Origin: Hysterangium stoloniferum
Taxonomy: Eukaryota; Basidiomycota; Agaricomycetes; Hysterangiales; Hysterangiaceae
DNA length: 64,000 nucleotides
Assembly (NCBI GenBank): GCA_015178975.1
Contig: WHVD01000010.1
Location: forward strand, 620,001 to 684,000
Direction of reading: 5' to 3'
Shown here: positions 1-64,000 of the stretch, one piece after another
How the letters are laid out: every line of letters begins with the position of its first letter
Numbering within the stretch: position 1 is the stretch's first letter
Notes under the pieces: model-generated
What the model was told of the DNA's origin: nothing
Seen by the model: the letters and a program-made list of their open reading frames with translations, nothing else
The model's database searches: none
Program-made: the position numbers and the translations under genes

Positions 1-539
1 TCCACAAATTAACCGCATTAGCAGCACCTGGGTCAGATGCATTGGAGAACTATGTGAGACACCACTGCACAAGATCACCTGTTTTTGTGAGTGTGTTCTC
101 TCCCCCACTAATCTTGATACCTCTTGATCTGTCACCAATGGCTGGATGCATAACTTTATTGAAGCCAGGCCAAGTACCCTCCTCCTTCAAGAATAAGAGA
201 TAAATTTCTGTGGGGTGTTTAGAACCCAGGCAAGATTCTGGGAATGTTGAAGGCAAAGCAATGAATAAACAGACCATGAGCATAAGTTCAGCCTCATAGA
301 AAATAGGTGACATGTTCACATACTACAAAACTACCTGTGAGTATTTTGAACAGTAATGGGTATTAAGGAAAAATTGATCTACTGATGGAATATTACTGAT
401 ACATCCATTGCTGTACAGCCACACTATCTGACACTGGGGATGAGTCACATATGTGTACCTAAAGGTACACATATATTTTTTCTTACTATAACAACATAAT
501 TGGATTCAAAGAAGACTTTACACTGGATTACAAAATTAC
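1..539. other. Unassigned left edge
   Basis: No gene is recognised here. A minus-strand open frame of 89 codons (50-319) has no motif I can name, and the composition resembles the decayed repeats that follow. The stretch may be the lost 5' part of the adjacent element G1 or unrelated flank. There are no LTR ends or target duplications to decide this. Confidence 0.3.
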
Positions 540-1142
540 TTGCTCTATTCCCATACTTACAGAAATATATGTCTGTATTTATACAGGCAATATGGGGGCA
601 AAAACAGTGTGTTGAAGTGGTTTGAACTGGCACTTAGTGGACTTACCCTAGACAAGCCACATTGGCTTCATGACTGGGATGCATTTGTTGAGGAAGTAGA
701 AATGAATTTTTGTCCGTATGACCTAACTGGAAATAGCCTCACCAATCTTCATATGAAGGACAATCAGCATATCATGGGGACTAATCCGTCTTTTAAAAGA
801 GTGAGGTTTGCCTTAAGGTCTTCATATATGAGATGAGGAAGAGGAAGTTGAAAAACGTAATGGGAAAAGAGGAGTTTTTATTGCAAAGGCTAAAAAAAAG
901 GCTAACCATATATATTTTTGACTGGACTACATTATGCAGTTCAACAATCTTGCAGTGTGTTGTCAATGGGGCAATTCTGCACTCCACCATCAATTCTATT
1001 CCAGCCTGCCATCCCACCTCAAAGATGAAGTCTTGAAAGGTGAGGATGGCAAACCCAAGACATTGTCTCATATGCACCTCAAGGCCCAAAATGCAGATGC
1101 CCACTATTGGGAACATTATGCAGAAATTGCCCATGAGACACC

Positions 1143-2451
1143 TGTGAAGATCTGTTCCCAGAGACTCCACATATCAGGTTCTGAACCATCTTCTAAACTA
1201 GTATCAAGATCCAGAATCCACCAGAACCTGACCCTCATCTCTCAAATACATACCCTTCAACTCAAATCTCATTCTGGTATTCTGCCCTTGACTAGACACC
1301 TCCTGTTATGATTTTGTAAGACTAGTATCCGCTGTAGGTGCAGACAGACACTAGAATGAGTGATAGGGAATAAACCACTGCTGTATTCAAATCCACATGT
1401 ATATAATATATACTAGTGGAGAACAATGGGATGTGAGCAACAATGGGATATGGACTACAATGGGATGTGGACTACAATGGGATGTGGACTACAATGGGAT
1501 GTGGACTACAATGGGATGTGGACTACAATGGGATGTGGACTACAATGGGATGTGGACAACAATAGAACTAACTATTACCAAATCACAGGGTAGGGAGTCT
1601 CACTCCCTTACAATCTGGAACCCATTGGACTCTGCCCTTTGAAAGTTGACTTCTTTACATGTCCCTAGTCATTTCCCAGCCCAGACTTCCAGTCACACTC
1701 CTGGTGTTTGTTCTAGATACTTTGGTCTATGGCCCAACCTTCACCAGATCATCCTTGTCACCCCTTCTCACCTTCTCTATTCCAATATTCCGACTTACCT
1801 GGAACCCATGGCTTTTCAAAAATATGCTTACCTAATCATTATAGTGTTAGGATCCATTTCCGGATAGTATTGGATATCCATGGATATTCTGACTCCCTTC
1901 CTTTGTCTTGCATTTGGTAACTGACTAGTTGTCAGATACTCATTTGTTTGTTTATTGTTCTTGCCCTTATTCCCTGATCTGTCCCCATCCTTGTTTCCTC
2001 ATTTATCTAACTTGTTATTATATGCTTAGTTTGGAAACAGTTCCAAATAGGTTTTATTATACTCCCAGGCTTGTAGTACAATTATTGGAATATCTATATA
2101 GTCTTCCATAGTCATGTACTTACTCCTCAGTTTTAATCTCAAATTAGTCTTGATCTAATCTGCTCCTTTGTTCTTTCTGTACACTCAATATCTGGAACTC
2201 TCTATAACTCTGAATATCCATGAACTCTCTGGCATATATCCACCCTCTGAAATATGGACACCCAAGTGAGTGTACAAGGGCACAGCACATAAGCTGAAGC
2301 CAAGTCCATCCTGTACTCTGGTAATATTCCAATACTCTCCAGGCTAATCCCTGGAAACTCCCAGACTAATTCTCCAGAACTCCATGGACACATTCTGGGA
2401 AGTGTTTGGAATATCTACCAGAAATTCCACCCAGAGATCCAGAACTTAACA
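1143..2451 (+). mobile_element. Solo LTR M (1309 bp), target duplication ACACC
   Basis: The insertion starts TGTGAAGATC and ends CTTAACA. It is flanked by ACACC at 1138-1142 and 2452-2456. Removing it rejoins the gag sequence as in the G1b copy. It contains a 17-bp minisatellite and, near its 3' end (about 2277-2301), the core shared by many LTRs in this window (GCACATAAGCTGAAGCC). That core sets the sense as plus. No internal genes are present, so I read it as a solo LTR left by LTR-LTR recombination. Confidence 0.75.
1423..1565 (+). repeat. 17-bp minisatellite in LTR M
   Basis: About eight to nine head-to-tail copies of a 17-bp unit (ACAATGGGATGTGGACT). The central copies are identical and the edge copies diverged. 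The open frame through it is a by-product of repetition. Confidence 0.9.
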
Positions 2452-2889
2452 ACACCCATGGACAAGGCCAATGAGTCCTGACAAACAAATCCAACAGTAA
2501 CAACCCATCTACCAAAAACTCCATGCAATCCAACTCAAAGAATGATAAAAAGTCTTCCAACAACAACAACAACAACTCTGGCAACAGCAACAAAGGTCAA
2601 CAATCTGGTTAATAGTAATCAACTAGAAAACCTGTCCTCACAGGCAAACTCAGACCAAATGATAAACTTACCCCACAAGAAAGGCAACATCATATGGACA
2701 ATAACTTTTGTCTCTTGTGCAGAAAGCCCAGTCATCATGTCCTGGAATGCCTGGCAGTGAAAGCCAATGCTACCAAAGCTTATACAGCCACTACTTCCTC
2801 CATGGCATCCCCATCAAAGGAGAAACTGGCTTCCAAGTTGAAAAAGAGTAAGCAGCCCTCTGGACTCTGCACAAACTGAGAGTTGTGTT

Positions 2890-4606
2890 ACCTCTCTGTG
2901 CATCCATAAGTTCACCCATCTGAATGCATCCACTCTTTTGAACTCTGCCTTGTTATTTGTACAACTCACTTCTGATATGATTAAGGTGTCTGTTTTTTGT
3001 ATGCTTGTAGATTCTGGCTTGATCCATTGTTTTGTAAATATTTAATTCACTCAAAAAACCTTTTGATGACTTACCCAATAAACCTGATTTTGCTTTAGCT
3101 CTTTGATGGTTCAAGCACCTCAGTTATTACCCAAGCTTGTGACCTACCTATTCCCATGCAGAACATCTCAGTCAGTCACCTTCTGTGTGATGCAGCTGGA
3201 CTCAAGTTACTCAGTTGTCCTAGGACACAACTGGCTCATCTGGTAGACTCTGTTGATTGACTGGGTGTCAGGCAGTATCACATTCCAGATGCCCACAGCA
3301 CCAACAAACTGTAGCATCCCTGGCCCTTTTGGCACCCATGGCTTCCACAGCATTTTGGCTTCCACAGACCCTATGGTAATCCCACCTATTTCCCCCATTA
3401 ATGCAGCAGCTTTTATTAGGCTACAAGATTGGATGGATCCCAGGCATTCACAATCAACTTGAAAGTTGATGAAGCAACCAGATGTTTTTTGATTCTGGTA
3501 TCTGAGCCTATCACAGACCTAGAAGGCATCCTAGGAAAATATCATGACTTTGTGGATGTTTTTAGTAACTGACAAGCTGACTGGCTTGCATCCCATAGAC
3601 CATATGACTTAAAAATCAACCTTGAATATGGTGCCAAACCACCCCTTGGACCAATATACCCACTCTCCTCTGTGGAGCTTTCTGCAATCTGAGATTGCCT
3701 GGATAGAGATCTGTCCATGGGATTTATCTGGCCATCAAAGTCTCCTTTTGGAGCACCCATTCTTTTTGTCAAGAAGAAGGATGGATCCCTCAGACTTTGT
3801 GTTGATTTCAGAGGACTCAATGCAGTGACATGGAAAGATAACTATTCATGCCTGCTTATTTCCAACCCACCTGAGACTCTGCAGAATGCCCAGATCTATA
3901 CCAAGATAGACCTCAAATATGCCTAGCACTTGGTCCAGATAGCAAGTGTGATGAGTGGAAAACTATGTTCTATACCCATTACAGGACTTTTGAATGGTTG
4001 GTGATACCCTTCAGCTCACCAATGCCCTTCTGTTTTTCAGTGTTTTGTTGATGACACTTTCTCTGATCTACTCAAGCACCCTGCTCTACATGATGAACAG
4101 ATCTGTGAAGTTCTGGAGACTCTCACAACATGGTCTTTTTGCAAATGGTAAAAAATGTACTTTTGACAGACTCCATGGAGTATCTAGGTTTCAGTATGGG
4201 TCCTGATGGACTCCAGATGGACAAGGCCAAAGTACAGGTCATCAAGGATTAGCCCTAACCCCACAAGGTTAAAGACATTCAGTCTTTCCTCAGGTTTGCC
4301 AATTTTTACTGATGGTTTATCTACAGTTATTCAAAAATAACCATCCCCCTTACTCATCTCACTCAAAAGGAAACTCCATGGGATTTCAATGATAAGTGTC
4401 ACCAGGATTATGATGGTGAAGTTTATGTGGTGGCTTATCTCTCCTGGACTTTCACCAGACCTGAGCTCAATTACAATGTCCATGACAAGGAACATCTTGC
4501 AATATTTGAAGCTTTCAAAGCCTGGTGGTGTTGGAAACCACTAAGCCAATGTTGGCTTAGTGGTTTCCAACAGGTGACACTACTTGAAGGCACAGGAACT
4601 CCAGTT
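2890..4606 (+). pseudogene. pol of chromovirus G1: protease, reverse transcriptase, partial RNase H
   Basis: This is the enzyme part of the decayed element. An aspartic protease motif (LVDSG) lies near 3008, followed by the linker and RT N-terminus. RT blocks include [13 protein letters not shown] and [17 protein letters not shown] (about 3719-3830), then [10 protein letters not shown] (3895-3924). The RT catalytic YLDD block is not intact. RNase H pieces (LSWTFTRPELNYNVHDKEHLAIFEAFKAW) occupy about 4435-4528 and resume after a 44-bp insertion at 4573-4606. Integrase and chromodomain are absent, because the sequence changes at 4608 into LTR-like DNA beginning TGTTAAATTATG. Many stops and frameshifts are present. 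Confidence 0.8.
4529..4572. repeat. 44-bp perfect palindrome inside RNase H, with LTR-like TG..CA ends
   Basis: Two 21-bp arms, starting TGTTGGAAACCACTAAGCCA, form a perfect inverted repeat around a 2-bp centre. It interrupts the RNase H frame of G1. Flanks are GGTGG (4524-4528) and GGTGA (4573-4577), which resemble a 5-bp target duplication with one change. Confidence 0.85.
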
Positions 4607-4607
4607 G

Positions 4608-5771
4608 TGTTAAATTATGTAATACCAGCCATTGTTCCAACTGTTACTTAATATGTTAGAATACGTTGTATTGCAAGCCATTGATGCATTTTACGCTCAG
4701 CTATTTCGTACTTTACAGTAGCTTAGTCATCGTAAATAAAACCTTGTCCGTTTTCCTTACGCCATCTTCAAACAGGTTATGGCTGGCTCATGACATCTTG
4801 AAGAGGATTAAGTAAAATAATAGGAGAACTTAAGGTGATATTTGAACTGAAGAACTATAGCATACACTGTACAAGATGAGAGTTATTGTTACGACCGGAA
4901 TTCCCGCCAGACTCCGGGCACTAACTTATATGCACCCACACCCTATATGCACCAATTGTCAGTTTACCGAAATTCCCACTGGACTCTGTATGTCAGACTT
5001 GTCCATGTTCGCTTCATTATGTCATGTATCAGTCACCGGAATACCCACTGGACTCTGTCCCTGTCTATGTCCAACCTCATCCCACGCATCAGTCACCAGA
5101 CCCCGCTCAGAAAACCCGTCATCCCTCTAACTGAGCACCATTCCCATTTTAGTCAAATGACCTGTCACGATTCAGACTCTGCTCCCGCTCTGTTTCCCGT
5201 TATGGTTTATGATTTGTCATGATTTGGACTTAGCTCCATTCCATCCCATTCCTAATACCAAATTTAGTGTTTACTTATCCCATTTTATGTTTTGCTAGTT
5301 TCGTTTCATTATTACTGGATTTGGTATGTTATTCATTCCACAGTCTATATAGTCTGGCAGATGTTGTACATACAATCCAGTCAGAAAATCAGCTTAGATT
5401 CTCCCCAGTAATCTAGTACATTTTCTGCTCTAAACTCCTCTTTGAATTACACTGCTCTCGCTAGTTGGAGCCCACGGGCTCCGATGCATCTATCTCTTAA
5501 CCTCCAACTCATTTATCTCAACTCCCCGACCTCTCGACCCACGACTTCCGACCTACAACCCCTTGACCCACGAACTCTGCCTGGACTCCCCAGGTTTCCC
5601 ATCCACCTATTTGAAATTGGACAACATGATCTCACAAGGGTGCAGCCGATAAGCTGAAGCCAAGTCCTACCAGATTCCCTGTGGGTTTCTCTGGAAACCT
5701 GCCGTGTATGTACCCTTAACAGTTATATACTAAAATGAGACAGTGATTGGGAGGCTGATCATGGAGGTAAG
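4608..5771. other. Unassigned LTR-like sequence around solo LTR C
   Basis: After G1 breaks off, DNA beginning TGTTAAATTATG runs to 4881 and from 5727 to 5771, split by the LTR C at 4887-5721. It may be part of another LTR, but no end or target duplication is clear. No coding sequence is recognised. Confidence 0.3.
4887..5721 (+). mobile_element. Solo LTR C (835 bp), target duplication GTTAT
   Basis: Starts TGTTACGACC and ends CCCTTAACA. Exact GTTAT duplications lie at 4882-4886 and 5722-5726. Inside, CTATATAG (about 5344-5351) is followed 33 bp later by AGTCAGAAAAT, the likely RNA start. The shared LTR core (GCCGATAAGCTGAAGCC, about 5645-5661) lies near the 3' end. Further copies are at 25913-26773, 32451-33272, 33828-36371 and in fragments elsewhere. 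Confidence 0.85.
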
Positions 5772-6789
5772 TGTTATAACCTGCTGGGACCCAGACCCCA
5801 TCATAAATACACCTGACTCTCTACATTGTAATGAATGATGTACTGGACCCTGCCTGGACATTCCAGAAACCCTTGTTCCCAATCTGTCTTTGCCCATTTG
5901 TCATCTGGTTCAGTTTTACCTTTGTTCCCGATTAGTTTTGACACCTGGTTTTATTGTATTATTGTATTCCTGATATGTCTTTTTGTATATCTGAATTAGT
6001 AGTACAATAAACTACTAGTCTATATAGGAGGATGGTCACACTTTATTGAATATACAAAATTTTACTGAATAATCCTCATATTTTCCAAGTGAGACTATTC
6101 CTTCTGGCCATGACAACTTATTCTATGAGTTTATATTTAATTACCTGAAATTTCATCTTTAAAATATGCATGCCCTTTTAAAATACACACAAATGACATA
6201 GTTACACATGATTATTTGGATTAACCTAGATTATTTGGGTTATGATGTATTCTCTTGTATACAAGCAAACTTTCAAATATATTTCATATAATTGAAATTT
6301 AGTTGGTTTAGAGAGTTAACCAGAACTATCTGGGGTACCAATACCCATTGTGCAATTTATTCCAAAAGAATAATCTACAGATGATTGTTTGACTAAAGTT
6401 TGTCAGATATAGGATAAATATTAATATTTTTGCATTCTTCAGAGTGATACCTAATCAACTGAATTTGATTAAATATTAATTTTACAACAAACAATATAAA
6501 TATATATACTTTACTGGATAAATAACTTTTAAAGTTTTGGGTTATCCTCCATACATAGCTAAGTAGTTATTTGTACATAGTACAATCCAATCAGAAAATT
6601 GACTTAGCACCTACTTGTCTTTTGCACTTTGTGTATGTATCCTCAGAACCTGTGGGCTTCCTGTCTGCTCCTGTTTGAAATTGGGCAATGCAATCTGTGA
6701 AGGTGTAGCACATAAGCTGAAGCCAAGTCCATTCCTGGAACTTCCACAGGTTTTCCCCAGAGAACCACCTGTGAGCCCTGCACTTAACA
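5772..6789 (+). mobile_element. LTR L, 5' LTR of a gag stub, carrying an AT-rich insertion
   Basis: Starts TGTTATAACC and ends CACTTAACA, directly followed by an untranslated leader and gag at 6826. About 495 bp remain after removing the AT-rich element at 6028-6549. The likely RNA start ATCAGAAAAT (6590-6599) is complementary to 6792-6801 just downstream of the LTR. The shared core (GCACATAAGCTGAAGCC) is at about 6708-6724. The 5' boundary is inferred from the TGTT start only. Confidence 0.65.
6028..6549 (+). mobile_element. AT-rich GAGGAT...ATCCTC element, copy 1 (522 bp)
   Basis: Bounded by GAGGATGGTCACAC and GGTTATCCTC. It is AT-rich and non-coding, and closely similar along its length to copies at 56456-57072 and 62033-62668, and inverted at 50174-50861. 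It splits the TATA region of LTR L from the RNA start. Its flanks (TATAG left, CATAC right) are a poor duplication in this copy. The other copies fix the ends. Confidence 0.75.
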
Positions 6790-6791
6790 GT

Positions 6792-6801
6792 ATTTTCTGA
6801 T
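6792..6801 (+). promoter_or_regulatory. Putative self-priming primer-binding site of LTR L element
   Basis: Two bases after the 5' LTR, ATTTTCTGAT is the exact reverse complement of ATCAGAAAAT at 6590-6599, the predicted first bases of the RNA. In Tf1/sushi chromoviruses the RNA 5' end folds back on such a site and primes reverse transcription. Confidence 0.6.
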
Positions 6802-6825
6802 CAAATCTCACAGATTGTCACCACC

Positions 6826-7221
6826 ATGCCTCCAAGAAAGAAACCATCTGAACAACTGGAGCCCACTCCACTCCAGTCATCACTCATTTGTATACCAGCC
6901 AGACATCCAGACACAACCCAGACACCACAGATGAATCCCACTTTGAAGAAATACTGGAGAATCTGGATGCTTCCAAGCACAAGAAAGAGTCCATGGCCCC
7001 AACAAGGGCAAAGGTGTCAAAAACCCCCCAACTACAGAATGACTGTGTGCTGAGGACCCCACTTTGGAGTTTTTAGCAGGTACCATAGATAGTTTTATGA
7101 CTCATCTGCTTGAAGAATGGAAGAAAGAACAGGAACCTTTGCAGTCAAAGGTCAATGCTCCAGAACCCTTCACAGATTCCAACCCCAACAAACTGTCCAT
7201 CTTCCTCATGCAATGTCACTT
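6826..7221 (+). pseudogene. gag N-terminal stub, cut off by LTR D
   Basis: This is the N-terminus of a chromovirus gag, starting MPPRKKPSEQ, with the same start as G1b gag (MPPRRKA) on the opposite strand. One frameshift near 6890 moves the reading to a frame with TDESHFEEILENLDASKHKK. A second piece (7064-7221: DSFMTHLLEEWKKEQ, EPFTDSNPNKLSIFLMQCHF) continues the capsid N-terminus. It ends abruptly where an LTR begins (TGTTAAG at 7222). Nothing of its pol follows. Confidence 0.75.
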
Positions 7222-7897
7222 TGTTAAGAAGCATGTGTGGAGCTTACATATCAGAGGGTTTCTGGAGAAACCTGTGGGAAAGCTGGTAGGACTTGGCATC
7301 AGCTTCAGCTTATAGGCTGCACCCTCATGAGATTGTGTCATCCAAATTCAGATGGATGGACAGGAATCCCAGGGAGTCCAGGAGTAGTTGGTGGGTTGTG
7401 AGGTTGGAGGGTCAACTGTGAGAATCCCACAGAAGTCGAGGGGTCGGGTGGAGATGAGTCAGAGGTCGAGTGATAGATAGGTCGAAACCTGTGGGCCCTG
7501 ACAAGGTAAATAGTGGTGTGTTTCAAAGAGGAGATTAGAGCAGAAAATGTACTTGAGATTACTGGGGAGAATCTAAGCTGATTTTCTGACTGGATTGTAT
7601 GTACAACATCTGCCAGACTATATAGACTGTGGAATGTATGTCATACCAAATCCAGTAATAATGAAATCCAAACTAGTAAACATGAAATGAGATAAGTAAA
7701 TACCAAATTTGGTGTTAGGAATGGGATGGAGTGGAGTGGAGTCTGAATTACAACAGGTTGTTAGACCATAATGGGAATGGGGCATGAGCGGAGTCCAAAA
7801 CGTGACAGGTCATTAGACCATAAGGGGAATGGTGTGGGAGTGGAGTCCAAAAAATGACAGGTCATTTAACCATAGCAGGAATGGGGCTCAGTTAGAG
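7222..7897 (-). mobile_element. LTR D, truncated 3' LTR of G1b
   Basis: Plus-strand start TGTTAAGAAGC matches the 5' LTR of G1b at 13425 onwards. In minus sense it holds AGTCAGAAAAT (7581-7591) and, at about 7285-7310, the shared core. Its other end is lost: homology to LTR C/D stops near 7897 and the antisense accessory gene fragment of G1b begins. This implies a deletion across the LTR start, the polypurine tract and the first part of that gene. Confidence 0.7.
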
Positions 7898-8209
7898 GAA
7901 GTGGGTGGACTAGCAGAAAGACCTGGGGCCTTGGAGGAGGTTTTGGGGCAGATAGCTGCAGGCATAGAGGTGCAGAATGAGTTGCTTGAGAAGAGCAACC
8001 AGGTGCAGATAGTTGTGGCCAAAAATATCCAGGGGCTCTGCAAGGAGGTTTGGGCATTTCTGGTGGAGTATGGTGGGTATGTATGCAGAACCACAGATCA
8101 GGAGTTCCAAGGAGTCTCAGATGAGGATGGGGTACCTGAGGAGGTGGAAGAACTCCAAAAGGAGCCTAAAGAAGTTGGGCAGAAACATAGCCCCATAAAT
8201 GTAGACTGA
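7898..8209 (+). pseudogene. Fragment of the antisense accessory gene of G1b (coiled-coil end)
   Basis: An open plus-strand frame, antisense to G1b pol and located between pol and the 3' LTR. It encodes an amphipathic segment (EEVLGQIAAGIEVQNELLEK) followed by an acidic tail (DEDGVPEEVEELQKEPKE). The arrangement of helical segment, then acidic tail, then stop matches the last exon of the gene at 18805-19845. The promoter, exons 1-2 and the zinc cluster are missing here, replaced by truncated LTR D. Similarity is by layout and partial residues only, so the family link is likely but not proven. Confidence 0.55.
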
Positions 8210-8388
8210 CAGTAATAATAATGTTTTTTCTTTAAAAATAAAAGTAAAGCATGAAAAGCATAAAAGTCTGTAGGAAAATCTGCTAGGACTTGAAGACATG
8301 TCAGAAACCTGTAAAAGCAACAAGAGACATAGGGTGACAGGGAAAAATGAAAATGAATCCAATGTAACATGGGGTCCACAGAATGCAG
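8210..8388. other. Spacer between accessory gene fragment and pol stop of G1b
   Basis: AT-rich, without a recognisable frame. It is the counterpart of 19846-19944 in G3. AATAAA-like A-rich runs lie at 8236-8243, plausibly for 3' ends of the convergent pol and accessory transcripts. Confidence 0.4.
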
Positions 8389-11300
8389 TCAGAGAGAGGA
8401 TAGTGGTCTGGGTTTGAGCAGGTAAGCTGTGTGAAAGTCAGTAACAATCTCCATGGCATTACCAAGTTCTGTGGCCAAAATCCATGAAGTCTCTTCATCA
8501 GTGCCCTCATAACCCACCCACTTGACCAAGTAAAGCAGTTTACGAGTGCGTCAGTGCTTATCTATTTTCAAATATAAAATTTGTGAGATTTCAAACTCAG
8601 GTTCTCTGTCAATAATGGCTGCAGGAGGTGGAGATTGTATGTGATCTGGGATAGTGTTAGTGGTACAAGGTTCTAGCATAGAAAGATGAAATACTGGGTG
8701 TACCATGTGCATGCTATCCAGAAGCCATAGGGTCCATGAAACTGAACCTACTTGTGCTATTATTTCAAATGGACCTAAATATTTTTCAGCAAGTTTCTTT
8801 GATGGATGGGTAGTCTGAAAGAATTGAGCTTTGACAAAAATGTGATCACCAATTTTGAAGTTTGGTGGCAGAATCCAGTTTTTGTCCACTGAATGCTGGT
8901 ATTGCTCTTGGGCAGACATTATTGCAGTCCGGAGTTCCTCATGGAGCTTGTGGAGGTCTGTGACAAAACCTTGAGCATGGGCAGAGGTGAGATTTCGTTC
9001 TGGGTGTACTGTAATATTTGGATTGTACCCTTTATTTGCAAAGAACGGGGAAATGCCAGTAGTGGCCAAAGGTGCATTGTTGTAAGCAAATTCTGCAAGT
9101 GGTAACAGGGATTCCCAATTGTCCTGTTGATAGTTGCAATATACATGGAGGTATTGTTCTAATGTCTGATTGACATGCTCAGTTTGTCTATCGCCTTCCA
9201 GGTGATATCTGGACATGAAGTGTAATTTCATGTCCAAGGATTTCCTGAGGGATCTAAAGAAGTTAGAAACAAACTCTGATCCTCAATTGGAAGTTATGTG
9301 GGACAGGACTCTGTGCTTAGAAAATATATTGATAATGAAAAGTTCCACTAACTGCATGGACGTGATGGTATCATGTGTGGGAATGAATATACCTTGTTTT
9401 GAGAATCTGTCAACAATGACTAGAATGGCAGAAAAGCCTTCGGAGTCTGGTAGGTGTTCAATGAAATCCATAGAGATGGAATTCCACAGGTGTTCCGGTA
9501 CTGGGAGTTGTTTCAGAAAGCCATATGGCTTGTAATGCTGTGATTTAGAGTGTGGACAAGTAGTGCAAGATTTACAATAGTGCTTAATGAAGTCTAGGAG
9601 TCCAGGCCAAGTGTATTCTCTTCTTATTAATGATAGAGTTTTGTTGAATCCAAAATGTCTTGAGAGTGGATGGTCATGTTTGTACTGGAGAATCCTGAGG
9701 CAGAGGCTGCCAGAGTCCGGTACATATATGTGATCATCAATACCAATGAAACCATGCTGGTTGAGAGACCACTGGGGTTTACTGGGGTCCACAGGATTGT
9801 CAAGGTGTGCTTTGGGTCTAGTGGAATTGCCAATAGAATATCTTAATGTAACTTCTCAATATCCATAATGATAATTCCATGGATGATGGGATGGATGAGG
9901 AAAGTCACATGGACTGATGCAGTAAGCTGCTGGTTCATGAAAATGGGTTTCAAGTTGTGCGGGTTTACCATGGCATAGTCGTTGCTCCCCTCTTTAGGAT
10001 AGATATCCCATGGTCTAGTTAAAGCATTGGGTTTGCCACCAAGGTGACTGGGTTGAAAGTGGATAATCATATTGAAGGCTGATAGGTATTCAGACCAGTG
10101 GGCCTGCCAGCAGGTCAAACGTTTTGTGGTATAAAAGTATTCCAGGTTCTTATGATCTGTTACAACATCAATCAGAATTCCCAAGCCTTCCAAATAGTGT
10201 TGCCATGTTTTGAAAGCTGAAAAAATTGCTAGGAATTCTTTGTCATGAACATCATAATTGAGCTCTGCTCTGGTGAAAGTCTGGGACAGAAAGGCCATGG
10301 GGTGGACTTCTCCGTCAGAGTCCTGCATAGACAGAATGGCTCCAAGTGCATAGTCCAAGGCATCCATCTCAACAATGAGTGGAAAGTCCAGTTTCCAATG
10401 CAACAGAATTGGAGCTGATGAAAAAGAATCTTTTAAAAGATTGAAAGCTTTTTGACACTTATCATTAAAATTCCATGGAATATCTTGTGCGTAAGATGGG
10501 TAAGGGGAACCATGATTTCAGAATATCCACAGATAAATCATCAGTAAAAATTGGCAAAGCTGAGGAAAGATTGTATATCTTTGATTTTCTAGGTTCCGGC
10601 CAATCTTTGATGACTTGTACTTTGGTTTCATCCATGCAGAGTCTGCTGGGTCCCATTATGAAACCTAGATACTCCACAGAGTCTGTGTCAAAAGTACATG
10701 TTTTACCACTTGCAAATAAACCATGTTGTCTGAGTCTCTGGAGAACTTCACAGACTTGTTTGTCGTGTTCTGTGGGGTCCTCAGAGTAGAAAAGAATGTC
10801 ATCCAAGTAAACAATGACACATACATCAAGCATGTCAGAGAAAATATCATTAATAAAATGTTGAAAAACAGACAGAGCATTGGTAAGTCCAAAGGGCATC
10901 ACCAACCACTCAAAGGCCCCATAATGGGTTCTGAAAGTGGTTTTGCACTCGTCTCTCGTGGAGATCTGGACCAAATGGTAGGCATGTTTAAGGTCTATCT
11001 TGGTATAAATCTGGGCATTCTGTGGAGCATCAAGCAGGTCAGATATAAGTGGGAGTGGATATTTATCCTTTTTTGTGACAGCATTAAGTCCTCTGAAATC
11101 AACACATAGTCTAAGGGATCCATCCTTCTTCTTGACAAACAGAACAGGTGCTCCAAAAGGAGACTTAGAGGGTCTGATAAAACCTATGGATAAATGCTCA
11201 TCCAGGAAATCCTGGATTGCGGAAAGTTCTGTGGACAAAAGCAGGTAAATATGTTTAAGGGGTGGCTGGGCGCCTTCTTTGAGGTTGATTTTTAAGTCAT

Positions 11301-12094
11301 ACTCTCTGTGGGGTGGAAGCCGGTCAGCTTTACACTTACTGAAAACATCTGCAAAATCATGATATTTCTCCAGGACACCATCTAGATCAGTGGTTTGCTC
11401 AGATGTGGATACTGGAGTTGAGAAATGACCAGTTGCTTCATCAATTTTCAAATTGATAGTGAATGCCTGGGATCCATCCATTTTTGTAGCCCTAATAAAT
11501 GCTGCAGCATAGAAATAGATGGAGGTGCCATGGGTTCTGGGGAAGCTATGGGTGCTGTAGGGATCACAGGAGTCCTTGAGACTGCAGGTGCCAGGAAGGC
11601 CATGGGTGCCATGGAGGCCGTGTCAGATACAGTTATCTCAGGTGCTGTGGGTGTCTGGAAAGTTATACTGTTTGCTACCCAGTCAATCAACGGATTGTAG
11701 CAGGTAAGCCAGTTATATCCTAGGACAACTGAGCAACTTGAGTCTAACTGAGTCACATACAGTAGAAAGTGACCAACTGAGATGTTCCACATGGGAACCA
11801 GATGGATAAATCGCAAGCTTGGGTGATAACCAAATTGCTTGTGCCATTGAAGAGTCAGAGTCCAACCAGATTTATTGGATAAGTTGACAACAGATTATTT
11901 TGCATGAATTTTGTATCTAAAAAACAATGAGTCGAGCCAGAATATATGAGTGCTGAAAAAATGAATTTTGGAATCATATTAGACATAAGTTTGATAAAAA
12001 ATGAGTCAGAGTTCAAAAGAGCAGATGCGTTGAGATGAGTAAACTTGTGAATGCATGGAGAGGTAACACAACCCCCAACCCACATGGAGTCCAT
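8389..12094 (-). pseudogene. pol of chromovirus G1b: PR, RT, RNase H, integrase, chromodomain
   Basis: Nearly complete Ty3/gypsy pol in minus sense. The protease active site reads YSG instead of DSG (about 11985). The RT is continuous at 10465-11481, with [26 protein letters not shown] and EYLGFIMG. RNase H spans 9843-10403 ([19 protein letters not shown]). Integrase spans 9283-9792 (H..H then CKSCTTC, MDFIEHLP, VIVDRFSKQ) and 8551-9237 (DRQTEHVNQTLEQYL, PPNFKIGDHIFVKAQ). The C-terminal chromodomain is around 8389-8610 (LLYLVKWVGYEGTDEETSW). Five or so frameshifts or stops break it. CpG is almost absent, which marks it as old. Confidence 0.88.
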
Positions 12095-12216
12095 GGGGTT
12101 GCTTACTCATTTTTCAAGTCGGAAGCTGGTTTGTCCTTCAATGGGGATTCTGTGGAGGAAGTCTTGGCTGTTCAACCTTTTGCAGAGTTTGCTTTCACCA
12201 ACAGACATTCTGGAAC

Positions 12217-12355
12217 TCAATGACTGGGTTTTCCACACAAGAGACAAAGGCTATTGTCCATACAACATCGTCTTTCTTGTGGGGTCAATTTGCCATTGGG
12301 TCCAAGCTTGCCTGTAAGGTCAGGTTTTCCAGTTTGCTTGCTGTACTGTTGACCT

Positions 12356-12408
<53 letters not shown>

Positions 12409-13391
12409 GGAAGACTTTTTATCATTCTTCTGATTGGATTGCATGGAGTTTTGGTTGCTAGTGGATGAAGCATTGTTGTTGGTTTTATTGGCCATGGACT
12501 TGTTGACCTTGTCTATGGAGGTCTCATGGGCAACTTCCACATGATGTTCCCAATAGCGTGCATCTGCGTTTTGAGCCTTGAGGCACATATGGGACAGTGT
12601 TTTTGGCTTGCCATCTTCTCCTTTTGAGACTTCATCTTTAAGGTGGGATGGCAGACTGGCATAGAATTGGTGGCAGAGAGCAGGATCACCCCACTGACAA
12701 TGAGCTGCAAGGTTATTCAATATAGTCCATGATGCACTGGGTGTCCTTCATATGAAGATTAGTGAGACTATTCTCAGCTTCTCTGGTCAGGTCATATGAG
12801 CCAAAGTTGGTTTCTAGCTCCATAACAAAAGCATCCCAATCTTTGAGCCAAAGTGGCTCTTCCTCAGAAAGTCTGCTAAAAGCTGGTTCAAACCATTTCA
12901 ACACAGATCCTGAGAGGTATGAGAGTGTATAATTGACTTTTAGGAGTTCATGGAGAATGTGGCAGATCAATCACAGAAATTGAAGTGACATTGCATGAGG
13001 AAAGTGGAAAGTTTGTTGGGGTTGGAACCTGTAAAGGGTTCTAGAGCATTGACTTTTGACTGCAGAGGTTCCGGATCCTTCTTGCTGCCTTCTCTGAGCA
13101 TGTGGTTCATCAATCTCTCTAAAGTGATTGCTAACAACTCAGAGGTGGATCTACAAGTGGTGGTCGATCATTAGACAGAGAATCTTTGACACCTTTGCCC
13201 TTGTCAGGGGCCATGGGCTCATCCTTGTTCTCTGATTCATCTGGATTTTCTGGGACTTCTTTGATATGGGCTTCTTCCGTGGCATCTGGCTGGTTTGTGA
13301 GTGTCTGGCTGGTATACAAAGTAAGTGGGGAATGAAGAGTCGACGGTCCAGGTAATGATTCCTGTATGTGTGCTTTTCTTCTTGGTGGCAT
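12217..13391 (-). pseudogene. gag of chromovirus G1b
   Basis: Starts MPPRRKAHIQES at 13391 and ends with a zinc knuckle (CLLCGKPSH...C) near 12225. The N-terminal region is Pro/Ser/Thr- and acid-rich (13131-13391), the capsid core is at 12520-12970 (YLSGSVLKWFEPAFSRL, YASLPSHLKDEV), then an Asn/Ser-rich linker with a pure poly-Asn run. Two interruptions (about 13130-12970 and 12713-12720) break the frame. It shares family features with G1 gag at 540-2879. Gag and pol probably were separate or frameshifted frames, but decay hides the junction. Confidence 0.85.
12358..12409. repeat. (GTT)n microsatellite in gag, encoding poly-Asn
   Basis: About 17 uninterrupted GTT units on the plus strand, read as AAC (Asn) codons on the gag strand. 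It expanded inside the low-complexity linker before the zinc knuckle. The equivalent place in the plus-strand G1 gag has only about five AAC units. Confidence 0.9.
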
Positions 13392-13411
13392 ATTGACAAT
13401 CTGTGAGTCTT

Positions 13412-13422
13412 AGTCAGAAAAT
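13412..13422 (-). promoter_or_regulatory. Putative self-priming primer-binding site of G1b
   Basis: In minus sense the 5' LTR ends at 13425, then GT, then ATTTTCTGACT. This is the exact reverse complement of AGTCAGAAAAT, the predicted RNA start in LTR C/D (for example minus strand 7581-7591). No match to a tRNA 3' end (TGG) is seen. Confidence 0.6.
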
Positions 13423-13424
13423 AC

Positions 13425-13704
13425 TATTAAGAGGTGTGTGTGTAAAGCTTATCAGAGGGTTTCTGGAGAAACCTGCAGGAAAGCTGGTAGGACTTGGCTT
13501 CAGCTTATAGGCTGCACCTCATGAGATCATGTCATCCAATTTCAGATGGGTGGATGGGAATCCCAGGGAGTCCAGGAGTAGTTGGTGGGTTGTGAGAGGG
13601 TCAACTGTGGGAATCCCACAGAAGTTGAGGGATCAGGTGGAGTCGGAGGTTGAGTTATAGATAGGTTGGAGCCCATGGGCCCCAACGAGGTAAATAGCGG
13701 TGTG
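13425..13704 (-). mobile_element. LTR D, 5' LTR of G1b, inner part
   Basis: Plus-strand start TATTAAGAGG (TGTTAAG with a G-to-A change), followed by LTR D sequence with the shared core at about 13490-13515. It is cut at GCGGTGTG by LTR E. The missing remainder (GTGTGTTTCAAAG...) begins at 47626. Together they mark the two sides of the G3 insertion. Confidence 0.8.
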
Positions 13705-14445
13705 TGTTAAGTGCCGTGTTGGGAACTTATTCCAGAACTATTGGAAAGTCACTGGGAAGTCAGGAACTATTGGATAGGGTCAGGACGTCGGCTTCAGCTT
13801 ATATGCTGCGCCTCTACACAAACGCTCAAAGTCCTTAATTTCAGAAGTGAGACTTACAATGGAAGATACAGATATTCAGAGTTTTGAAGAGTTCCGAATA
13901 TTGAGCGTACAGAAAGACAGAAGAAGGAATAAGAAACTAAGTTGATATCAGATCTAAGGTAAAGTACAAATTTGTGGAAACTAATATAAGTCTTCTCGTT
14001 ATTGTACTACAAACTGAGACCTGTTATGTATTTCTAAGTTTTTTCCAATTTTTAAACAATTTCCCCTAACAAATTGTGAAAACAAATATTCAAATGTAAT
14101 TGTATTGTGACAATTAAATTGTACAATATTTGTTTGATTTATCTTGAATTTATACAATTTATTTTGTATTTCTATCTAATAAATTGAGCAAGTAATTGAA
14201 TTTCTACTTTTTATTCTTTTTTGATTAATATGTTGGCGACTCAGCGCTTATTCACAACGCGCAAGTAATCATGTGACATTCACATGATATTTCAAACTCC
14301 GACGCCGACAAAAAGCGATGCGAAATTATCGCGCATAATCAAGGTAATATATATATTTATATTATTATAATAAAATATTATATTTATAACTAACTAAAAA
14401 TAAATATAATAATTATAATAATATAAAGATGGCCACGTGTGTTTA

Positions 14446-16040
14446 CAGTGACCCAAAAAAGCGTCCGGATGTTTGGTGAAATTGGAAAGATGGGTTTGCA
14501 GCTCTAGAAATAAAATAGATAAAATTCTGAATAAATAAAAGGTAAGAGGTATACATCTGACCTACATGATGACATAAGCATGACATCATAGCTTTCCTTA
14601 TCAGGGAAGTAGGAACTGAACAATGGACATGGTGCATCCGGACATTTTTTTTTGCTCTGTCAACTGATACATGAAACTCAATAAGGTTCATATAACTGTG
14701 GGAATTTCTGGTTAGGTTCAACAATGTCATGTGACCACATGTTTAAATAACACATTTACATGAACCTTTGCCTCAATTCACCCCCCCACCACATGATGAA
14801 GAAGCACTCTACTGAAACAAGGCCCTCTGTCATTTCTCTTCTCCAGGAAGGTCACTCCTGCAGAACAATTGCTTCTAAACTTCATATTGGGCACTCTACA
14901 GTATCAGAAATTCGCTCCCAACTCCCTGGTCCACTTCCAACACCTTCCAGAGGTTGTCCTCCCAAACTCTCCCCCAGGGATCATCACCACCTGGCTCGTT
15001 CTATCACCTCTGGACAGGTTGATAATGCCTCCCAAGCCAAGTCCCACCTCTCCCTCAATGTCTGCACACAGACAATTAGAAATGCATTGAAGAAAGAGAA
15101 TTTGAAGGCTGTGGTGAAGGCCAAAAGACCTCTTCTTGCCTGTCAACACATCAAGGCTCGATATGAGTTTGCTATCAAGTACCAGCATTGGACTGAGGAG
15201 GACTGGTTTAGGGTTATCTTCTCAGATGAGACCAAAATCAATCGTTTGGGCTCTGATGGGAGGTTGTGGGTATGGAAAAGACCAGGTTCTGCACTCACTC
15301 AGCAGCATATCAATGGAACTATCAAATTTGGAGGGGGGAGTCTAATGATTTGGGGATGTATGACAGCACATGGTGTGGGGTACATGTGCAAGATAGATGG
15401 GAGGATGGATGGGGAGATGTACAAGGACATATTGGAGGACTATATCTTCAAAACAGTGGAGTATTATGGGATGGACAGGGAAAGGTTTGTCTTCCAGCAG
15501 GACAATGACCCTAAACACACTTGCAAGTTGGCCAAGGATTGGTTCAAGGACCATCAGGTGGAGGTTTTAGACTGGCCTGCACAGTCTCCAGACCTGAATC
15601 CAATAGAACACTTATGGTGGGAGTTGAAGAGAAGGCTTGGAACATACCCTGAGGCACCCAAGAGCATATTGGAGCTCTGGGAGAGAGTGGAGGTGGAATG
15701 GGAGGGTATTCCAAGGGAGAAATGCCTTGAATTGATCAAGAGCATGCCTAGAAGGGTTGCTGCAGTACTAAAGGCCAAGGGGGGGTACACTAAATACTGA
15801 AACTGGTAAAAACTAGTAATTAATTACAAGAGCAAAAAAAGTGTCCGGATGCACCATGTCCATTATTAATTTCCTACTTTCCTGATAAGGAAAGTTATGA
15901 TGTCATGCTTATGTCATCATGTAGGTCAGATGTATACCTCTTACCTCTGATTTATTCAGAATTTTATCTATTTTATTTCTGGAGCTGTAAACCCATCTTT
16001 CCAATTTCACCAAACATCCGGACGCTTTTTTGGGTCACTG
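14446..16040 (+). mobile_element. Tc1/mariner transposon (1595 bp), TA target duplication
   Basis: A complete DNA transposon with terminal inverted repeats of about 210 bp (14446-14667 and about 15828-16040). The ends are CAGTGACCCAAAAAAGCG, with TA at 14444-14445 and 16041-16042. One intact gene lies between the repeats. The repeats carry two similar sites each (AAGCGTCCGGATGT near the tip, AATGTCCGGATGCA near the inner end), facing opposite ways. The reading frame is undamaged, so insertion is recent compared with the surrounding retrotransposons. Confidence 0.92.
14760..15800 (+). CDS. Tc1/mariner transposase, DD34E, intact
   Basis: A 346-residue cut-and-paste transposase that would bind the terminal repeats and excise and insert the element at TA sites. 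Two N-terminal helix-turn-helix regions are visible (about residues 17-55, RPSVISLLQEGHSCRTIASK; and about 67-110, including GCPPKLSPRDHHHLARSI). The catalytic triad is Asp156 (FSDETKINR), Asp248 (FQQDNDPKHT) and Glu283 (LNPIEHLWWELKRRL), with 34 residues between the last two. The length matches the family (about 340). Met12 or Met13 is an alternative start. No stops or frameshifts occur. It is the only clearly intact transposase in the window. Confidence 0.93.
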   Translation: MNLCLNSPPHHMMKKHSTETRPSVISLLQEGHSCRTIASKLHIGHSTVSEIRSQLPGPLPTPSRGCPPKLSPRDHHHLARSITSGQVDNASQAKSHLSLNVCTQTIRNALKKENLKAVVKAKRPLLACQHIKARYEFAIKYQHWTEEDWFRVIFSDETKINRLGSDGRLWVWKRPGSALTQQHINGTIKFGGGSLMIWGCMTAHGVGYMCKIDGRMDGEMYKDILEDYIFKTVEYYGMDRERFVFQQDNDPKHTCKLAKDWFKDHQVEVLDWPAQSPDLNPIEHLWWELKRRLGTYPEAPKSILELWERVEVEWEGIPREKCLELIKSMPRRVAAVLKAKGGYTKY

Positions 16041-16080
16041 TATTATACGGCACGTGGGAAACTCCTCACAACGAATGACA

Positions 16081-16210
16081 GTTGTCACAAGGGCGCGCGA
16101 CGGTCACAGAGGCGCGCGACTGTCACAAAGGCACGCGACTGTCACAAAGGCGCGCGACTGTCACAAAGGCATGCGACTGTCACAAAGGCGCGCGACTGTC
16201 ACAACGCGTG
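16081..16210. repeat. 19-bp GC-rich minisatellite in insertion F
   Basis: About six to seven copies of CTGTCACAAAGGCGCGCGA with a few C-to-T or A changes. It is CpG-rich, unlike nearly all surrounding DNA. Confidence 0.9.
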
Positions 16211-16550
16211 ACAGTCACAAGACGCGAAGAGTGTCATGCGCGCGCACAGAGGCACGAGAGCATTATATAATCATATATGCTACTACAGCAAAAACCGGAA
16301 ATTCCCTGGAACATTCCAGTAGCTTCCAATGGAACATTAGTTAATAGATACAAATAGTAGATAGAATATTGTAGAATATTCTATAAAGTTCTACAATGTT
16401 CCATTATGCCAAGAATATTCTATAGTGTCTTAGAAGTAGTTAGAACTTTCCACAATGCTCTAGAAAATTCTAGAAAATTCTAAATGACATCATTCCTCCC
16501 AGAATGACATCATTCAATCTTCTAGAATCTTCTAAATGTCTCAGACTAAA

Positions 16551-16562
16551 ATGTATATAAGG
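16551..16562 (+). promoter_or_regulatory. TATA box in insertion F
   Basis: TGTATATAAGGAGC is followed about 30 bp later by CCTTGAATATC, a plausible RNA start. It is consistent with an LTR promoter firing on the plus strand. No gene follows. Confidence 0.4.
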
Positions 16563-16659
16563 AGCTCAGCTCCAGCCTTGAATATCATCCAAAATATCAT
16601 ATCATCTCACCACATCTGTGTGTCACTGCAGCAAGCAGGCTACTCCACCCCTATCTGGG

Positions 16660-17020
16660 CAGTTGGACATCTCATTCCACCTCTATCTGAGCTGTTGGAA
16701 ACCCTTGCCACCTCTATCAGAGTTGTTGGCCCAATCAGATCCCTTGTCACCTCAATCTGAGCTGTTGACTGATCTGCTGTTCCCCTGTTTCACCTCAATC
16801 TGAGTTGTTGACTTTTGTTCCCCCTTGCCACTTCTTAATTGAATAGTTGGCTATCTTTTATATATTATTTCCACTTCAGTTAGAGTTGTTGGTTATCAAC
16901 TAATAATATATAAATAATCTCATACTATAGTCATCTCTTAATTGAGTACTGATTATTAGTTTTCCTTACATTGTTATTTGTAGTTTAAGACTTCAGTCAC
17001 CTCTAGTTGAGTAATTTGAC
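16660..17020 (+). repeat. Degenerate CACCTC..GAGTTGTTG repeats in insertion F
   Basis: A unit of roughly 36-45 bp recurs about eight times with drift: CACCTCTATCTGAGCTGTTG, CACCTCAATCTGAGTTGTTG, then weaker forms to about 17020. It lies downstream of the TATA box, so it would be in the transcribed leader. Confidence 0.6.
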
Positions 17021-17450
17021 TGTTTATTGCATTACAAATAATCCTTGTTCTATTGTTCATTCGTTGTGAATCAGTAAAGCATATTCACAAAAACAAATAC
17101 TGAGAATATCCTTGCAAGATCCTAAGACTACATTAAGATCCTGATAAGTTAATATCACAGTAGACCTTGTAGGTTAGTGTAAATAAAGCATATATTAGCC
17201 AAATAGTGTTTTATTCTATATCTAATCTTTTGACCTGTTTATAAATATTTCTACTGTTTGATAAATAGTATAAAGTATATATAAACTAGCTAGTATTGAA
17301 GTTAAATCTAGCTTCGGAATCAGTAAATTGTTATTCTTATTTTAGTAGTTGTTGTCACAGAAAAAGAACAAGCTTGCACAAGCAGCTCTCAAAACCTTCT
17401 TTGCGAAGTAGGGTGCATATATTCAAGTAAACTCTTGACTTCAGGGGTTC

Positions 17451-18170
17451 TGTTAAGAACTGGAAACTGACTAATATCGGTGGCCGACAGGGACCGATCG
17501 GAAGGACTTGGCTTCAGCTTATGTGCTGCGCCCTCGCAAATATCCGTAGGATGTCCTTAAATTTCGGGCGGGCGAAGACTAATCCTAGTGAGTACCTTTC
17601 GGCGTGATACCGATCAGAATCGAAGGACAAGTCGAGCGTTGGGCCAAGGGGTCGGGGCCGGGAGTGGGCGAGCGCACGCGAAGGCGGATGGGGGGATTCT
17701 TAGTATGAGACTGATACAGGTGTATGAGGGTATTCTGAGTCGATATTCTGATTGCCTAGTAACTACAATTACAGCGGGTTCATATACAAGTAACAGGCGT
17801 CTGGAAAATACTAATGGGGAGAAGGGCGGAACACGGTTTTAACAATAAGCTTGACTAGGAACGGGAAGTTTATGATTAGTTCGGAGGCCGATGATAACCG
17901 AGAGCGGGATTACGGTAAAAGGAAATGGTTCGAGGACTACAAATATAGATAGACATATGCGAAACATAAGATTGAACGGATCAACATAATAAAGGGGACG
18001 TATCAAAGTTTGACCAGACAATACGAGTTATTTGATGTGGGCGTAAATGGAGTTTGATCTTCGCGAAACATTCGTCAGCTTTGGGGCCAATGGTTTCCGA
18101 GAGGATGACTTGAAACGTTGACAAGTGGCGATAACCTCGGGGCCGATAGGGTTGCGACACGGTCGTAACA
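17451..18170 (-). mobile_element. Solo LTR A (720 bp), target duplication GGTTC
   Basis: Starts TGTTAAGAACTGG and ends CGGTCGTAACA. GGTTC is at 17446-17450 and 18171-18175. CpG-rich and almost identical to the inverted copy at 35424-36146, so it is young. The shared core is at about 17506-17533. It is nested in insertion F. Confidence 0.92.
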
Positions 18171-18548
18171 GGTTCTAAGTCTATTTAGGCTGCCACTGAT
18201 TAATATCAAATACTTAAATTATTTCACCTTGCAGTGAATTGAGTATTTGCACATTTTGATAGAGCATTGGACTCCTTTTTCTGAAAATAGTATTAAAATA
18301 AGGCTAATACATCACAAGACCATAATAAGATGGAAACGGAAGTATTCTTAAAATGGAAATACAATAAGACATATTGGGGAGATAATATTCTGAAATGGGA
18401 ATATAATAGACAAACGAGTGAATACTTGTCAACGGACAAATTACCAAATGTGGAACAAGGGAAGAATGTGGAAGATATGGTAACTATGATGTTCCGTAGT
18501 CGGAGATCGGAAGTTGGATATTAAAACATCTGGGAACAGGTTGTAACA

Positions 18549-18564
18549 GTACCCCCCTGTTAGG
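18549..18564 (-). promoter_or_regulatory. Polypurine tract of G3
   Basis: In minus sense CCTAACAGGGGGGTAC directly precedes the 3' LTR start (TGTTACAACC). Equivalent tracts lie at about 22007, 43901 and 58466. Its position shows that the antisense gene to the right is inside the retrotransposon. Confidence 0.75.
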
Positions 18565-18676
18565 CTGAAGCCCCATAGAGGCGATTAGGTACTGAGTGAT
18601 TGAAGCGATGGCTGATTATTATGTGTCGTGAAATTTACGCAATTCTGGAGGTGAGAGTTTCGGCTGTTGTTCTGAG

Positions 18677-18684
18677 TATAAAAA
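18677..18684 (+). promoter_or_regulatory. TATA box of the antisense accessory gene (G3)
   Basis: TATAAAAA in a conserved setting about 128 bp before the ATG. The same box in the same place occurs at 22137, 44030 and 58594, while intervening sequence varies. It would drive transcription opposite to gag-pol. Confidence 0.65.
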
Positions 18685-18804
18685 CCTCCAAATATTCGAA
18701 TTAATGTTTTTGTTTCTTTATTCACAACTTGCATGTTGATTCATCGGCCATTATTCACCACTACCCCGGAAGATTCAGATACTGGAATTGCCATACTTCA
18801 AAAA

Positions 18805-19845
18805 ATGTCGAAGGTTGCAGAACTTCAACAAAAACGACAAAGGATGGAGGAGTTGAAGTGACAACAGGAGGAGGAAAAGGTGTTGATGCAGGAGTTGAAA
18901 GAGGCAGAAGAGGCGGAAAAATGGGAGTTGGAGTGAGTGAAGGCAGAAAAAGAAGTGTGGATCCGGAAAATGGTGGAGGCTCAGAAAAAGAAGGAAGAGG
19001 CGGAAAAACTTAAGGAGATAAGGGAAGGAAAGGTAAGTTCGATCCATAAATTTTTCCATGGTTCCAACCAATAACTATTGGGTACAGCGAAAAGCCGTGG
19101 AGGTGGAGGTAGAGGGAGAGACTGGACCTTCGAGTCCTAAAGTAAGTGCATCTACAAAAGGTCGGTATTTGATTAACTTTTGAAACAGAAGCCAAAGGTC
19201 AAGGCTCTGGAACGGATGGAAGTCATCCATGACAATCCGTGTTATCGATGTTCCATACAGAATATGACGTGTTGGAAACAGAAGGTAAAATGGGGTGGAA
19301 CTTGCTATCCCTGCGTGGTTCTTAAACTTCGGTGCACTCTTGCCTCAAAAAGGGTTCCAAAAGGTGAGAAGGCTCAGAAAACTAACGATGCGGAAAGTTC
19401 AGGAGCGGCCAAAGCTGCAGAAACTGAGGTGCCAAAAATGGATAGTACGGGCATTGAGCTCCTCAAGGACACCATTGACGCGTTGGTCTTTATTGGGACA
19501 GAAGTCATGAAAATGCAGGATACACTAGATTGCCATAATGAGATCCAGGAAAAGGGTTTCCATTCGTTGATCCGGAATTTCCAGAGGCAAAATGAATTTC
19601 TGGAGAAGATAATGGTTAGCATCGGTGTTATCGCAGTATCCGAGAGATTTTCTGATAAGGCATGGGAACAGCCTAATGATCCGTTGGCGGAATGTGTCGA
19701 AAAAAGGTGGGAGTCAGGAAATGGGCCAGAAGTATCAGAGAGTGAGGATGAAGAGGTGCAGGATATGGTGGAAAGTGTGGAGGTTGCTGATGAGACGGGA
19801 GACGGGATGGAAAGTGGATTTGGGGTATCAAAGACTCTAAGATAG
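18805..19845 (+). CDS. Antisense three-exon gene in G3: coiled coil plus Zn(II)2Cys6 protein
   Basis: Exons 18805-19032, 19088-19141 and 19189-19845; introns of 55 and 47 bp, both GTAAGT..CAG. Exon lengths 228, 54 and 657 keep one frame of 312 residues plus stop. Exon 1 is a Glu/Lys-rich coiled coil. Exon 3 holds C-x2-C-x6-C-x10-C-x2-C-x6-C (first Cys codon 19240, last 19333), the spacing of the fungal binuclear zinc cluster, with Lys/Arg between. A second helical segment and an acidic C-terminus follow. Exon 1 has two in-frame TGA codons (18859, 18934), so this copy is probably dead or exon 1 is read otherwise. The gene lies between pol and the polypurine tract, on the opposite strand. I infer DNA binding, perhaps element regulation. 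No function is proven. Confidence 0.75.
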
Positions 19846-19944
19846 TCCTAATAATATTTTTTTTGACTTGCAAAACCTAAAAGCGAGTGTGATAACGGAA
19901 GTGTCAGAAGTGTCGGAGACTGAACAGAAAGAAACAGAAAAGGG
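19846..19944. other. Spacer between convergent accessory gene and pol stops
   Basis: About 100 bp with an AT-rich run (AATATTTTTTTTGACTTGC), conserved at about 25890-25912 and 61128-61150. It is a likely site for 3' ends of both transcripts. Confidence 0.4.
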
Positions 19945-21797
19945 TTAGAGTGATGATAAAGGTCCGGGTTTGCTTGGATAAGCTGTGTGGAAGTCAGTAA
20001 CAATTTCCATAGTGTGTCCAAGTTCCGTGGCTAATATCCATGAAGTTTCCTCGTCGGTACCTTCATAACCTGCCCATTTGACTAAATAGAGCAATTTACA
20101 AGTATGTCGGCGATTGTCAATTTTAGAATCCAAAATTTCAGAAACTTCAAATTCGGGTTCTCCGTCAATGATGACCGAAGGGGACAGAGGTTGAATACGT
20201 TCCGGGTTTTTGTTAGGAACACAGGGTTCTAACATGGAAATGTGGAAAATGGGGTGAACTGCTCGCATACTATCGGGAAGTTGGAGAGTCCATGAGAGTG
20301 AACCGGCTTGTGCTATAATTTCAAATGGGCCTAAGAATTTCTCAGCGAGTTTTTTAGAAGGTTGGGTGGTGCGGAATAATTGAGCTTTTACAAAAACCTG
20401 ACCTCTAATTTTAAAATTAGGAGGAGGATCCTGTTTTTGTCCACGGAACATTGGTAATATTCCTGTGTGGAAGAAATAGCTTTCCGAAGTTCTTGATGTA
20501 ATTCGTCGAGGTCGGTAATAAATTCTTGAGCACGGACAGAAGCCAAATCTCGTTCAGAATGTACAGTGAGATTCGGATTATAGCCTTTGTTGGTGAAAAA
20601 AGGAGATATGCCAGTAGTTGCATTCGGAGAGTTATTGTAGGTGAATTCCGCGATCGGAAGAAGGGACTTCCAGTTGTCCTGTTGATAATTGCAATAGATG
20701 CAGAGATATTGTTCCAATGTTTGATTTACACGTTCCGTTTGTCCATCACCTTCCGGGTGATATCCCGAGGTGAAGTGTAGTTTCATGTTGAGGGCTTTTC
20801 CGAGGGCCTGGAAGAAATGGGAGACAAACTTGGAACCTCGATCGGAAGTTATGTGAGACGGAACTCCGTGTTTGGAAAATACATGAATAATGAAAAGTTC
20901 CGCTAATTGTAAGGATGTGATTGTATCATGGGTGGGTATGAAAATGCCTTGTTTTGAGAATCAATCCACAACAACTAGAATGGATGTAAAGCCTTCAGAC
21001 GTCAGAAGTTGTTCGATAAAATCCATGGAAATTGAGTTCCAGGGATTTTCCAGTATCAGAAGTTGCTTGAGAAGGCCATATGGCTTATGCCTCTGGGTTT
21101 TAGAGCGTAAGCAGGTGGTGCATGACTTACAGAACTGGGTTACGAAATCTCGGAGGTTGGGCCAAGTGTATTCTCTATGGATTAAACCAAGAGTATTGTT
21201 AATGCTGTAATGTCCGGAGATTAGATGATCGTGTTTATACTGAAGTATGCAGAGTCAGAGATTGTTGGAATCTGGAACGTAGATACATCCATCAAGACGG
21301 ATAAAACCTTGAGAGTCTTGTGACCATCGGGGTTGGTCAGGATTGTCAGGAACTTCTAGATGTGGCTTGAGAGCCGGATTGGAAGTGAGTGCAGAAAGGA
21401 TATCTTGATGTAATTGCTCAATGTCCATAATCATGACGCTACGCATAATTGGATAGTAGAGGGAAGTCACTCGAATAGATGCAGAAAGTTGTTGCATTGT
21501 AAAAACTGGTTTCAAGTTATGCGGATTAACAATGGCATAGTTACTTTCTCCCTCTTTAGGATAGACGTCCCATCATCGAGTCATGGCATCTGGTTTTCCA
21601 CCAAGATGTCTGGGTCGGAAATGGATAATCATGTTGAAAGTGGAAAGGAATTCGGACCAGCGGGCTTGCCAGTGGGTTAAAAGTTTAGTGGTAGAAAAAT
21701 ATTCGAGATTTTTGTGATCGGTAACAATGTCAATGGGAGTTGTGGAACCTTCAAGATAATGGTGCCAATGTTTGAAAGCTTCAAAAATTGCCACTGG
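19945..21797 (-). pseudogene. pol C-terminal half of G3: RNase H end, integrase, chromodomain
   Basis: In minus sense it starts within RNase H ([28 protein letters not shown]). It then has the integrase zinc region (CKSCTTC), the core with VVD followed by a stop where related copies read VVDRFSKQ or VVDQFS, and DGQTERVNQTLEQYL. The C-terminus has FKIRGQVFVKAQLF and a chromodomain (LLYLVKWAGYEGTDEETSW), ending PGPLSSL. Chromodomains of this class bind methylated histone H3 and steer insertion to heterochromatin, which fits the nesting here. There are few stops compared with G1b. The missing N-terminal half is at 44092-47050. Confidence 0.85.
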
Positions 21798-22006
21798 TAA
21801 TTGTACTACAAATTAAGATCACAATAAGACAGATTAGGATGGAAGTTCCAAATCAGGAACACAATAAGCAAATGAATGAATACTTGCTGATAAGTTACTA
21901 AATAATATAGAACAAGGATGAAGTTCAAAATGGCTGGGGATTGATAGTATTCTGGAGGTGGGGGGTTATATCAGAATATTGAAATATCTGGGAATGGATT
22001 GTAACA
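21796..22006 (-). mobile_element. LTR E' fragment, 3' LTR remnant of element G6
   Basis: This is the last part (plus sense) of a diverged type E LTR ending GGATTGTAACA, followed by a polypurine tract (minus sense CTTAATGGGGGTGC). It abuts G3 RNase H at the left. The same DNA recurs at 43694-43900, so the pair forms direct repeats around the 22-kb block. Confidence 0.7.
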
Positions 22007-22136
22007 GCACCCCCATTAAGGCTGAAGTCCCATAGAGGTGATTAGGTACAAAGCATTGAGCTGTTGGTAATCCATTGTGTGTTGTACATAGGAACACATG
22101 TCTGGAGGTAAATAGTTTTGGAGGCTGGGTCCTGGG

Positions 22137-22144
22137 TATAAAAA
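22137..22144 (+). promoter_or_regulatory. TATA box of the G6 antisense gene
   Basis: TATAAAAA with the same neighbours as 44030 (GGTCCTGGG before, TCCCAAAA after). Confidence 0.55.
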
Positions 22145-22853
22145 TCCCAAAAAAATTCAAATTAGCAATTTTCTTTCTTGTTCCTGACTTGCATGTCAAC
22201 TCATCTTCCTCTCTTTACCAAAACTCCCAAAACTTCTGATGCCAAAACTCCCTAAATGTTGAAGGTAGAAGAACTTAAACTGAAATGACAGAAGTGGAGG
22301 AATTAAGGTGCAAGCAGGAAGAGGAGGTGAAGGAGTTGATGCATGAGTTGCAGGAGGTGGAAGATGCAGAATTTCAGGAAAAAGAACAGGTTGAGTGGAA
22401 TGGAAGGAGGCAATTCAGAGGTCAGCAGAAGAGTGGAGGTTGTGGGAAGAGAGGGAGAAGAACCAGAGAGAGGAGGAGGATAAACAGTTGGAGGAAAGGT
22501 GGGATGGGAAAGTGAGTGATGATCTATCAATTTTCTGTTCAATATCCCATTTATCATGAATTAGTGAAAAGTGGTTAAAATGGAAGAGGAAGAAGAGGCT
22601 GGGTCTTTGAGTCCAATGGCAAGTTATTTGTTCAAAGTCCAGAATTTATGTCTCACATCTGAAACAGAAACAAAAGTCATAGTTCTGGAATGAATGGATG
22701 AAATAAATGAAGTTCCATGCAAATGGTGCAAGGATTGGAGAATCAGAGAATCAAATGCAGAAAATAGAAGGCTAAATGGGGTGCCTCTTGTTACCCTTGG
22801 GTGGTTAACAAAGTTCTGTGTATGCTTGCTGGAAAACTGGTTTTGAAGAATGG

Positions 22854-24246
22854 TGTTAAGAACTAGAAACTGACTAATGTCGGTGGACCGACGGGGACCG
22901 ATCGGAAGGACTTGGCTTCAGCTTATGTGCTGCGCCCTCGCAGTTGTCCATCAGGTGTCCTTAAATTTCGGGCGGGCGAAGACTAGTCCCAACGAATACC
23001 ACTCAGTAAAAACTACCGATCGGAACTGAGGGATGAGTCGAGTGTCGGGCCAAGGGGTCGGGGACCGAAGGGGGGCGAGTGCACGTAAAGGTGGAAGACG
23101 GAATTCTTAGTATGAGACTTCTGGAGGTGTAAGAGGGTATTCTGAGTTGATATTCTGATTGCCTGGTAACTACAACTACAGTGGGTTCATATACAAGTGT
23201 GAGGAGTATGCTTTTACCACAGTATCATTGTGGTAAAACACTCCTTTTATTTCATTTATATTTTACATATTCTATTCATATTTTTCTATCTTTCATATTC
23301 TTCGAATATTGATATTTCATTAGTTTGAAGCATTGTGTATACTTGTGGGTGCACTCAGCACCAATTAGAACTCAGACAACTTTTACCCAGCAGACACCAC
23401 CTCGTAAACGACCCAGATGTCGAATAGCGAGAGGTGTCAAGGGTAATGTTTCAACTACCCTTAAAGGTAGTATTCTCTTGCATACTAATGTACTTTGGAC
23501 TCGAACCGCGAAGGTCGAGTTCCAATCTAAGGTCTTTGCGCTAGTCGACATTATAGTCGACTCGCGCTATTATTTCTTTACTCTAGATATTCAGCTTCGC
23601 GTTGATTATCTATTCTACATCTAGCTACGAGTTGTACCGTGAAGGTCAACTCTTTCATTCATTCATTCTAGCCGTCAAGAGCAACTGTACAGTTGCTCTT
23701 GTGACGCATAGCGTGTCTTCTTACTAGCACAGCTTGTCTGGTAATCTACGGTATTGTACTGTACGGTCAATATCTGCTAATAGTAGTTGAATAGACACTA
23801 TTCTTCGTATATCGAACGGTCAGAATCTATCGACTCTTCACAACAAGTAACAGGCATCTAGGAAATACTAACTAGGAGAAGAGTGGAACATGGTATTGAC
23901 AAATAAACTTGACTAGGAACAGGAAGTTTATGATTAGTTCGGAGGCCGATGATAACTGAGAGCGGAATTATGGTAAAAGGAAATAGTTTGAGGGTTACAG
24001 ATATATATAGACATATGTGAAACATAGGATAGAGCGGATCATCATAATGAAGGGGATGTATCAGAGTTTAACCAGATAGTTCGAGTATTTTTGATGTGGG
24101 CGTAAACGGGGTTTGATCACCGTGAAAGCATATGTCAGCTTCAGGAGGCTGATGGTTTCCAATGTGGTAACTTGAACAGTAACTTGAAATTGTCGATAGG
24201 TGGCGATAACCTCGGGGACCGATAGGGTTGCAACACGGTCGTAACA
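22854..24246 (-). mobile_element. Solo LTR A with nested LTR B2, target duplication AATGG
   Basis: Starts TGTTAAGAACTAG, ends GGTCGTAACA, with AATGG at 22849-22853 and 24247-24251. It is about 743 bp after removing the insertion at 23198-23842. It has more CpG-to-TpG changes than the copy at 17451, so it is older. It sits in exon 3 of the G6 antisense gene. Confidence 0.9.
23198..23842 (+). mobile_element. Solo LTR B2 (645 bp), target duplication ACAAG
   Basis: Starts TGTGAGGAGTATGC and ends CGACTCTTCACA. ACAAG is at 23193-23197 and 23843-23847. It is a diverged relative, in opposite orientation, of LTR B at 34768-35410 and 49715-50985 (shared CTTGTGGGTGCA and TTAGAACTCAGAC). Confidence 0.9.
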
Positions 24247-24378
24247 AATGGCAAGAAACTGGGTAAGACAGGTAAGGTGGAAAAAATAGAGAAAATGGAA
24301 GTTGTGGGACCATTGGAAAATGGTGGGACTTTGGAACTCAACCTAGTACAAGGGAGTTGTGTGATTGCTGTGATGAGA

Positions 24379-25526
24379 TGTTAAGTGCTTTGTTGGGAAC
24401 CTATTCCAGAACTATCGGGAAGTGACTGGAAACTCAGAAACTTCCAAATAGGGTCAGGATGTCAGCTTCAGCTTATGTGCTGCACCTCTACACAAACACT
24501 CAAGTCCTTCATTTCAGAGATGGGAAAGTTATGCCAGAGGGTATGGATATTCAGAGTTCTGAAGAGTTCTGAATATTGAGTGTACAGAGAGAAGGAAGGA
24601 ATAAGAAACTAAGTCGATATCAGATCTAATGTAAAGTACAAATTCACAGAAACTAATATAAGTTTTTTTGTTATTGTACTACAAACTAAGATCACAATAA
24701 GACAGAATTGGAAGTATTCTGAAATGGGAATACAATAAGTAAACAAGTTGTTATGACCCATGCTTGGAAGTTCACATAACCTCTGAACCACTGACACTGC
24801 CGCTCATTCTCAGACATCCATCAGATACTGGATTTCCTTTTTGGGTCATTTCCTTATGTCCTGATTAGTATGCCCTGTATGTCTGAATATGTTATACCTT
24901 TCATCCTAGTTTGTATTCTCTGAGTATTGGAAACCTGTATATGTTGTATTCCCGATTTAGTTATGCTCTTGTTCTACTTTAGGTACTTTCCTTGTCTCCT
25001 CATTAGTACTGTGAGATGCCGGAAATCCATATATATACCAAACTGTAAAGTAGTTACAGAGCAATCAGAATATCGACTTAGTTACTCTACTAGTTCTTTG
25101 CTCTTCTCTCAGACCTCCAATCTTCCCTCTATCTCTCTCTACCCCCCTTACCAACCCAGGGATCTGACAGTTTGTCTACTGTTTGGATTCCTGATAGGTA
25201 AGTTCTCACATGTTTGAAATTTAAGGACAACTGACAGTAACTTTGTGAGGGCACAGCACACAAGCTGAAGCCACATCCTTCCATTTGGACCCTGTCAGAC
25301 TTCTGACTTTACAGCACGCAACTTAACACAAGTGAATACTTGTCAGTTGACAAGTTACCAAATGGGGAACAAAGGTGAGATCTGGAAGTATCAAAACTAT
25401 GAATATTCTGTAGTCTGAAGTCAGAATTGGATATTGAGGTGGGAAGTTGGATTGGAGACTTGGGGTGGAGGTCAGAATGTTTCAGATGGTATCAGATATT
25501 GAGTTGTCTGGAAATGGGTCATGGCA
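24379..25526 (-). mobile_element. Solo LTR E with nested LTR J, target duplication TGAGA
   Basis: Starts TGTTAAGTGCT and ends GGGTCATGGCA (decayed from GGGTCGTAACA). TGAGA is at 24374-24378 and 25527-25531. It is about 563 bp after removing LTR J. The shared core is at about 24462-24488. It is inserted in exon 3 of the G6 antisense gene. Confidence 0.85.
24749..25328 (+). mobile_element. Solo LTR J (580 bp), target duplication CAAGT
   Basis: Starts TGTTATGACCC and ends CAACTTAACA. CAAGT is at 24744-24748 and 25329-25333. A TATATATACC box (about 25031) precedes AATCAGAATATCGAC by about 33 bp. The shared core, one base changed (GCACACAAGCTGAAGCC), is at about 25256-25272. Confidence 0.88.
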
Positions 25527-25912
25527 TGAGAATGTAAATGCCATGCTCCAAATTGCCATGGAACTGGCAAAAGTCCAGAAAGTCCTGGAACTCAATAACC
25601 AGATCCAGGTTAAGGGGTTTAGGATGATGAATCAACACTTACAAGGGTAGAACAAAATCTTGGAGGAGGTAATGGTCAGTATTGGTGTCATAGCAGTAAC
25701 TAAAAAATGTGCATGGGAGGAGCTGGGAGGAGAAGGTTCCAGGTCAGAAAATGGTGTCATCATGGAACTTGAGAACAGGATGGAGCTTCAGAGGAAGCTG
25801 GAAAATAATGATGAGGTTTAGGAGAAAATGGGAGTAGATGCAGGGGAGCCGAAATTTGGAGAAGTGGAAATGTTGAAGGAAATGTAACATGATTTTAATA
25901 ATTTTGACTTGC

Positions 25913-26773
25913 TGTTAAGGTGCATGCAGGGCTTAGTGGAGGGTTTCTGGAGAAACCCGTGGGTATTCCAGTAAGACTTGGCTCTTATAAGCTGCACCCT
26001 CACGAGATTGTTGCATCCAATTTCAAACAGGGAGATGGGAAACCTGGGGAGTCTGGGTGTAGTTGATAGGTCAGGGGTTGATAGGTCAAAAGACCAGTTG
26101 AGAAGCTTACGGGCTCTGATGAGGTCGAAGGGGTTAGGTGGTGATGGGTTGGAGGTCAAGCAATAGATAGGTTGGAGCTTGTGGGCTCTGATGACGTAAA
26201 TAGCGGTGTGTTTCAAAGAGAGGAGTAGAGTGGAAAATATACTAAGATTACTGGGGGAATCTAAGCTAATTTTCTGACTGGATTGTATGTACAACATCTG
26301 CCAGTTTATATAGACCATGGAGTGAATGACATACCAAATCCAGTAATGATGAAATGAAACTAACAAAACATAAAATGGGAATAGTAAACACCAAATTGGT
26401 GTTAGGAACGGGACGGAACGGAGTGGAGTCCAAATTGTGACAAAGCATAACCCATAACGGGAAATGGAGCGGGAGTGGAGTCCTAAATCATGACAGGTCA
26501 TTTGACTAAAACGGGAACGGGGCTCGATTAGAGTGGTGACGGGATTCTGAGCGGGGTCCGGTGACTGATGCATGGGACAAAGACGGACATAGACAGAGAC
26601 AGAGTCCAGGGGAAGTCCGGTGACTGATATGTGTCGTAATGAGGTCGAACGTAACAAGTCTTGACGTAACGGAGTCTGGGTGGGAAATCCTATAAACAGA
26701 CAATTGGTGCTTGTAGCGCGTGGGGGTGTACAGGTTAGTGCCCGGAGTCCGGCGGGATTGTCTGGTTGTAACA
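25913..26773 (-). mobile_element. LTR C-type copy (861 bp)
   Basis: Starts TGTTAAGGTGC and ends GGTTGTAACA. Sequence matches LTR C throughout, with a partly deleted core at about 25975. The left neighbour CTTGC has no equal on the right (GTTTT), so one flank has been rearranged or this was an LTR of a deleted element. It marks the right limit of G6 sequence. Confidence 0.75.
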
Positions 26774-27308
26774 GTTTTTCAGCATGTCAACTGAACATCC
26801 CTCACATGCATTAGCCTGTTTGACCAAAAATGATACCTCCTGCCACTTGTCCTTTGACTCCCCACACATGCACATCCAGGGGTTGAAGTTTAGAGCTGCA
26901 CCCAAAAGTGCTTTGAGGTCATTGGTTGTGAACTCCTCCCTGGGCTTGTGTCATCATGTCCTCTTCTTAGTGGGTGAAGAGGCATCCTTCTTGCTGTCAG
27001 TGAAAATGCCAGCGTCTGACTCACCTTCAAATGCTTGTGGAGATGATGTGACTGAAGTCACCTGGGGAGGGTGTGGAGATGACCTGACTGAAGTGACCAG
27101 TTGGGGGGGTATTGACCATGGAAGAGAAGTTGGGGAAAAGAGGGGATATGAGGGTATTCATATTCATGGGACTATGGGGGTGTGGGATCTGCATGTTGGA
27201 TGCTTTGGATGAGTATCTTGCATGTTTTGAAGGTGGGAGCATGGGCATGAGGGGCATCACATGTGAGGATGGGAGAGGAGGTGAGGGTGAGGGAAGGGAA
27301 GTGTGATA
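26774..27308. other. No recognised gene
   Basis: Open frames exist on both strands (plus 26784-27212; minus 27027-27332, Pro/Ser/Met-rich), but neither shows a known motif. The two frames overlap, so at most one can be real. Confidence 0.3.
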
Positions 27309-28290
27309 CAGTGGCTCGAAAAACTGTCCCAATGTTTTCTCATTTTTGAAAGGTTGGGTTGGTATGGAACCACTGACAGAAGTGGAAAATCTGAGTAAAT
27401 TATAAGGATACTACAGGATTGTGGCTTAATGGTAACCCCTGGGTCATGTGATTTGGATCAAAACCTGTTGAATAATAAATAAAACAAAACAGCTACTCAT
27501 TGGGACAGTTTTTTGACCTATGATTACTTTACTATCTAGTACTTTGTATGACCCTCTTTTTTCTGTATAACTGCTCTAATCCTTCTGGGCATACTTTCTA
27601 TTAAATCTTGGTGGACTTCTGGTTGGATTGCATTCTACATCTCCACCACTCTTTCCTACAATTCATATACTCCTTTGGATGATGTGTTATATTTTTGGAG
27701 TTGGTGTTTTAGACGTTCCCAAAATGTTCTATGGGATTAATATCAGGGTACTGGGGAAGCCAGGATAGTACTTCAATGACCTTGTCTCAAATCATTTTGT
27801 TGCCTACCAAGATACATGTTTATGGTCATTGTCCTACTAAAAGTAACAGTTAGCCTCCTCCATTTCCAACTTTTCAAAACTTTGCACCACTCCCATCTCC
27901 AAAATTTCACAGTATTGAGCATCCATCCTCCCCTGCACCTCTATGAGCTTTCCCACTCTATTCCAACCCATACAACTCCATACCATGAGGTTGTTTCCTT
28001 CTCCATGTTTGACAGTCAGTGTTGTAGTCTGATCAGACACTGGTTCTCCTCATTGTTTCCATGCATATGTTTTTCCATATAACCCAATCCTATTAATCTT
28101 GGTCTCATCTGACCATAACACCCTCTTCCAGTCCTCCACAGTCCAATTTTCATGATATTGGGCAAATTTGAGTCACTTCTGATAATGAATGGCCTTCAGC
28201 AATGGTCACTTTTGCTTTGTTGCAGAGTAAAAACCATTCTCCTTCAGTACATTCTGACTGATTGGGGAGTGACAGAGTTGGAGATGATAG
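27309..28290 (-). pseudogene. Decayed Tc1/mariner transposase fragment
   Basis: In minus sense the C-terminal two thirds of a Tc1-type transposase can be followed across frames: WTVEDWKRVLWSDETKINRIG (first Asp), GNNLMVWSCMGW, QDNDHKH (second Asp), then a decayed DLIESMPRRIRAVIQKKEGHTKY end. A terminal repeat begins at about 27309 (CAGTGGCTCGAAAAACTG). Its reverse, CCCAATG..CAGTTTTT, occurs oddly close at about 27497-27515. The N-terminal DNA-binding part and the other end are missing. It is a different family from the intact element at 14446. Confidence 0.8.
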
Positions 28291-28399
28291 AATTAATAAA
28301 TTGGGTAGCCTGAACTGCATTATCAAGCTGCCCAGAGCTGATTTGATGAATTATTGACTGTTTGTCATGACCAGAAAGCTTAGAAGGATGGCTCCATGG

Positions 28400-28910
28400 C
28401 ACTCAGAATATACTGTATGGGCCTTGAGGACATGTGTTAAATTAGGAAGAAGGGATATGGTGTGGATGCACTGAGAAGCCTGGAAAATGTGATGAACAGC
28501 CTCAGAAAAGAGTATGTTAGCATAGAAATAGAGGGGGTGGGTTGAACTCACTGGGGACCACTGGATCACAAGGTGATAGCCTTGAGAATGTGTGTGTTAG
28601 ATTAAGGAGAAGGGATACAGTCCGGATGCACTGAGAAATCTGGAAAATGTGATGACAGCCTCAGAAAATAGTATGTTAGCATAGAAAACAGAGAAGGTGG
28701 GTTGAACTCACTGGGGACCACTGGAACAAGATGTGATGGCTTTGAGACATGTTTTTCAGATTAAAAAGAAGGGATATGGTTTGGAGGCACTGAGAAACCT
28801 GGAAAACATGATGACAGCCTCAGAAAAGAGTATGTTAGCATAGAAAACAGAGGGGACAGGTTGAACTTACTGGGGACCACTGGAACACAAGGTGATGACC
28901 TTGAGAACAC
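28400..28910. repeat. Three tandem copies of a ~160-bp unit
   Basis: The phrase CACTGAGAA..CTGGAAAA recurs at 28467, 28628 and 28787, and the surrounding sequence (AGCCTCAGAAAA, GTATGTTAGCATAGAAA, CTCACTGGGGACCACTGGA) repeats with the same spacing. Copies are about 85-90% alike by eye. No coding role is seen. Confidence 0.8.
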
Positions 28911-29415
28911 ATCTAATAGGGTAAAGAGCCCAGTTTGGAGACTCAGCCATCACATTTTATGTCACACATTGGGATAATATGTTGATCAACAATAACTAAT
29001 AGTGGAGTTGATTTCTGGATCTGATAATTATTAGTTGCAAATACTCTTTATTGTCATACTCATGATAGGCAAGTTTAAGGTCACCAGAAGTGATCATGAG
29101 AATAGAACAGACTCAATTCTCAATTTAAAAGAGAGTGATGAAGGATGCCACAGTCACATTTGGGACTTCTATTATGTCCCCCACACCAGCACTAGTCCGC
29201 TTCCTAAAAGACCGGCCCAGATCTCATCCCATTAGTGTCAACTTAAGGTTACTTGCTCTTATGCACCATACCATCATCCCCTAGACGCTCTCAGACCTTC
29301 AAAATGTGTAATCATCAATTTCTAATAAAATTTTTATTCTCCTGTAATAATGAGACAAATTTCTGTTGTTGTATTTACATAATAGCATCTAAAATTAAGT
29401 TTTTATAAAAAAGTC
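28911..29415. other. No recognised gene
   Basis: Mixed-composition DNA between the tandem repeat and the 3' end of the next minus-strand gene. One plus-strand frame (29035-29235) lacks any motif. Confidence 0.3.
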
Positions 29416-32060
29416 TTATTGTCTCGACCAAAAATGAGATGTGTAAGAATAAAATTGATTAGGATATGACTCTGTGATAGTAGTGTTGAAATAGGATGGA
29501 TAGTAACTTGCAGGATTTCTGGTGCTGATGGTGACAAGTTGAGGGGGTTGATTAAGCATGTGTGGTGAGGCTGGACCATTTAACACTGGGTGAAGGGGGG
29601 CTATAGGATATGTTTGTGAATTTTGTGTTAAAAATTCGGGCTCTACACAAGGAAAAGGAAATGGTGAGTTGTGATGAGAATGCATTAAAGAGTTATTGGG
29701 AGAGTATGGATGCATATCCTGAGGGATGATGAAAGTGGGCAGGTTATAGTGCTCAGGCTCAGTTTGAAGGTGGTGGGCAGGTGGTTGTGTTGGTGTCAAA
29801 GTGTTTTGAGGATGACACGAAGATGTTGGGCTTGAAAATGAGAGTCTGGAGTTATTGTTGAGGGATGTGATATCTGAATTGGCTGATTATAGGTCAATGA
29901 CACTGCATTGGATGGTTTTGAAGCCTCATCAAGCCCCGGTGTGCCAATCTTCCCTGAGCCTCTTGAAATTAACTTCCTTAGATTGTTCTGCATAATCTCT
30001 GAGTCATTTTCTGTCCTGTTGCAGCCTTTTCACTGGTCACTCATGATCTTTGCCTTTGCCAGTAGAGGATTCAAGGACTGAGGCTTGAGTTTCTACATGG
30101 GTTTGCAGACTGAGCACTTCATTATACAAAATATTGATATCCTCATTGATAGACTCGATTGTATGTTTTTGAACCAGCCCAAGAAAGAAGCAAATTAGTA
30201 AGGATCAATAAAAGACAAGAGAAAAAGTTCAGAAATCTACTACTTACTGCTTCTTTGAATTGCATGTGCCACTCTGTGAAAGTGAGTCGCCTGTTCATCT
30301 CTCATATTGATACCATATTTGCACAAAATATCAAGGCTGGCCATACATTGAGAGTCAAATTGCATTCCACACATGATTCCCGCTAACATCATGAGTTTTA
30401 TCCTATCTCGATTTATATTTCAATGCACCTGCTCATTACCATTGGATGTGAATGGCGATGCCTTCAAAACCAGTCCCATGTGGATAATGCAGATATCAGA
30501 GGTTGTCAATCAGATGAGCAGCATGGTCAGCATTGGCAAGCGAAGGATGCAGATCACCTAGTGCCCAGATCTGTTATCCCTGGCTATCCCAAGACCTGAT
30601 GAAGACTTGACATAAAAAAATTGTCTAATATAATTCTTCTTGGTGTTGCATCTGCAAGTTTCCAATTTAACTGATTCAATAGATTCTTCCAAATTTGAAG
30701 AATTGTGCCTGGTGTTCTTGATGGATTGGGATCAGTGTGTAAATGAGGATGGTGTGACACAAGTAAAATATACATGTATGTATGGGCATGATTGAAGATC
30801 ATATGGTTCATAGAATTCAAACTGCACAGGGCATTCTGAAGTAACTTTTAATATTCCATGGGCAAGAATGCCATCCACATTTCTGTGCCCTATGGCTTCT
30901 TTACTTTCAATTAGCAACAACTACTATACCAATATTAATTGTTTTAGACTTACAACAAAGCTCCTTTTGGTCTCAAACAGCTGCCAAGAAATTGCAAGGA
31001 GCATAGCCATTTCGAGAGGCTACTTCCTCATATTGTTGTATTTCTCTCTTGTTGTCACAGAGAAGTGCTTCCAAGTACCCTATGTTGAATTAATTAATAT
31101 TTCACAACACAAGGTGTGCCCAATAACCTTTCCCATATTTCTCACACCTCCAATTTATTAGCTTATAAAAATCACACTGAAAATAAAATAAAATAAGAGA
31201 CTTACTGAATCTTAGAGTAATTGTTGGAATCATGAATGAAGACTAGCTGACCATTGCAAGTGGAATATTTAGAAGTGCAAGCTCATGAGTCTCTGAGTAC
31301 ACTGTATGTATAAATCCCCAGCTTTGGAATTTCTGTCATTTCAACTGGCTGAGCCACATTGGTCACTATCCTCTTCATAGTCATTTGAGCTTAGATCTGA
31401 TTCTAAATTGAAAAGACACCCATTTTCTTGTAGTGCACAGAAAAAATGCCAATGTCTTCAGAAACACCTCCTTTGTAGCATCAAATGGTTGTCTTGAGGC
31501 CCTGGTAGTATGTGGTTGTGTACTACTAAAAAAATATTGCTTTACAGAGCGACCTGTTTAGAAAGAAATATGAGTAATCACCAATAAAACTGTTATTGAA
31601 AAAAAATTCAGAGAAGTAAGACTTACAGCAGGTTTTTAATTGTTTGCAAGATACTGGCTTATTGGTATGAATATCACAAAGCAAATAGCAAGTGACATTT
31701 TCATGGGAACCATGCACATCACCTAAAGAGTATTAGATGTTTTCCTTTGGATGAATAAAATTCTTGGGATTAATGTGAAAATGGTGTGCGACTGAATATT
31801 TAGGTTGGCTCCCAGATTCTGGATATTTGACAATGGCACCAATTGGATGCTCAATGAGTGCAGATGCATAAGACTGGCAAGTAGTCTTATTTTTAGAATG
31901 TTGCCATTCTTCCTCTGTAAATAATCTTGCTGGAGGGGGATAATAGTTTAAAAGAGGGGAGAAAGAATGACTGAGTGGGTCAATGTGAAGGTTGAAAATA
32001 TGCTGCAACTGCTGAAGCTCAGGATTAACAGAGATAGAAGGAATATCAATATTCTGGCCT
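29416..32060 (-). pseudogene. Multi-exon gene of unknown function, decayed
   Basis: Minus-strand pieces read in one order with plausible GT..AG introns. First comes 32060-31740 (NPELQQLQHIF, EEEWQHSKNKTTCQSYASAL, YSVAHHFHINPKNF). VHGSHENVTCYLLCD to KQLKTC follows, with a donor near 31627. The next exon starts near 31556. Then VTSECPVQFEFYEPYDLQSC and WKLADATPRRIILDNFFM (30580-30900), a piece with IHMGLVLKAIAIHIQW-type sequence near 30470, SLDILCKYGINMRDEQATHF (about 30300), and a Pro/Gln-rich C-terminus ending at 29416. Stops and frame changes are present. I do not recognise a domain. The LADATPRRI block resembles hypothetical proteins I have seen in Agaricomycetes, but I cannot verify that. 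Confidence 0.5.
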
Positions 32061-32450
32061 CTTCAAGGATGAGCTTTGTTTTTTTCAAAGCATCTACCTG
32101 CTCAAGACTGAGAGGCAAGTAGTGAAAAAATCACAAAATACATATTCTCTATTGCCTGTTGAATGCTCTTTCCAAATCATTCAAACCTTGCTGCAAGTGA
32201 TTTCTTTTGATTTGTGGAATACAATTAAACTTCATATATTATTTGGGATTCATACATATATGTATGTACAACCACTGAAATTCTTGACATTTCAGCCCAG
32301 ATTACCATAGGAGATCTAGTCTAAAAATAACAAGATAAATTGTTTTGCCTATTCTACTCTGGCAGTTATAACAAGAGTGGAGAGTGTGTGTTTCATATTA
32401 TCAATATATAGTAAAGTTGCTTGGTGGGTAGTGGGCATTTTTAGGTGCTG
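32061..32450. other. No recognised gene
   Basis: AT-rich flank upstream of the decayed minus-strand gene; it may hold that gene's promoter. It ends in TGCTG, the left half of the duplication around the next LTR. Confidence 0.3.
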
Positions 32451-33272
32451 TGTTACGACCAGAATTCCTGCTGGACTCCAGGCACTAACTTATATGCACC
32501 CATGCCCTATACGCACCAATTGTCAGTTTACTGGAATTCCTGCCAGACTCCGTATGTCAGACTTGTCCACGTTTGACATCATTATGTCGTGTATCAGTCA
32601 CCGGAATACCCACTGGACTTTGTCCCTGTCTATGTCCAACCTCATCCCACGCATCAGTCACCAGACCCTGCTTGGAAAATCTGTCATCCCTCTAACAGAG
32701 CCCCATTCCCATTTTAGTCAAATGACCTGTCACAATTCAGACTCCGCTCCCGCTCCATTTCCCGTTATGGTTTATGATTTGTCACGATTCAGACTCCACT
32801 CCATTCTGTCCCATTCCTAACACCAAATTTGGTGTTTACTATTCTCATTTCATGTTTTGCTAGTTTTGTTTCATCATTACTGGATTTGGTATATTATTCA
32901 TTCCACAGTCTATAGTCTGGCAGATGTTGTACATACAATCCAGTCAGAAAATTGGCTTAGATTCTCCCCAGTAATCTAGTACATTTTCCACTCTAAACTC
33001 CTCCTTGAATTACACCGCTCTCACTAGTCGGAGCCCACGGGCTCCAATGCATCTATCTCTCTTATTTATCTTGACTCCTGACTTCTCGACCCATGACCTC
33101 CAACCTATGACCCCTCGACCCACGAACCCCGCCTGGACTCCCTGGGATTCCCATCTGCCTGTCTGAAATTGGACAACACAATCTCGCAAGGGTGCAGCCT
33201 ATAAGCTGAAGCCAAGTCCTACCAGATATCCTGCAGGTTTCTCCAGAATCCTACCATGTATATACCCTAACA
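32451..33272 (+). mobile_element. Solo LTR C (822 bp), imperfect target duplication
   Basis: Starts TGTTACGACCAG and ends ATACCCTAACA. Flanks are TGCTG (32446-32450) and CGCTG (33273-33277), one base different. Its TATA region has lost part of the CTATATAG box. The shared core is near 33199-33219 (GCCTATAAGCTGAAGCC). Confidence 0.82.
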
Positions 33273-33439
33273 CGCTGCAGGTGCCCTAATTAGTGAGGGT
33301 GCAGAGTGCCCGAACTTTCCCAATCAGGGTGGAAAAATCCCGATGAGGATGCATGTGAGTGTGTGACTAAGCTGAGGGTACATTAGCACCCAAAGTCTCT
33401 TATTAGTCAGCATGGAAGCAAATTCAGAGGCTTTTTGGA

Positions 33440-33720
33440 ATTCACGGGAGTATTTCTGCCATCGTGGGAGTATTTCTGCCATCGTGGGAGTATTTCTGCC
33501 ATTGTGGGAGTATTTTTGGCACTGTGGGAGTATTTTGTGACAGGTGCAGATGTATTTTATAATGCATGGAGGTATTTTTAAACATGTGGGAGTATTTTGT
33601 TACATGCCTGAGGGTATTTTGTTATGCCATGAGAGTATTGTTAGATGTGGGGGAGCATTTCTGGCAACATGTGGGAGTATTTTGTGGCACCACAGGAGTA
33701 TTTGTTGCATGTAGGAGAGC
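33440..33720. repeat. 20-bp minisatellite, decaying downstream
   Basis: Four to five close copies of GGGAGTATTTCTGCCATCGT (33447-33540) pass into looser GTGGGAGTATTTTGT-like units to about 33720. The host DNA continues after the next LTR (36378-36560) with the same CATTTCCCACACCCC vocabulary. Confidence 0.85.
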
Positions 33721-33989
33721 ATTTCCCACACCCCTCAACAACACATTTCCCACAGCCCTGCCAGATGAATTTCCTGTGCCCCTCATAGACACTGTTCCCA
33801 CAGCTCTGCTGGAAGAATTTCCCCTGCTGTTAAGGGGTGTACATGGAGGGTTTCCAGAGAAACCTGCAGGAAATCCAGTAGGACTTGGCTTCAGCTTATA
33901 GGCTGCACCCTTGCAAGATCATGTTGTCCAATTTCAAATGGGCAGACAGGAATCCCAGGGAGTCCGGGTGGAGTTTGTCAGTTGAGGGG

Positions 33990-34370
33990 TTGTCGGTCAA
34001 GAGGTTGTGGATTGAAAGGTTGTGGATTGAGAGGTTGTGAATTGAGAGGTTGTGGATTGAGAGGTTGTGGATTGAGAGGTCATGGATTGAGAGGTTGTGG
34101 ATTGAGAGGTTGTGGATTGAGAGGTTGTGGATTGAGAGGTTGTGGATTGAGAGGTTGTGGATTGAGAGGTTGTGGATTGAGAGGTTGTGGATTGAGAGGT
34201 TGTGGATTGAGAGGTTGTGGATTGAGAGGTTGTGGATTGAGAGGTTGTGGATTGAGAGGTTGTGGATTGAGAGGTTGTGGATTGAGAGGTTGTGGATTGA
34301 GAGGTTGTGGATTGAGAGGTTGTGGATTGAGAGATTGTGGATTGAGAGGTTGTGGATTGAGAGGTCAGGG
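33990..34370. repeat. 15-bp minisatellite expanded inside LTR C
   Basis: About 25 head-to-tail copies of GAGGTTGTGGATTGA. Most are identical. Other LTR C copies have only a few irregular versions of the unit (for example around 33080-33120), so the array grew in this copy. The long frames it creates on both strands (Arg-Gly-Cys-Gly-Leu, Trp-Ile-Glu-Arg-Leu, Ser-Gln-Ser-Thr-Thr) are artefacts of the 15-bp period. Confidence 0.95.
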
Positions 34371-34767
34371 AGTCGAGATAAATAAGTTGGAGGTTGAGAG
34401 ATAGATGCATTGGAGCCTGTGGGCTCTGACTAGCAAGAGCAGTGTAATTCAAGGAGGAGTTTAGAGTGGAAAATGTACTAGATTACTAGGGAGAATCTAA
34501 GCTGATTTTCTGACTGGATTTTATGTACAACATCTGCCAGACTATATAGACCGTGGAATGAATAACATACCAAATCCAGTAATAATGAAAATGAAACTAG
34601 CAAACATAAAACGAGATAAGTAAACACCAAATTTGGTGTTAGGAACAGAACGGGATGGAGCAGAGTCTGAATCGTGACAGGTCATAAACCATAATGGGAA
34701 ATGGAGTGGGAGCAGAGTCTGAATCATGACAGGTCATGGGACTAAAATGGGAAAGGGGCTCAGTTAG

Positions 34768-35410
34768 TGTGAAGAGTGGTGGAAGTTCTAACTGTTCTAT
34801 ATACAAAGAATATTGACCGTTTAGGTACAACACGACAATGTATTGACTATCTAAGTCTAATACAGACCAAACACATATTGACTGTTTAGTTGAATATGGT
34901 CGAGTGAATTAGCTATCTAAAGTAGAATAGAGAGCTAAAACGAATAAAGGAGAATCAACTGTAAAGTATGATTCTGAATGACTGCTTGAGTGTTGAAGAG
35001 AATAATGAGAGAGTCAAATAACAGAGTAGTGCGGATGTAGTCTGCGCGGATTGAGATAATGGTTTGAGTTTCGACTAGTATAGTTCGAAGCTCTGATTGT
35101 GCTAGTAGTTAAAGCCCGTCTGTGATGGTCAAGATGATACCCCAATCACAACTTACAGGACACTAACTGGGTGTCTGGGTAAGTTGTGGTTGTGGGGTAA
35201 AAAAGTGTCTGAGTTCTAACTACCGGCACTAGAATACACACAGTAGGTCTGGCATGTATGCACCCACAAGAGTTAATGTACCGAATGCATAGGTCATTGA
35301 ACTAAATATATGCATATAATAAAATAGAGAGAAAATAGAAATAATAATGGAAATATAGTATGGACTCATCCAGACTATATTTCAGAGTATATTTCGCAGT
35401 ACCTCTCACA
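34768..35410 (-). mobile_element. Solo LTR B (643 bp), target duplication GTTAG
   Basis: Starts TGTGAAGAGTGG and ends GTACCTCTCACA. GTTAG is at 34763-34767 and 35411-35415. It is the same family as the LTR at 49715-50985. It lies 13 bp from the next nested LTR. Confidence 0.9.
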
Positions 35411-35423
35411 GTTAGAGGGATGA

Positions 35424-36146
35424 TGTTACGACCGTGTCGCAACCCTATCGGCCCCGAGGTTATCGCCACTTGTCAACGTTTCAAGTCATCCTCTCGGAAA
35501 CCATCGGCCCCGAAGCTGACGAATGTTTCGCGAAGATCAAACTCCATTTACGCCCACGTCAAATAACTTGTATTGTCTGGTCAAACTTTGATACGTCCCC
35601 TTTATTATGTTGATCCGTTCAATCTTATGTTTCGCATATGTCTATCTATATTTGTAGTCCTCGAACCATTTCCTTTTACCGTAATCCCACTCTCGGTTAT
35701 CATCGGCCTCCGAACTAATCATAAACTTCCCGTTCCTAGTCAAGCTTATTGTTAAAACCGTGTTCCGCCCTTCTCCCCATTAGTATTTTCCAGACGCCTG
35801 TTACTTGTATATGAACCCGCTGTAATTGTAGTTACTAGGCAATCAGAATATCGACTCAGAATACCCTCATACACCTGTATCAGTCTCATACTAAGAATCC
35901 CCCCATCCGCCTTCGCGTGCGCTCGCCCACTCCCGGCCCCGACCCCTTGGCCCGACGCTCGACTTGTCCTTCGATTCCGATCGGTATCACGCCGAAAGGT
36001 ACTCACTAGGATTAGTCTTCGCCCGCCCGAAATTTAAGGACACCACCCCACGGATATTTGCGAGGGCGCAGCACATAAGCTGAAGCCAAGTCCTTCCGAT
36101 CGGTCCCTGTCGGCCACCGACATTAGTCAGTTTCCAGTTCTTAACA
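35424..36146 (+). mobile_element. Solo LTR A (723 bp), target duplication GATGA
   Basis: Starts TGTTACGACCGTG and ends CCAGTTCTTAACA. GATGA is at 35419-35423 and 36147-36151. It is almost identical to the inverted copy at 17451-18170; one 60-codon chance frame is the same in both. TATATGAAC lies 33 bp before AATCAGAATATC, a likely RNA start. The shared core is at 36067-36093. Confidence 0.92.
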
Positions 36147-36377
36147 GATGATGGGTTTTCCGAGCGGGGTCCAGTGACTGACGTGTGGGACGAGGTCAAA
36201 CATAGACAGGGATGGAGTCTGGCGGGTATTCCAGTGACTGATACATGATGTAACAAAGTTGAGTGTGGACAAGTCTGACATACGGAGTCCAGCGGGAATT
36301 CCGGTGAACTGACAATTGGTGCGTATAAGTTAGTGCCTGGAGTCCGGTGGGAATTCCAGTTGTAACACACACCCTGC

Positions 36378-37261
36378 ATAGACACATTTCCCACGACCTT
36401 TCCAGATGAATTTCCTGTGCAATACAGAAGTATTTCTGTAATGTGGAAGCAATTTGATTTGCCATGGAAGCATTTCCCACACCCCTCACAGAAACATTTC
36501 ACACGAGCTGTCTGGGGGAATTTCCCATGCCCCTTACAGAAGCATTTCATGTGGCATTCATAGGAGTAATATTTCAAATCCCTGAAAATCTCCGTGAAAT
36601 CACAGAATAATTAAGATAAAATACAATGCAATACAATAAAATGAATTGAAATAAAATACAGTAAATGAAAATAAAATGTTTCTGAATAAAATAAAATCAG
36701 AAAAATCAAAATAAAATACAATAAATCAAAATAAAATGTTTAAAAATAGTATAAAATAAAATAAAATGCAATAAATTAAATTAAAATAAAATAAATCAAA
36801 ATACAATACAATATATTAATGCTCAATCCATGCTCTATTAATGTTTCTTCAATGCTCATCAATTCTCAATCAATGCTCCATGAATGCTTAATGAATGTTC
36901 TCCTCTTCTTAATCAATGCTGTATCAATGTTGTGTCGATTGTAAATCAATTCCAATAGAATCAGCAATTTCTATTCAGATCAATATTCGCTACGTCGTAC
37001 CGGTGTCATATTAAGCGCAAACGCCTCATTGAGCCCCAGCTACTTTTATTTATTATAATCAAACTCTCAGACAAATAATATTAAAAGCAGTGTAGTCTAG
37101 CCGGAACACAAGCATTATGAAAATTAGAAGGAAAATCTCCCGGCAATGTCGAAAACTGCCATAAGTATGAAAATTAGCCTTCAAGCATTAAAAGTATGCA
37201 TCTAATTAATATAGCCAAGAAATGATTTGCAGAAGAATGAAGAATTATTTGCTAAATTACT
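36378..37261. repeat. Low-complexity AT-rich region, no gene
   Basis: After a remnant of the CATTTCCCAC-type host sequence, 36590-36800 is dominated by AATAAAATA-like runs and 36815-36950 by loose AATGCTCAATCAATG repeats. From about 36960 the composition normalises, but no coding sequence is recognised before the 3' end of the next minus-strand gene. Confidence 0.6.
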
Positions 37262-38025
37262 GTTGGCACTGATGGTGACAATGGTGGATCCCATCGTCAG
37301 GGTACGCTGCTTCACAATCATCGCAATACAAGTACCTACACGAATCTACCACCACTAATACATGTAATACTTCAGTCTTTTCAATTCATCGACATACTGT
37401 AAAATTTTCAAATGTCACAATGAATGTCAAAAGAAGAAAAAAAAAGAAAAGTAGAGAATTACCACATAAGCCACAATCGTCACATTTAGTGATAGTCCAT
37501 CCCCTATGTTCCCAGATATCAGTGAAAATAGGGTAGTTGGGTGAGTATATAGTGCAGAAGCACTCAAACCTTTGCTGCTGATGGCAGTTGTACTTTTTCA
37601 ATCCTTTAGGATGAATGTGGTGCCCTCTCGATAGTGGGCTGTCCAAGATCTTGTCAATATAGACACAATAAAAATGAAATAAATAAGAAGCACCAGGGAA
37701 ACTCAGCAGCTTCACCTTGTGGACAGTTATAAAAAACAAGATTTTTTGACTGCATTTGAAGTTCAAGGCACTCTGCAAAGAGGTCCCATCCAAATTCACG
37801 AATATACTGGTTTATCTTGTGTACTTGCTCATTAACCACATACTGGTGCCTGTGATATCTGGGATGAGGGTTTTGGTGATTTTTAAGGATAATTTGGTGG
37901 TGGCCCATGATATAGTAGAGTGATTGTGTGGATTGTTGAAATGATTGGATGGTTGTATGGTAGACCAGAGACTCGAAGAAGGGAATGTGGGGTTGGGTGG
38001 GAAGTGTTACTTGGGTATTGTGCAT
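37262..38025 (-). CDS. Possible multi-exon Cys-rich protein of unknown function
   Basis: In minus sense a first exon (38025 to about 37735) encodes HRHQYVVNEQVHKINQYIRE and FGWDLFAECLELQ and ends CPQ. After a likely intron of about 70 bp comes a second exon (to about 37460) with RGHHIHPKGLKKYNCHQQQR and TITKCDDCGLCG. After an intron with a poly-T stretch come short exons with YLYCDDCEAAYPDDGIHHCH. The paired Cys and His residues suggest metal binding. No family is recognised. The exact intron 1 joint does not keep frame with the sites I can see, so this copy may be damaged. Confidence 0.4.
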
Positions 38026-38257
38026 GGGCTTTTGTTATTTATATTCCATTGTGCTCACTTGACTTACCTCAGTGCATTATTGATTAGATATCCAAAAATA
38101 TCATACCACTTGCATTTTCTGCTCATCAGTGTTGGAACAAAGGAAGTACCTATTTGTTACCAGTGCTAATCAGCTAAAGCCAAGAGAATAAATTGATACA
38201 GAAATATATTTCTGTTGAGGTAGCCTGTCAGTAGTGCATTGAAGTGGCAAAATAAAC

Positions 38258-39334
38258 TTGTTACACTACATTGTCAGCTTACTCAGCACCTTAGCCTCAG
38301 CCACTTTAAATACATTTACAAGCCTGGGAGCCCTTGCTATGCTGCAGGGCAGTTGCATTAGAATGGAAAGTGTTCAGGGAGTGGAAAGTGTTCAGGAAGT
38401 GGAAAGTGTTCAGGGAACAGAAAGTGTTCAGGGAACAGAAAGTGTTCAGGGAATGGAAAGTGTTCAGGGAATGGAAAGTGTTCAGGGAATGGAAAGTGTT
38501 CAGGGAATGGAAAGTGTTCAGGGAATGGAAAGTGTTCAGGGAATGGAAAGTGTTCAGGGAATGGAAAGTGTTCAGGGAATGGAAAGTGTTCAGGGAATGG
38601 AAAGTGTTCAGGGAATGGAAAGTGTTCAGGGAATGGAAAGTGTTCAGGGAATGGAAAGTGTTCAGGGAATGGAAAGTGTTCAGGGAATGGAAAGTGTTCA
38701 GGGAATGGAAAGTGTTCAGGGAATGGAAAGTGTTCAGGGAATGGAAAGTGTTCAGGGAATGGAAAGTGTTCAGGGAATGGAAAGTGTTCAGGGGATGGAA
38801 AGTGTTACAAAGGAAACAATCATGAGAACAGGAAACAATAGGAAACAATCATTACAAAGGAAACACCTGTTACAACAGAAACACCCATTACAAAGGAAAC
38901 ACCCATTACAAAGGAAACACCCATTACAAAGGAAACACCCATTACAAAGGAAACACCCATTACAAAGGAAACACCCATTACAAAGGAAACACCCATTACA
39001 AAGGAAACCCCCATTACAAAGGAAACCCCCATTACAAAGGATGGAAACAATGGTTACAAAGGAAACACCCATTACAAAGGACATATTAGTTACAAAAGAA
39101 GGAAACAAAGGTTACAAAAGAAAACAACAGTCACAAAAGAAAACAAAGGTCACAAAAGAAAACAAAGGTCACAAAAGAAAACAATGGTCACAAAAGAACA
39201 CAACGGCCACAAAAAAAAACAACAGTCACAAAAGAAAACAACAGTCACAAAAGAAAACAACAGTCATGAAAGAAAACAATAGTTACAAAAGAACAGAACG
39301 GTCACAAAAGAAAACAACAGTGACAAAAGTGTAA
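38258..39334 (+). CDS. 358-codon open frame made mostly of 18-bp repeats; doubtful gene
   Basis: This is the longest open frame in the window. After about 35 unique residues (start MLHYIVSLLSTLASATLN, hydrophobic) it reads about 24 copies of the hexapeptide SVQGME, then TKETPI-like and Lys/Gln-rich repeats. Both arrays have an 18-bp period, so lack of stops is expected by chance and other frames and the reverse strand are also open. The hydrophobic start could be a signal peptide, which would suit a repetitive secreted protein, but there is no promoter or intron evidence. I favour non-coding minisatellite. Confidence 0.25.
   Translation: MLHYIVSLLSTLASATLNTFTSLGALAMLQGSCIRMESVQGVESVQEVESVQGTESVQGTESVQGMESVQGMESVQGMESVQGMESVQGMESVQGMESVQGMESVQGMESVQGMESVQGMESVQGMESVQGMESVQGMESVQGMESVQGMESVQGMESVQGMESVQGMESVQGMESVQGMESVTKETIMRTGNNRKQSLQRKHLLQQKHPLQRKHPLQRKHPLQRKHPLQRKHPLQRKHPLQRKHPLQRKPPLQRKPPLQRMETMVTKETPITKDILVTKEGNKGYKRKQQSQKKTKVTKENKGHKRKQWSQKNTTATKKNNSHKRKQQSQKKTTVMKENNSYKRTERSQKKTTVTKV
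38360..38800. repeat. 18-bp minisatellite, unit 1
   Basis: About 24 head-to-tail copies of GAATGGAAAGTGTTCAGG. The central copies are identical; the first few differ (GAGTGG, GAAGTG, GAACAG). Confidence 0.95.
38862..39050. repeat. 18-bp minisatellite, unit 2
   Basis: About ten copies of ACCCATTACAAAGGAAAC, following unit 1 after a short link that already contains TTACAAAGGAAAC. Confidence 0.95.
39090..39330. repeat. 18-bp minisatellite, unit 3, looser
   Basis: Roughly twelve copies of CACAAAAGAAAACAACAGT and variants, mostly 18 bp apart. The shared ACAAAAGAAA/ACAAAGGAAA core suggests descent from unit 2. Confidence 0.85.
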
Positions 39335-39404
39335 GAATGGAAACTGTTTAAAGAACAGAAACCATTACAAAAGGTATTACAAAAGACAGAAAAAAATATC
39401 ACAA

Positions 39405-39540
39405 ATAGAACAATGGTTTCAAAAGGAACAATGGTTTCAAAGGGAACAATGGTTTCAAAGGGAACAATGGTTTCAAAAGGAACAATGGTTTCAAAAGGAG
39501 CAACAGTTTCAAAAGGAGTAATGGTTTCAAAAAAGCAATG
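39405..39540. repeat. 18-bp minisatellite, unit 4
   Basis: About seven copies of AATGGTTTCAAAAGGAAC, the last ones degraded, ending just before CpG-rich single-copy-looking DNA. Confidence 0.92.
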
Positions 39541-39589
39541 GTTTCAGGTGAAGTACTGTAACTGTATAGTTGTGATGAGATTTGTGGCC

Positions 39590-39870
39590 GAGATGCCGAG
39601 TCGTAACAATCGACTGAGTCCTGCAGATCAACTGTTTATATTATATAATCTTACATGTCACCGGTATTTTTCCCAGTACTAATTCACTTATATGATCTTC
39701 ATGAGGTTATCCGTTCTGCAAATGTAGTCGATCCGAGTCGAGAGAAGCGAACGGGAGCAAATGACATACCACAGAAGGGTAGTCGAATCAATTGTACCTG
39801 GTGCCATCACGTGATGGAAATGAATGCTCATGTGAAGTCACCAACTTCGAAAAAGGGAAACAAGGTTTGA
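39590..39870 (+). other. Candidate 5' exon material, unresolved
   Basis: CpG-rich and unlike the repeats on its left. ATGCCGAGTCGTAACAATCG opens a short frame. A second frame reads INCTWCHHVMEMNAHVKSP, with a C-x2-C and two His. It could be an upstream exon pair of the gene at 40094 or a separate small gene. I could not find a set of splice sites that joins them in frame. Confidence 0.3.
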
Positions 39871-40093
39871 CGGTAGTGTCGTTCATGTATTACTCGGCAG
39901 GTTGAATGACTTGTAGCCAGTTTTAATCTCAGCTGGTCCATCTATGAATGCGGGATTGCCGACTGCTAGACAACCTACATATACTAGAACCATGTCATGG
40001 CTATGCGGCGTGCCCCCTTAACATTACTCACAATCACCCAAACTTCCAATGCATCCCGCTGAACCCCACCCATGCAGCACCTTCCCTCTTCAA

Positions 40094-41583
40094 GGACATA
40101 GCGATGCCACATAGTCAGTCATTTCATCCTCGCTACCGTTGGTACACCTCCTAGATACGGCATCATTCATAGTAATCACGGCGGCCCGCCACTTCAGAGG
40201 GCAACGCATACCGCGCAACATGCCCTCCCAAGGTAAGTCGTAACCGTGACATTTGACATTAAACCTAATTAACTTGTCACCATTCGCAGCCACCAAGCGG
40301 TGACAGTCCATCTTGACCACCCGCCTCTCAAGGATACCTCAGAATTCATTGGTGACGCTTGGTCGTATCCGCAAACTGATGCTGAAACGTAAGCCTATTT
40401 TGCAGTTCGGCCGATTATTCAAACATATTCATACTATTTACTTTTTTTAGGATTTCAACGGAGTATGAGATTATTCATATTAGTAGTGACTCGTGAGTTC
40501 TACGTCAAAATCTCACGCCGATGTACTATATTTGAACTCTGAGCATATCACACAGATCGATGGCTCAGGCCCTCCAATCCATATCCCGGCTGTCTGCTAT
40601 TGATTAGTAACCAATACGCTACTTTTTTATATTCATCTGACTAATAGATACTAAGTAGTGACAGCTCTAACCCCAGTCGTCTGCACGAGTCGAAGATGGA
40701 CCGCGCGAACGACGCAAGTCATACACCTGCGCGAACGCCAACTAACAATACAAGGTTATCGTTCCCGTGAACGTTCATGAATTTTTATTAACATGAATTG
40801 CACAGCTCAATGGTCTTCCCAGACCACGCCGGTGGCATGTATATTTCCGTGGGCGATACTTACATATCGCCGGATAACTGTTTGGCCGGTGGAATGTATG
40901 TGTTTATAATGAAATCTATAACAAATCACTATTAACCCAAATACCCGAAAAGATATCCTTCCGCTGGCCAACATATATCAAACAAAGATCTCACACCATT
41001 GTGGGAAAGGGAGCTACAGCCCACTCCTTATGATGGGAGAAATGACCATAGTCAGCCAAGCGGAGAATTGTCCGCAGGTCCTATGGTTGCCTTACAAAAT
41101 CCACCTACACCTCAATCATCTGCGTCTGGACCGTCACCGTCACCGTCACCCTTGCCCTCTCACTGCCCCTGGGGCGGTATCTACCTTTCGGACGGAAGGA
41201 AGTACCCATGTCCATTTAATCCGAATAGAAAGGGCGAGACCAAGGTGCTGGAGCATTGGGCGCGGGAGCATGTTGCGAATGAAATTTTCGCTCTCCATGT
41301 CGGACTCATTACAGAGTGGCATCAGGCCCATTTCGTAGACTGTCTCGCGAAGCTATGGGCGGCTACTCTGGATCTTGGGATTTGCCCAAATGTAAACTGC
41401 CTAGGCAGGAGCTATAAGGCGGTCGGGGATAGAAGAGAGATGGTTCAACGGCACTTGTTGAACCACCCTGAGTGCGAGGCGTTTTTCACGGAGTTCGAGG
41501 CTGCCTTCAGGGCGCCGCCGAAAACAGGGTATGCGGACATGGTCGAAGAGCTCGGATACGGCAATCCAACCAATCTCAGCTGA
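40094..41583 (+). CDS. Well-preserved seven-exon gene of unknown function, C2H2-like C-terminus
   Basis: One frame stays open through exons ending at 40232, then 40290-40388, 40451-40492, 40556-40606, 40656-40754, 40806-40895 and 40953-41583 (TGA). Introns of 49-63 bp have GT..AG ends, and all six interrupt codons after the second base. The C-terminal exon has a Pro/Ser-rich stretch, KYPCPFNPN..LEHWAREH, and C-x4-C-x17-H-x3-H (CPNVNC to RHLLNH), like a C2H2 zinc finger. The start codon is upstream of 40094 and unresolved, so the protein is at least about 380 residues. CpG is normal, no stops occur and no repeat similarity is seen. It is a host-type gene, possibly a nucleic-acid-binding protein by inference. 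Its neighbours are all repeats. Confidence 0.6.
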
Positions 41584-42521
41584 AGGCTCTGAGCTTATCG
41601 ACGGGAGAGTATATGAAAGCACACAGACGTCTCGCCTAACTCGTTACATATATGCCCAATGTATTCCAAGTGATGTATAATTAAAAGTATCACCGGATCT
41701 ATTAATCGGAAAAAGAAACTGAGCGAACCGTGGCCATCGATAGACTCATGTATTGGCTCTGACGGCGAATATTGAAAATTTGGTGAACATTTGTCACGTG
41801 CAACACACTCGGATCTAGGCAATCAAGGTTCATTGTCCTTACTTGGATGATAGGAAGTTTCTGTGATCGTCGTTCCTATCGTACGAACCGCATGTCAGAA
41901 AAAATGAGTGTGTGAGAAGATATGGGATTAACCTTGTGCCCGATATCCTCGATCGGAGGGTCGTGTACGGTGTTGGCTCAGATCGGAATGGGTATCATTG
42001 TGTGTGACTATATGTGGCTGTGTATACATCTACAGTCGACTCCCTCATAACCCATACCCCAGATAACCCATACTCCCTCATAACCCATACAATTATGGAG
42101 TAACCAAATTGCTAAGCGGGTTTTAATACCTCCCTGATAACCCATACTCCCTCATAACACTACTTCTGGACCTATCCCAAGGGGTATGGATTATGAGGGA
42201 GTTGACTGTACATCCCGTTAATTATTATTATTTTGTTTGGAGCTTACGGCGCTATTCATGATCATACGGAATCGTGTGGACTATGAGCGGATACATCTCA
42301 CGCCTACAATGTCACAGGTTCCTAATCCATACAACATCACCTGATGCTGGAAAGAATCCCCAACCCGTCACTCATGTAATGTTTTGATAAACATTCTGAT
42401 GAGGGAAAGACAAAGATTGTGACAAAAGGGATGCAGGTATGGCTTAATTGCAGAACTTGGTTGTTCAAGGTGCTCCAATTCAGCACAGTATGGCATCAGT
42501 ATAGGACCTGATACTGGTGAA
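41584..42521. other. Intergenic DNA with one MITE
   Basis: CpG-containing sequence downstream of the host-type gene, probably its 3' region. Apart from the MITE at 42033-42208 I see no gene. Short minus-strand frames (41595-41822) have no motif. Confidence 0.4.
42033..42208. mobile_element. Pogo/Tc1-like MITE (176 bp), TA target duplication
   Basis: Terminal inverted repeats of 28 bp (starting CAGTCGACTCCCTCATAACC), matching in 26 positions, with TA on both sides (42031-42032 and 42209-42210). Internal DNA repeats parts of the terminal sequence (CCCATACTCCCTCATAAC at several places). It has no coding capacity, so it would depend on a transposase elsewhere. Confidence 0.9.
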
Positions 42522-42885
42522 TGTAAGGGGACATTTTATTTCTTCATATTTTTCATTTTCAAGTTGTCTGCCCATTCAGGAGTTAGGTAGATTAATCAGT
42601 AGTATTTCTTGTCATTTACTCATATTTTTCCAATAGCTATTCCACCCTCTAGGAATATTCTAAGGTAGAATAAGTAGTTAGTGTCCATATATGGGGTACA
42701 CTGTCATTCTATATTTCAAAGCACCTAGCAGAGGCCCCCCTTATCCTTTTCTCTTTGGATATCCCTCTGCTAGATGAGTAATTTTTCATCCTGTATATAT
42801 GTATATATGTATTAGCTACCTAATACACTTTGGATATCCCTGGTAGCCTTGTGTGTACACAGGCCGGGTTTGAGTGGCCCTTACA
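42522..42885 (+). mobile_element. Solo LTR G (364 bp), target duplication GTGAA
   Basis: Starts TGTAAGGGGAC and ends GGCCCTTACA. GTGAA is at 42517-42521 and 42886-42890. TATATTTC (about 42710) lies about 32 bp before TATCCTTTTCT (42742-42752), the predicted RNA start. The same LTR bounds G5 at 57585-57908. Confidence 0.9.
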
Positions 42886-43406
42886 GTGAACAGATATGCA
42901 AGAGTACACACTCTATAATGGAAATATGGATACACATTCCCATCATGCTTATTTTGTCCCTGAATTATGAGGACTTGACAGAGACATGGTGTCTGCCTAA
43001 AAAGCTTAAATTAGTTCAGAATTCAAGCTATCTTAAATGTCTCCACTACAACCTCATAGGCAATGCTATCTATGACTATGATGGTTTCTATCATTCAGGA
43101 CGCCATTAAAAATTTTAAAGGTACTATATCACAGTACCTTGAAGAGAAGTTTCAGACAGTTTCAGGTAATATTCATATACATTATGGCTGTTATGTATGT
43201 AATGTGTTGCAAGGTGGAATTGAAGCTCAGGAAGAGTTTCAGAAAATACAAAAAAAGTCTTGGCTAATCACAATGTTCTTGTAAACTACAATTCTTCTTC
43301 AGCAATACTGTCTCAAGCCACTATAAATCCTACTATCTTTTCTGTGACAAGTTGAAGGTTAAGGCGAAGAATGTTGAAAGTGTTGAAAGATAGTCAAGTT
43401 GAAGAG
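42886..43406 (+). other. No recognised gene
   Basis: Two overlapping short frames (42849-43109, 43063-43284) with a possible intron between them. No motif is recognised. This is host DNA of the LTR G insertion within the 22-kb block. Confidence 0.3.
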
Positions 43407-43900
43407 CATTAAGTGTTGTATTGGGAACCTATTCTAGGAACTATTGGGAAATAACCAGGAACTTGGAGACTTCCAGGTAGGGTTGGTACTTGGCTTCAGC
43501 TTATATGCTGTGCCTCTGTGCAAATGCTTGTGTGTCCTTAATTTCAGAGGGTGCCAAGGAGCTTACAGATAATTGGAGTTCCAAAGAGTTCTGAATATCA
43601 AGCATACAGAAAGAGATGAGGAATAGGCTAACTAAGTTGATATTAGATCTAAGGTGTAAGTACAAATGTGCAGGAACTAATATAGATGTTATGGTAATTG
43701 TACTACAAATTAAGATCACAATAAGACAGATTAGAATGGAAGTTCCAAATGAACATAATAAGCAAATGAATGAATACTTGTCAACTGACAAGTTACTAAA
43801 TATAGAACAAGGACAAAGTTCAGAATGGCTGGGGATTGATGGTATTCTGGAGGTGGGGGTTATATCAGAATATTGAAATATCTGGGAATGGATTGTAACA
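43407..43900 (-). mobile_element. LTR E' (about 494 bp), right-hand copy
   Basis: Decayed type E LTR ending GGATTGTAACA, with the core at about 43488-43514 (GGCTTCAGCTTATATGCTG). The part from 43694 on is nearly the same as 21796-22006. Confidence 0.7.
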
Positions 43901-44091
43901 GCACCCCCCCCATTAAGGCGTCCCATAGAGGTGATTAGGTACAAAGAATTGAGCTGTTGGTAATCCATTATGTGTTGTATATAGAAACACATGTCTGGAG
44001 GTAAATAGTTTTGGAGGCTGGGTCCTGGGTATAAAAATCCCAAAACATTTCAAATTAGCAATTTTCTTTCTTGGTCCTGACTTGCATGTCA
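43901..44091 (+). promoter_or_regulatory. Polypurine tract and promoter of a lost antisense gene copy
   Basis: A G-rich (minus sense) tract adjoins the LTR. TATAAAAA at 44030-44037 and leader sequence up to CTTGCATGTCAGC match the antisense-gene promoters at 22137 and 18677. It stops at 44091, where G3 RNase H sequence starts, so no coding part remains. Confidence 0.65.
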
Positions 44092-45809
44092 GCGGCAATT
44101 GCATAATTGGAAGCATTGGTTTCCACAATAATCAGAACATCAGGTTTCCAATGGGAAAGAATCAGGGCCAAAGTGAACGCATTTTTCAAAGTCTGGAAAG
44201 CAGAGCGGCATTTGTCATCAAAAACCCATGGTTGAGTTTTACGGGTAAGATGAGTAAGTGGTACTGTAATATCCAAGTAGTTCCAAATAAAATGACAGTA
44301 AAAGTTGGCAAAACCTAAAAATGACTGAATGTCCTTGACTTTCTGTGGTTTGGCCCAATCATGGACAACTTGAACCTTGGTTTCATCCATACAGAGACCC
44401 TCAGGTCTGATAATGAAACCTAAGTATTCAATAGAATCCATATCAAAGTAGCATTTTTTACTGTTGGCGAAAAGACCGTTTTTATGGAGTCTTCAGAAGA
44501 CTTCACAGACCTGTTCATCGTGAAGAGTGGGATCCTTGGAAAATACCAGAATGTCATCCAAATAGACTATAACACATGTCAAACATGTCGGAAAATATAT
44601 CATTAACAAAACATTGAAAAGCGGAAGGGGTGTTGGTAAGGCCGAACGGCATAACCAACCATTCAAAGGATCCATAATGAGTCCAAAAAGCAGTTTTCCA
44701 TTCATCGCCCTCAGCAATTCAAACCAAATGATAAGTGTGTTTGAGGTCTATTTTGGTGTAGATTCAAGCTTTCCGTGGGGTGTCGAGTAAATCGGTAATG
44801 AGTGGAAGTGGATACTTATCTTTCCGTGTGATGGAATTTAATCCTCTGAAATCGACACAGAGTCGAAGGGAGCCATCCTTCTTTCTGACGAACAGGACGG
44901 GTGCTCATACAGAGACTTTGAGGGACGGATAAAACCTATCGACAGATGTTCATCCAGGAACTCCTGAATGGACGAAAGTTTTGATTGGGATAATGGGTAA
45001 ATAGGTCCTAACAGAGGGTTTGAACCGGGCTCAATATCGATTTTTAAGTCGTAGGGCCTATGTGGTGCAAGCCTGTCAGCTTTTTGCTTACTGAAAATGT
45101 CTGTGAAATCATGGTATTTTTTGGGAAATCCTTCCAGGTCAGCTTTTAGCTTGGATAATTCTGGAGTCGCAAAACGTCCAGATGCTTCATCAACTTTTAA
45201 GCTGATCGAAAAACACTGTGAACCATCCAGTTTACTCACCCTAACAAATGCCGAAGCATTGATGAGAGAGATTTTCGGAGGCTCAGAGGTTTCGGTAGAA
45301 GCCGGAGATGCTGTTGATGCTGAAAAGGCGTTGGCCGGAAAAGACACTGCAGGAGGAACTGAAGTGTCGGGAATTTGGAAATTAATACTGCCCAATACCC
45401 AGTCAATCAACAGATTATATCGGGTGAGCCAGTTGTATCCAAGAACTACCGAACAGCTAGAGTCCAACTGTGTTACGAAAAAGGTAACCGTCTGGGATGT
45501 TCCACAAGGGAACCGGATAGACTTGTTGCAGGCTTGGGTAATTGCCGTATTGCTAGTGCCATCAAACAAATGCAAGGAAATTGTGGGAACAGAATGGAGT
45601 TTCAGATTATGTTTTGTGGCAAAGGTGGTATCTACAAAACAGTGTGTGGAGCTGGAATCTATCAGAAATCGGAACACTAAATTTCCAAGAAAGTCAGAGA
45701 TGAGTTTTACAAATAATGAATTGGGATTAGAGAGAGCGGACACGTTGAGATGGATAACCTTGGAAACACGGAGAGAGTCAATGCAACCCTCTGTCCGTGC
45801 AGATTCCAA
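44092..45809 (-). pseudogene. pol N-terminal half of G3: protease, RT, start of RNase H
   Basis: In minus sense the protease motif is [13 protein letters not shown] (DSG changed to DSS, about 45660). The RT runs from about 45150 to 44300, with [21 protein letters not shown]-like remnants, [14 protein letters not shown] (about 44545) and EYLGFIIRPEGLCMDETK. The RNase H start VETNASNYAIAA ends at 44092. The protein continues, after a gap of about 35 residues, at 21797. At least four frame breaks are present. Residue similarity to G1b pol is high throughout, so G3 and G1b are sister families with different LTRs. Confidence 0.85.
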
Positions 45810-45859
45810 AGGGTTGCTTACTCTTTTTTCGACTCTGTGGCGGGTTTTTCCTTAGACAT

Positions 45860-47050
45860 TGTAGTCGTAGTGGAAGTTGCTGTGCGGGCCTTAAAAGAGT
45901 TAGATATAACAGTACAGTCGGAAACTTTGTGTCCGCCTTTCCTGCAGAAAAGGCAGAGGTCTTCGTCCATATGTCATTGTTTCTCCTTCGGGGTGAGTTT
46001 ATCGTTGGTACCCAACAAATGGGAAATGTCGGGTTTGTCAGAAGTTGACTGTTTTTCCTTGTTGGATTTCTTGTCTTTTTTCCGGTCGGAGTTTGATTTG
46101 CCAGTATTAGTGCCAGAGTTGCTGGTGTTATTACCTGAGTTATTGCTGGAAGACTTGCTAGTCAAAGCTTTGTTGTTCTGAGAACGTTCCGTCAGGTTCT
46201 CTCGAGAGACCTCGGCTTTTCGTTCCCAATAACAGGCATTGGATGTTTGAGCTTTAATCCACATGAGTTGGAGAGTTTTCGGCTTCCCATCTTTGCAGAT
46301 CTCATCTTTAAGGCATGATGGAAGTCCCATATAGAAATGGTGCCTGAGGGCAGAATCGTCCCATCCACATCGTGCGGTGAGGGTATTGAACTTGACGAGA
46401 TAATCGGAAACTCGTTGATTGTCCTTCATCTTAAGCATCATTAATTCATTTTCCGCTTCGCTGGATTGATCGTAAGGTCCGAAATTAGTTTCCAGTTCTT
46501 CCACAAAAGCGTCCCAGTCATCGAGCCATATGGGTGTCTCATCGGATATTCCAGAGAGTCTGGGTTCGAACCAATCTTGAGTGGTATCCTTGAGATAAGA
46601 GAGTGCGAAATTGACTTTTCAACTGTCGGATTTAAATGCAGTGGGTCAATCACGGAAACTGAAACAGCATTGGAGAAGGAAATTCTTCAATTTTTTCAGA
46701 TCCTTGCCGGTAAATGGTTCGGGTTCTTTGACTCCGGTGTGGGATGATTCTTTACTATCCTCAGCGGATTTCAAATAGTCAGCAAATTTCACAATGGAGT
46801 TGATAAACAACATTTCAGTCGGTTCGTCGGAAGATTTCTTTTTCGATGTCTCCAGCTGATCTTCTGCTTCGTTGTTGGAAGTGTGGGGAATATTGGAGTC
46901 CTCTGTTACCTCGGTAACCTCCTCGGTAACTTCTTCGACTGAAGCTGATGTTGTCGGCTGAATTGGGGTTTCAGGTTGAGTGGTGTAAAGTTGCAATGGG
47001 GATTGAAGTTGGGATGGTCCTTCGGCAGCTTTGCATTTGGGACCGATGAT
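45860..47050 (-). pseudogene. gag of G3
   Basis: The N-terminal region (46996-46646) is Thr/Glu-rich (QLYTTQPETPIQPTTSASVE) and aligns with MPPRRKA-type gag after its first 15 residues. The start codon itself appears lost: codons upstream to about 47050 are open but have no ATG. Capsid pieces follow (LMMLKMKDNQRVSDYLVKF, LPSCLKDEICKDGKPKTLQ), then a Ser/Asn/Lys-rich linker, and MDEDLCLFCRKGGHKVSDC with a CCHC knuckle (about 45920-45975). One or two frameshifts occur near 46500-46650. The same gag recurs at 63267-64000. Confidence 0.8.
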
Positions 47051-47068
47051 GAGTGAGTCGCAGAGTTG

Positions 47069-47079
47069 AGATCTGATAT
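47069..47079 (-). promoter_or_regulatory. Putative self-priming primer-binding site of G3
   Basis: In minus sense, two bases (GT) after the 5' LTR, ATATCAGATCT is the exact reverse complement of AGATCTGATAT in LTR E (minus strand 13944-13954). In the adjoining 5' LTR that site has one change (47322-47332). Confidence 0.62.
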
Positions 47080-47081
47080 AC

Positions 47082-47625
47082 TGTTAAGTGCTGTGCCGGG
47101 AACTTATTCCGGAACTATCAGAAAGTCACCGGGAAGTCGGGAACTATCGGATAGGGTCAGGACGTCGGCTTCAGCTTATGTGCTGCACCTCTACGCAAAT
47201 GCTCAAAGTCCTTAATTTCAGAAGTGAGACTTATGATGGAAGATACGGATATTCAGAGTTCCAAAGAGTTCTGAATATTGAGCGTACAGAAAGATGGAAG
47301 AAGGAATAAGAAACTAAGTTGATATTAGATCTAAGGTAAAGTACAAATTTGCGGAAACTAATATAAGTCTTCTCATTATTGTACTACAAACTGAGACCAT
47401 AATAAGACAGAAACGGAAGTATTCTTAAAACAGAAATACAATAAGACATATTGGGGAGATAATATTCCAAAACAGGAATATAATAGACAAATGAGTGAAT
47501 ACCTGTCAATGGACAAATTACCAAATGCAGAACAAGGGAAGAATGCGGAAGATACGGTAACTATGATGTTCCGTAGTCGGAGATCGGAAGTCGGATATTG
47601 AAACATCTGGGAACGGGTCGTAACA
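47082..47625 (-). mobile_element. LTR E, 5' LTR of G3 (544 bp), intact
   Basis: Starts (plus strand) TGTTAAGTGCTG and ends ACGGGTCGTAACA. The right flank GTGTG matches 13700-13704. The core is at about 47164-47190. In minus sense a TTATATTAG box lies 33 bp before the predicted RNA start. Confidence 0.9.
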
Positions 47626-48132
47626 GTGTGTTTCAAAGAGGAGATTAGAGCAGAAAATGTACTTGAGATTACTGGGGAGAATCTAAGCTGATTTTTTGAC
47701 TGGATTGTATGTACAACATCTGCCAGACTATACAGACTGTGGAATGTATGTCATACCAAATCCAGTAATAATGAAATCCAAACTAGTAAACATGAAATGA
47801 GATAAGTAAACACCAAATTTGGTGTTAGGAATGGGACAGAGCGGAGTAGAGTCCAAATCGTGACAGGTCATTAGACCATAATGGGAATGGGGTGGGAGTG
47901 GAGTCTGAAATGTGATAGGTCATTAGACCATAATGGGAACAGGTGGAGTCCGAAATGTGACAGGTCATTTAACCATAACAGGAATGGGACTCAGTTAGAG
48001 GGCTGACAGGCTTTCCAAGTGGGGTCCAGTGACTGGTATGTGGGACAGGGTCAGAGATAGACAGGTGCAGGTCCCAGCAGGTATTCTGGTGACTGATACA
48101 TGCAGTGACAAAAGTCGAGCACAGACGGGTCT
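47626..48132 (-). mobile_element. LTR D, 5' LTR of G1b, outer part
   Basis: Continues the LTR D broken at 13704 (GTGTGTTTCAAAGAGG...). It has CTATACAG-type TATA remnants and the RNA-start region (minus sense AGTCAAAAAAT, one change). It stops at CGGGTCT where LTR G of element G5 starts, so the far end of this LTR lies beyond the window. Confidence 0.75.
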
Positions 48133-48141
48133 TATAAGGGC

Positions 48142-49634
48142 TGTTAGAATTAAAGCACAGGTATGTGTCAGTACGTCGTGGACGCAAACAAAAAGTATTA
48201 GTATTACTAAGCAACTATACAGTAGTTACTAATCTATATACAAAAGAATGCAAGATTACTAATTATATATATCATATTTCAACACAATCCCTTAATCGAA
48301 GCATTTGAACAAAAGGCTCCCTAAGTGTGAATTATCATATCTGTGCAGTATGTACCCATTGCACTCTCTGAGGTATTGCCAATTTTGATGTTGTCATTAC
48401 AATCAGCAGCATTGGCATTGGCGTTGGCGGGAATCTTAGGGCTCGGACAGTCAACCTGGTAATGACCATGTCCCCCACAGTTGAAGCACAAAATGTTTGG
48501 TGGGCACTTAATTGTACAGTGGTGGGCAGCCAAAAAGGCTCAAATTTCTGCATTGTTATTAACAATGGATAAATTATGAGGGCCAAGCTGGTGCAATTCT
48601 TCATTGAGTAAGCGATTGATGACATATTCGAGGATGAGTTGTTCAGGTGGAATGGAATCCAAGCTGACAATGAACTTGTCATATGATTCATCAAGGCCAT
48701 TGGTAAGCACCAGAATCATTTCTTCATCTTTGTGAGTTTTGAGCCAATGACAAAGGGCGGTATCAATGTTAATTGATGGAGTACTGGTTGCATGGCTGAG
48801 ACGTTGTGAGGTGTGCTTCACGGTAGCGATCCAGAGCTGCATGCTTTGTGAGTCATCTTCTTCATGGTCATGAAGTGGCAGCGAATAGCAAGACGAGATG
48901 CAAATCCACGAGCAATGTGTACTTGGCATAAATTTTCCCAAGAGATGATGGGATCGTTTTCGTGGAGGTGAGGGATTTGCTCTGGTTCAATACCAAGAGT
49001 AAGTTCCGATTGGGCAAGTTGCTGTTTTTTAATGAATGTGTGGACCCATTTTGAGGAGGATGAGCTGAGTGGTCGAGTTTCCGAACCATCAATAAGATCC
49101 CAGACATCCTTGCGAACAAGAAGTGCTTTCATATAAACACACCATGTACATACTATAATTTTCTTCCCCTAGTTTTTGAAAGTAATTCTCATTCCCCATT
49201 TCTGGATAAGTGTGCGATGCTGATGTAGATTAGTGAGAAAAATGAAGATAAGGTGTGCAGTGCCAATTTCGATGTATTGCCCTGGAATCCTTTCCATGCA
49301 CGTACTGTGACTTCTAAGTCCTTTTATATGGTCACCTTCAATATACTGCCCTGGAGTCCTTCCCATGCAAGTATTGCGGCTTCTAAGCCCTTCTATACGG
49401 TCACCTAAAAAGAATACAATGAGTAACTACTCGAAGGAACAAAAATGCGTGGCAACAAATCTGAAAGATAAGTCTGCAGGGCCTATAACCTGTTAGAATT
49501 AAAGCGCAGGTATGTGTCAGTACATCATGGATGTGAACAAAAAAGTGTTAGTATTACTAAGCAACTATACAGTAGTTACTAATCTATATACAAAAGAATG
49601 CAAGATTACTAATTATATATATCATATTTCAACA
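48142..49634 (-). mobile_element. Gag-only Copia-like LTR element (TR-GAG type), target duplication AGGGC
   Basis: Two direct LTRs, 48142-48284 (143 bp) and 49491-49634 (144 bp), start TGTTAGAATTAAAGC and end ATATTTCAACA. AGGGC is at 48137-48141 and 49635-49639. The 1.2-kb interior encodes only gag. In minus sense, the site after the 5' LTR is GGTTATAGGCCC, a Copia-like primer site, and TTAAGGGATTG precedes the 3' LTR. The LTRs differ at only a few bases (for example ACGTCGTGGACGC against ACATCATGGATGT), mostly CpG changes. Confidence 0.9.
48321..49132 (-). CDS. Copia-type gag (UBN2-like) with CCHC knuckle, sole protein of the element
   Basis: In minus sense the N-terminus reads LLVRKDVWDLIDGSETRPLS (typical Copia gag start). 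After frame changes near 48870 and 48540 come SHATSTPSINIDTALCHWLK, LTNGLDESYDKFIVSLDSIP and ILEYVINRLLNEE. The zinc knuckle is CFNCGGHGHYQVDC (about 48450-48495), and the frame stops at 48321. This order (UBN2-like helical region then CCHC) is that of Copia gag, which packages RNA. The frame changes may be decay or introns. No protease, integrase or RT follows, so movement would need enzymes from another element. Confidence 0.78.
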
Positions 49635-49714
49635 AGGGCAACCTCAATAGAGCCTGTGGTACTCACACTAGACTAACTAACAGAGGGATATCCAGAGTAT
49701 ATTAGGTAGCTACT

Positions 49715-50985
49715 TGTGAAGAGTGGTGGAAGTTCTAACCATTCTATATATGAAGAATATCGACCATTTAGGTACGACACAATGATGTATTGACTGTTTA
49801 GTTCAATATGGTCGAGTGAATTAGCTATCTACAGTAGAATAGAGAGCTAAAACAAATAAAGGAGAATTGACTGTAAAGTATGATTCTGAATGACTGCTCA
49901 AGTGTTGAAGAGAATAACAAGAGAGTCAAATAACAGAGTAGTGTGGATGTAGTCCGCACGGATTAGTATAGTTTGAAGCTCTGATTGTGCTAGTAGTTAA
50001 AGCCCATCTGTGACGGTCGAGATGATACCCCAATCACAACTTACAGGACACTAACTGGGTGTCTGGGAAGTCGTGGTTGTGGGGTAAAAAGTGTCTGAGT
50101 TCTAACTACCAGTGCTAGAATACATAAGTCTGGCACGTATGCACCCACAAGAGTCAATGTACCGAATGCATAGGAGGATAACCCAAAACTCTAAAAGTTA
50201 TTTATCCACTAAAGTGTATATATCTATATTGTTTGTTGTAAAATTAATATTTAATCAAATTCAGTCCATCAGGTGATACTCTGGAGAATAAGGAAATATT
50301 TATATTTATCTTATATCTGACAAAAGTTAGTCAAACAAACATATATAGATTATCCTTTTGGGGATAAATTCCACAACATGGATTGGTTGGCCAGATAGTT
50401 CTGGTTAACTTTCTAAACCAAATAAATTTAAATTATATGAACTATATTTGAAAGTTTGCATAATATACAAGAGAATGCATTTCATCCCAAATATTAAGTC
50501 ATAACCCAAATAATTTTGGTTAACTATAATGTTTGTGGACATTTTAAACATCTCATCTCAAAGATTAAGTCATAACCCGAGTAATTTTGGTTAACTATAA
50601 TGTTTGTGGACATTTTAAAAGTCATGGAGATACTAAAGAATGCATTTTATCCCAAAGATTAGGTAACAACCCAGATAATCTTGTATAACCATGACATTTC
50701 TGCATATTTTAAAGAGCATACAAGTCTTAAAGATCAAATTTTGGGGTAATGAAATATAAACCCCTAAAACATGTAGTCATAGCCAGAGGAAGTAGTCTCA
50801 CTTAAAAATATGAGGAGTTTTTCATAAAATTTTGTATATTCAATGAATTTTGACTATCCTCCATAGGTTGTCAAACTAATTATATGTGTATAATAAAATA
50901 GAGAGAAAGTAGAAATAATAATGGAAATATAGTATGAACTCATCCAGACTATATTTCTGGAGTATATTTCACCATACCTCTCACA
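49715..50985 (-). mobile_element. LTR B with nested AT-rich element
   Basis: Starts TGTGAAGAGTGG and ends CATACCTCTCACA. It is about 580 bp after removing 50174-50861 and one CATAG, slightly shorter than the copy at 34768-35410 (small deletions). No target duplication is visible: CTACT is on the left, GTGCC on the right. On its right is a polypurine-like tract, so it stands where the 3' LTR start of G5 should be, with LTR G sequence on its other side. Confidence 0.78.
50174..50861 (-). mobile_element. AT-rich GAGGAT...ATCCTC element, copy 2 (688 bp), target duplication CATAG
   Basis: Inverted relative to the other three copies. Exact CATAG at 50169-50173 and 50862-50866; LTR B reads through once it is removed. 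This copy best defines the family's ends and its 5-bp duplication. It includes two tandem copies of a segment of about 67 bp (TTAAGTCATAACCC...GGACATTTTAAA, about 50490-50620). Confidence 0.88.
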
Positions 50986-50999
50986 GTGCCCCCCAGGTC
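50986..50999 (-). promoter_or_regulatory. Polypurine-like tract of G5
   Basis: In minus sense CGACCTGGGGGGCAC directly adjoins TGTGAGAGG of LTR B, the usual position for plus-strand priming next to a 3' LTR. Confidence 0.5.
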
Positions 51000-51217
51000 G
51001 AAGAGCTATGTCAAAGAAGGTGTCGAAGGACACTTGAAACTCCTCCCCATGTGTCCTGTGAAGAACCTCTGAGGTGCAGGATAGCATTTCCCCAGGTGAG
51101 ATGCTTGGCGCGAAAGGAAAGGGCAATGTCTTCCCACTTCAAAATGTCGTTGGCAGATGTCAACCCATCCAGCTTCTGAATTGAAGAGACCCAATGACCA
51201 TAGGCCTTTTGGCACAT

Positions 51218-52291
51218 TCAAATGATGGCATGAACACGATCAGCAGAGGCATCTGTAATGTAGGCAATGAGAGGGGGCCAGGGGTGTAGTGATGGTGGGG
51301 TAGGAGTGGGAAGTGGTGCGCAGCTCACATCTCCACCAGAGGGAAGTCCTCCCAGGGTGTCAGAATCCGACAACATATGCTCCAACAGGTCAACTAGGTC
51401 CACAGCTGAGTGGATCGGTGCATGCTCAGGAAGGACACAAGTGGAGTCAACAAGCAGGGACCAAAACATGGAGAGCTCAACCTGTTCGATGTCCTCCACT
51501 AAATGCAGCTGTTCCTTAGGGTCGTTGACATGTAAATAAAGTGCACTCATGTGGTCCGACAGTGTGAGAGACCCGCTATACCCCTGGATAAGCCCTTTAA
51601 GAAGGGGGTGCTGCAAGGTTGGCCCCAGTCGCATTAGTGTGCATCCCACAGTGAAAATGTCAGAGGGGTAGTTAATGGACACATGCATCCAACCTGCCTG
51701 TAAGAAATGAGCCAAGTCGGCCGTGTCCCAAGAGTGAGGGGGAGAAGGCAGCTGCGGTGGGGGGCTGCAAACAGGGTTGGCCAGGAAGGGGTCAATGGCA
51801 AGGGGCTTGTCAGCCTGAACATCAGCCTTCCGCTTCCCCTTCACCTTTTCACTTAAGGGGGGAGGCTCCTCGAAGACTTCCATGGCTGGGGGAGGTTCCT
51901 TGAAGACCTCTGTGGCTGGGGGGGGTTCCTCGAAGACATCCATGACTGAGGGAGGCGCCTCGAGGACTTCCTGGATAGGGTGATCAACATCCATCAATGT
52001 AATATTGGGTTGATGAATGGGGCTCCCCAGGGAAATGCAAGGTGAGCAGGGAGAGGCGTGTGGTGGACTCCACGCTGGCAGGGGAACAAGGGAAGTGTCC
52101 GACACTGTAGAGAACAATGGCATCGGGGTAGAGTGGGTGGCAACAAGGGGGTCAGGTGACATGCAGGGGGGTTGGCCACAGTGCTGGAGAGGGCTTGGGT
52201 GCAGGTGAGGGCGGTGGTATGAGGGAAGATCCTGCAGAGGGAAGGGGTAAAAGTATAGGAGGAAGAGGAGGTGGGTCAGTGAATGGTTCAA
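51218..52291 (-). CDS. Accessory ORF of G5, Pro/Ser-rich protein of unknown function
   Basis: A 357-codon frame on the pol strand, between the G5 chromodomain and the polypurine tract, so probably part of the element. The N-terminal half is Pro/Ser/His-rich. The middle has four near-repeats of EEPPPAMEVF type and a basic KVKGKRKADVQ stretch that may act as a nuclear signal. The C-terminal half looks globular (FLQAGWMHVSINYPSDIFTV, DIEQVELSMFWSLLVDSTCV). A further frame at 51011-51217 (KAYGHWVSSIQKLDGLTSAN) continues the sense after one stop. No known domain is recognised. It could instead be a captured host gene. Confidence 0.5.
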   Translation of the reverse strand: MNHSLTHLLFLLYFYPFPLQDLPSYHRPHLHPSPLQHCGQPPCMSPDPLVATHSTPMPLFSTVSDTSLVPLPAWSPPHASPCSPCISLGSPIHQPNITLMDVDHPIQEVLEAPPSVMDVFEEPPPATEVFKEPPPAMEVFEEPPPLSEKVKGKRKADVQADKPLAIDPFLANPVCSPPPQLPSPPHSWDTADLAHFLQAGWMHVSINYPSDIFTVGCTLMRLGPTLQHPLLKGLIQGYSGSLTLSDHMSALYLHVNDPKEQLHLVEDIEQVELSMFWSLLVDSTCVLPEHAPIHSAVDLVDLLEHMLSDSDTLGGLPSGGDVSCAPLPTPTPPSLHPWPPLIAYITDASADRVHAII

Positions 52292-52445
52292 GACTTCCTG
52301 GCAGCTCTGAAAAGGGTGTAAAGCACTGCAGTGGGGGTGCAGAAGAAACGGGTGGAGGTGGAGAGAAGTGAGTGGATTTGGACAGCATCACAGGGTTGGC
52401 TGGACAATACCCCCTCCAAACTCTGATGGAAGTCGGCAATTTTCG

Positions 52446-52922
52446 TCATTGGTTAGGGTCACTCATGAAGAAGTGAATGTTGCCAGGAAGTAAAAAACCT
52501 TCATGGCAATCAGTGCCAAGGTACTTGTCATCATAGGCAGGGTAGCATAGTCGATCATTCTCCAAATTGGATGAGAAATTGATGGGCCCCATCTGGTAGG
52601 TTTGTTCCTGGGGCCCACGTTGGGAAGGAGGTCTGGGAGGTAGTGCAACTCCGTCCCCGCATTGCAATGCAATGCTTTGTAGTTTGATCCTCCATACTTT
52701 GTCCCAATCATAGAAGGTGACCCCATCTTTTCCTTTCCTGCTTTTCTGTCCCATGCTCCAAACACATGGCATGCCCCCATCACTGCAATCCAACTCAGTG
52801 AAATCCATCCACTTATGGCCTTTGGGGGGGGGGGGGGAGGGCGATGGTTGAAGGGTTGTTGCTTCCTTCCATTCTCCTCCATTCCTGCCATGTCCGCTTT
52901 GAGGGGACATTATCCCTAGCAC
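52446..52922 (-). CDS. Accessory ORF of G5, unknown
   Basis: 158 codons on the pol strand. A Pro-rich N-terminus, including codons over a run of 13-14 G (52827-52840), is followed by a compact-looking region rich in Trp, Tyr and Cys (HKWMDFTELDCSDGGMPCVW, YDWDKVWRIKLQSIALQCGD, SNLENDRLCYPAYDDKYLG). Another frame (52463-52891) overlaps it, so a frameshift at the G run is possible. No family is recognised. The composition suggests a real protein segment, not chance. Confidence 0.45.
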   Translation of the reverse strand: MLGIMSPQSGHGRNGGEWKEATTLQPSPSPPPPKGHKWMDFTELDCSDGGMPCVWSMGQKSRKGKDGVTFYDWDKVWRIKLQSIALQCGDGVALPPRPPSQRGPQEQTYQMGPINFSSNLENDRLCYPAYDDKYLGTDCHEGFLLPGNIHFFMSDPNQ

Positions 52923-52976
52923 CCATCTTTCGCTGTCCTTCTAAGTACTGCTCCCTCCTCTTCCTCTTGAGCATTT

Positions 52977-53542
52977 TCAGTTCCTCCTGAACCTGTGTGG
53001 AGAAAGCCTCAGACTGCCATTTTTTCCTGATCTCCTCCTCAGTGGAAGGGAAGATACCACAAGGGGGTGGGGGGGTTTCACTCCATGTTCCCGAGGGAGC
53101 CCCTCAAGTGTCAGAGGACAGGGATGCAGCTTTGGAATGGGGTCTGTCCATGTAGGATATGTGGATGAAGAGGCCTCCCCCAAGCACTTGACAATCTCTG
53201 TTTGAGGTGGTGGGGAAGGAGGAACCGTTGTTTGGGGTCGAGGTATCCTTTTAAAGTTGGGAAGTCGGGGTCTGGGGAGAGGAGTATATGGAGTAAAAAC
53301 AGTTCCGCTCCCCAAGTTGGTGGAGGTTCCTGCCATGTTGTCCTGCACAGTGGAGTGCATCGATGATGGCATCCCAGAATTACCTGTACAGTGCTCAACA
53401 TTTTCAGTACGAGACAACGTGGTAGAAGTATTGATAGGTTGGGATCGTGGTATTCTTTTGAAGTTGGGGAACTTGGGTTTGGGTTGTTGTTCCTGCGACA
53501 TAGTGTACTGACTTGTGAGGTTGACATGGAGGGAAGAGACAA
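52977..53542 (-). CDS. Accessory ORF of G5, low-complexity Pro/Ser/Thr-rich
   Basis: A frame on the pol strand starting MSQEQQPKPKFPNFKRIP (53501). The block PNFKRIPR recurs about 70 residues later (LPNFKRIPRPQTTVP), so the protein has an internal repeat. It ends in RRRSGKNG..HRFRRN, which is basic. It lies just after the pol stop and 150 bp from the chromodomain. Three consecutive accessory frames may once have been one gene, perhaps spliced. Function unknown. Confidence 0.4.
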
Positions 53543-53701
53543 GGGGATAAAAATTTCTTTAGCAGATTTACATATTTTATATTAATTTTAAGCTCCACTC
53601 GGCTATTGAGGTGAAAGGCCGAGGGGGATGAATAGTGAAGAGTAGAGTTAAAAGTAAATAAACAGTGTTGTCGTCACGAGAAGGTAAAATGATCATTAGA
53701 T

Positions 53702-56700
53702 TCAACAAATAGTTTTGTAAGCTCTGAGAAGAGCAGGGGTGTTACAAAGGTCATTGCCGTTTAACCAGGTGTCCTCTTCCGGTCCATATCCTTTCCATCG
53801 AACTTGGAAAAGGAGTCGATTTCGATGCTTTTTGTGTCCTACTATAGCCTCTACTTCATACTCCTTGTCGTTATGGTCTAGTTCCCAAGGATTTTCAAGT
53901 AGCACCCTTGATCTGAATTCCTTGGGGGAGAGATGGTACTTTTTAAGATGGTCTTGGTGATCACTGGGTGTAGTTGATATTCCGAGGGAATGCAGAGTCG
54001 AAAGACTTGAGGATTGATCTTCTCCAAGACTTCAAACGGTCCTATCCATCTTTTATAAGTTTCCTCCCAGGTCCTTTGGCTTTGACAAGCTTGAGGGAAT
54101 GGGGATTGATTAGAACATAATCTCCTTCTGAGATATCTTCCACCGATCTCCTTTTCTTATTGTAGCTGTGAGCTTGCGTTTCTTGTGCTCACACGATCGA
54201 CTCCCACCCCACCTGTCAATGGTTCTCCAATTCTAAGATCCATTGGTCAGCTAAGGGGCTATCTGACAATTCCCTGGGAACCACAGGGTCGTCCCCTCCT
54301 AGGAGGCAGTGAGACATCCCTCTCAGTAAGTATCCCATCAACAAAAAGGCTGGTGTGTAGCTCATTGAACTCTGAACTGTCAAATTGTAGGTATGAGCCA
54401 CCACCTGAGTCCATTTAGACCATTCCTCTTTCGAAGAAGTGCAGTACACTCTGAGCATTTGCTCAATGATAGCATTGACGTTCTCCGTTTGACCGTCAGT
54501 TTGAGGATGATGGAACGAGGATACCACAAGGGTGCTTCCGTATACCTTGCAGACCTCTCTCCAGAACCTACAGGTCCATCTCTTGTCTCGATCACAGATT
54601 ATCCTTGGGGGTAGGCTGAAAGGAGCGGCTACTTTATTCACAAAGATTTGCGTGAATCCTTCTGCAGATAGATCTGAGGTTGTGGGCTCACAAATTAAAA
54701 AATGCATGGGTTTATCCACAGCGACAAAGATGGCTGAGTAAACACCCTCTGCAGAAGGTGGCAATCCAGTAATTAGGTCCATTGAGACAACCTCAAATGG
54801 CCTTAAGGGTACATCTGCAGGTCGAAGAGCTCCTTGTCAAGTGGAATGATCAACCTTAGTTTTCTGGCATATGTCACAGCTGTGAGCATACACCATGCAG
54901 TTCTGCAACATCCTTGGCCAGAAAAACCGGTCCTTCATCAGCTGGAAAAGTCTGTGACCGCCTGCATGAGCTCCTTTGAAGGGGTTGTTATGTATCAATT
55001 TGAGTATGGTTGAGGTCATGCTGCTAGGTATGCAGATTTGACTTTTCCAGTCCGAATCTCAAAAGAACAATAGCTTATTCTTGCCAATGAAATAGTGTGA
55101 AGGGGTGGCTACCATATTTGGGGAAATGGGATTGGTGGTGTAATGATTTCTGAAGGTGGGATCTTTCTGATATCCATCACGAAGTTCCTTAGCATAATTC
55201 TCATCAATTTCTATAAGCAATTGGGGGTTCGAGAGAGTAAAGTTTGCCTCATCAATTTCATTGTTTCTGGGGAGGTTGTGCAAATCCCATTTCATTTGGG
55301 GGACCTCTTCCATCATTCCAATTGGTTCAACTAACTCGTGATGAGTGAGAAAGACGGCCTTTTCTGCTGGTTTGTTCTCCATAATGTCTCGTTGTCATTC
55401 TGGTTGTAAGAATCTGCTACGATTGGTAAGAGGTCATCTCTTGTGGGACTAGCACAGTCAGGTACTCGAGGGAGTCTAGACAGTGGGTCAACATTGCTGT
55501 GTATCCGTCCCACTCAATGTAGGATTTCCAGACTGGGGTATGCAGCGTATACTGCCCCCATGTGGCCAGTCGACGATTTGTATTCTCATAAGATCTGGCC
55601 CATTGTAATGCCACATGGTCAGTGATCAGAAGGATATGTTATCTCTCGATAAAGGGCTGGAAATGGACTGTCCCTCCTTAGCAGCTAACGCCTCTTGCTC
55701 TGTGGCTGAGTAATTACATTCTGCTTTCTTGAGCATGCGGCTCCAATAGGTGATGATGTGCTCAACAGTGACACTGGTGTCATCAAAATCTGAGGCCCAG
55801 GAATCCATCCAAGTGAATTCTGGCACCTTGGTTTTATAATGAGTGATGAAAATGGGCACATCACGAGATTGATTGAAGGCTGATCTTGCTTGGGCATAGA
55901 TTTTGGTATCTTTTAGATTCTTGAGCGTCATTTTCTGTATTTGTTGGAGGCAACATCCCAGCATGAAGTCCAAAGCGTCTGTGTATAGCCAATAAGGCAT
56001 GCCACTCATGGGGTGTCCGAGTACTGGAGCAGAGCTCAATGCAACCTTGATGTCTTCAAAAGCTCAGGCGTGTTCGGAATCCCAAGTCCAACAGACTCCT
56101 TTCTTTAAGAGGTTGAAGAGCAGAGCAACTGTCCAGGAATAAAATGGTATGTAAGTGGAGAAGTACAGAACCATCCTGAGGAAATGTTGAAGATCTGCTA
56201 TCTTGGTAGGCATAGCTAGTTCCAGTATGGCAGCGACCTTTTCTTGATGGGTCGAAAAACCGAGTCTAGACACCTTATGTCCTAGTAATAGAATCAAGTT
56301 ATACCCAATGTAGCACTTTTTGGGCGAGAGAGTGATTCCCACTGCAATTATGGCTTGTAGGACCTGGTCTAAATGCTCTAAATTATTGTCCCATGTCTTA
56401 GAAAAGATCATGATGTCGTCAATATAAACTAGGTAGAATATCCATAAGGTGCAAGGAGGATAGTCACAGTTCATTGAATATACAAAATGTTATGAAAAAC
56501 TCCTCATATTTTTAAGTGAGACTACTTCCTCTGGGTATGACTACATGTTTTAGGGGTTTATATTTCATTACCCCAAAATTTGATCTTTAAGACTTGTATG
56601 CTCTTTTAAATATGCAGAAATTTCATGGTTATACAAGATTATCTGGGTTGTTACCTACTCTTTGGGATAAAATGCATTCTCTAGTATCTCTGTGACTTTT

Positions 56701-57300
56701 AAAATTTCCACAAACATTATAGTTAACCAAAATTATTTGGGTTATGACTTAATATCTGGGATGAAATGCATTCTCTTGTATATTATGCAAACTTTCAAAT
56801 ATAGTTCATATAATTTAAATTTATTTAATTTAGAAAGTTAACCAGAACTATCTGGCCAATCAATCCTTGTTGTGGAATTTATCCCCAAAAGGATAATCTA
56901 TATATGTTTGTTTGACTAACTTTTGTCAGATACAAGATAAATATTAATATTTCCTTATTCTCCAGAATGTCATCTGATAGACTGAATTTGATTCCATATT
57001 AATTTTACAACAAACAATATAAATATATATACTTTAGTGGATAAATAACTTTTAAAGTTTTGGGTTATCCTCCCAAGTACAGTTTGCATAACTCTCTGGA
57101 ATATAGAGGGTCCATTACGAAGTCCAAAGGGCATTCTTTTGAATTGCCACAGTCCTCGATGGGATCTGAAGGCGGTCTTCGGTTTGTCTTCGTCTAACAT
57201 TTCGAGTTGGGTAAAGCCGGGGCAGCACTGTGTGAAACGTGTTTTGAGGTGGCACATTGGGGTGCACAATGTGCAGTGGGGTGGTGGCGGTGTGTGGAGA
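53702..57300 (-). pseudogene. pol of chromovirus G5: RT, RNase H, integrase, chromodomain
   Basis: In minus sense RT begins mid-domain (KTAFRSHRGLWQFKRMPFGL, 57250-57073). It is cut by the AT-rich element, then resumes with FYLVYIDDIMIFSK (YIDD active site, about 56435). RNase H is at 55626-56039 (YTDALDFMLGCCLQQ, SATEQEALA). Integrase has GAHAGGHRLFQLMKDRFFWP and CDICQKTK (54837-55019), then MDLITGLPPS and HHPQTDGQTENVNAIIEQ (54216-54782). The chromodomain is LLFQVRWKGYGPEEDTW (53702-53905). The family differs from G1b/G3. Several frame breaks occur, and protease and the RT N-terminus are deleted. Confidence 0.85.
56456..57072 (+). mobile_element. AT-rich GAGGAT...ATCCTC element, copy 3 (617 bp)
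   Basis: Inserted in the RT of G5 between MQTVLG and the YIDD block. Flanks are GCAAG (56451-56455) and CCAAG (57073-57077), four of five bases equal. It has no coding capacity. Confidence 0.85.
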
Positions 57301-57552
57301 CTCGAGGCACAAAAGGATACTAGCCAGTAGTGTGTTAGTCTCGGATCCCAATGTTTGGAGCTCTGCAAGGTCCTGTTCAAGAGTGGCAACCCGTGCATGC
57401 ATATTCTTGACATCTGGGGGGGGTCTCTCTTGAGAAGGTTTGGGATTTTCTGGAGTCATGATTTTGGAAGGGTGGTTGCTGACAGGGGTCGTGATGCCTC
57501 TTGAGGACTCAGAGTCACTCTGGGTTAATCCATGTCTCCCTATGTTGTGCAA
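57300..57552 (-). pseudogene. gag N-terminus of G5, fused by deletion to RT
   Basis: The minus-strand frame starts MHNIGRHGLTQSDSESS and has a short predicted coiled coil (ARVATLEQDLAELQTLGSET). It then passes, through Pro/His-rich sequence near 57250, into RT sequence. Capsid, zinc knuckle and protease are gone, so about 2 kb or more was deleted. Confidence 0.6.
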
Positions 57553-57571
57553 ACCTGCCAGTCCAAGGATG

Positions 57572-57582
57572 TATCCTTTTCT
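57572..57582 (-). promoter_or_regulatory. Putative self-priming primer-binding site of G5
   Basis: In minus sense the 5' LTR G ends at 57585, then GC, then AGAAAAGGATA. This is the exact reverse complement of TATCCTTTTCT inside LTR G (minus strand 57719-57729; plus strand 42742-42752 in the solo copy). Confidence 0.6.
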
Positions 57583-57584
57583 GC

Positions 57585-57908
57585 TGTAAGGGCCACCTCA
57601 GTAGAGCCTGTGGTACTCACACTAGACTAACTAACAGAGGGATATCCAGAGTATACTGTATTAGGTAGCTACTAGATACAGGATAAGGACAACTCACCTA
57701 ACAGAGGGATATCCAGAGAGAAAAGGATAAGGAGACACCTCTGCTAGATGTTCCGAAACATGGGGGTGTCTAAAAATAGAATGACAGCTTACCCTCAATG
57801 GTCCATAACTATCTACTCTATCCTAGAATATTCCTAGAGGATGGAACAGTCCTCTGAAAAATGTGAGAAAAATATAGGAAACAATATAAAATAACCTCTA
57901 AGGGTTAG
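57585..57908 (-). mobile_element. LTR G, 5' LTR of G5, cut near its start by G4
   Basis: In minus sense it ends GGTGGCCCTTACA before the G5 leader and matches the solo LTR at 42522-42885. It is interrupted at 57908 (GTTAG) by LTR E of G4. Confidence 0.78.
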
Positions 57909-58465
57909 TGTTAAGTGCTGTGTCGGGAACTTATTCCAGAACTATCAGAAAGTCACCGGGAAGTCGGGAACTATCACATAGGGTCAGGATGTTGGCTTCA
58001 GCTTATGTGTTGCACCTCTACACAAATGCTCAAAAGTCCTTAATTTCAAAGGTGAGACTTACGATGGAAGATACGGATATTCAGGGTTCCAAAGAGTTCC
58101 AAATATTGAGTGTACAGAAAGACAGAAGAGGGAATAAGAAACTAAGTCGATATCAGATCTAAAGTAAAGTACAAATTTGCGGAAACTAATATAAGTCTTC
58201 TCATTATTGTACTACAAACTAAGACCACAATAAGCCAGAAATGGAAGTATTCTGAAACAGGAATACAACAAGATGAATTGGGGAGACAATATTCCGAAAC
58301 GGGAATATAATAAACAAACGTGTGAATACTTGTCAACAGACAAATGTGGAACAAGGGAAGAATGTGGAAGATACAGTAACTATGATGTTCTGTAGTCAGA
58401 GGTTGGAAGTCAGAAGTTGGAGGTCAGAAGTTGGATATTGAAACATCTGGGAATGGGTCGTAACA
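57909..58465 (-). mobile_element. LTR E, 3' LTR of G4 (557 bp)
   Basis: Starts TGTTAAGTGCTG and ends ATGGGTCGTAACA. It is followed by a polypurine tract (minus sense CCTAACAGAGGGGTAC) and the antisense gene. The left flank GTTAG should recur after the 5' LTR beyond the window. The core is at about 57992-58017. Confidence 0.85.
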
Positions 58466-58593
58466 GTACCCCTCTGTTAGGCTGAAGTCCCATAGAGGTG
58501 ATTAGGTACTGAGTGATTGAAGCAACGGCTGATTGTTACATGTCGTGAAATTTACACAATTCTGGAGGTGAGAGTTTCGGCTGCTGGTCTGAG

Positions 58594-58601
58594 TATAAAA
58601 A
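58594..58601 (+). promoter_or_regulatory. TATA box of the G4 antisense gene
   Basis: TATAAAAA, 128 bp before the ATG, the same distance as in G3 (18677). Confidence 0.6.
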
Positions 58602-59422
58602 CCTCCAAATATTCAAATTAATGATTTTGTTTCTTTATCCACAACTTGCATGTCAATTCGTTGGCCATTGTTCATCACTACCCCGGAAGATTCAGACGCC
58701 AAAATTACCATACTCCAAAAAATGTCAAAGGTCGAAGAACTTCAACAAAAACGACAGAGGATGGAGGAGATGAAGTAATGACAAGAGGAGGAGGAAAAGG
58801 CGTTGATGTGGGAGTTGAAGGAGGCTGAAGAGGCGGAAAAGCGGGAGTTGGAGCAGGTGAAGGCAGAAAAGGAGGTGTGGATGCAGAAGATGGTGGAGGA
58901 TCAGAGGAAGAAGGAAGAGGTGGAGAAGAAGCAGCGGGAGTCTGAGGTGGTGGAAAAGAGAAAGGAGATAAGGGAGGGAAAGGTAAGTCTAAACAATAAG
59001 TTTCCATATTTTCATCTGATAACAATTGGATACAGCGAAAAGCTGTGGAGGTGGAGGTAGAGGGAGAGGCTGGGCCTTCAAGTCCAAAAGTAAGTGACTT
59101 TGTAAACAGTCAGAAGTTGACCAATTTCTAAGGCAGAAACAAAAAGTCAAAGCTCCAGAACAGATGGAGGTCATCCACAACAGTCCGTGTTACTGCTGTT
59201 CAATTTGGAAGATGACATATTGGAAATAGAAGGTAAAATGGGGCGGGGCTTGCTATCCCTGCATGGCTCTCAAACTTCCATGCACTCTCACTGTGAAGAG
59301 AGTTTCAAAAGGTGAGAAGGCTCAGAAAACTGATGATGTGGAAAATTCAGGAACGGCCAAGATTACGGAAACTGAAGTGCCGAATACGGATAGTACTGGC
59401 ATCGAGCTCCTCAAGGACACTG

Positions 59423-60146
59423 TGTTAAGAACTGAAAACTGACTAATGTCAGTGGCTGACAGGGACCGATCAGAAGGACTTGGCTTCAGCTTATGTGCTG
59501 CGCCCTTGCAAATATCCGTAGGGTGTCCTTAGATTTTGGACGGGTGAAGACTAATCCTAAAGGGTTTCTTTCAGCGGGATACCGATCGGGACCGAAGGAC
59601 AAGTCGTGTGTCGGGCCAAGGGGTTGGGGCTGGGAGTGGGCGAGCGCACGCGAAGGCGGATGAGGGGATTCTTAGTATGAGACTGTTATAGACGTATGAG
59701 GGTATTCTGAGTTGATATTCTGATTGCCTAGTAACTACAACTACAGCGGGTTCATATACGAGTAACAGGCGTCTAGAAAATACTAACGGAGAGAAGGGCG
59801 GAAAACGGTATTAACAATAAGCTTGACTAGGAACGGGAAGTTTATGATTAGTTCAGAGGCCGATGATAACTGAGAGCAGAATTACGACAAAAGGAAATAG
59901 TTCGAGGACTACAAATATAGATAGACATATGTGAAACATAGGATAGAACGGATCAACATAATGAAAGGGACATATCAAAAGTTTAACCAGACAATACAAG
60001 TATTTTGATGTGGGCCTAAACGGAGTTTGATCATCATGAAAGCATACGTCAGCTTCGGGGGCTGATGGTTTCCGAAGTGGTGACTTGAAACCGTTGATAA
60101 GTGGCAGTAACCTCGGGACTGATAGGGTTACAACACGGTCGTAACA
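59423..60146 (-). mobile_element. Solo LTR A (724 bp), target duplication CACTG
   Basis: Starts TGTTAAGAACTG and ends GGTCGTAACA. CACTG is at 59418-59422 and 60147-60151. It is inserted in exon 3 of the G4 antisense gene. Older than the 17451 copy by its TpG/CpA changes. Confidence 0.92.
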
Positions 60147-60372
60147 CACTGTTGACGTGTTAGTTTTATCAGGACAGAACTTATGAAAATGTGGGATGCA
60201 CTGGAGCACCATAACAATATCCAGGAAAAAGGTTTCCATTCAATGACCCGGAATTTCCAGAGGCAAGATGAATTTCTGGAGAAGGTAATGGTTAGCATCA
60301 ATGTTATCGCAGTTTCCAAAAGATTTTCCAATAAGGCAAGGGACCAGCCAAATGATCCATTGGCAGAATGTG

Positions 60373-60987
60373 GATAAGTCAGAGGTTGAGTGATAGATGC
60401 ATCAGAGCCCAACTAGTGAGAGCGGTGTAATTCAAAGAGGAGTTTAGAGCAGAAAATATACTAAGATTACTGGGGAGAATCTAAGCTTGATTTTCTGACT
60501 GGATTGTATGTACAACATCTGCCAGACTATATAGACTGTGGAATGAATAACATACCAAATCCAGTAATAATGAAAATGAAACTAACAAACATAAAATGAG
60601 ATAAGTAAACACCAAACTTGGTGTTAGGAACAGGACAGAATGGAAGTGGAGTCCAAATTGTGACAGGTCATAAAACCATAACAGGAATGGAGCGGGAGCA
60701 GAGTCCAAATTGTGACAGGTCATTTGACTATAACAGGAATGGGGCTCAGTTAGAGCTATGATGGGTTTCCGAGTGGGGTCCAGTGACTGATGCGTGGGAC
60801 AGAGTCAGACATAGACAGGGACGGAGTCCAGCGGGTATTCCAGTGACTGATACATGAAGTAATGAAGTCGAACATGGACAAGTCTGATGTATGGAGTCCG
60901 GCAGGAATTCTGGTGAGCTGACAATTGGTGCGTATAGGGTGTGGGTGTGTATAAGTTAGTGCCCAGAGTCCAGTGGGAATTCCAGTC
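60373..60987 (-). mobile_element. LTR C fragment in the G4 antisense gene
   Basis: Matches the middle and end of LTR C (GATAAGTCAGAGGTTGAG... to GGAATTCCAGTC), lacking both termini. The antisense gene reads GCAGAATGTG before and AAAAAAAGGTGGG after, contiguous in the G3 copy. Both ends were therefore lost after insertion. Confidence 0.75.
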
Positions 60988-62032
60988 AAAAAAAGGTGGG
61001 AGTCAGGAAAGGGGCCAGAAAGTGAGGATGAAGAGGTGCAGGATATGGTGAAAAGTGCGGAGATTGTGGATGATATGGGAGTTGAGGTGGAAGGAGGATT
61101 TGGAGTGTCAGAAACTTTAAAATAGTGACAATAATATTTTTTTGACTTGCATAATCCAGAACAAGTGTGATATTGGAAGGGTCGGAAGAGTCAGAAACTG
61201 AACAGAAAGAAAACAGAAAAAGTTAGAGTGAGGATAAAGGTCCGGGTTTACTCGGATAAACTGTGTGGAAGTTGGTAACAATTTCCATAGCGTGTCCAAG
61301 TTCTGTAGCCAATATCCATGAAGTTTCCTTGTTGGTACCTTCATAACCTGCCCATTTGACTAGATAGAGCAATTTACAAGTATGTTGGTGATTGTCAATT
61401 TTGAATCCAAGATCTCGGAAACTTCAAATTTGGGTTCTCCATTAATGATGACCGGAGGGGGTGGAGGTTGAGTACATTCTGGGATATTGTTAGGAACACA
61501 AGGTTCTAACATGGAAATGTGGAAAACAGGGTGGACTGCTCACATACTATCGGGAAGTTGGAGAGTCCATGAAAGTGAACTGGCTTGTGCTATAATTTCA
61601 AAAGGGCCTAAGAATTTCTCAGCAAGTTTTTTAGAAGGTTGGGTGGTATGGAAGAATTGAGATTTTACAAAAACCTGATCACCAATTTTAAAATTAGGAG
61701 GCAGGATCCTGTTTTTGTCCACGGAACGTTGATAATATTCCTGGGCAGAAGAAATAGCTTTTCGAAGTTCTTGATGTAACTCGTCGAGATCAGTAATAAA
61801 TTCTTGAGCACAGATAGAAGCCAAATCTTGTTTGGAATGTACTGTGAGATTCAGATTATAGCCTTTGTTGGCAAAAAAGGGAGAGATGCCAGTAGTTGCA
61901 TTCAGAGAGTTATTGTAGGTGAATTCCACAATCGAAAGAAGGGATTTCCAGTTGTCCTGTTGATAGTTGCAATAGATGCGGAGATATTGTTCCAATGTTT
62001 GATTAATGTGTTCCATTTGTCCATCACCTTCA

Positions 62033-62668
62033 GAGGATGGTCACACTTTATTGAATATACAAAATTTTACTGAATAATCCTCATATTTTCCAAGTGAGAC
62101 TATTCCTTCTGACCATGACAACTTATTCTATGAGTTTATATTTAATTACCTGAAATTTCATCTTTAAAATATGCATGCCCTTTTAAAATATGCACAAATG
62201 ACATAGTTACACAAAATTATTGGGGTTAACCTAGATTATTTGGGTTAAACAAGTTTATTTGGGTTAAACAAGTTTATTTGGGTTAAACAAGTTTATTTGG
62301 GTTAAACAAGTTTATTTGGCTTAAACAAGTTTATTTGGGTTATGACTTAATCTTTGGGTTATGATGTATTCTCTTGTATACAAGCAAACTTTCAAATATA
62401 TTTCATATAATTTGAATTTAGTTGGTTTAGAGAGTTAACCAGAACTATGTGGGGTACCAATCCCCATTGTGCAATTTATTTCAAAAGAATAATCTACAGA
62501 TGATTGTTTGACTAAATTTTGTCAGATATAGGATAAATATTAATATTTTTGCATTCTTCAGAGTGATACCTAATCAACTGAATTTGATTAAATATTAATT
62601 TTACAACAAACAATATAAATATATATACTTTAGTGGATAAATAATTTTTAAAGTTTTGGGTTATCCTC
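62033..62668 (+). mobile_element. AT-rich GAGGAT...ATCCTC element, copy 4 (636 bp)
   Basis: Inserted in G4 integrase (CCATCACCTTC | CTTCCAGGTGATATCC). Flanks CTTCA and CTTCC fit a 5-bp duplication with one change. It contains a 19-bp minisatellite absent from the other copies. Confidence 0.85.
62222..62340. repeat. 19-bp minisatellite in AT-rich element copy 4
   Basis: Five copies of TTTGGGTTAAACAAGTTTA. The unit derives from the element's own TTATTTGGGTTA segment, which is single in copies 1 and 3. Confidence 0.9.
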
Positions 62669-63266
62669 CTTCCAGGTGATATCCCGAGGTGAAGTGTAGT
62701 TTCATGTCGAGGGCTTTTCTGAGGGCCTGGAAGAAATGGAAGATGAGCTTGGAGCCTCAATCGGAAGTTACGTGAGATGGAACAACATGTTTGGAAAATA
62801 CATGAATAATGAAAAGTTCCACTAATTGTAAGGAGGTGATTGTATTGTGAGTGGGTATGAAAATGCCTTGTTTCGAGAATTGATCCACAACAACTAAGAA
62901 TGGATGTAAAGCCTTCAGAAGTCGGAAGTTGTTCAATAAAATCCATGGAAATTGAGTTCCATGGTTTTTCCAGTATCAGAAGTTGCTTGAGAAGGCCATA
63001 TGGCTTATGTCTCTGGGTTTTAGAGTGTAAGCAGGTGGTGCATGACTTACAGAACTGGGTTATGAAATCTCAGAGGTTGGGCCAAGTATATTCTCTATGG
63101 ATTAAACCAAGAGTATTGTTAATGCCGTATTGTCCAGAGATTGGATGATCGTGTTTGCACTGAAGTACACAAAGTCAGAGATTATTGGAATCTGGAACGT
63201 AGATACGTCCATCGAGACAGATAAAACCTTGAGAATCTTGTGACCATCGAGGTTGGTCAGGACTAT

Positions 63267-64000
63267 CGAGAGCGGACACATTGAGACGGATAATCTTGGA
63301 AACATGGAGAGAGTCAACACAACCCTCTGTCCATGCAGATTCCAGAGGGTTGCTTACTCTTTTTTCGACTCCATGGTGGGTTTTTCCTTGGACATCATAG
63401 TCGTAGTGGAAGTTGCCACGTGGGCCTTGGAAGAGTTAGACTTAACGGTACAGTCAGAAACCTTGTGTCTGCCTTTTGCACAGAAAAGGCAGAGGTCATT
63501 ATCCATGCATTGTTGTTTCTCCTTCGGGGTGAGTTTACTGTCAGTGCCCAACAAATGGGAAATGTGAGGTTTGTCGGAAGTTGACTGTTTATCCTTGTTG
63601 GATTTCTTGTCTTTTTTCCAATCAGAATTTGATTTGCCAGTATTAGTGCCAGAGTTGCTGGTGTTATTGCCTGAGTTATTGCCAGAAGACTTGCTAGTCA
63701 ATGCCTTGTTGTTCTGAGAACATTCCATCAGATTCTCTCAGGAGACCTCGGCTTTTCGTTCCCAGTAATGGGCATTGGATGTCTGAGCTTTAATCCGCAT
63801 GAGTTGGAGAGTTTTAGGCTTTCCATCTTTGCAGATCTCATCTTTAAGGTGTGATGGAAGTCCCATATAGAACTGGTGCCTGAGGGTGGAATCATCCCAT
63901 CCACATCGTGCAGCGACGGTATTGAACTTGATGAGATAATCGGAGACTCGTTGATTGTCCTTCATCTTGAGCGTCATTAATTCATTTTCCGCTTCACCGG
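63267..64000 (-). pseudogene. gag of G4, running off the right edge
   Basis: In minus sense: capsid (TLKMKDNQRVSDYLIKFN, FYMGLPSHLKDEICKDGKPK), a Ser/Asn/Lys linker, the zinc knuckle CLFCAKGRHKVSDC (about 63455-63500), and a short protease-linker part fused to integrase at 63267. It is very close to G3 gag at 45860-47050. One frame change lies near 63735. The 5' part and 5' LTR are outside the window. Confidence 0.8.

Follow-up and report, generated by a model that had tools for sequence, protein, structure and literature searches.

Hysterangium stoloniferum, a fungus whose genome is reported in PMC7550596, is host to a family of chromodomain Ty3/gypsy elements (chromoviruses) that carry an accessory gene of three exons antisense to pol, and comparison of the copies indicates that this gene is real, protein-coding, intron-bearing and under selection. 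The copy studied here occupies positions 18677–19845 on the plus strand of the 64,000 nucleotide stretch of DNA that was analysed (the window), opposite to pol and in the interval from the pol stop to the 3' LTR. The initial annotation knew of no such gene in fungal chromoviruses; an antisense accessory gene is in fact already known in one of them (see below), but the type of protein and the exon structure found here are apparently new.

The element and its genomic copies

The pol gene of the studied element lies on the minus strand and stops at 19945, and its C-terminal end (19945–20451) encodes a Tf2-1-like SH3 domain (PF24626, E 7e-18) and a chromodomain (PF00385, E 1.2e-06), convergent with the antisense gene; the element is thus a chromovirus, as it had first been called. 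The chromodomain is found in the element itself, and the reverse transcriptase and RNase H of the LTR-element type are seen in a related element in the window (9843–11481; PF00078, PF17917 and PF17919), whose pol is 72% identical in DNA sequence to that of the studied element over 1.85 kb. The 3' LTR edge of the studied element is placed at about 18548 by analogy with a second element of the same family in the window.

A search of the genome (111 Mb in 554 contigs) with exon 3 gave 892 candidates, of which the best 150 were scored; these are 72–100% identical in protein sequence, and 109 of the 150, counted from the match table, have no stop codon. For a copy alignment, matches were collected in 98 sequences (97 loci, many of them overlapping, and the window), and 61 rows were kept, namely the window and 60 unique copies of full span, with those that were partial or interrupted excluded. 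The copies were drawn from the top of two ranked lists together with 20 from the lower end of the exon 3 list (18 of which are full-span), and so are not a random sample. A convergent chromodomain accompanies 54 of the 60 copies, mostly 37–88 bp from the end of the aligned segment. Genome-wide, the gene has 892 candidates and the chromodomain 3,194, of which the best 150 of each were scored, as two separate lists. On the other side of the gene, a match reaching the LTR edge is present in 55 of the 60 fetched copies, upstream of the gene and at a near-constant distance from it. The gene has a fixed position in the element.

Gene structure and start codon

The TATA box, the three exons and the two GTAAGT..CAG introns of the initial annotation all stand. 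The TATA box (TATAAAAA, 18677–18684, plus strand) precedes the likely start codon by 56 bp, a spacing that is the same in the window copy, in copy 2 and in copy 3 of a diverged family, and 18672–18690 is the most conserved of 114 segments of 19 nt tested in the 5' flank (mean conservation 0.98). A bacterial-type promoter scan, a method not meant for fungi, gave results at chance level. Exon 1 (18733–19032) is followed by intron 1 (19033–19087; 55 bp, phase 0), exon 2 (19088–19141; 18 codons), intron 2 (19142–19188; 47 bp, phase 0) and exon 3 (19189–19845), which is open in the window copy and ends in a TAG stop codon at 19845. GT..AG ends are kept at intron 1 in 57 of the 61 aligned copies, at intron 2 in 59 and at both in 56, window included. 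The splice-site and TATA columns are almost invariant, both in an alignment of 43 of these copies and in the conservation test of the columns, and the interior columns of intron 1 are conserved at 0.86 versus 0.98–0.99 for the splice-site columns. In the exons 23 of 42 indel blocks have a length divisible by three, versus 4 of 31 in the introns and 5' flank.

The initial annotation began the protein at the ATG at 18805, which reads as methionine in 60 of the 61 copies, but the reading frame extends a further 24 codons upstream to an ATG at 18733. The latter is also present in 60 of the 61 aligned copies, and the frame between the two is kept in 59 copies, two of which have a stop in it. Informative sites in this extension number 7, 7 and 17 at the three codon positions (24 sites each), a bias towards third positions. 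The frame is non-coding upstream of 18733, with stops in all 53 copies that stay in frame and no codon bias (informative sites 12, 9 and 12 of 44); one frame of 18600–18800 gives a dN/dS of 0.28, in part because it enters the coding extension. The true start is thus probably the ATG at 18733, which gives 336 codons for the window model, and the predicted product is 334–347 amino acids long in seven open copies. An open frame across exons 1 to 3, the absence of which the initial annotation had named as a sign of a dead gene, is present in 8 of the 61 copies from the ATG at 18805 to the stop, and seven of these are open from 18733 as well. The other 53 copies are broken somewhere, and the window copy is itself a pseudogene with two in-frame TGA codons in exon 1.

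Selection on the protein

Over the exons from the ATG at 18805 the pooled pairwise dN/dS across copies, a measurement proposed along with the initial annotation, is 0.22 (0.223; median 0.227), far below 1, with pooled values of 0.13 for exon 2 and 0.225 for exon 3. Four of the five other reading frames gave 1.05, 0.90, 0.97 and 1.11. The fifth, the antisense frame with shift 2, gave 0.31, a low value that we ascribe to wobble positions shared with the sense frame, and we do not regard it as a second gene. For single exons and for the cysteine cluster alone the other frames spread more widely, from 0.59 to 1.40, the fifth frame excepted. With the start at 18733, dN/dS is 0.40 in the 44 pairs with dS below 0.15 and 0.21 in the 929 pairs with dS above 0.45, a fall with increasing dS that fits the pattern expected of selection in active lineages and decay or drift after insertion; a codon bootstrap on 20 random copies gave 0.17–0.26. 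For the C-terminus of pol, in 28 sequences, the median dN/dS is 0.305 and the pooled value 0.63, which is inflated because frameshifted or badly aligned rows were kept; by the medians, the antisense gene is conserved about as well as the end of pol. Selection on pol cannot account for the low dN/dS of the gene, since the two do not overlap in the window. These substitution patterns indicate that strong purifying selection acts on the antisense protein.

The predicted protein

The product begins with an N-terminus that is short and conserved, followed by a stretch rich in E, K, R and Q. Exon 3 then encodes a six-cysteine cluster and, after a linker, a helical part that leads to an acidic tail. 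The exon 1 stretch is 63–66% E/K/R/Q in the seven open copies, charged and helix-like. It had been read as a coiled coil, but a heptad excess above shuffled sequences at the 5% level was found in only one of five copies, and the test gives no support in the other four. For the C-terminal helical part (approximately 19438–19668, from two AlphaFold2 models) the shuffle fraction in five copies is 0.10–0.35, which is suggestive only. The last 45 residues carry a net charge of −11 to −14.

The cluster (19240–19335) has in the window exactly the reported spacing C-x2-C-x6-C-x10-C-x2-C-x6-C. The spacing falls within the signature of Zn(II)2Cys6 domains, CX2CX6CX5-12CX2CX6-8C; this general pattern did not occur in any of 200,000 shuffles of one exon 3 protein. 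The six cysteine columns are 93–100% conserved in 42 open exon 3 sequences, versus a mean of 86%, and the exact spacing is kept in 35 of the 41 open exon 3 copies besides the window and in 43 of the 61 aligned rows when broken rows are counted. The initial annotation called the product a Zn(II)2Cys6 protein outright, and of this only the spacing is established here. The Pfam family of the fungal Zn(II)2Cys6 transcription factors, PF00172, is not listed by Pfam for the window product or for its relative P0002 (see below), and in four other copies it gave a single match (E = 2.1; 8.9 bits versus a cut-off of 21); across Pfam and NCBIfam the gene product has no match near any cut-off. Sequence searches of the PDB gave no match with alignment A1 and three chance-level matches with alignment A4, none of them of the Zn2Cys6 type. 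Confidence of the AlphaFold2 models is low at the cluster: in model 1 its pLDDT is about 43–51, with one helix at residues 84–160 (block pLDDT 73–90 over residues 91–160), and in model 2, made on P0002, it is 46–61, with weak strands and not the expected short helices, and helices at 96–127 and 134–165. Classical Zn2Cys6 domains have basic residues between the second and third cysteines and a loop proline, and the studied product differs from the fungal factors in having neither. We therefore describe the cluster as Zn2Cys6-like in spacing, without placing it as a member of the family, its fold being unconfirmed by Pfam, the PDB and AlphaFold2.

When the window exon 3 was compared alone with the protein database, none of 107 candidates was scored. 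The exon 3 profile search suggested earlier, run with the 42-sequence alignment A1, retrieved two annotated H. stoloniferum proteins (one of them P0001) and a single outside relative, P0002, and alignment A2 retrieved the same three. P0002 comes from another source, a 7,663-base contig, is 36–43% identical to five members of the family, and retains all six cysteines with the exact spacing. Directly before the region homologous to exon 3 its sequence reads ...FSQ, which would be compatible with a CAG acceptor at the corresponding position. In a comparison of P0002 with viral contigs, 11 stretches fitted a pattern and none was confirmed.

Comparison with known antisense genes

The gene closest in kind is brtn of Botrytis cinerea, reportedly described by Zhao et al. 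in 2011 and carried in antisense orientation by Boty-like chromoviruses. Papers that cite that work describe brtn as an antisense gene of a fungal chromovirus (PMC7264820, PMC8365987, PMC4227169), located between pol and the 3' LTR according to a review (PMC7264820), in an element with gag, RT, IN and chromo domains (PMC4227169), and PMC5987419, which mentions the gene too, reports a Monilinia transcript similar to BRTN. By these descriptions Boty resembles the studied element in being a fungal chromodomain element with an extra gene antisense to gag-pol, and differs in that its host is an ascomycete; our protein-database searches returned no protein named BRTN. In the portions of the literature searched, with brtn judged from the citing papers, we found neither a spliced antisense gene nor an antisense protein with a zinc cluster described for a fungal chromovirus. 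One paper (PMC2864245) notes, in the legend to a figure of fungal elements, a further ORF without known function, and the word "antisense" is absent from the searched text of PMC3248453.

The initial annotation likened the position of the gene to that of the antisense ORFs of the plant elements Grande and Retand, and this comparison is supported. Maize Grande gene23, as reviewed in PMC7264820, is antisense between pol and the 3' LTR, has its own promoter, is transcribed and encodes a nuclear protein; Grande differs from the studied element in being a plant element, and transcription of its antisense gene has been shown. The antisense ORFs of Retand (ORF4/TRP28) encode a PF04195 domain, in place of the six-cysteine cluster found here, and belong to an element outside the chromovirus lineage; DNA binding has been proposed for the TRP28 protein, and the word "intron" does not occur in the main text of that paper (PMC11963269). 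The same paper mentions HBZ. HBZ and the protein studied here are unrelated, and the analogy is functional only. HBZ, a leucine zipper protein of HTLV-1, is expressed in antisense from the 3' side of its retroelement and acts as a nuclear regulator.

Possible function

We consider it reasonably probable that the gene encodes an accessory nuclear protein which has its own promoter and a spliced mRNA and acts on element DNA, at the LTR, to tune transcription or aid the integration complex. The conserved TATA-ATG unit and the introns suggest such a promoter and mRNA. The introns would be read as splice signals on the antisense transcript alone and be kept in the genomic RNA; since the latter has no usable splice signals for an antisense gene, an intron-bearing gene could survive retrotransposition, which suggests as a general principle that such a gene can ride in a retroelement if it is antisense. 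The protein would fold a two-zinc cluster, its C-terminal helical part may mediate pairing, and it would enter the nucleus and bind DNA, most likely the element's own LTR, where it might tune transcription or help the integration complex, roles of a kind proposed for antisense proteins of other retroelements. A bolder and more tentative version, which we hold to be less likely than not, is that the gene encodes a spliced antisense zinc-cluster regulator of Agaricomycete chromoviruses that reads CGG(G)AA arrays in their own LTRs; the elements would then carry their own transcription circuit, with introns kept only through the antisense position of the gene, and the family would be old enough to be common to different fungi.

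CGG triplets are typical targets of Zn2Cys6 proteins. The LTRs contain 9.5 CGG(G)AA sites per 562 nt, about twice the density in coding parts of the same elements (gene 5.4, pol end 4.9), and three solo LTRs from another family have 3–5 sites each. The observed/expected ratio of CGG/CCG in the LTR is 1.79, compared with 1.46 for pol and 1.28 for the gene (60 LTR, 25 pol and 60 gene sequences), and in the region between LTR and gene these triplets are fewer than expected (1.97 versus 2.90). As support for LTR binding the CGG(G)AA motif is weak, because it was chosen after looking, like all of the LTR motif work, and because the CGG/CCG excess is present in pol and the gene too.

A selected accessory factor could instead serve, with the chromodomain, in integration targeting or in nuclear import of the integration complex, and not in transcription. 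In 54 of 60 copies a chromodomain integrase lies next to the gene, the product combines a cluster with a helical part and an acidic tail, and the Grande GENE23 protein is nuclear, with roles like those of retroviral accessory proteins suggested for it in the review (PMC7264820); the separate promoter unit suggests expression independent of gag-pol, however, and we regard a role confined to integration as rather unlikely. We rate still lower the reading that the protein works against host defences, such as RNAi or silencing by methylation, and does not bind LTR DNA. Some retroelement accessory genes do counter silencing, and the poorly conserved LTR columns are often CG, CA or TG (by eye, in 60 fetched sequences and the second window element), as might be expected of decay driven by methylation, but the product has no similarity to a known suppressor in Pfam and NCBIfam.

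Two further readings deny the protein a role altogether. The antisense transcript might itself be functional, as a regulatory RNA or dsRNA, with the frame incidental: antisense promoters that give non-coding RNA occur in retroelements (according to the review PMC7264820) and convergent genes could yield dsRNA. The low dN/dS in this frame (0.22), the bias among codon positions, the indels that keep the frame and the conserved cysteines already largely refute this; an RNA could act in addition to the protein, not in its place, and we give the RNA-only reading very little credence. The last reading takes the frame for an ORF that arose by chance or died long ago, or for an artefact of assembly, as the stops in the window copy and the many broken copies might suggest; open copies, purifying selection and the outside relative P0002 speak against it, the open, selected copies refute it, and we assign it a negligible likelihood. 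With at least 150 genomic copies, open copies among them, and clear selection, the role of the gene is directly testable, and a six-cysteine cluster with spacing of the DNA-binding type provides a biochemical handle on antisense accessory genes of LTR retrotransposons, the roles of which are described as still undetermined (PMC7264820).

Other copies and repeats in the window

A second copy of the antisense gene, first given as 58722–61125, is present at 58594–61125 on the plus strand, but has stops in exon 1 and is interrupted by a solo LTR (59423–60146), flanked by CACTG on both sides, and by another repeat at about 60373–60984. The 3' LTR of this second element of the family (57909–58465, minus strand; TG..CA, about 557 bp) is an 86% match to 47079–47627. 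By eye, it contains at 58240–58310 two related palindrome-like stretches of the TATTC..GGAATA type about 40 bp apart. A third copy had been placed at 22256–25890 with the same layout; it extends over 22137–25890 (plus strand) and does have the 56 bp spacing between TATA (22137) and ATG (22193), but is diverged (69% identical at the DNA level across a 282 bp stretch of the start region), decayed and interrupted by large insertions. It has relatives elsewhere in the genome. The promoter-only copy noted at 43901–44091 is confirmed as the promoter side of a gene of the copy 3 type, 43692–44091 on the plus strand being 92% identical to 21795–22198.

The supposed fourth copy, a tail at 7898–8209, is not supported. 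The ORF there (7829–8209, plus strand) was rejected as a tail of the studied gene, having no detectable homology to exon 3; it is a different antisense ORF in the same position, beside a chromovirus with pol at about 8387–12720. It has 1,907 candidate matches in the genome, of which the best 150 were scored, several near contig ends, and at least two of its relatives are convergent with chromodomains (C513:244192–244677 with 244887–245177, and C23:2631–3116 with 3331–3645). Antisense genes may thus be general in the chromoviruses of this genome.

The window also holds repeats of other kinds. The solo LTR in the second copy is one of three of about 724 bp, all of another family, the others being at 17451–18170 and 35424–36146. 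A Tc1/mariner-type DNA transposon occupies 14444–16042, with an open frame for a 346-amino-acid DDE transposase (14760–15800) and 209 bp inverted repeats that are 95% complementary. Tandem repeats of 54 bp at 38361–38806 lie within an open frame of 358 amino acids that has weak, below-cut-off repeat and collagen-like matches, a tandem array with a 60 bp period is found at 33971–34371, and a 157-nt unit is present in three tandem copies, spaced 159–160, at 28431–28906.
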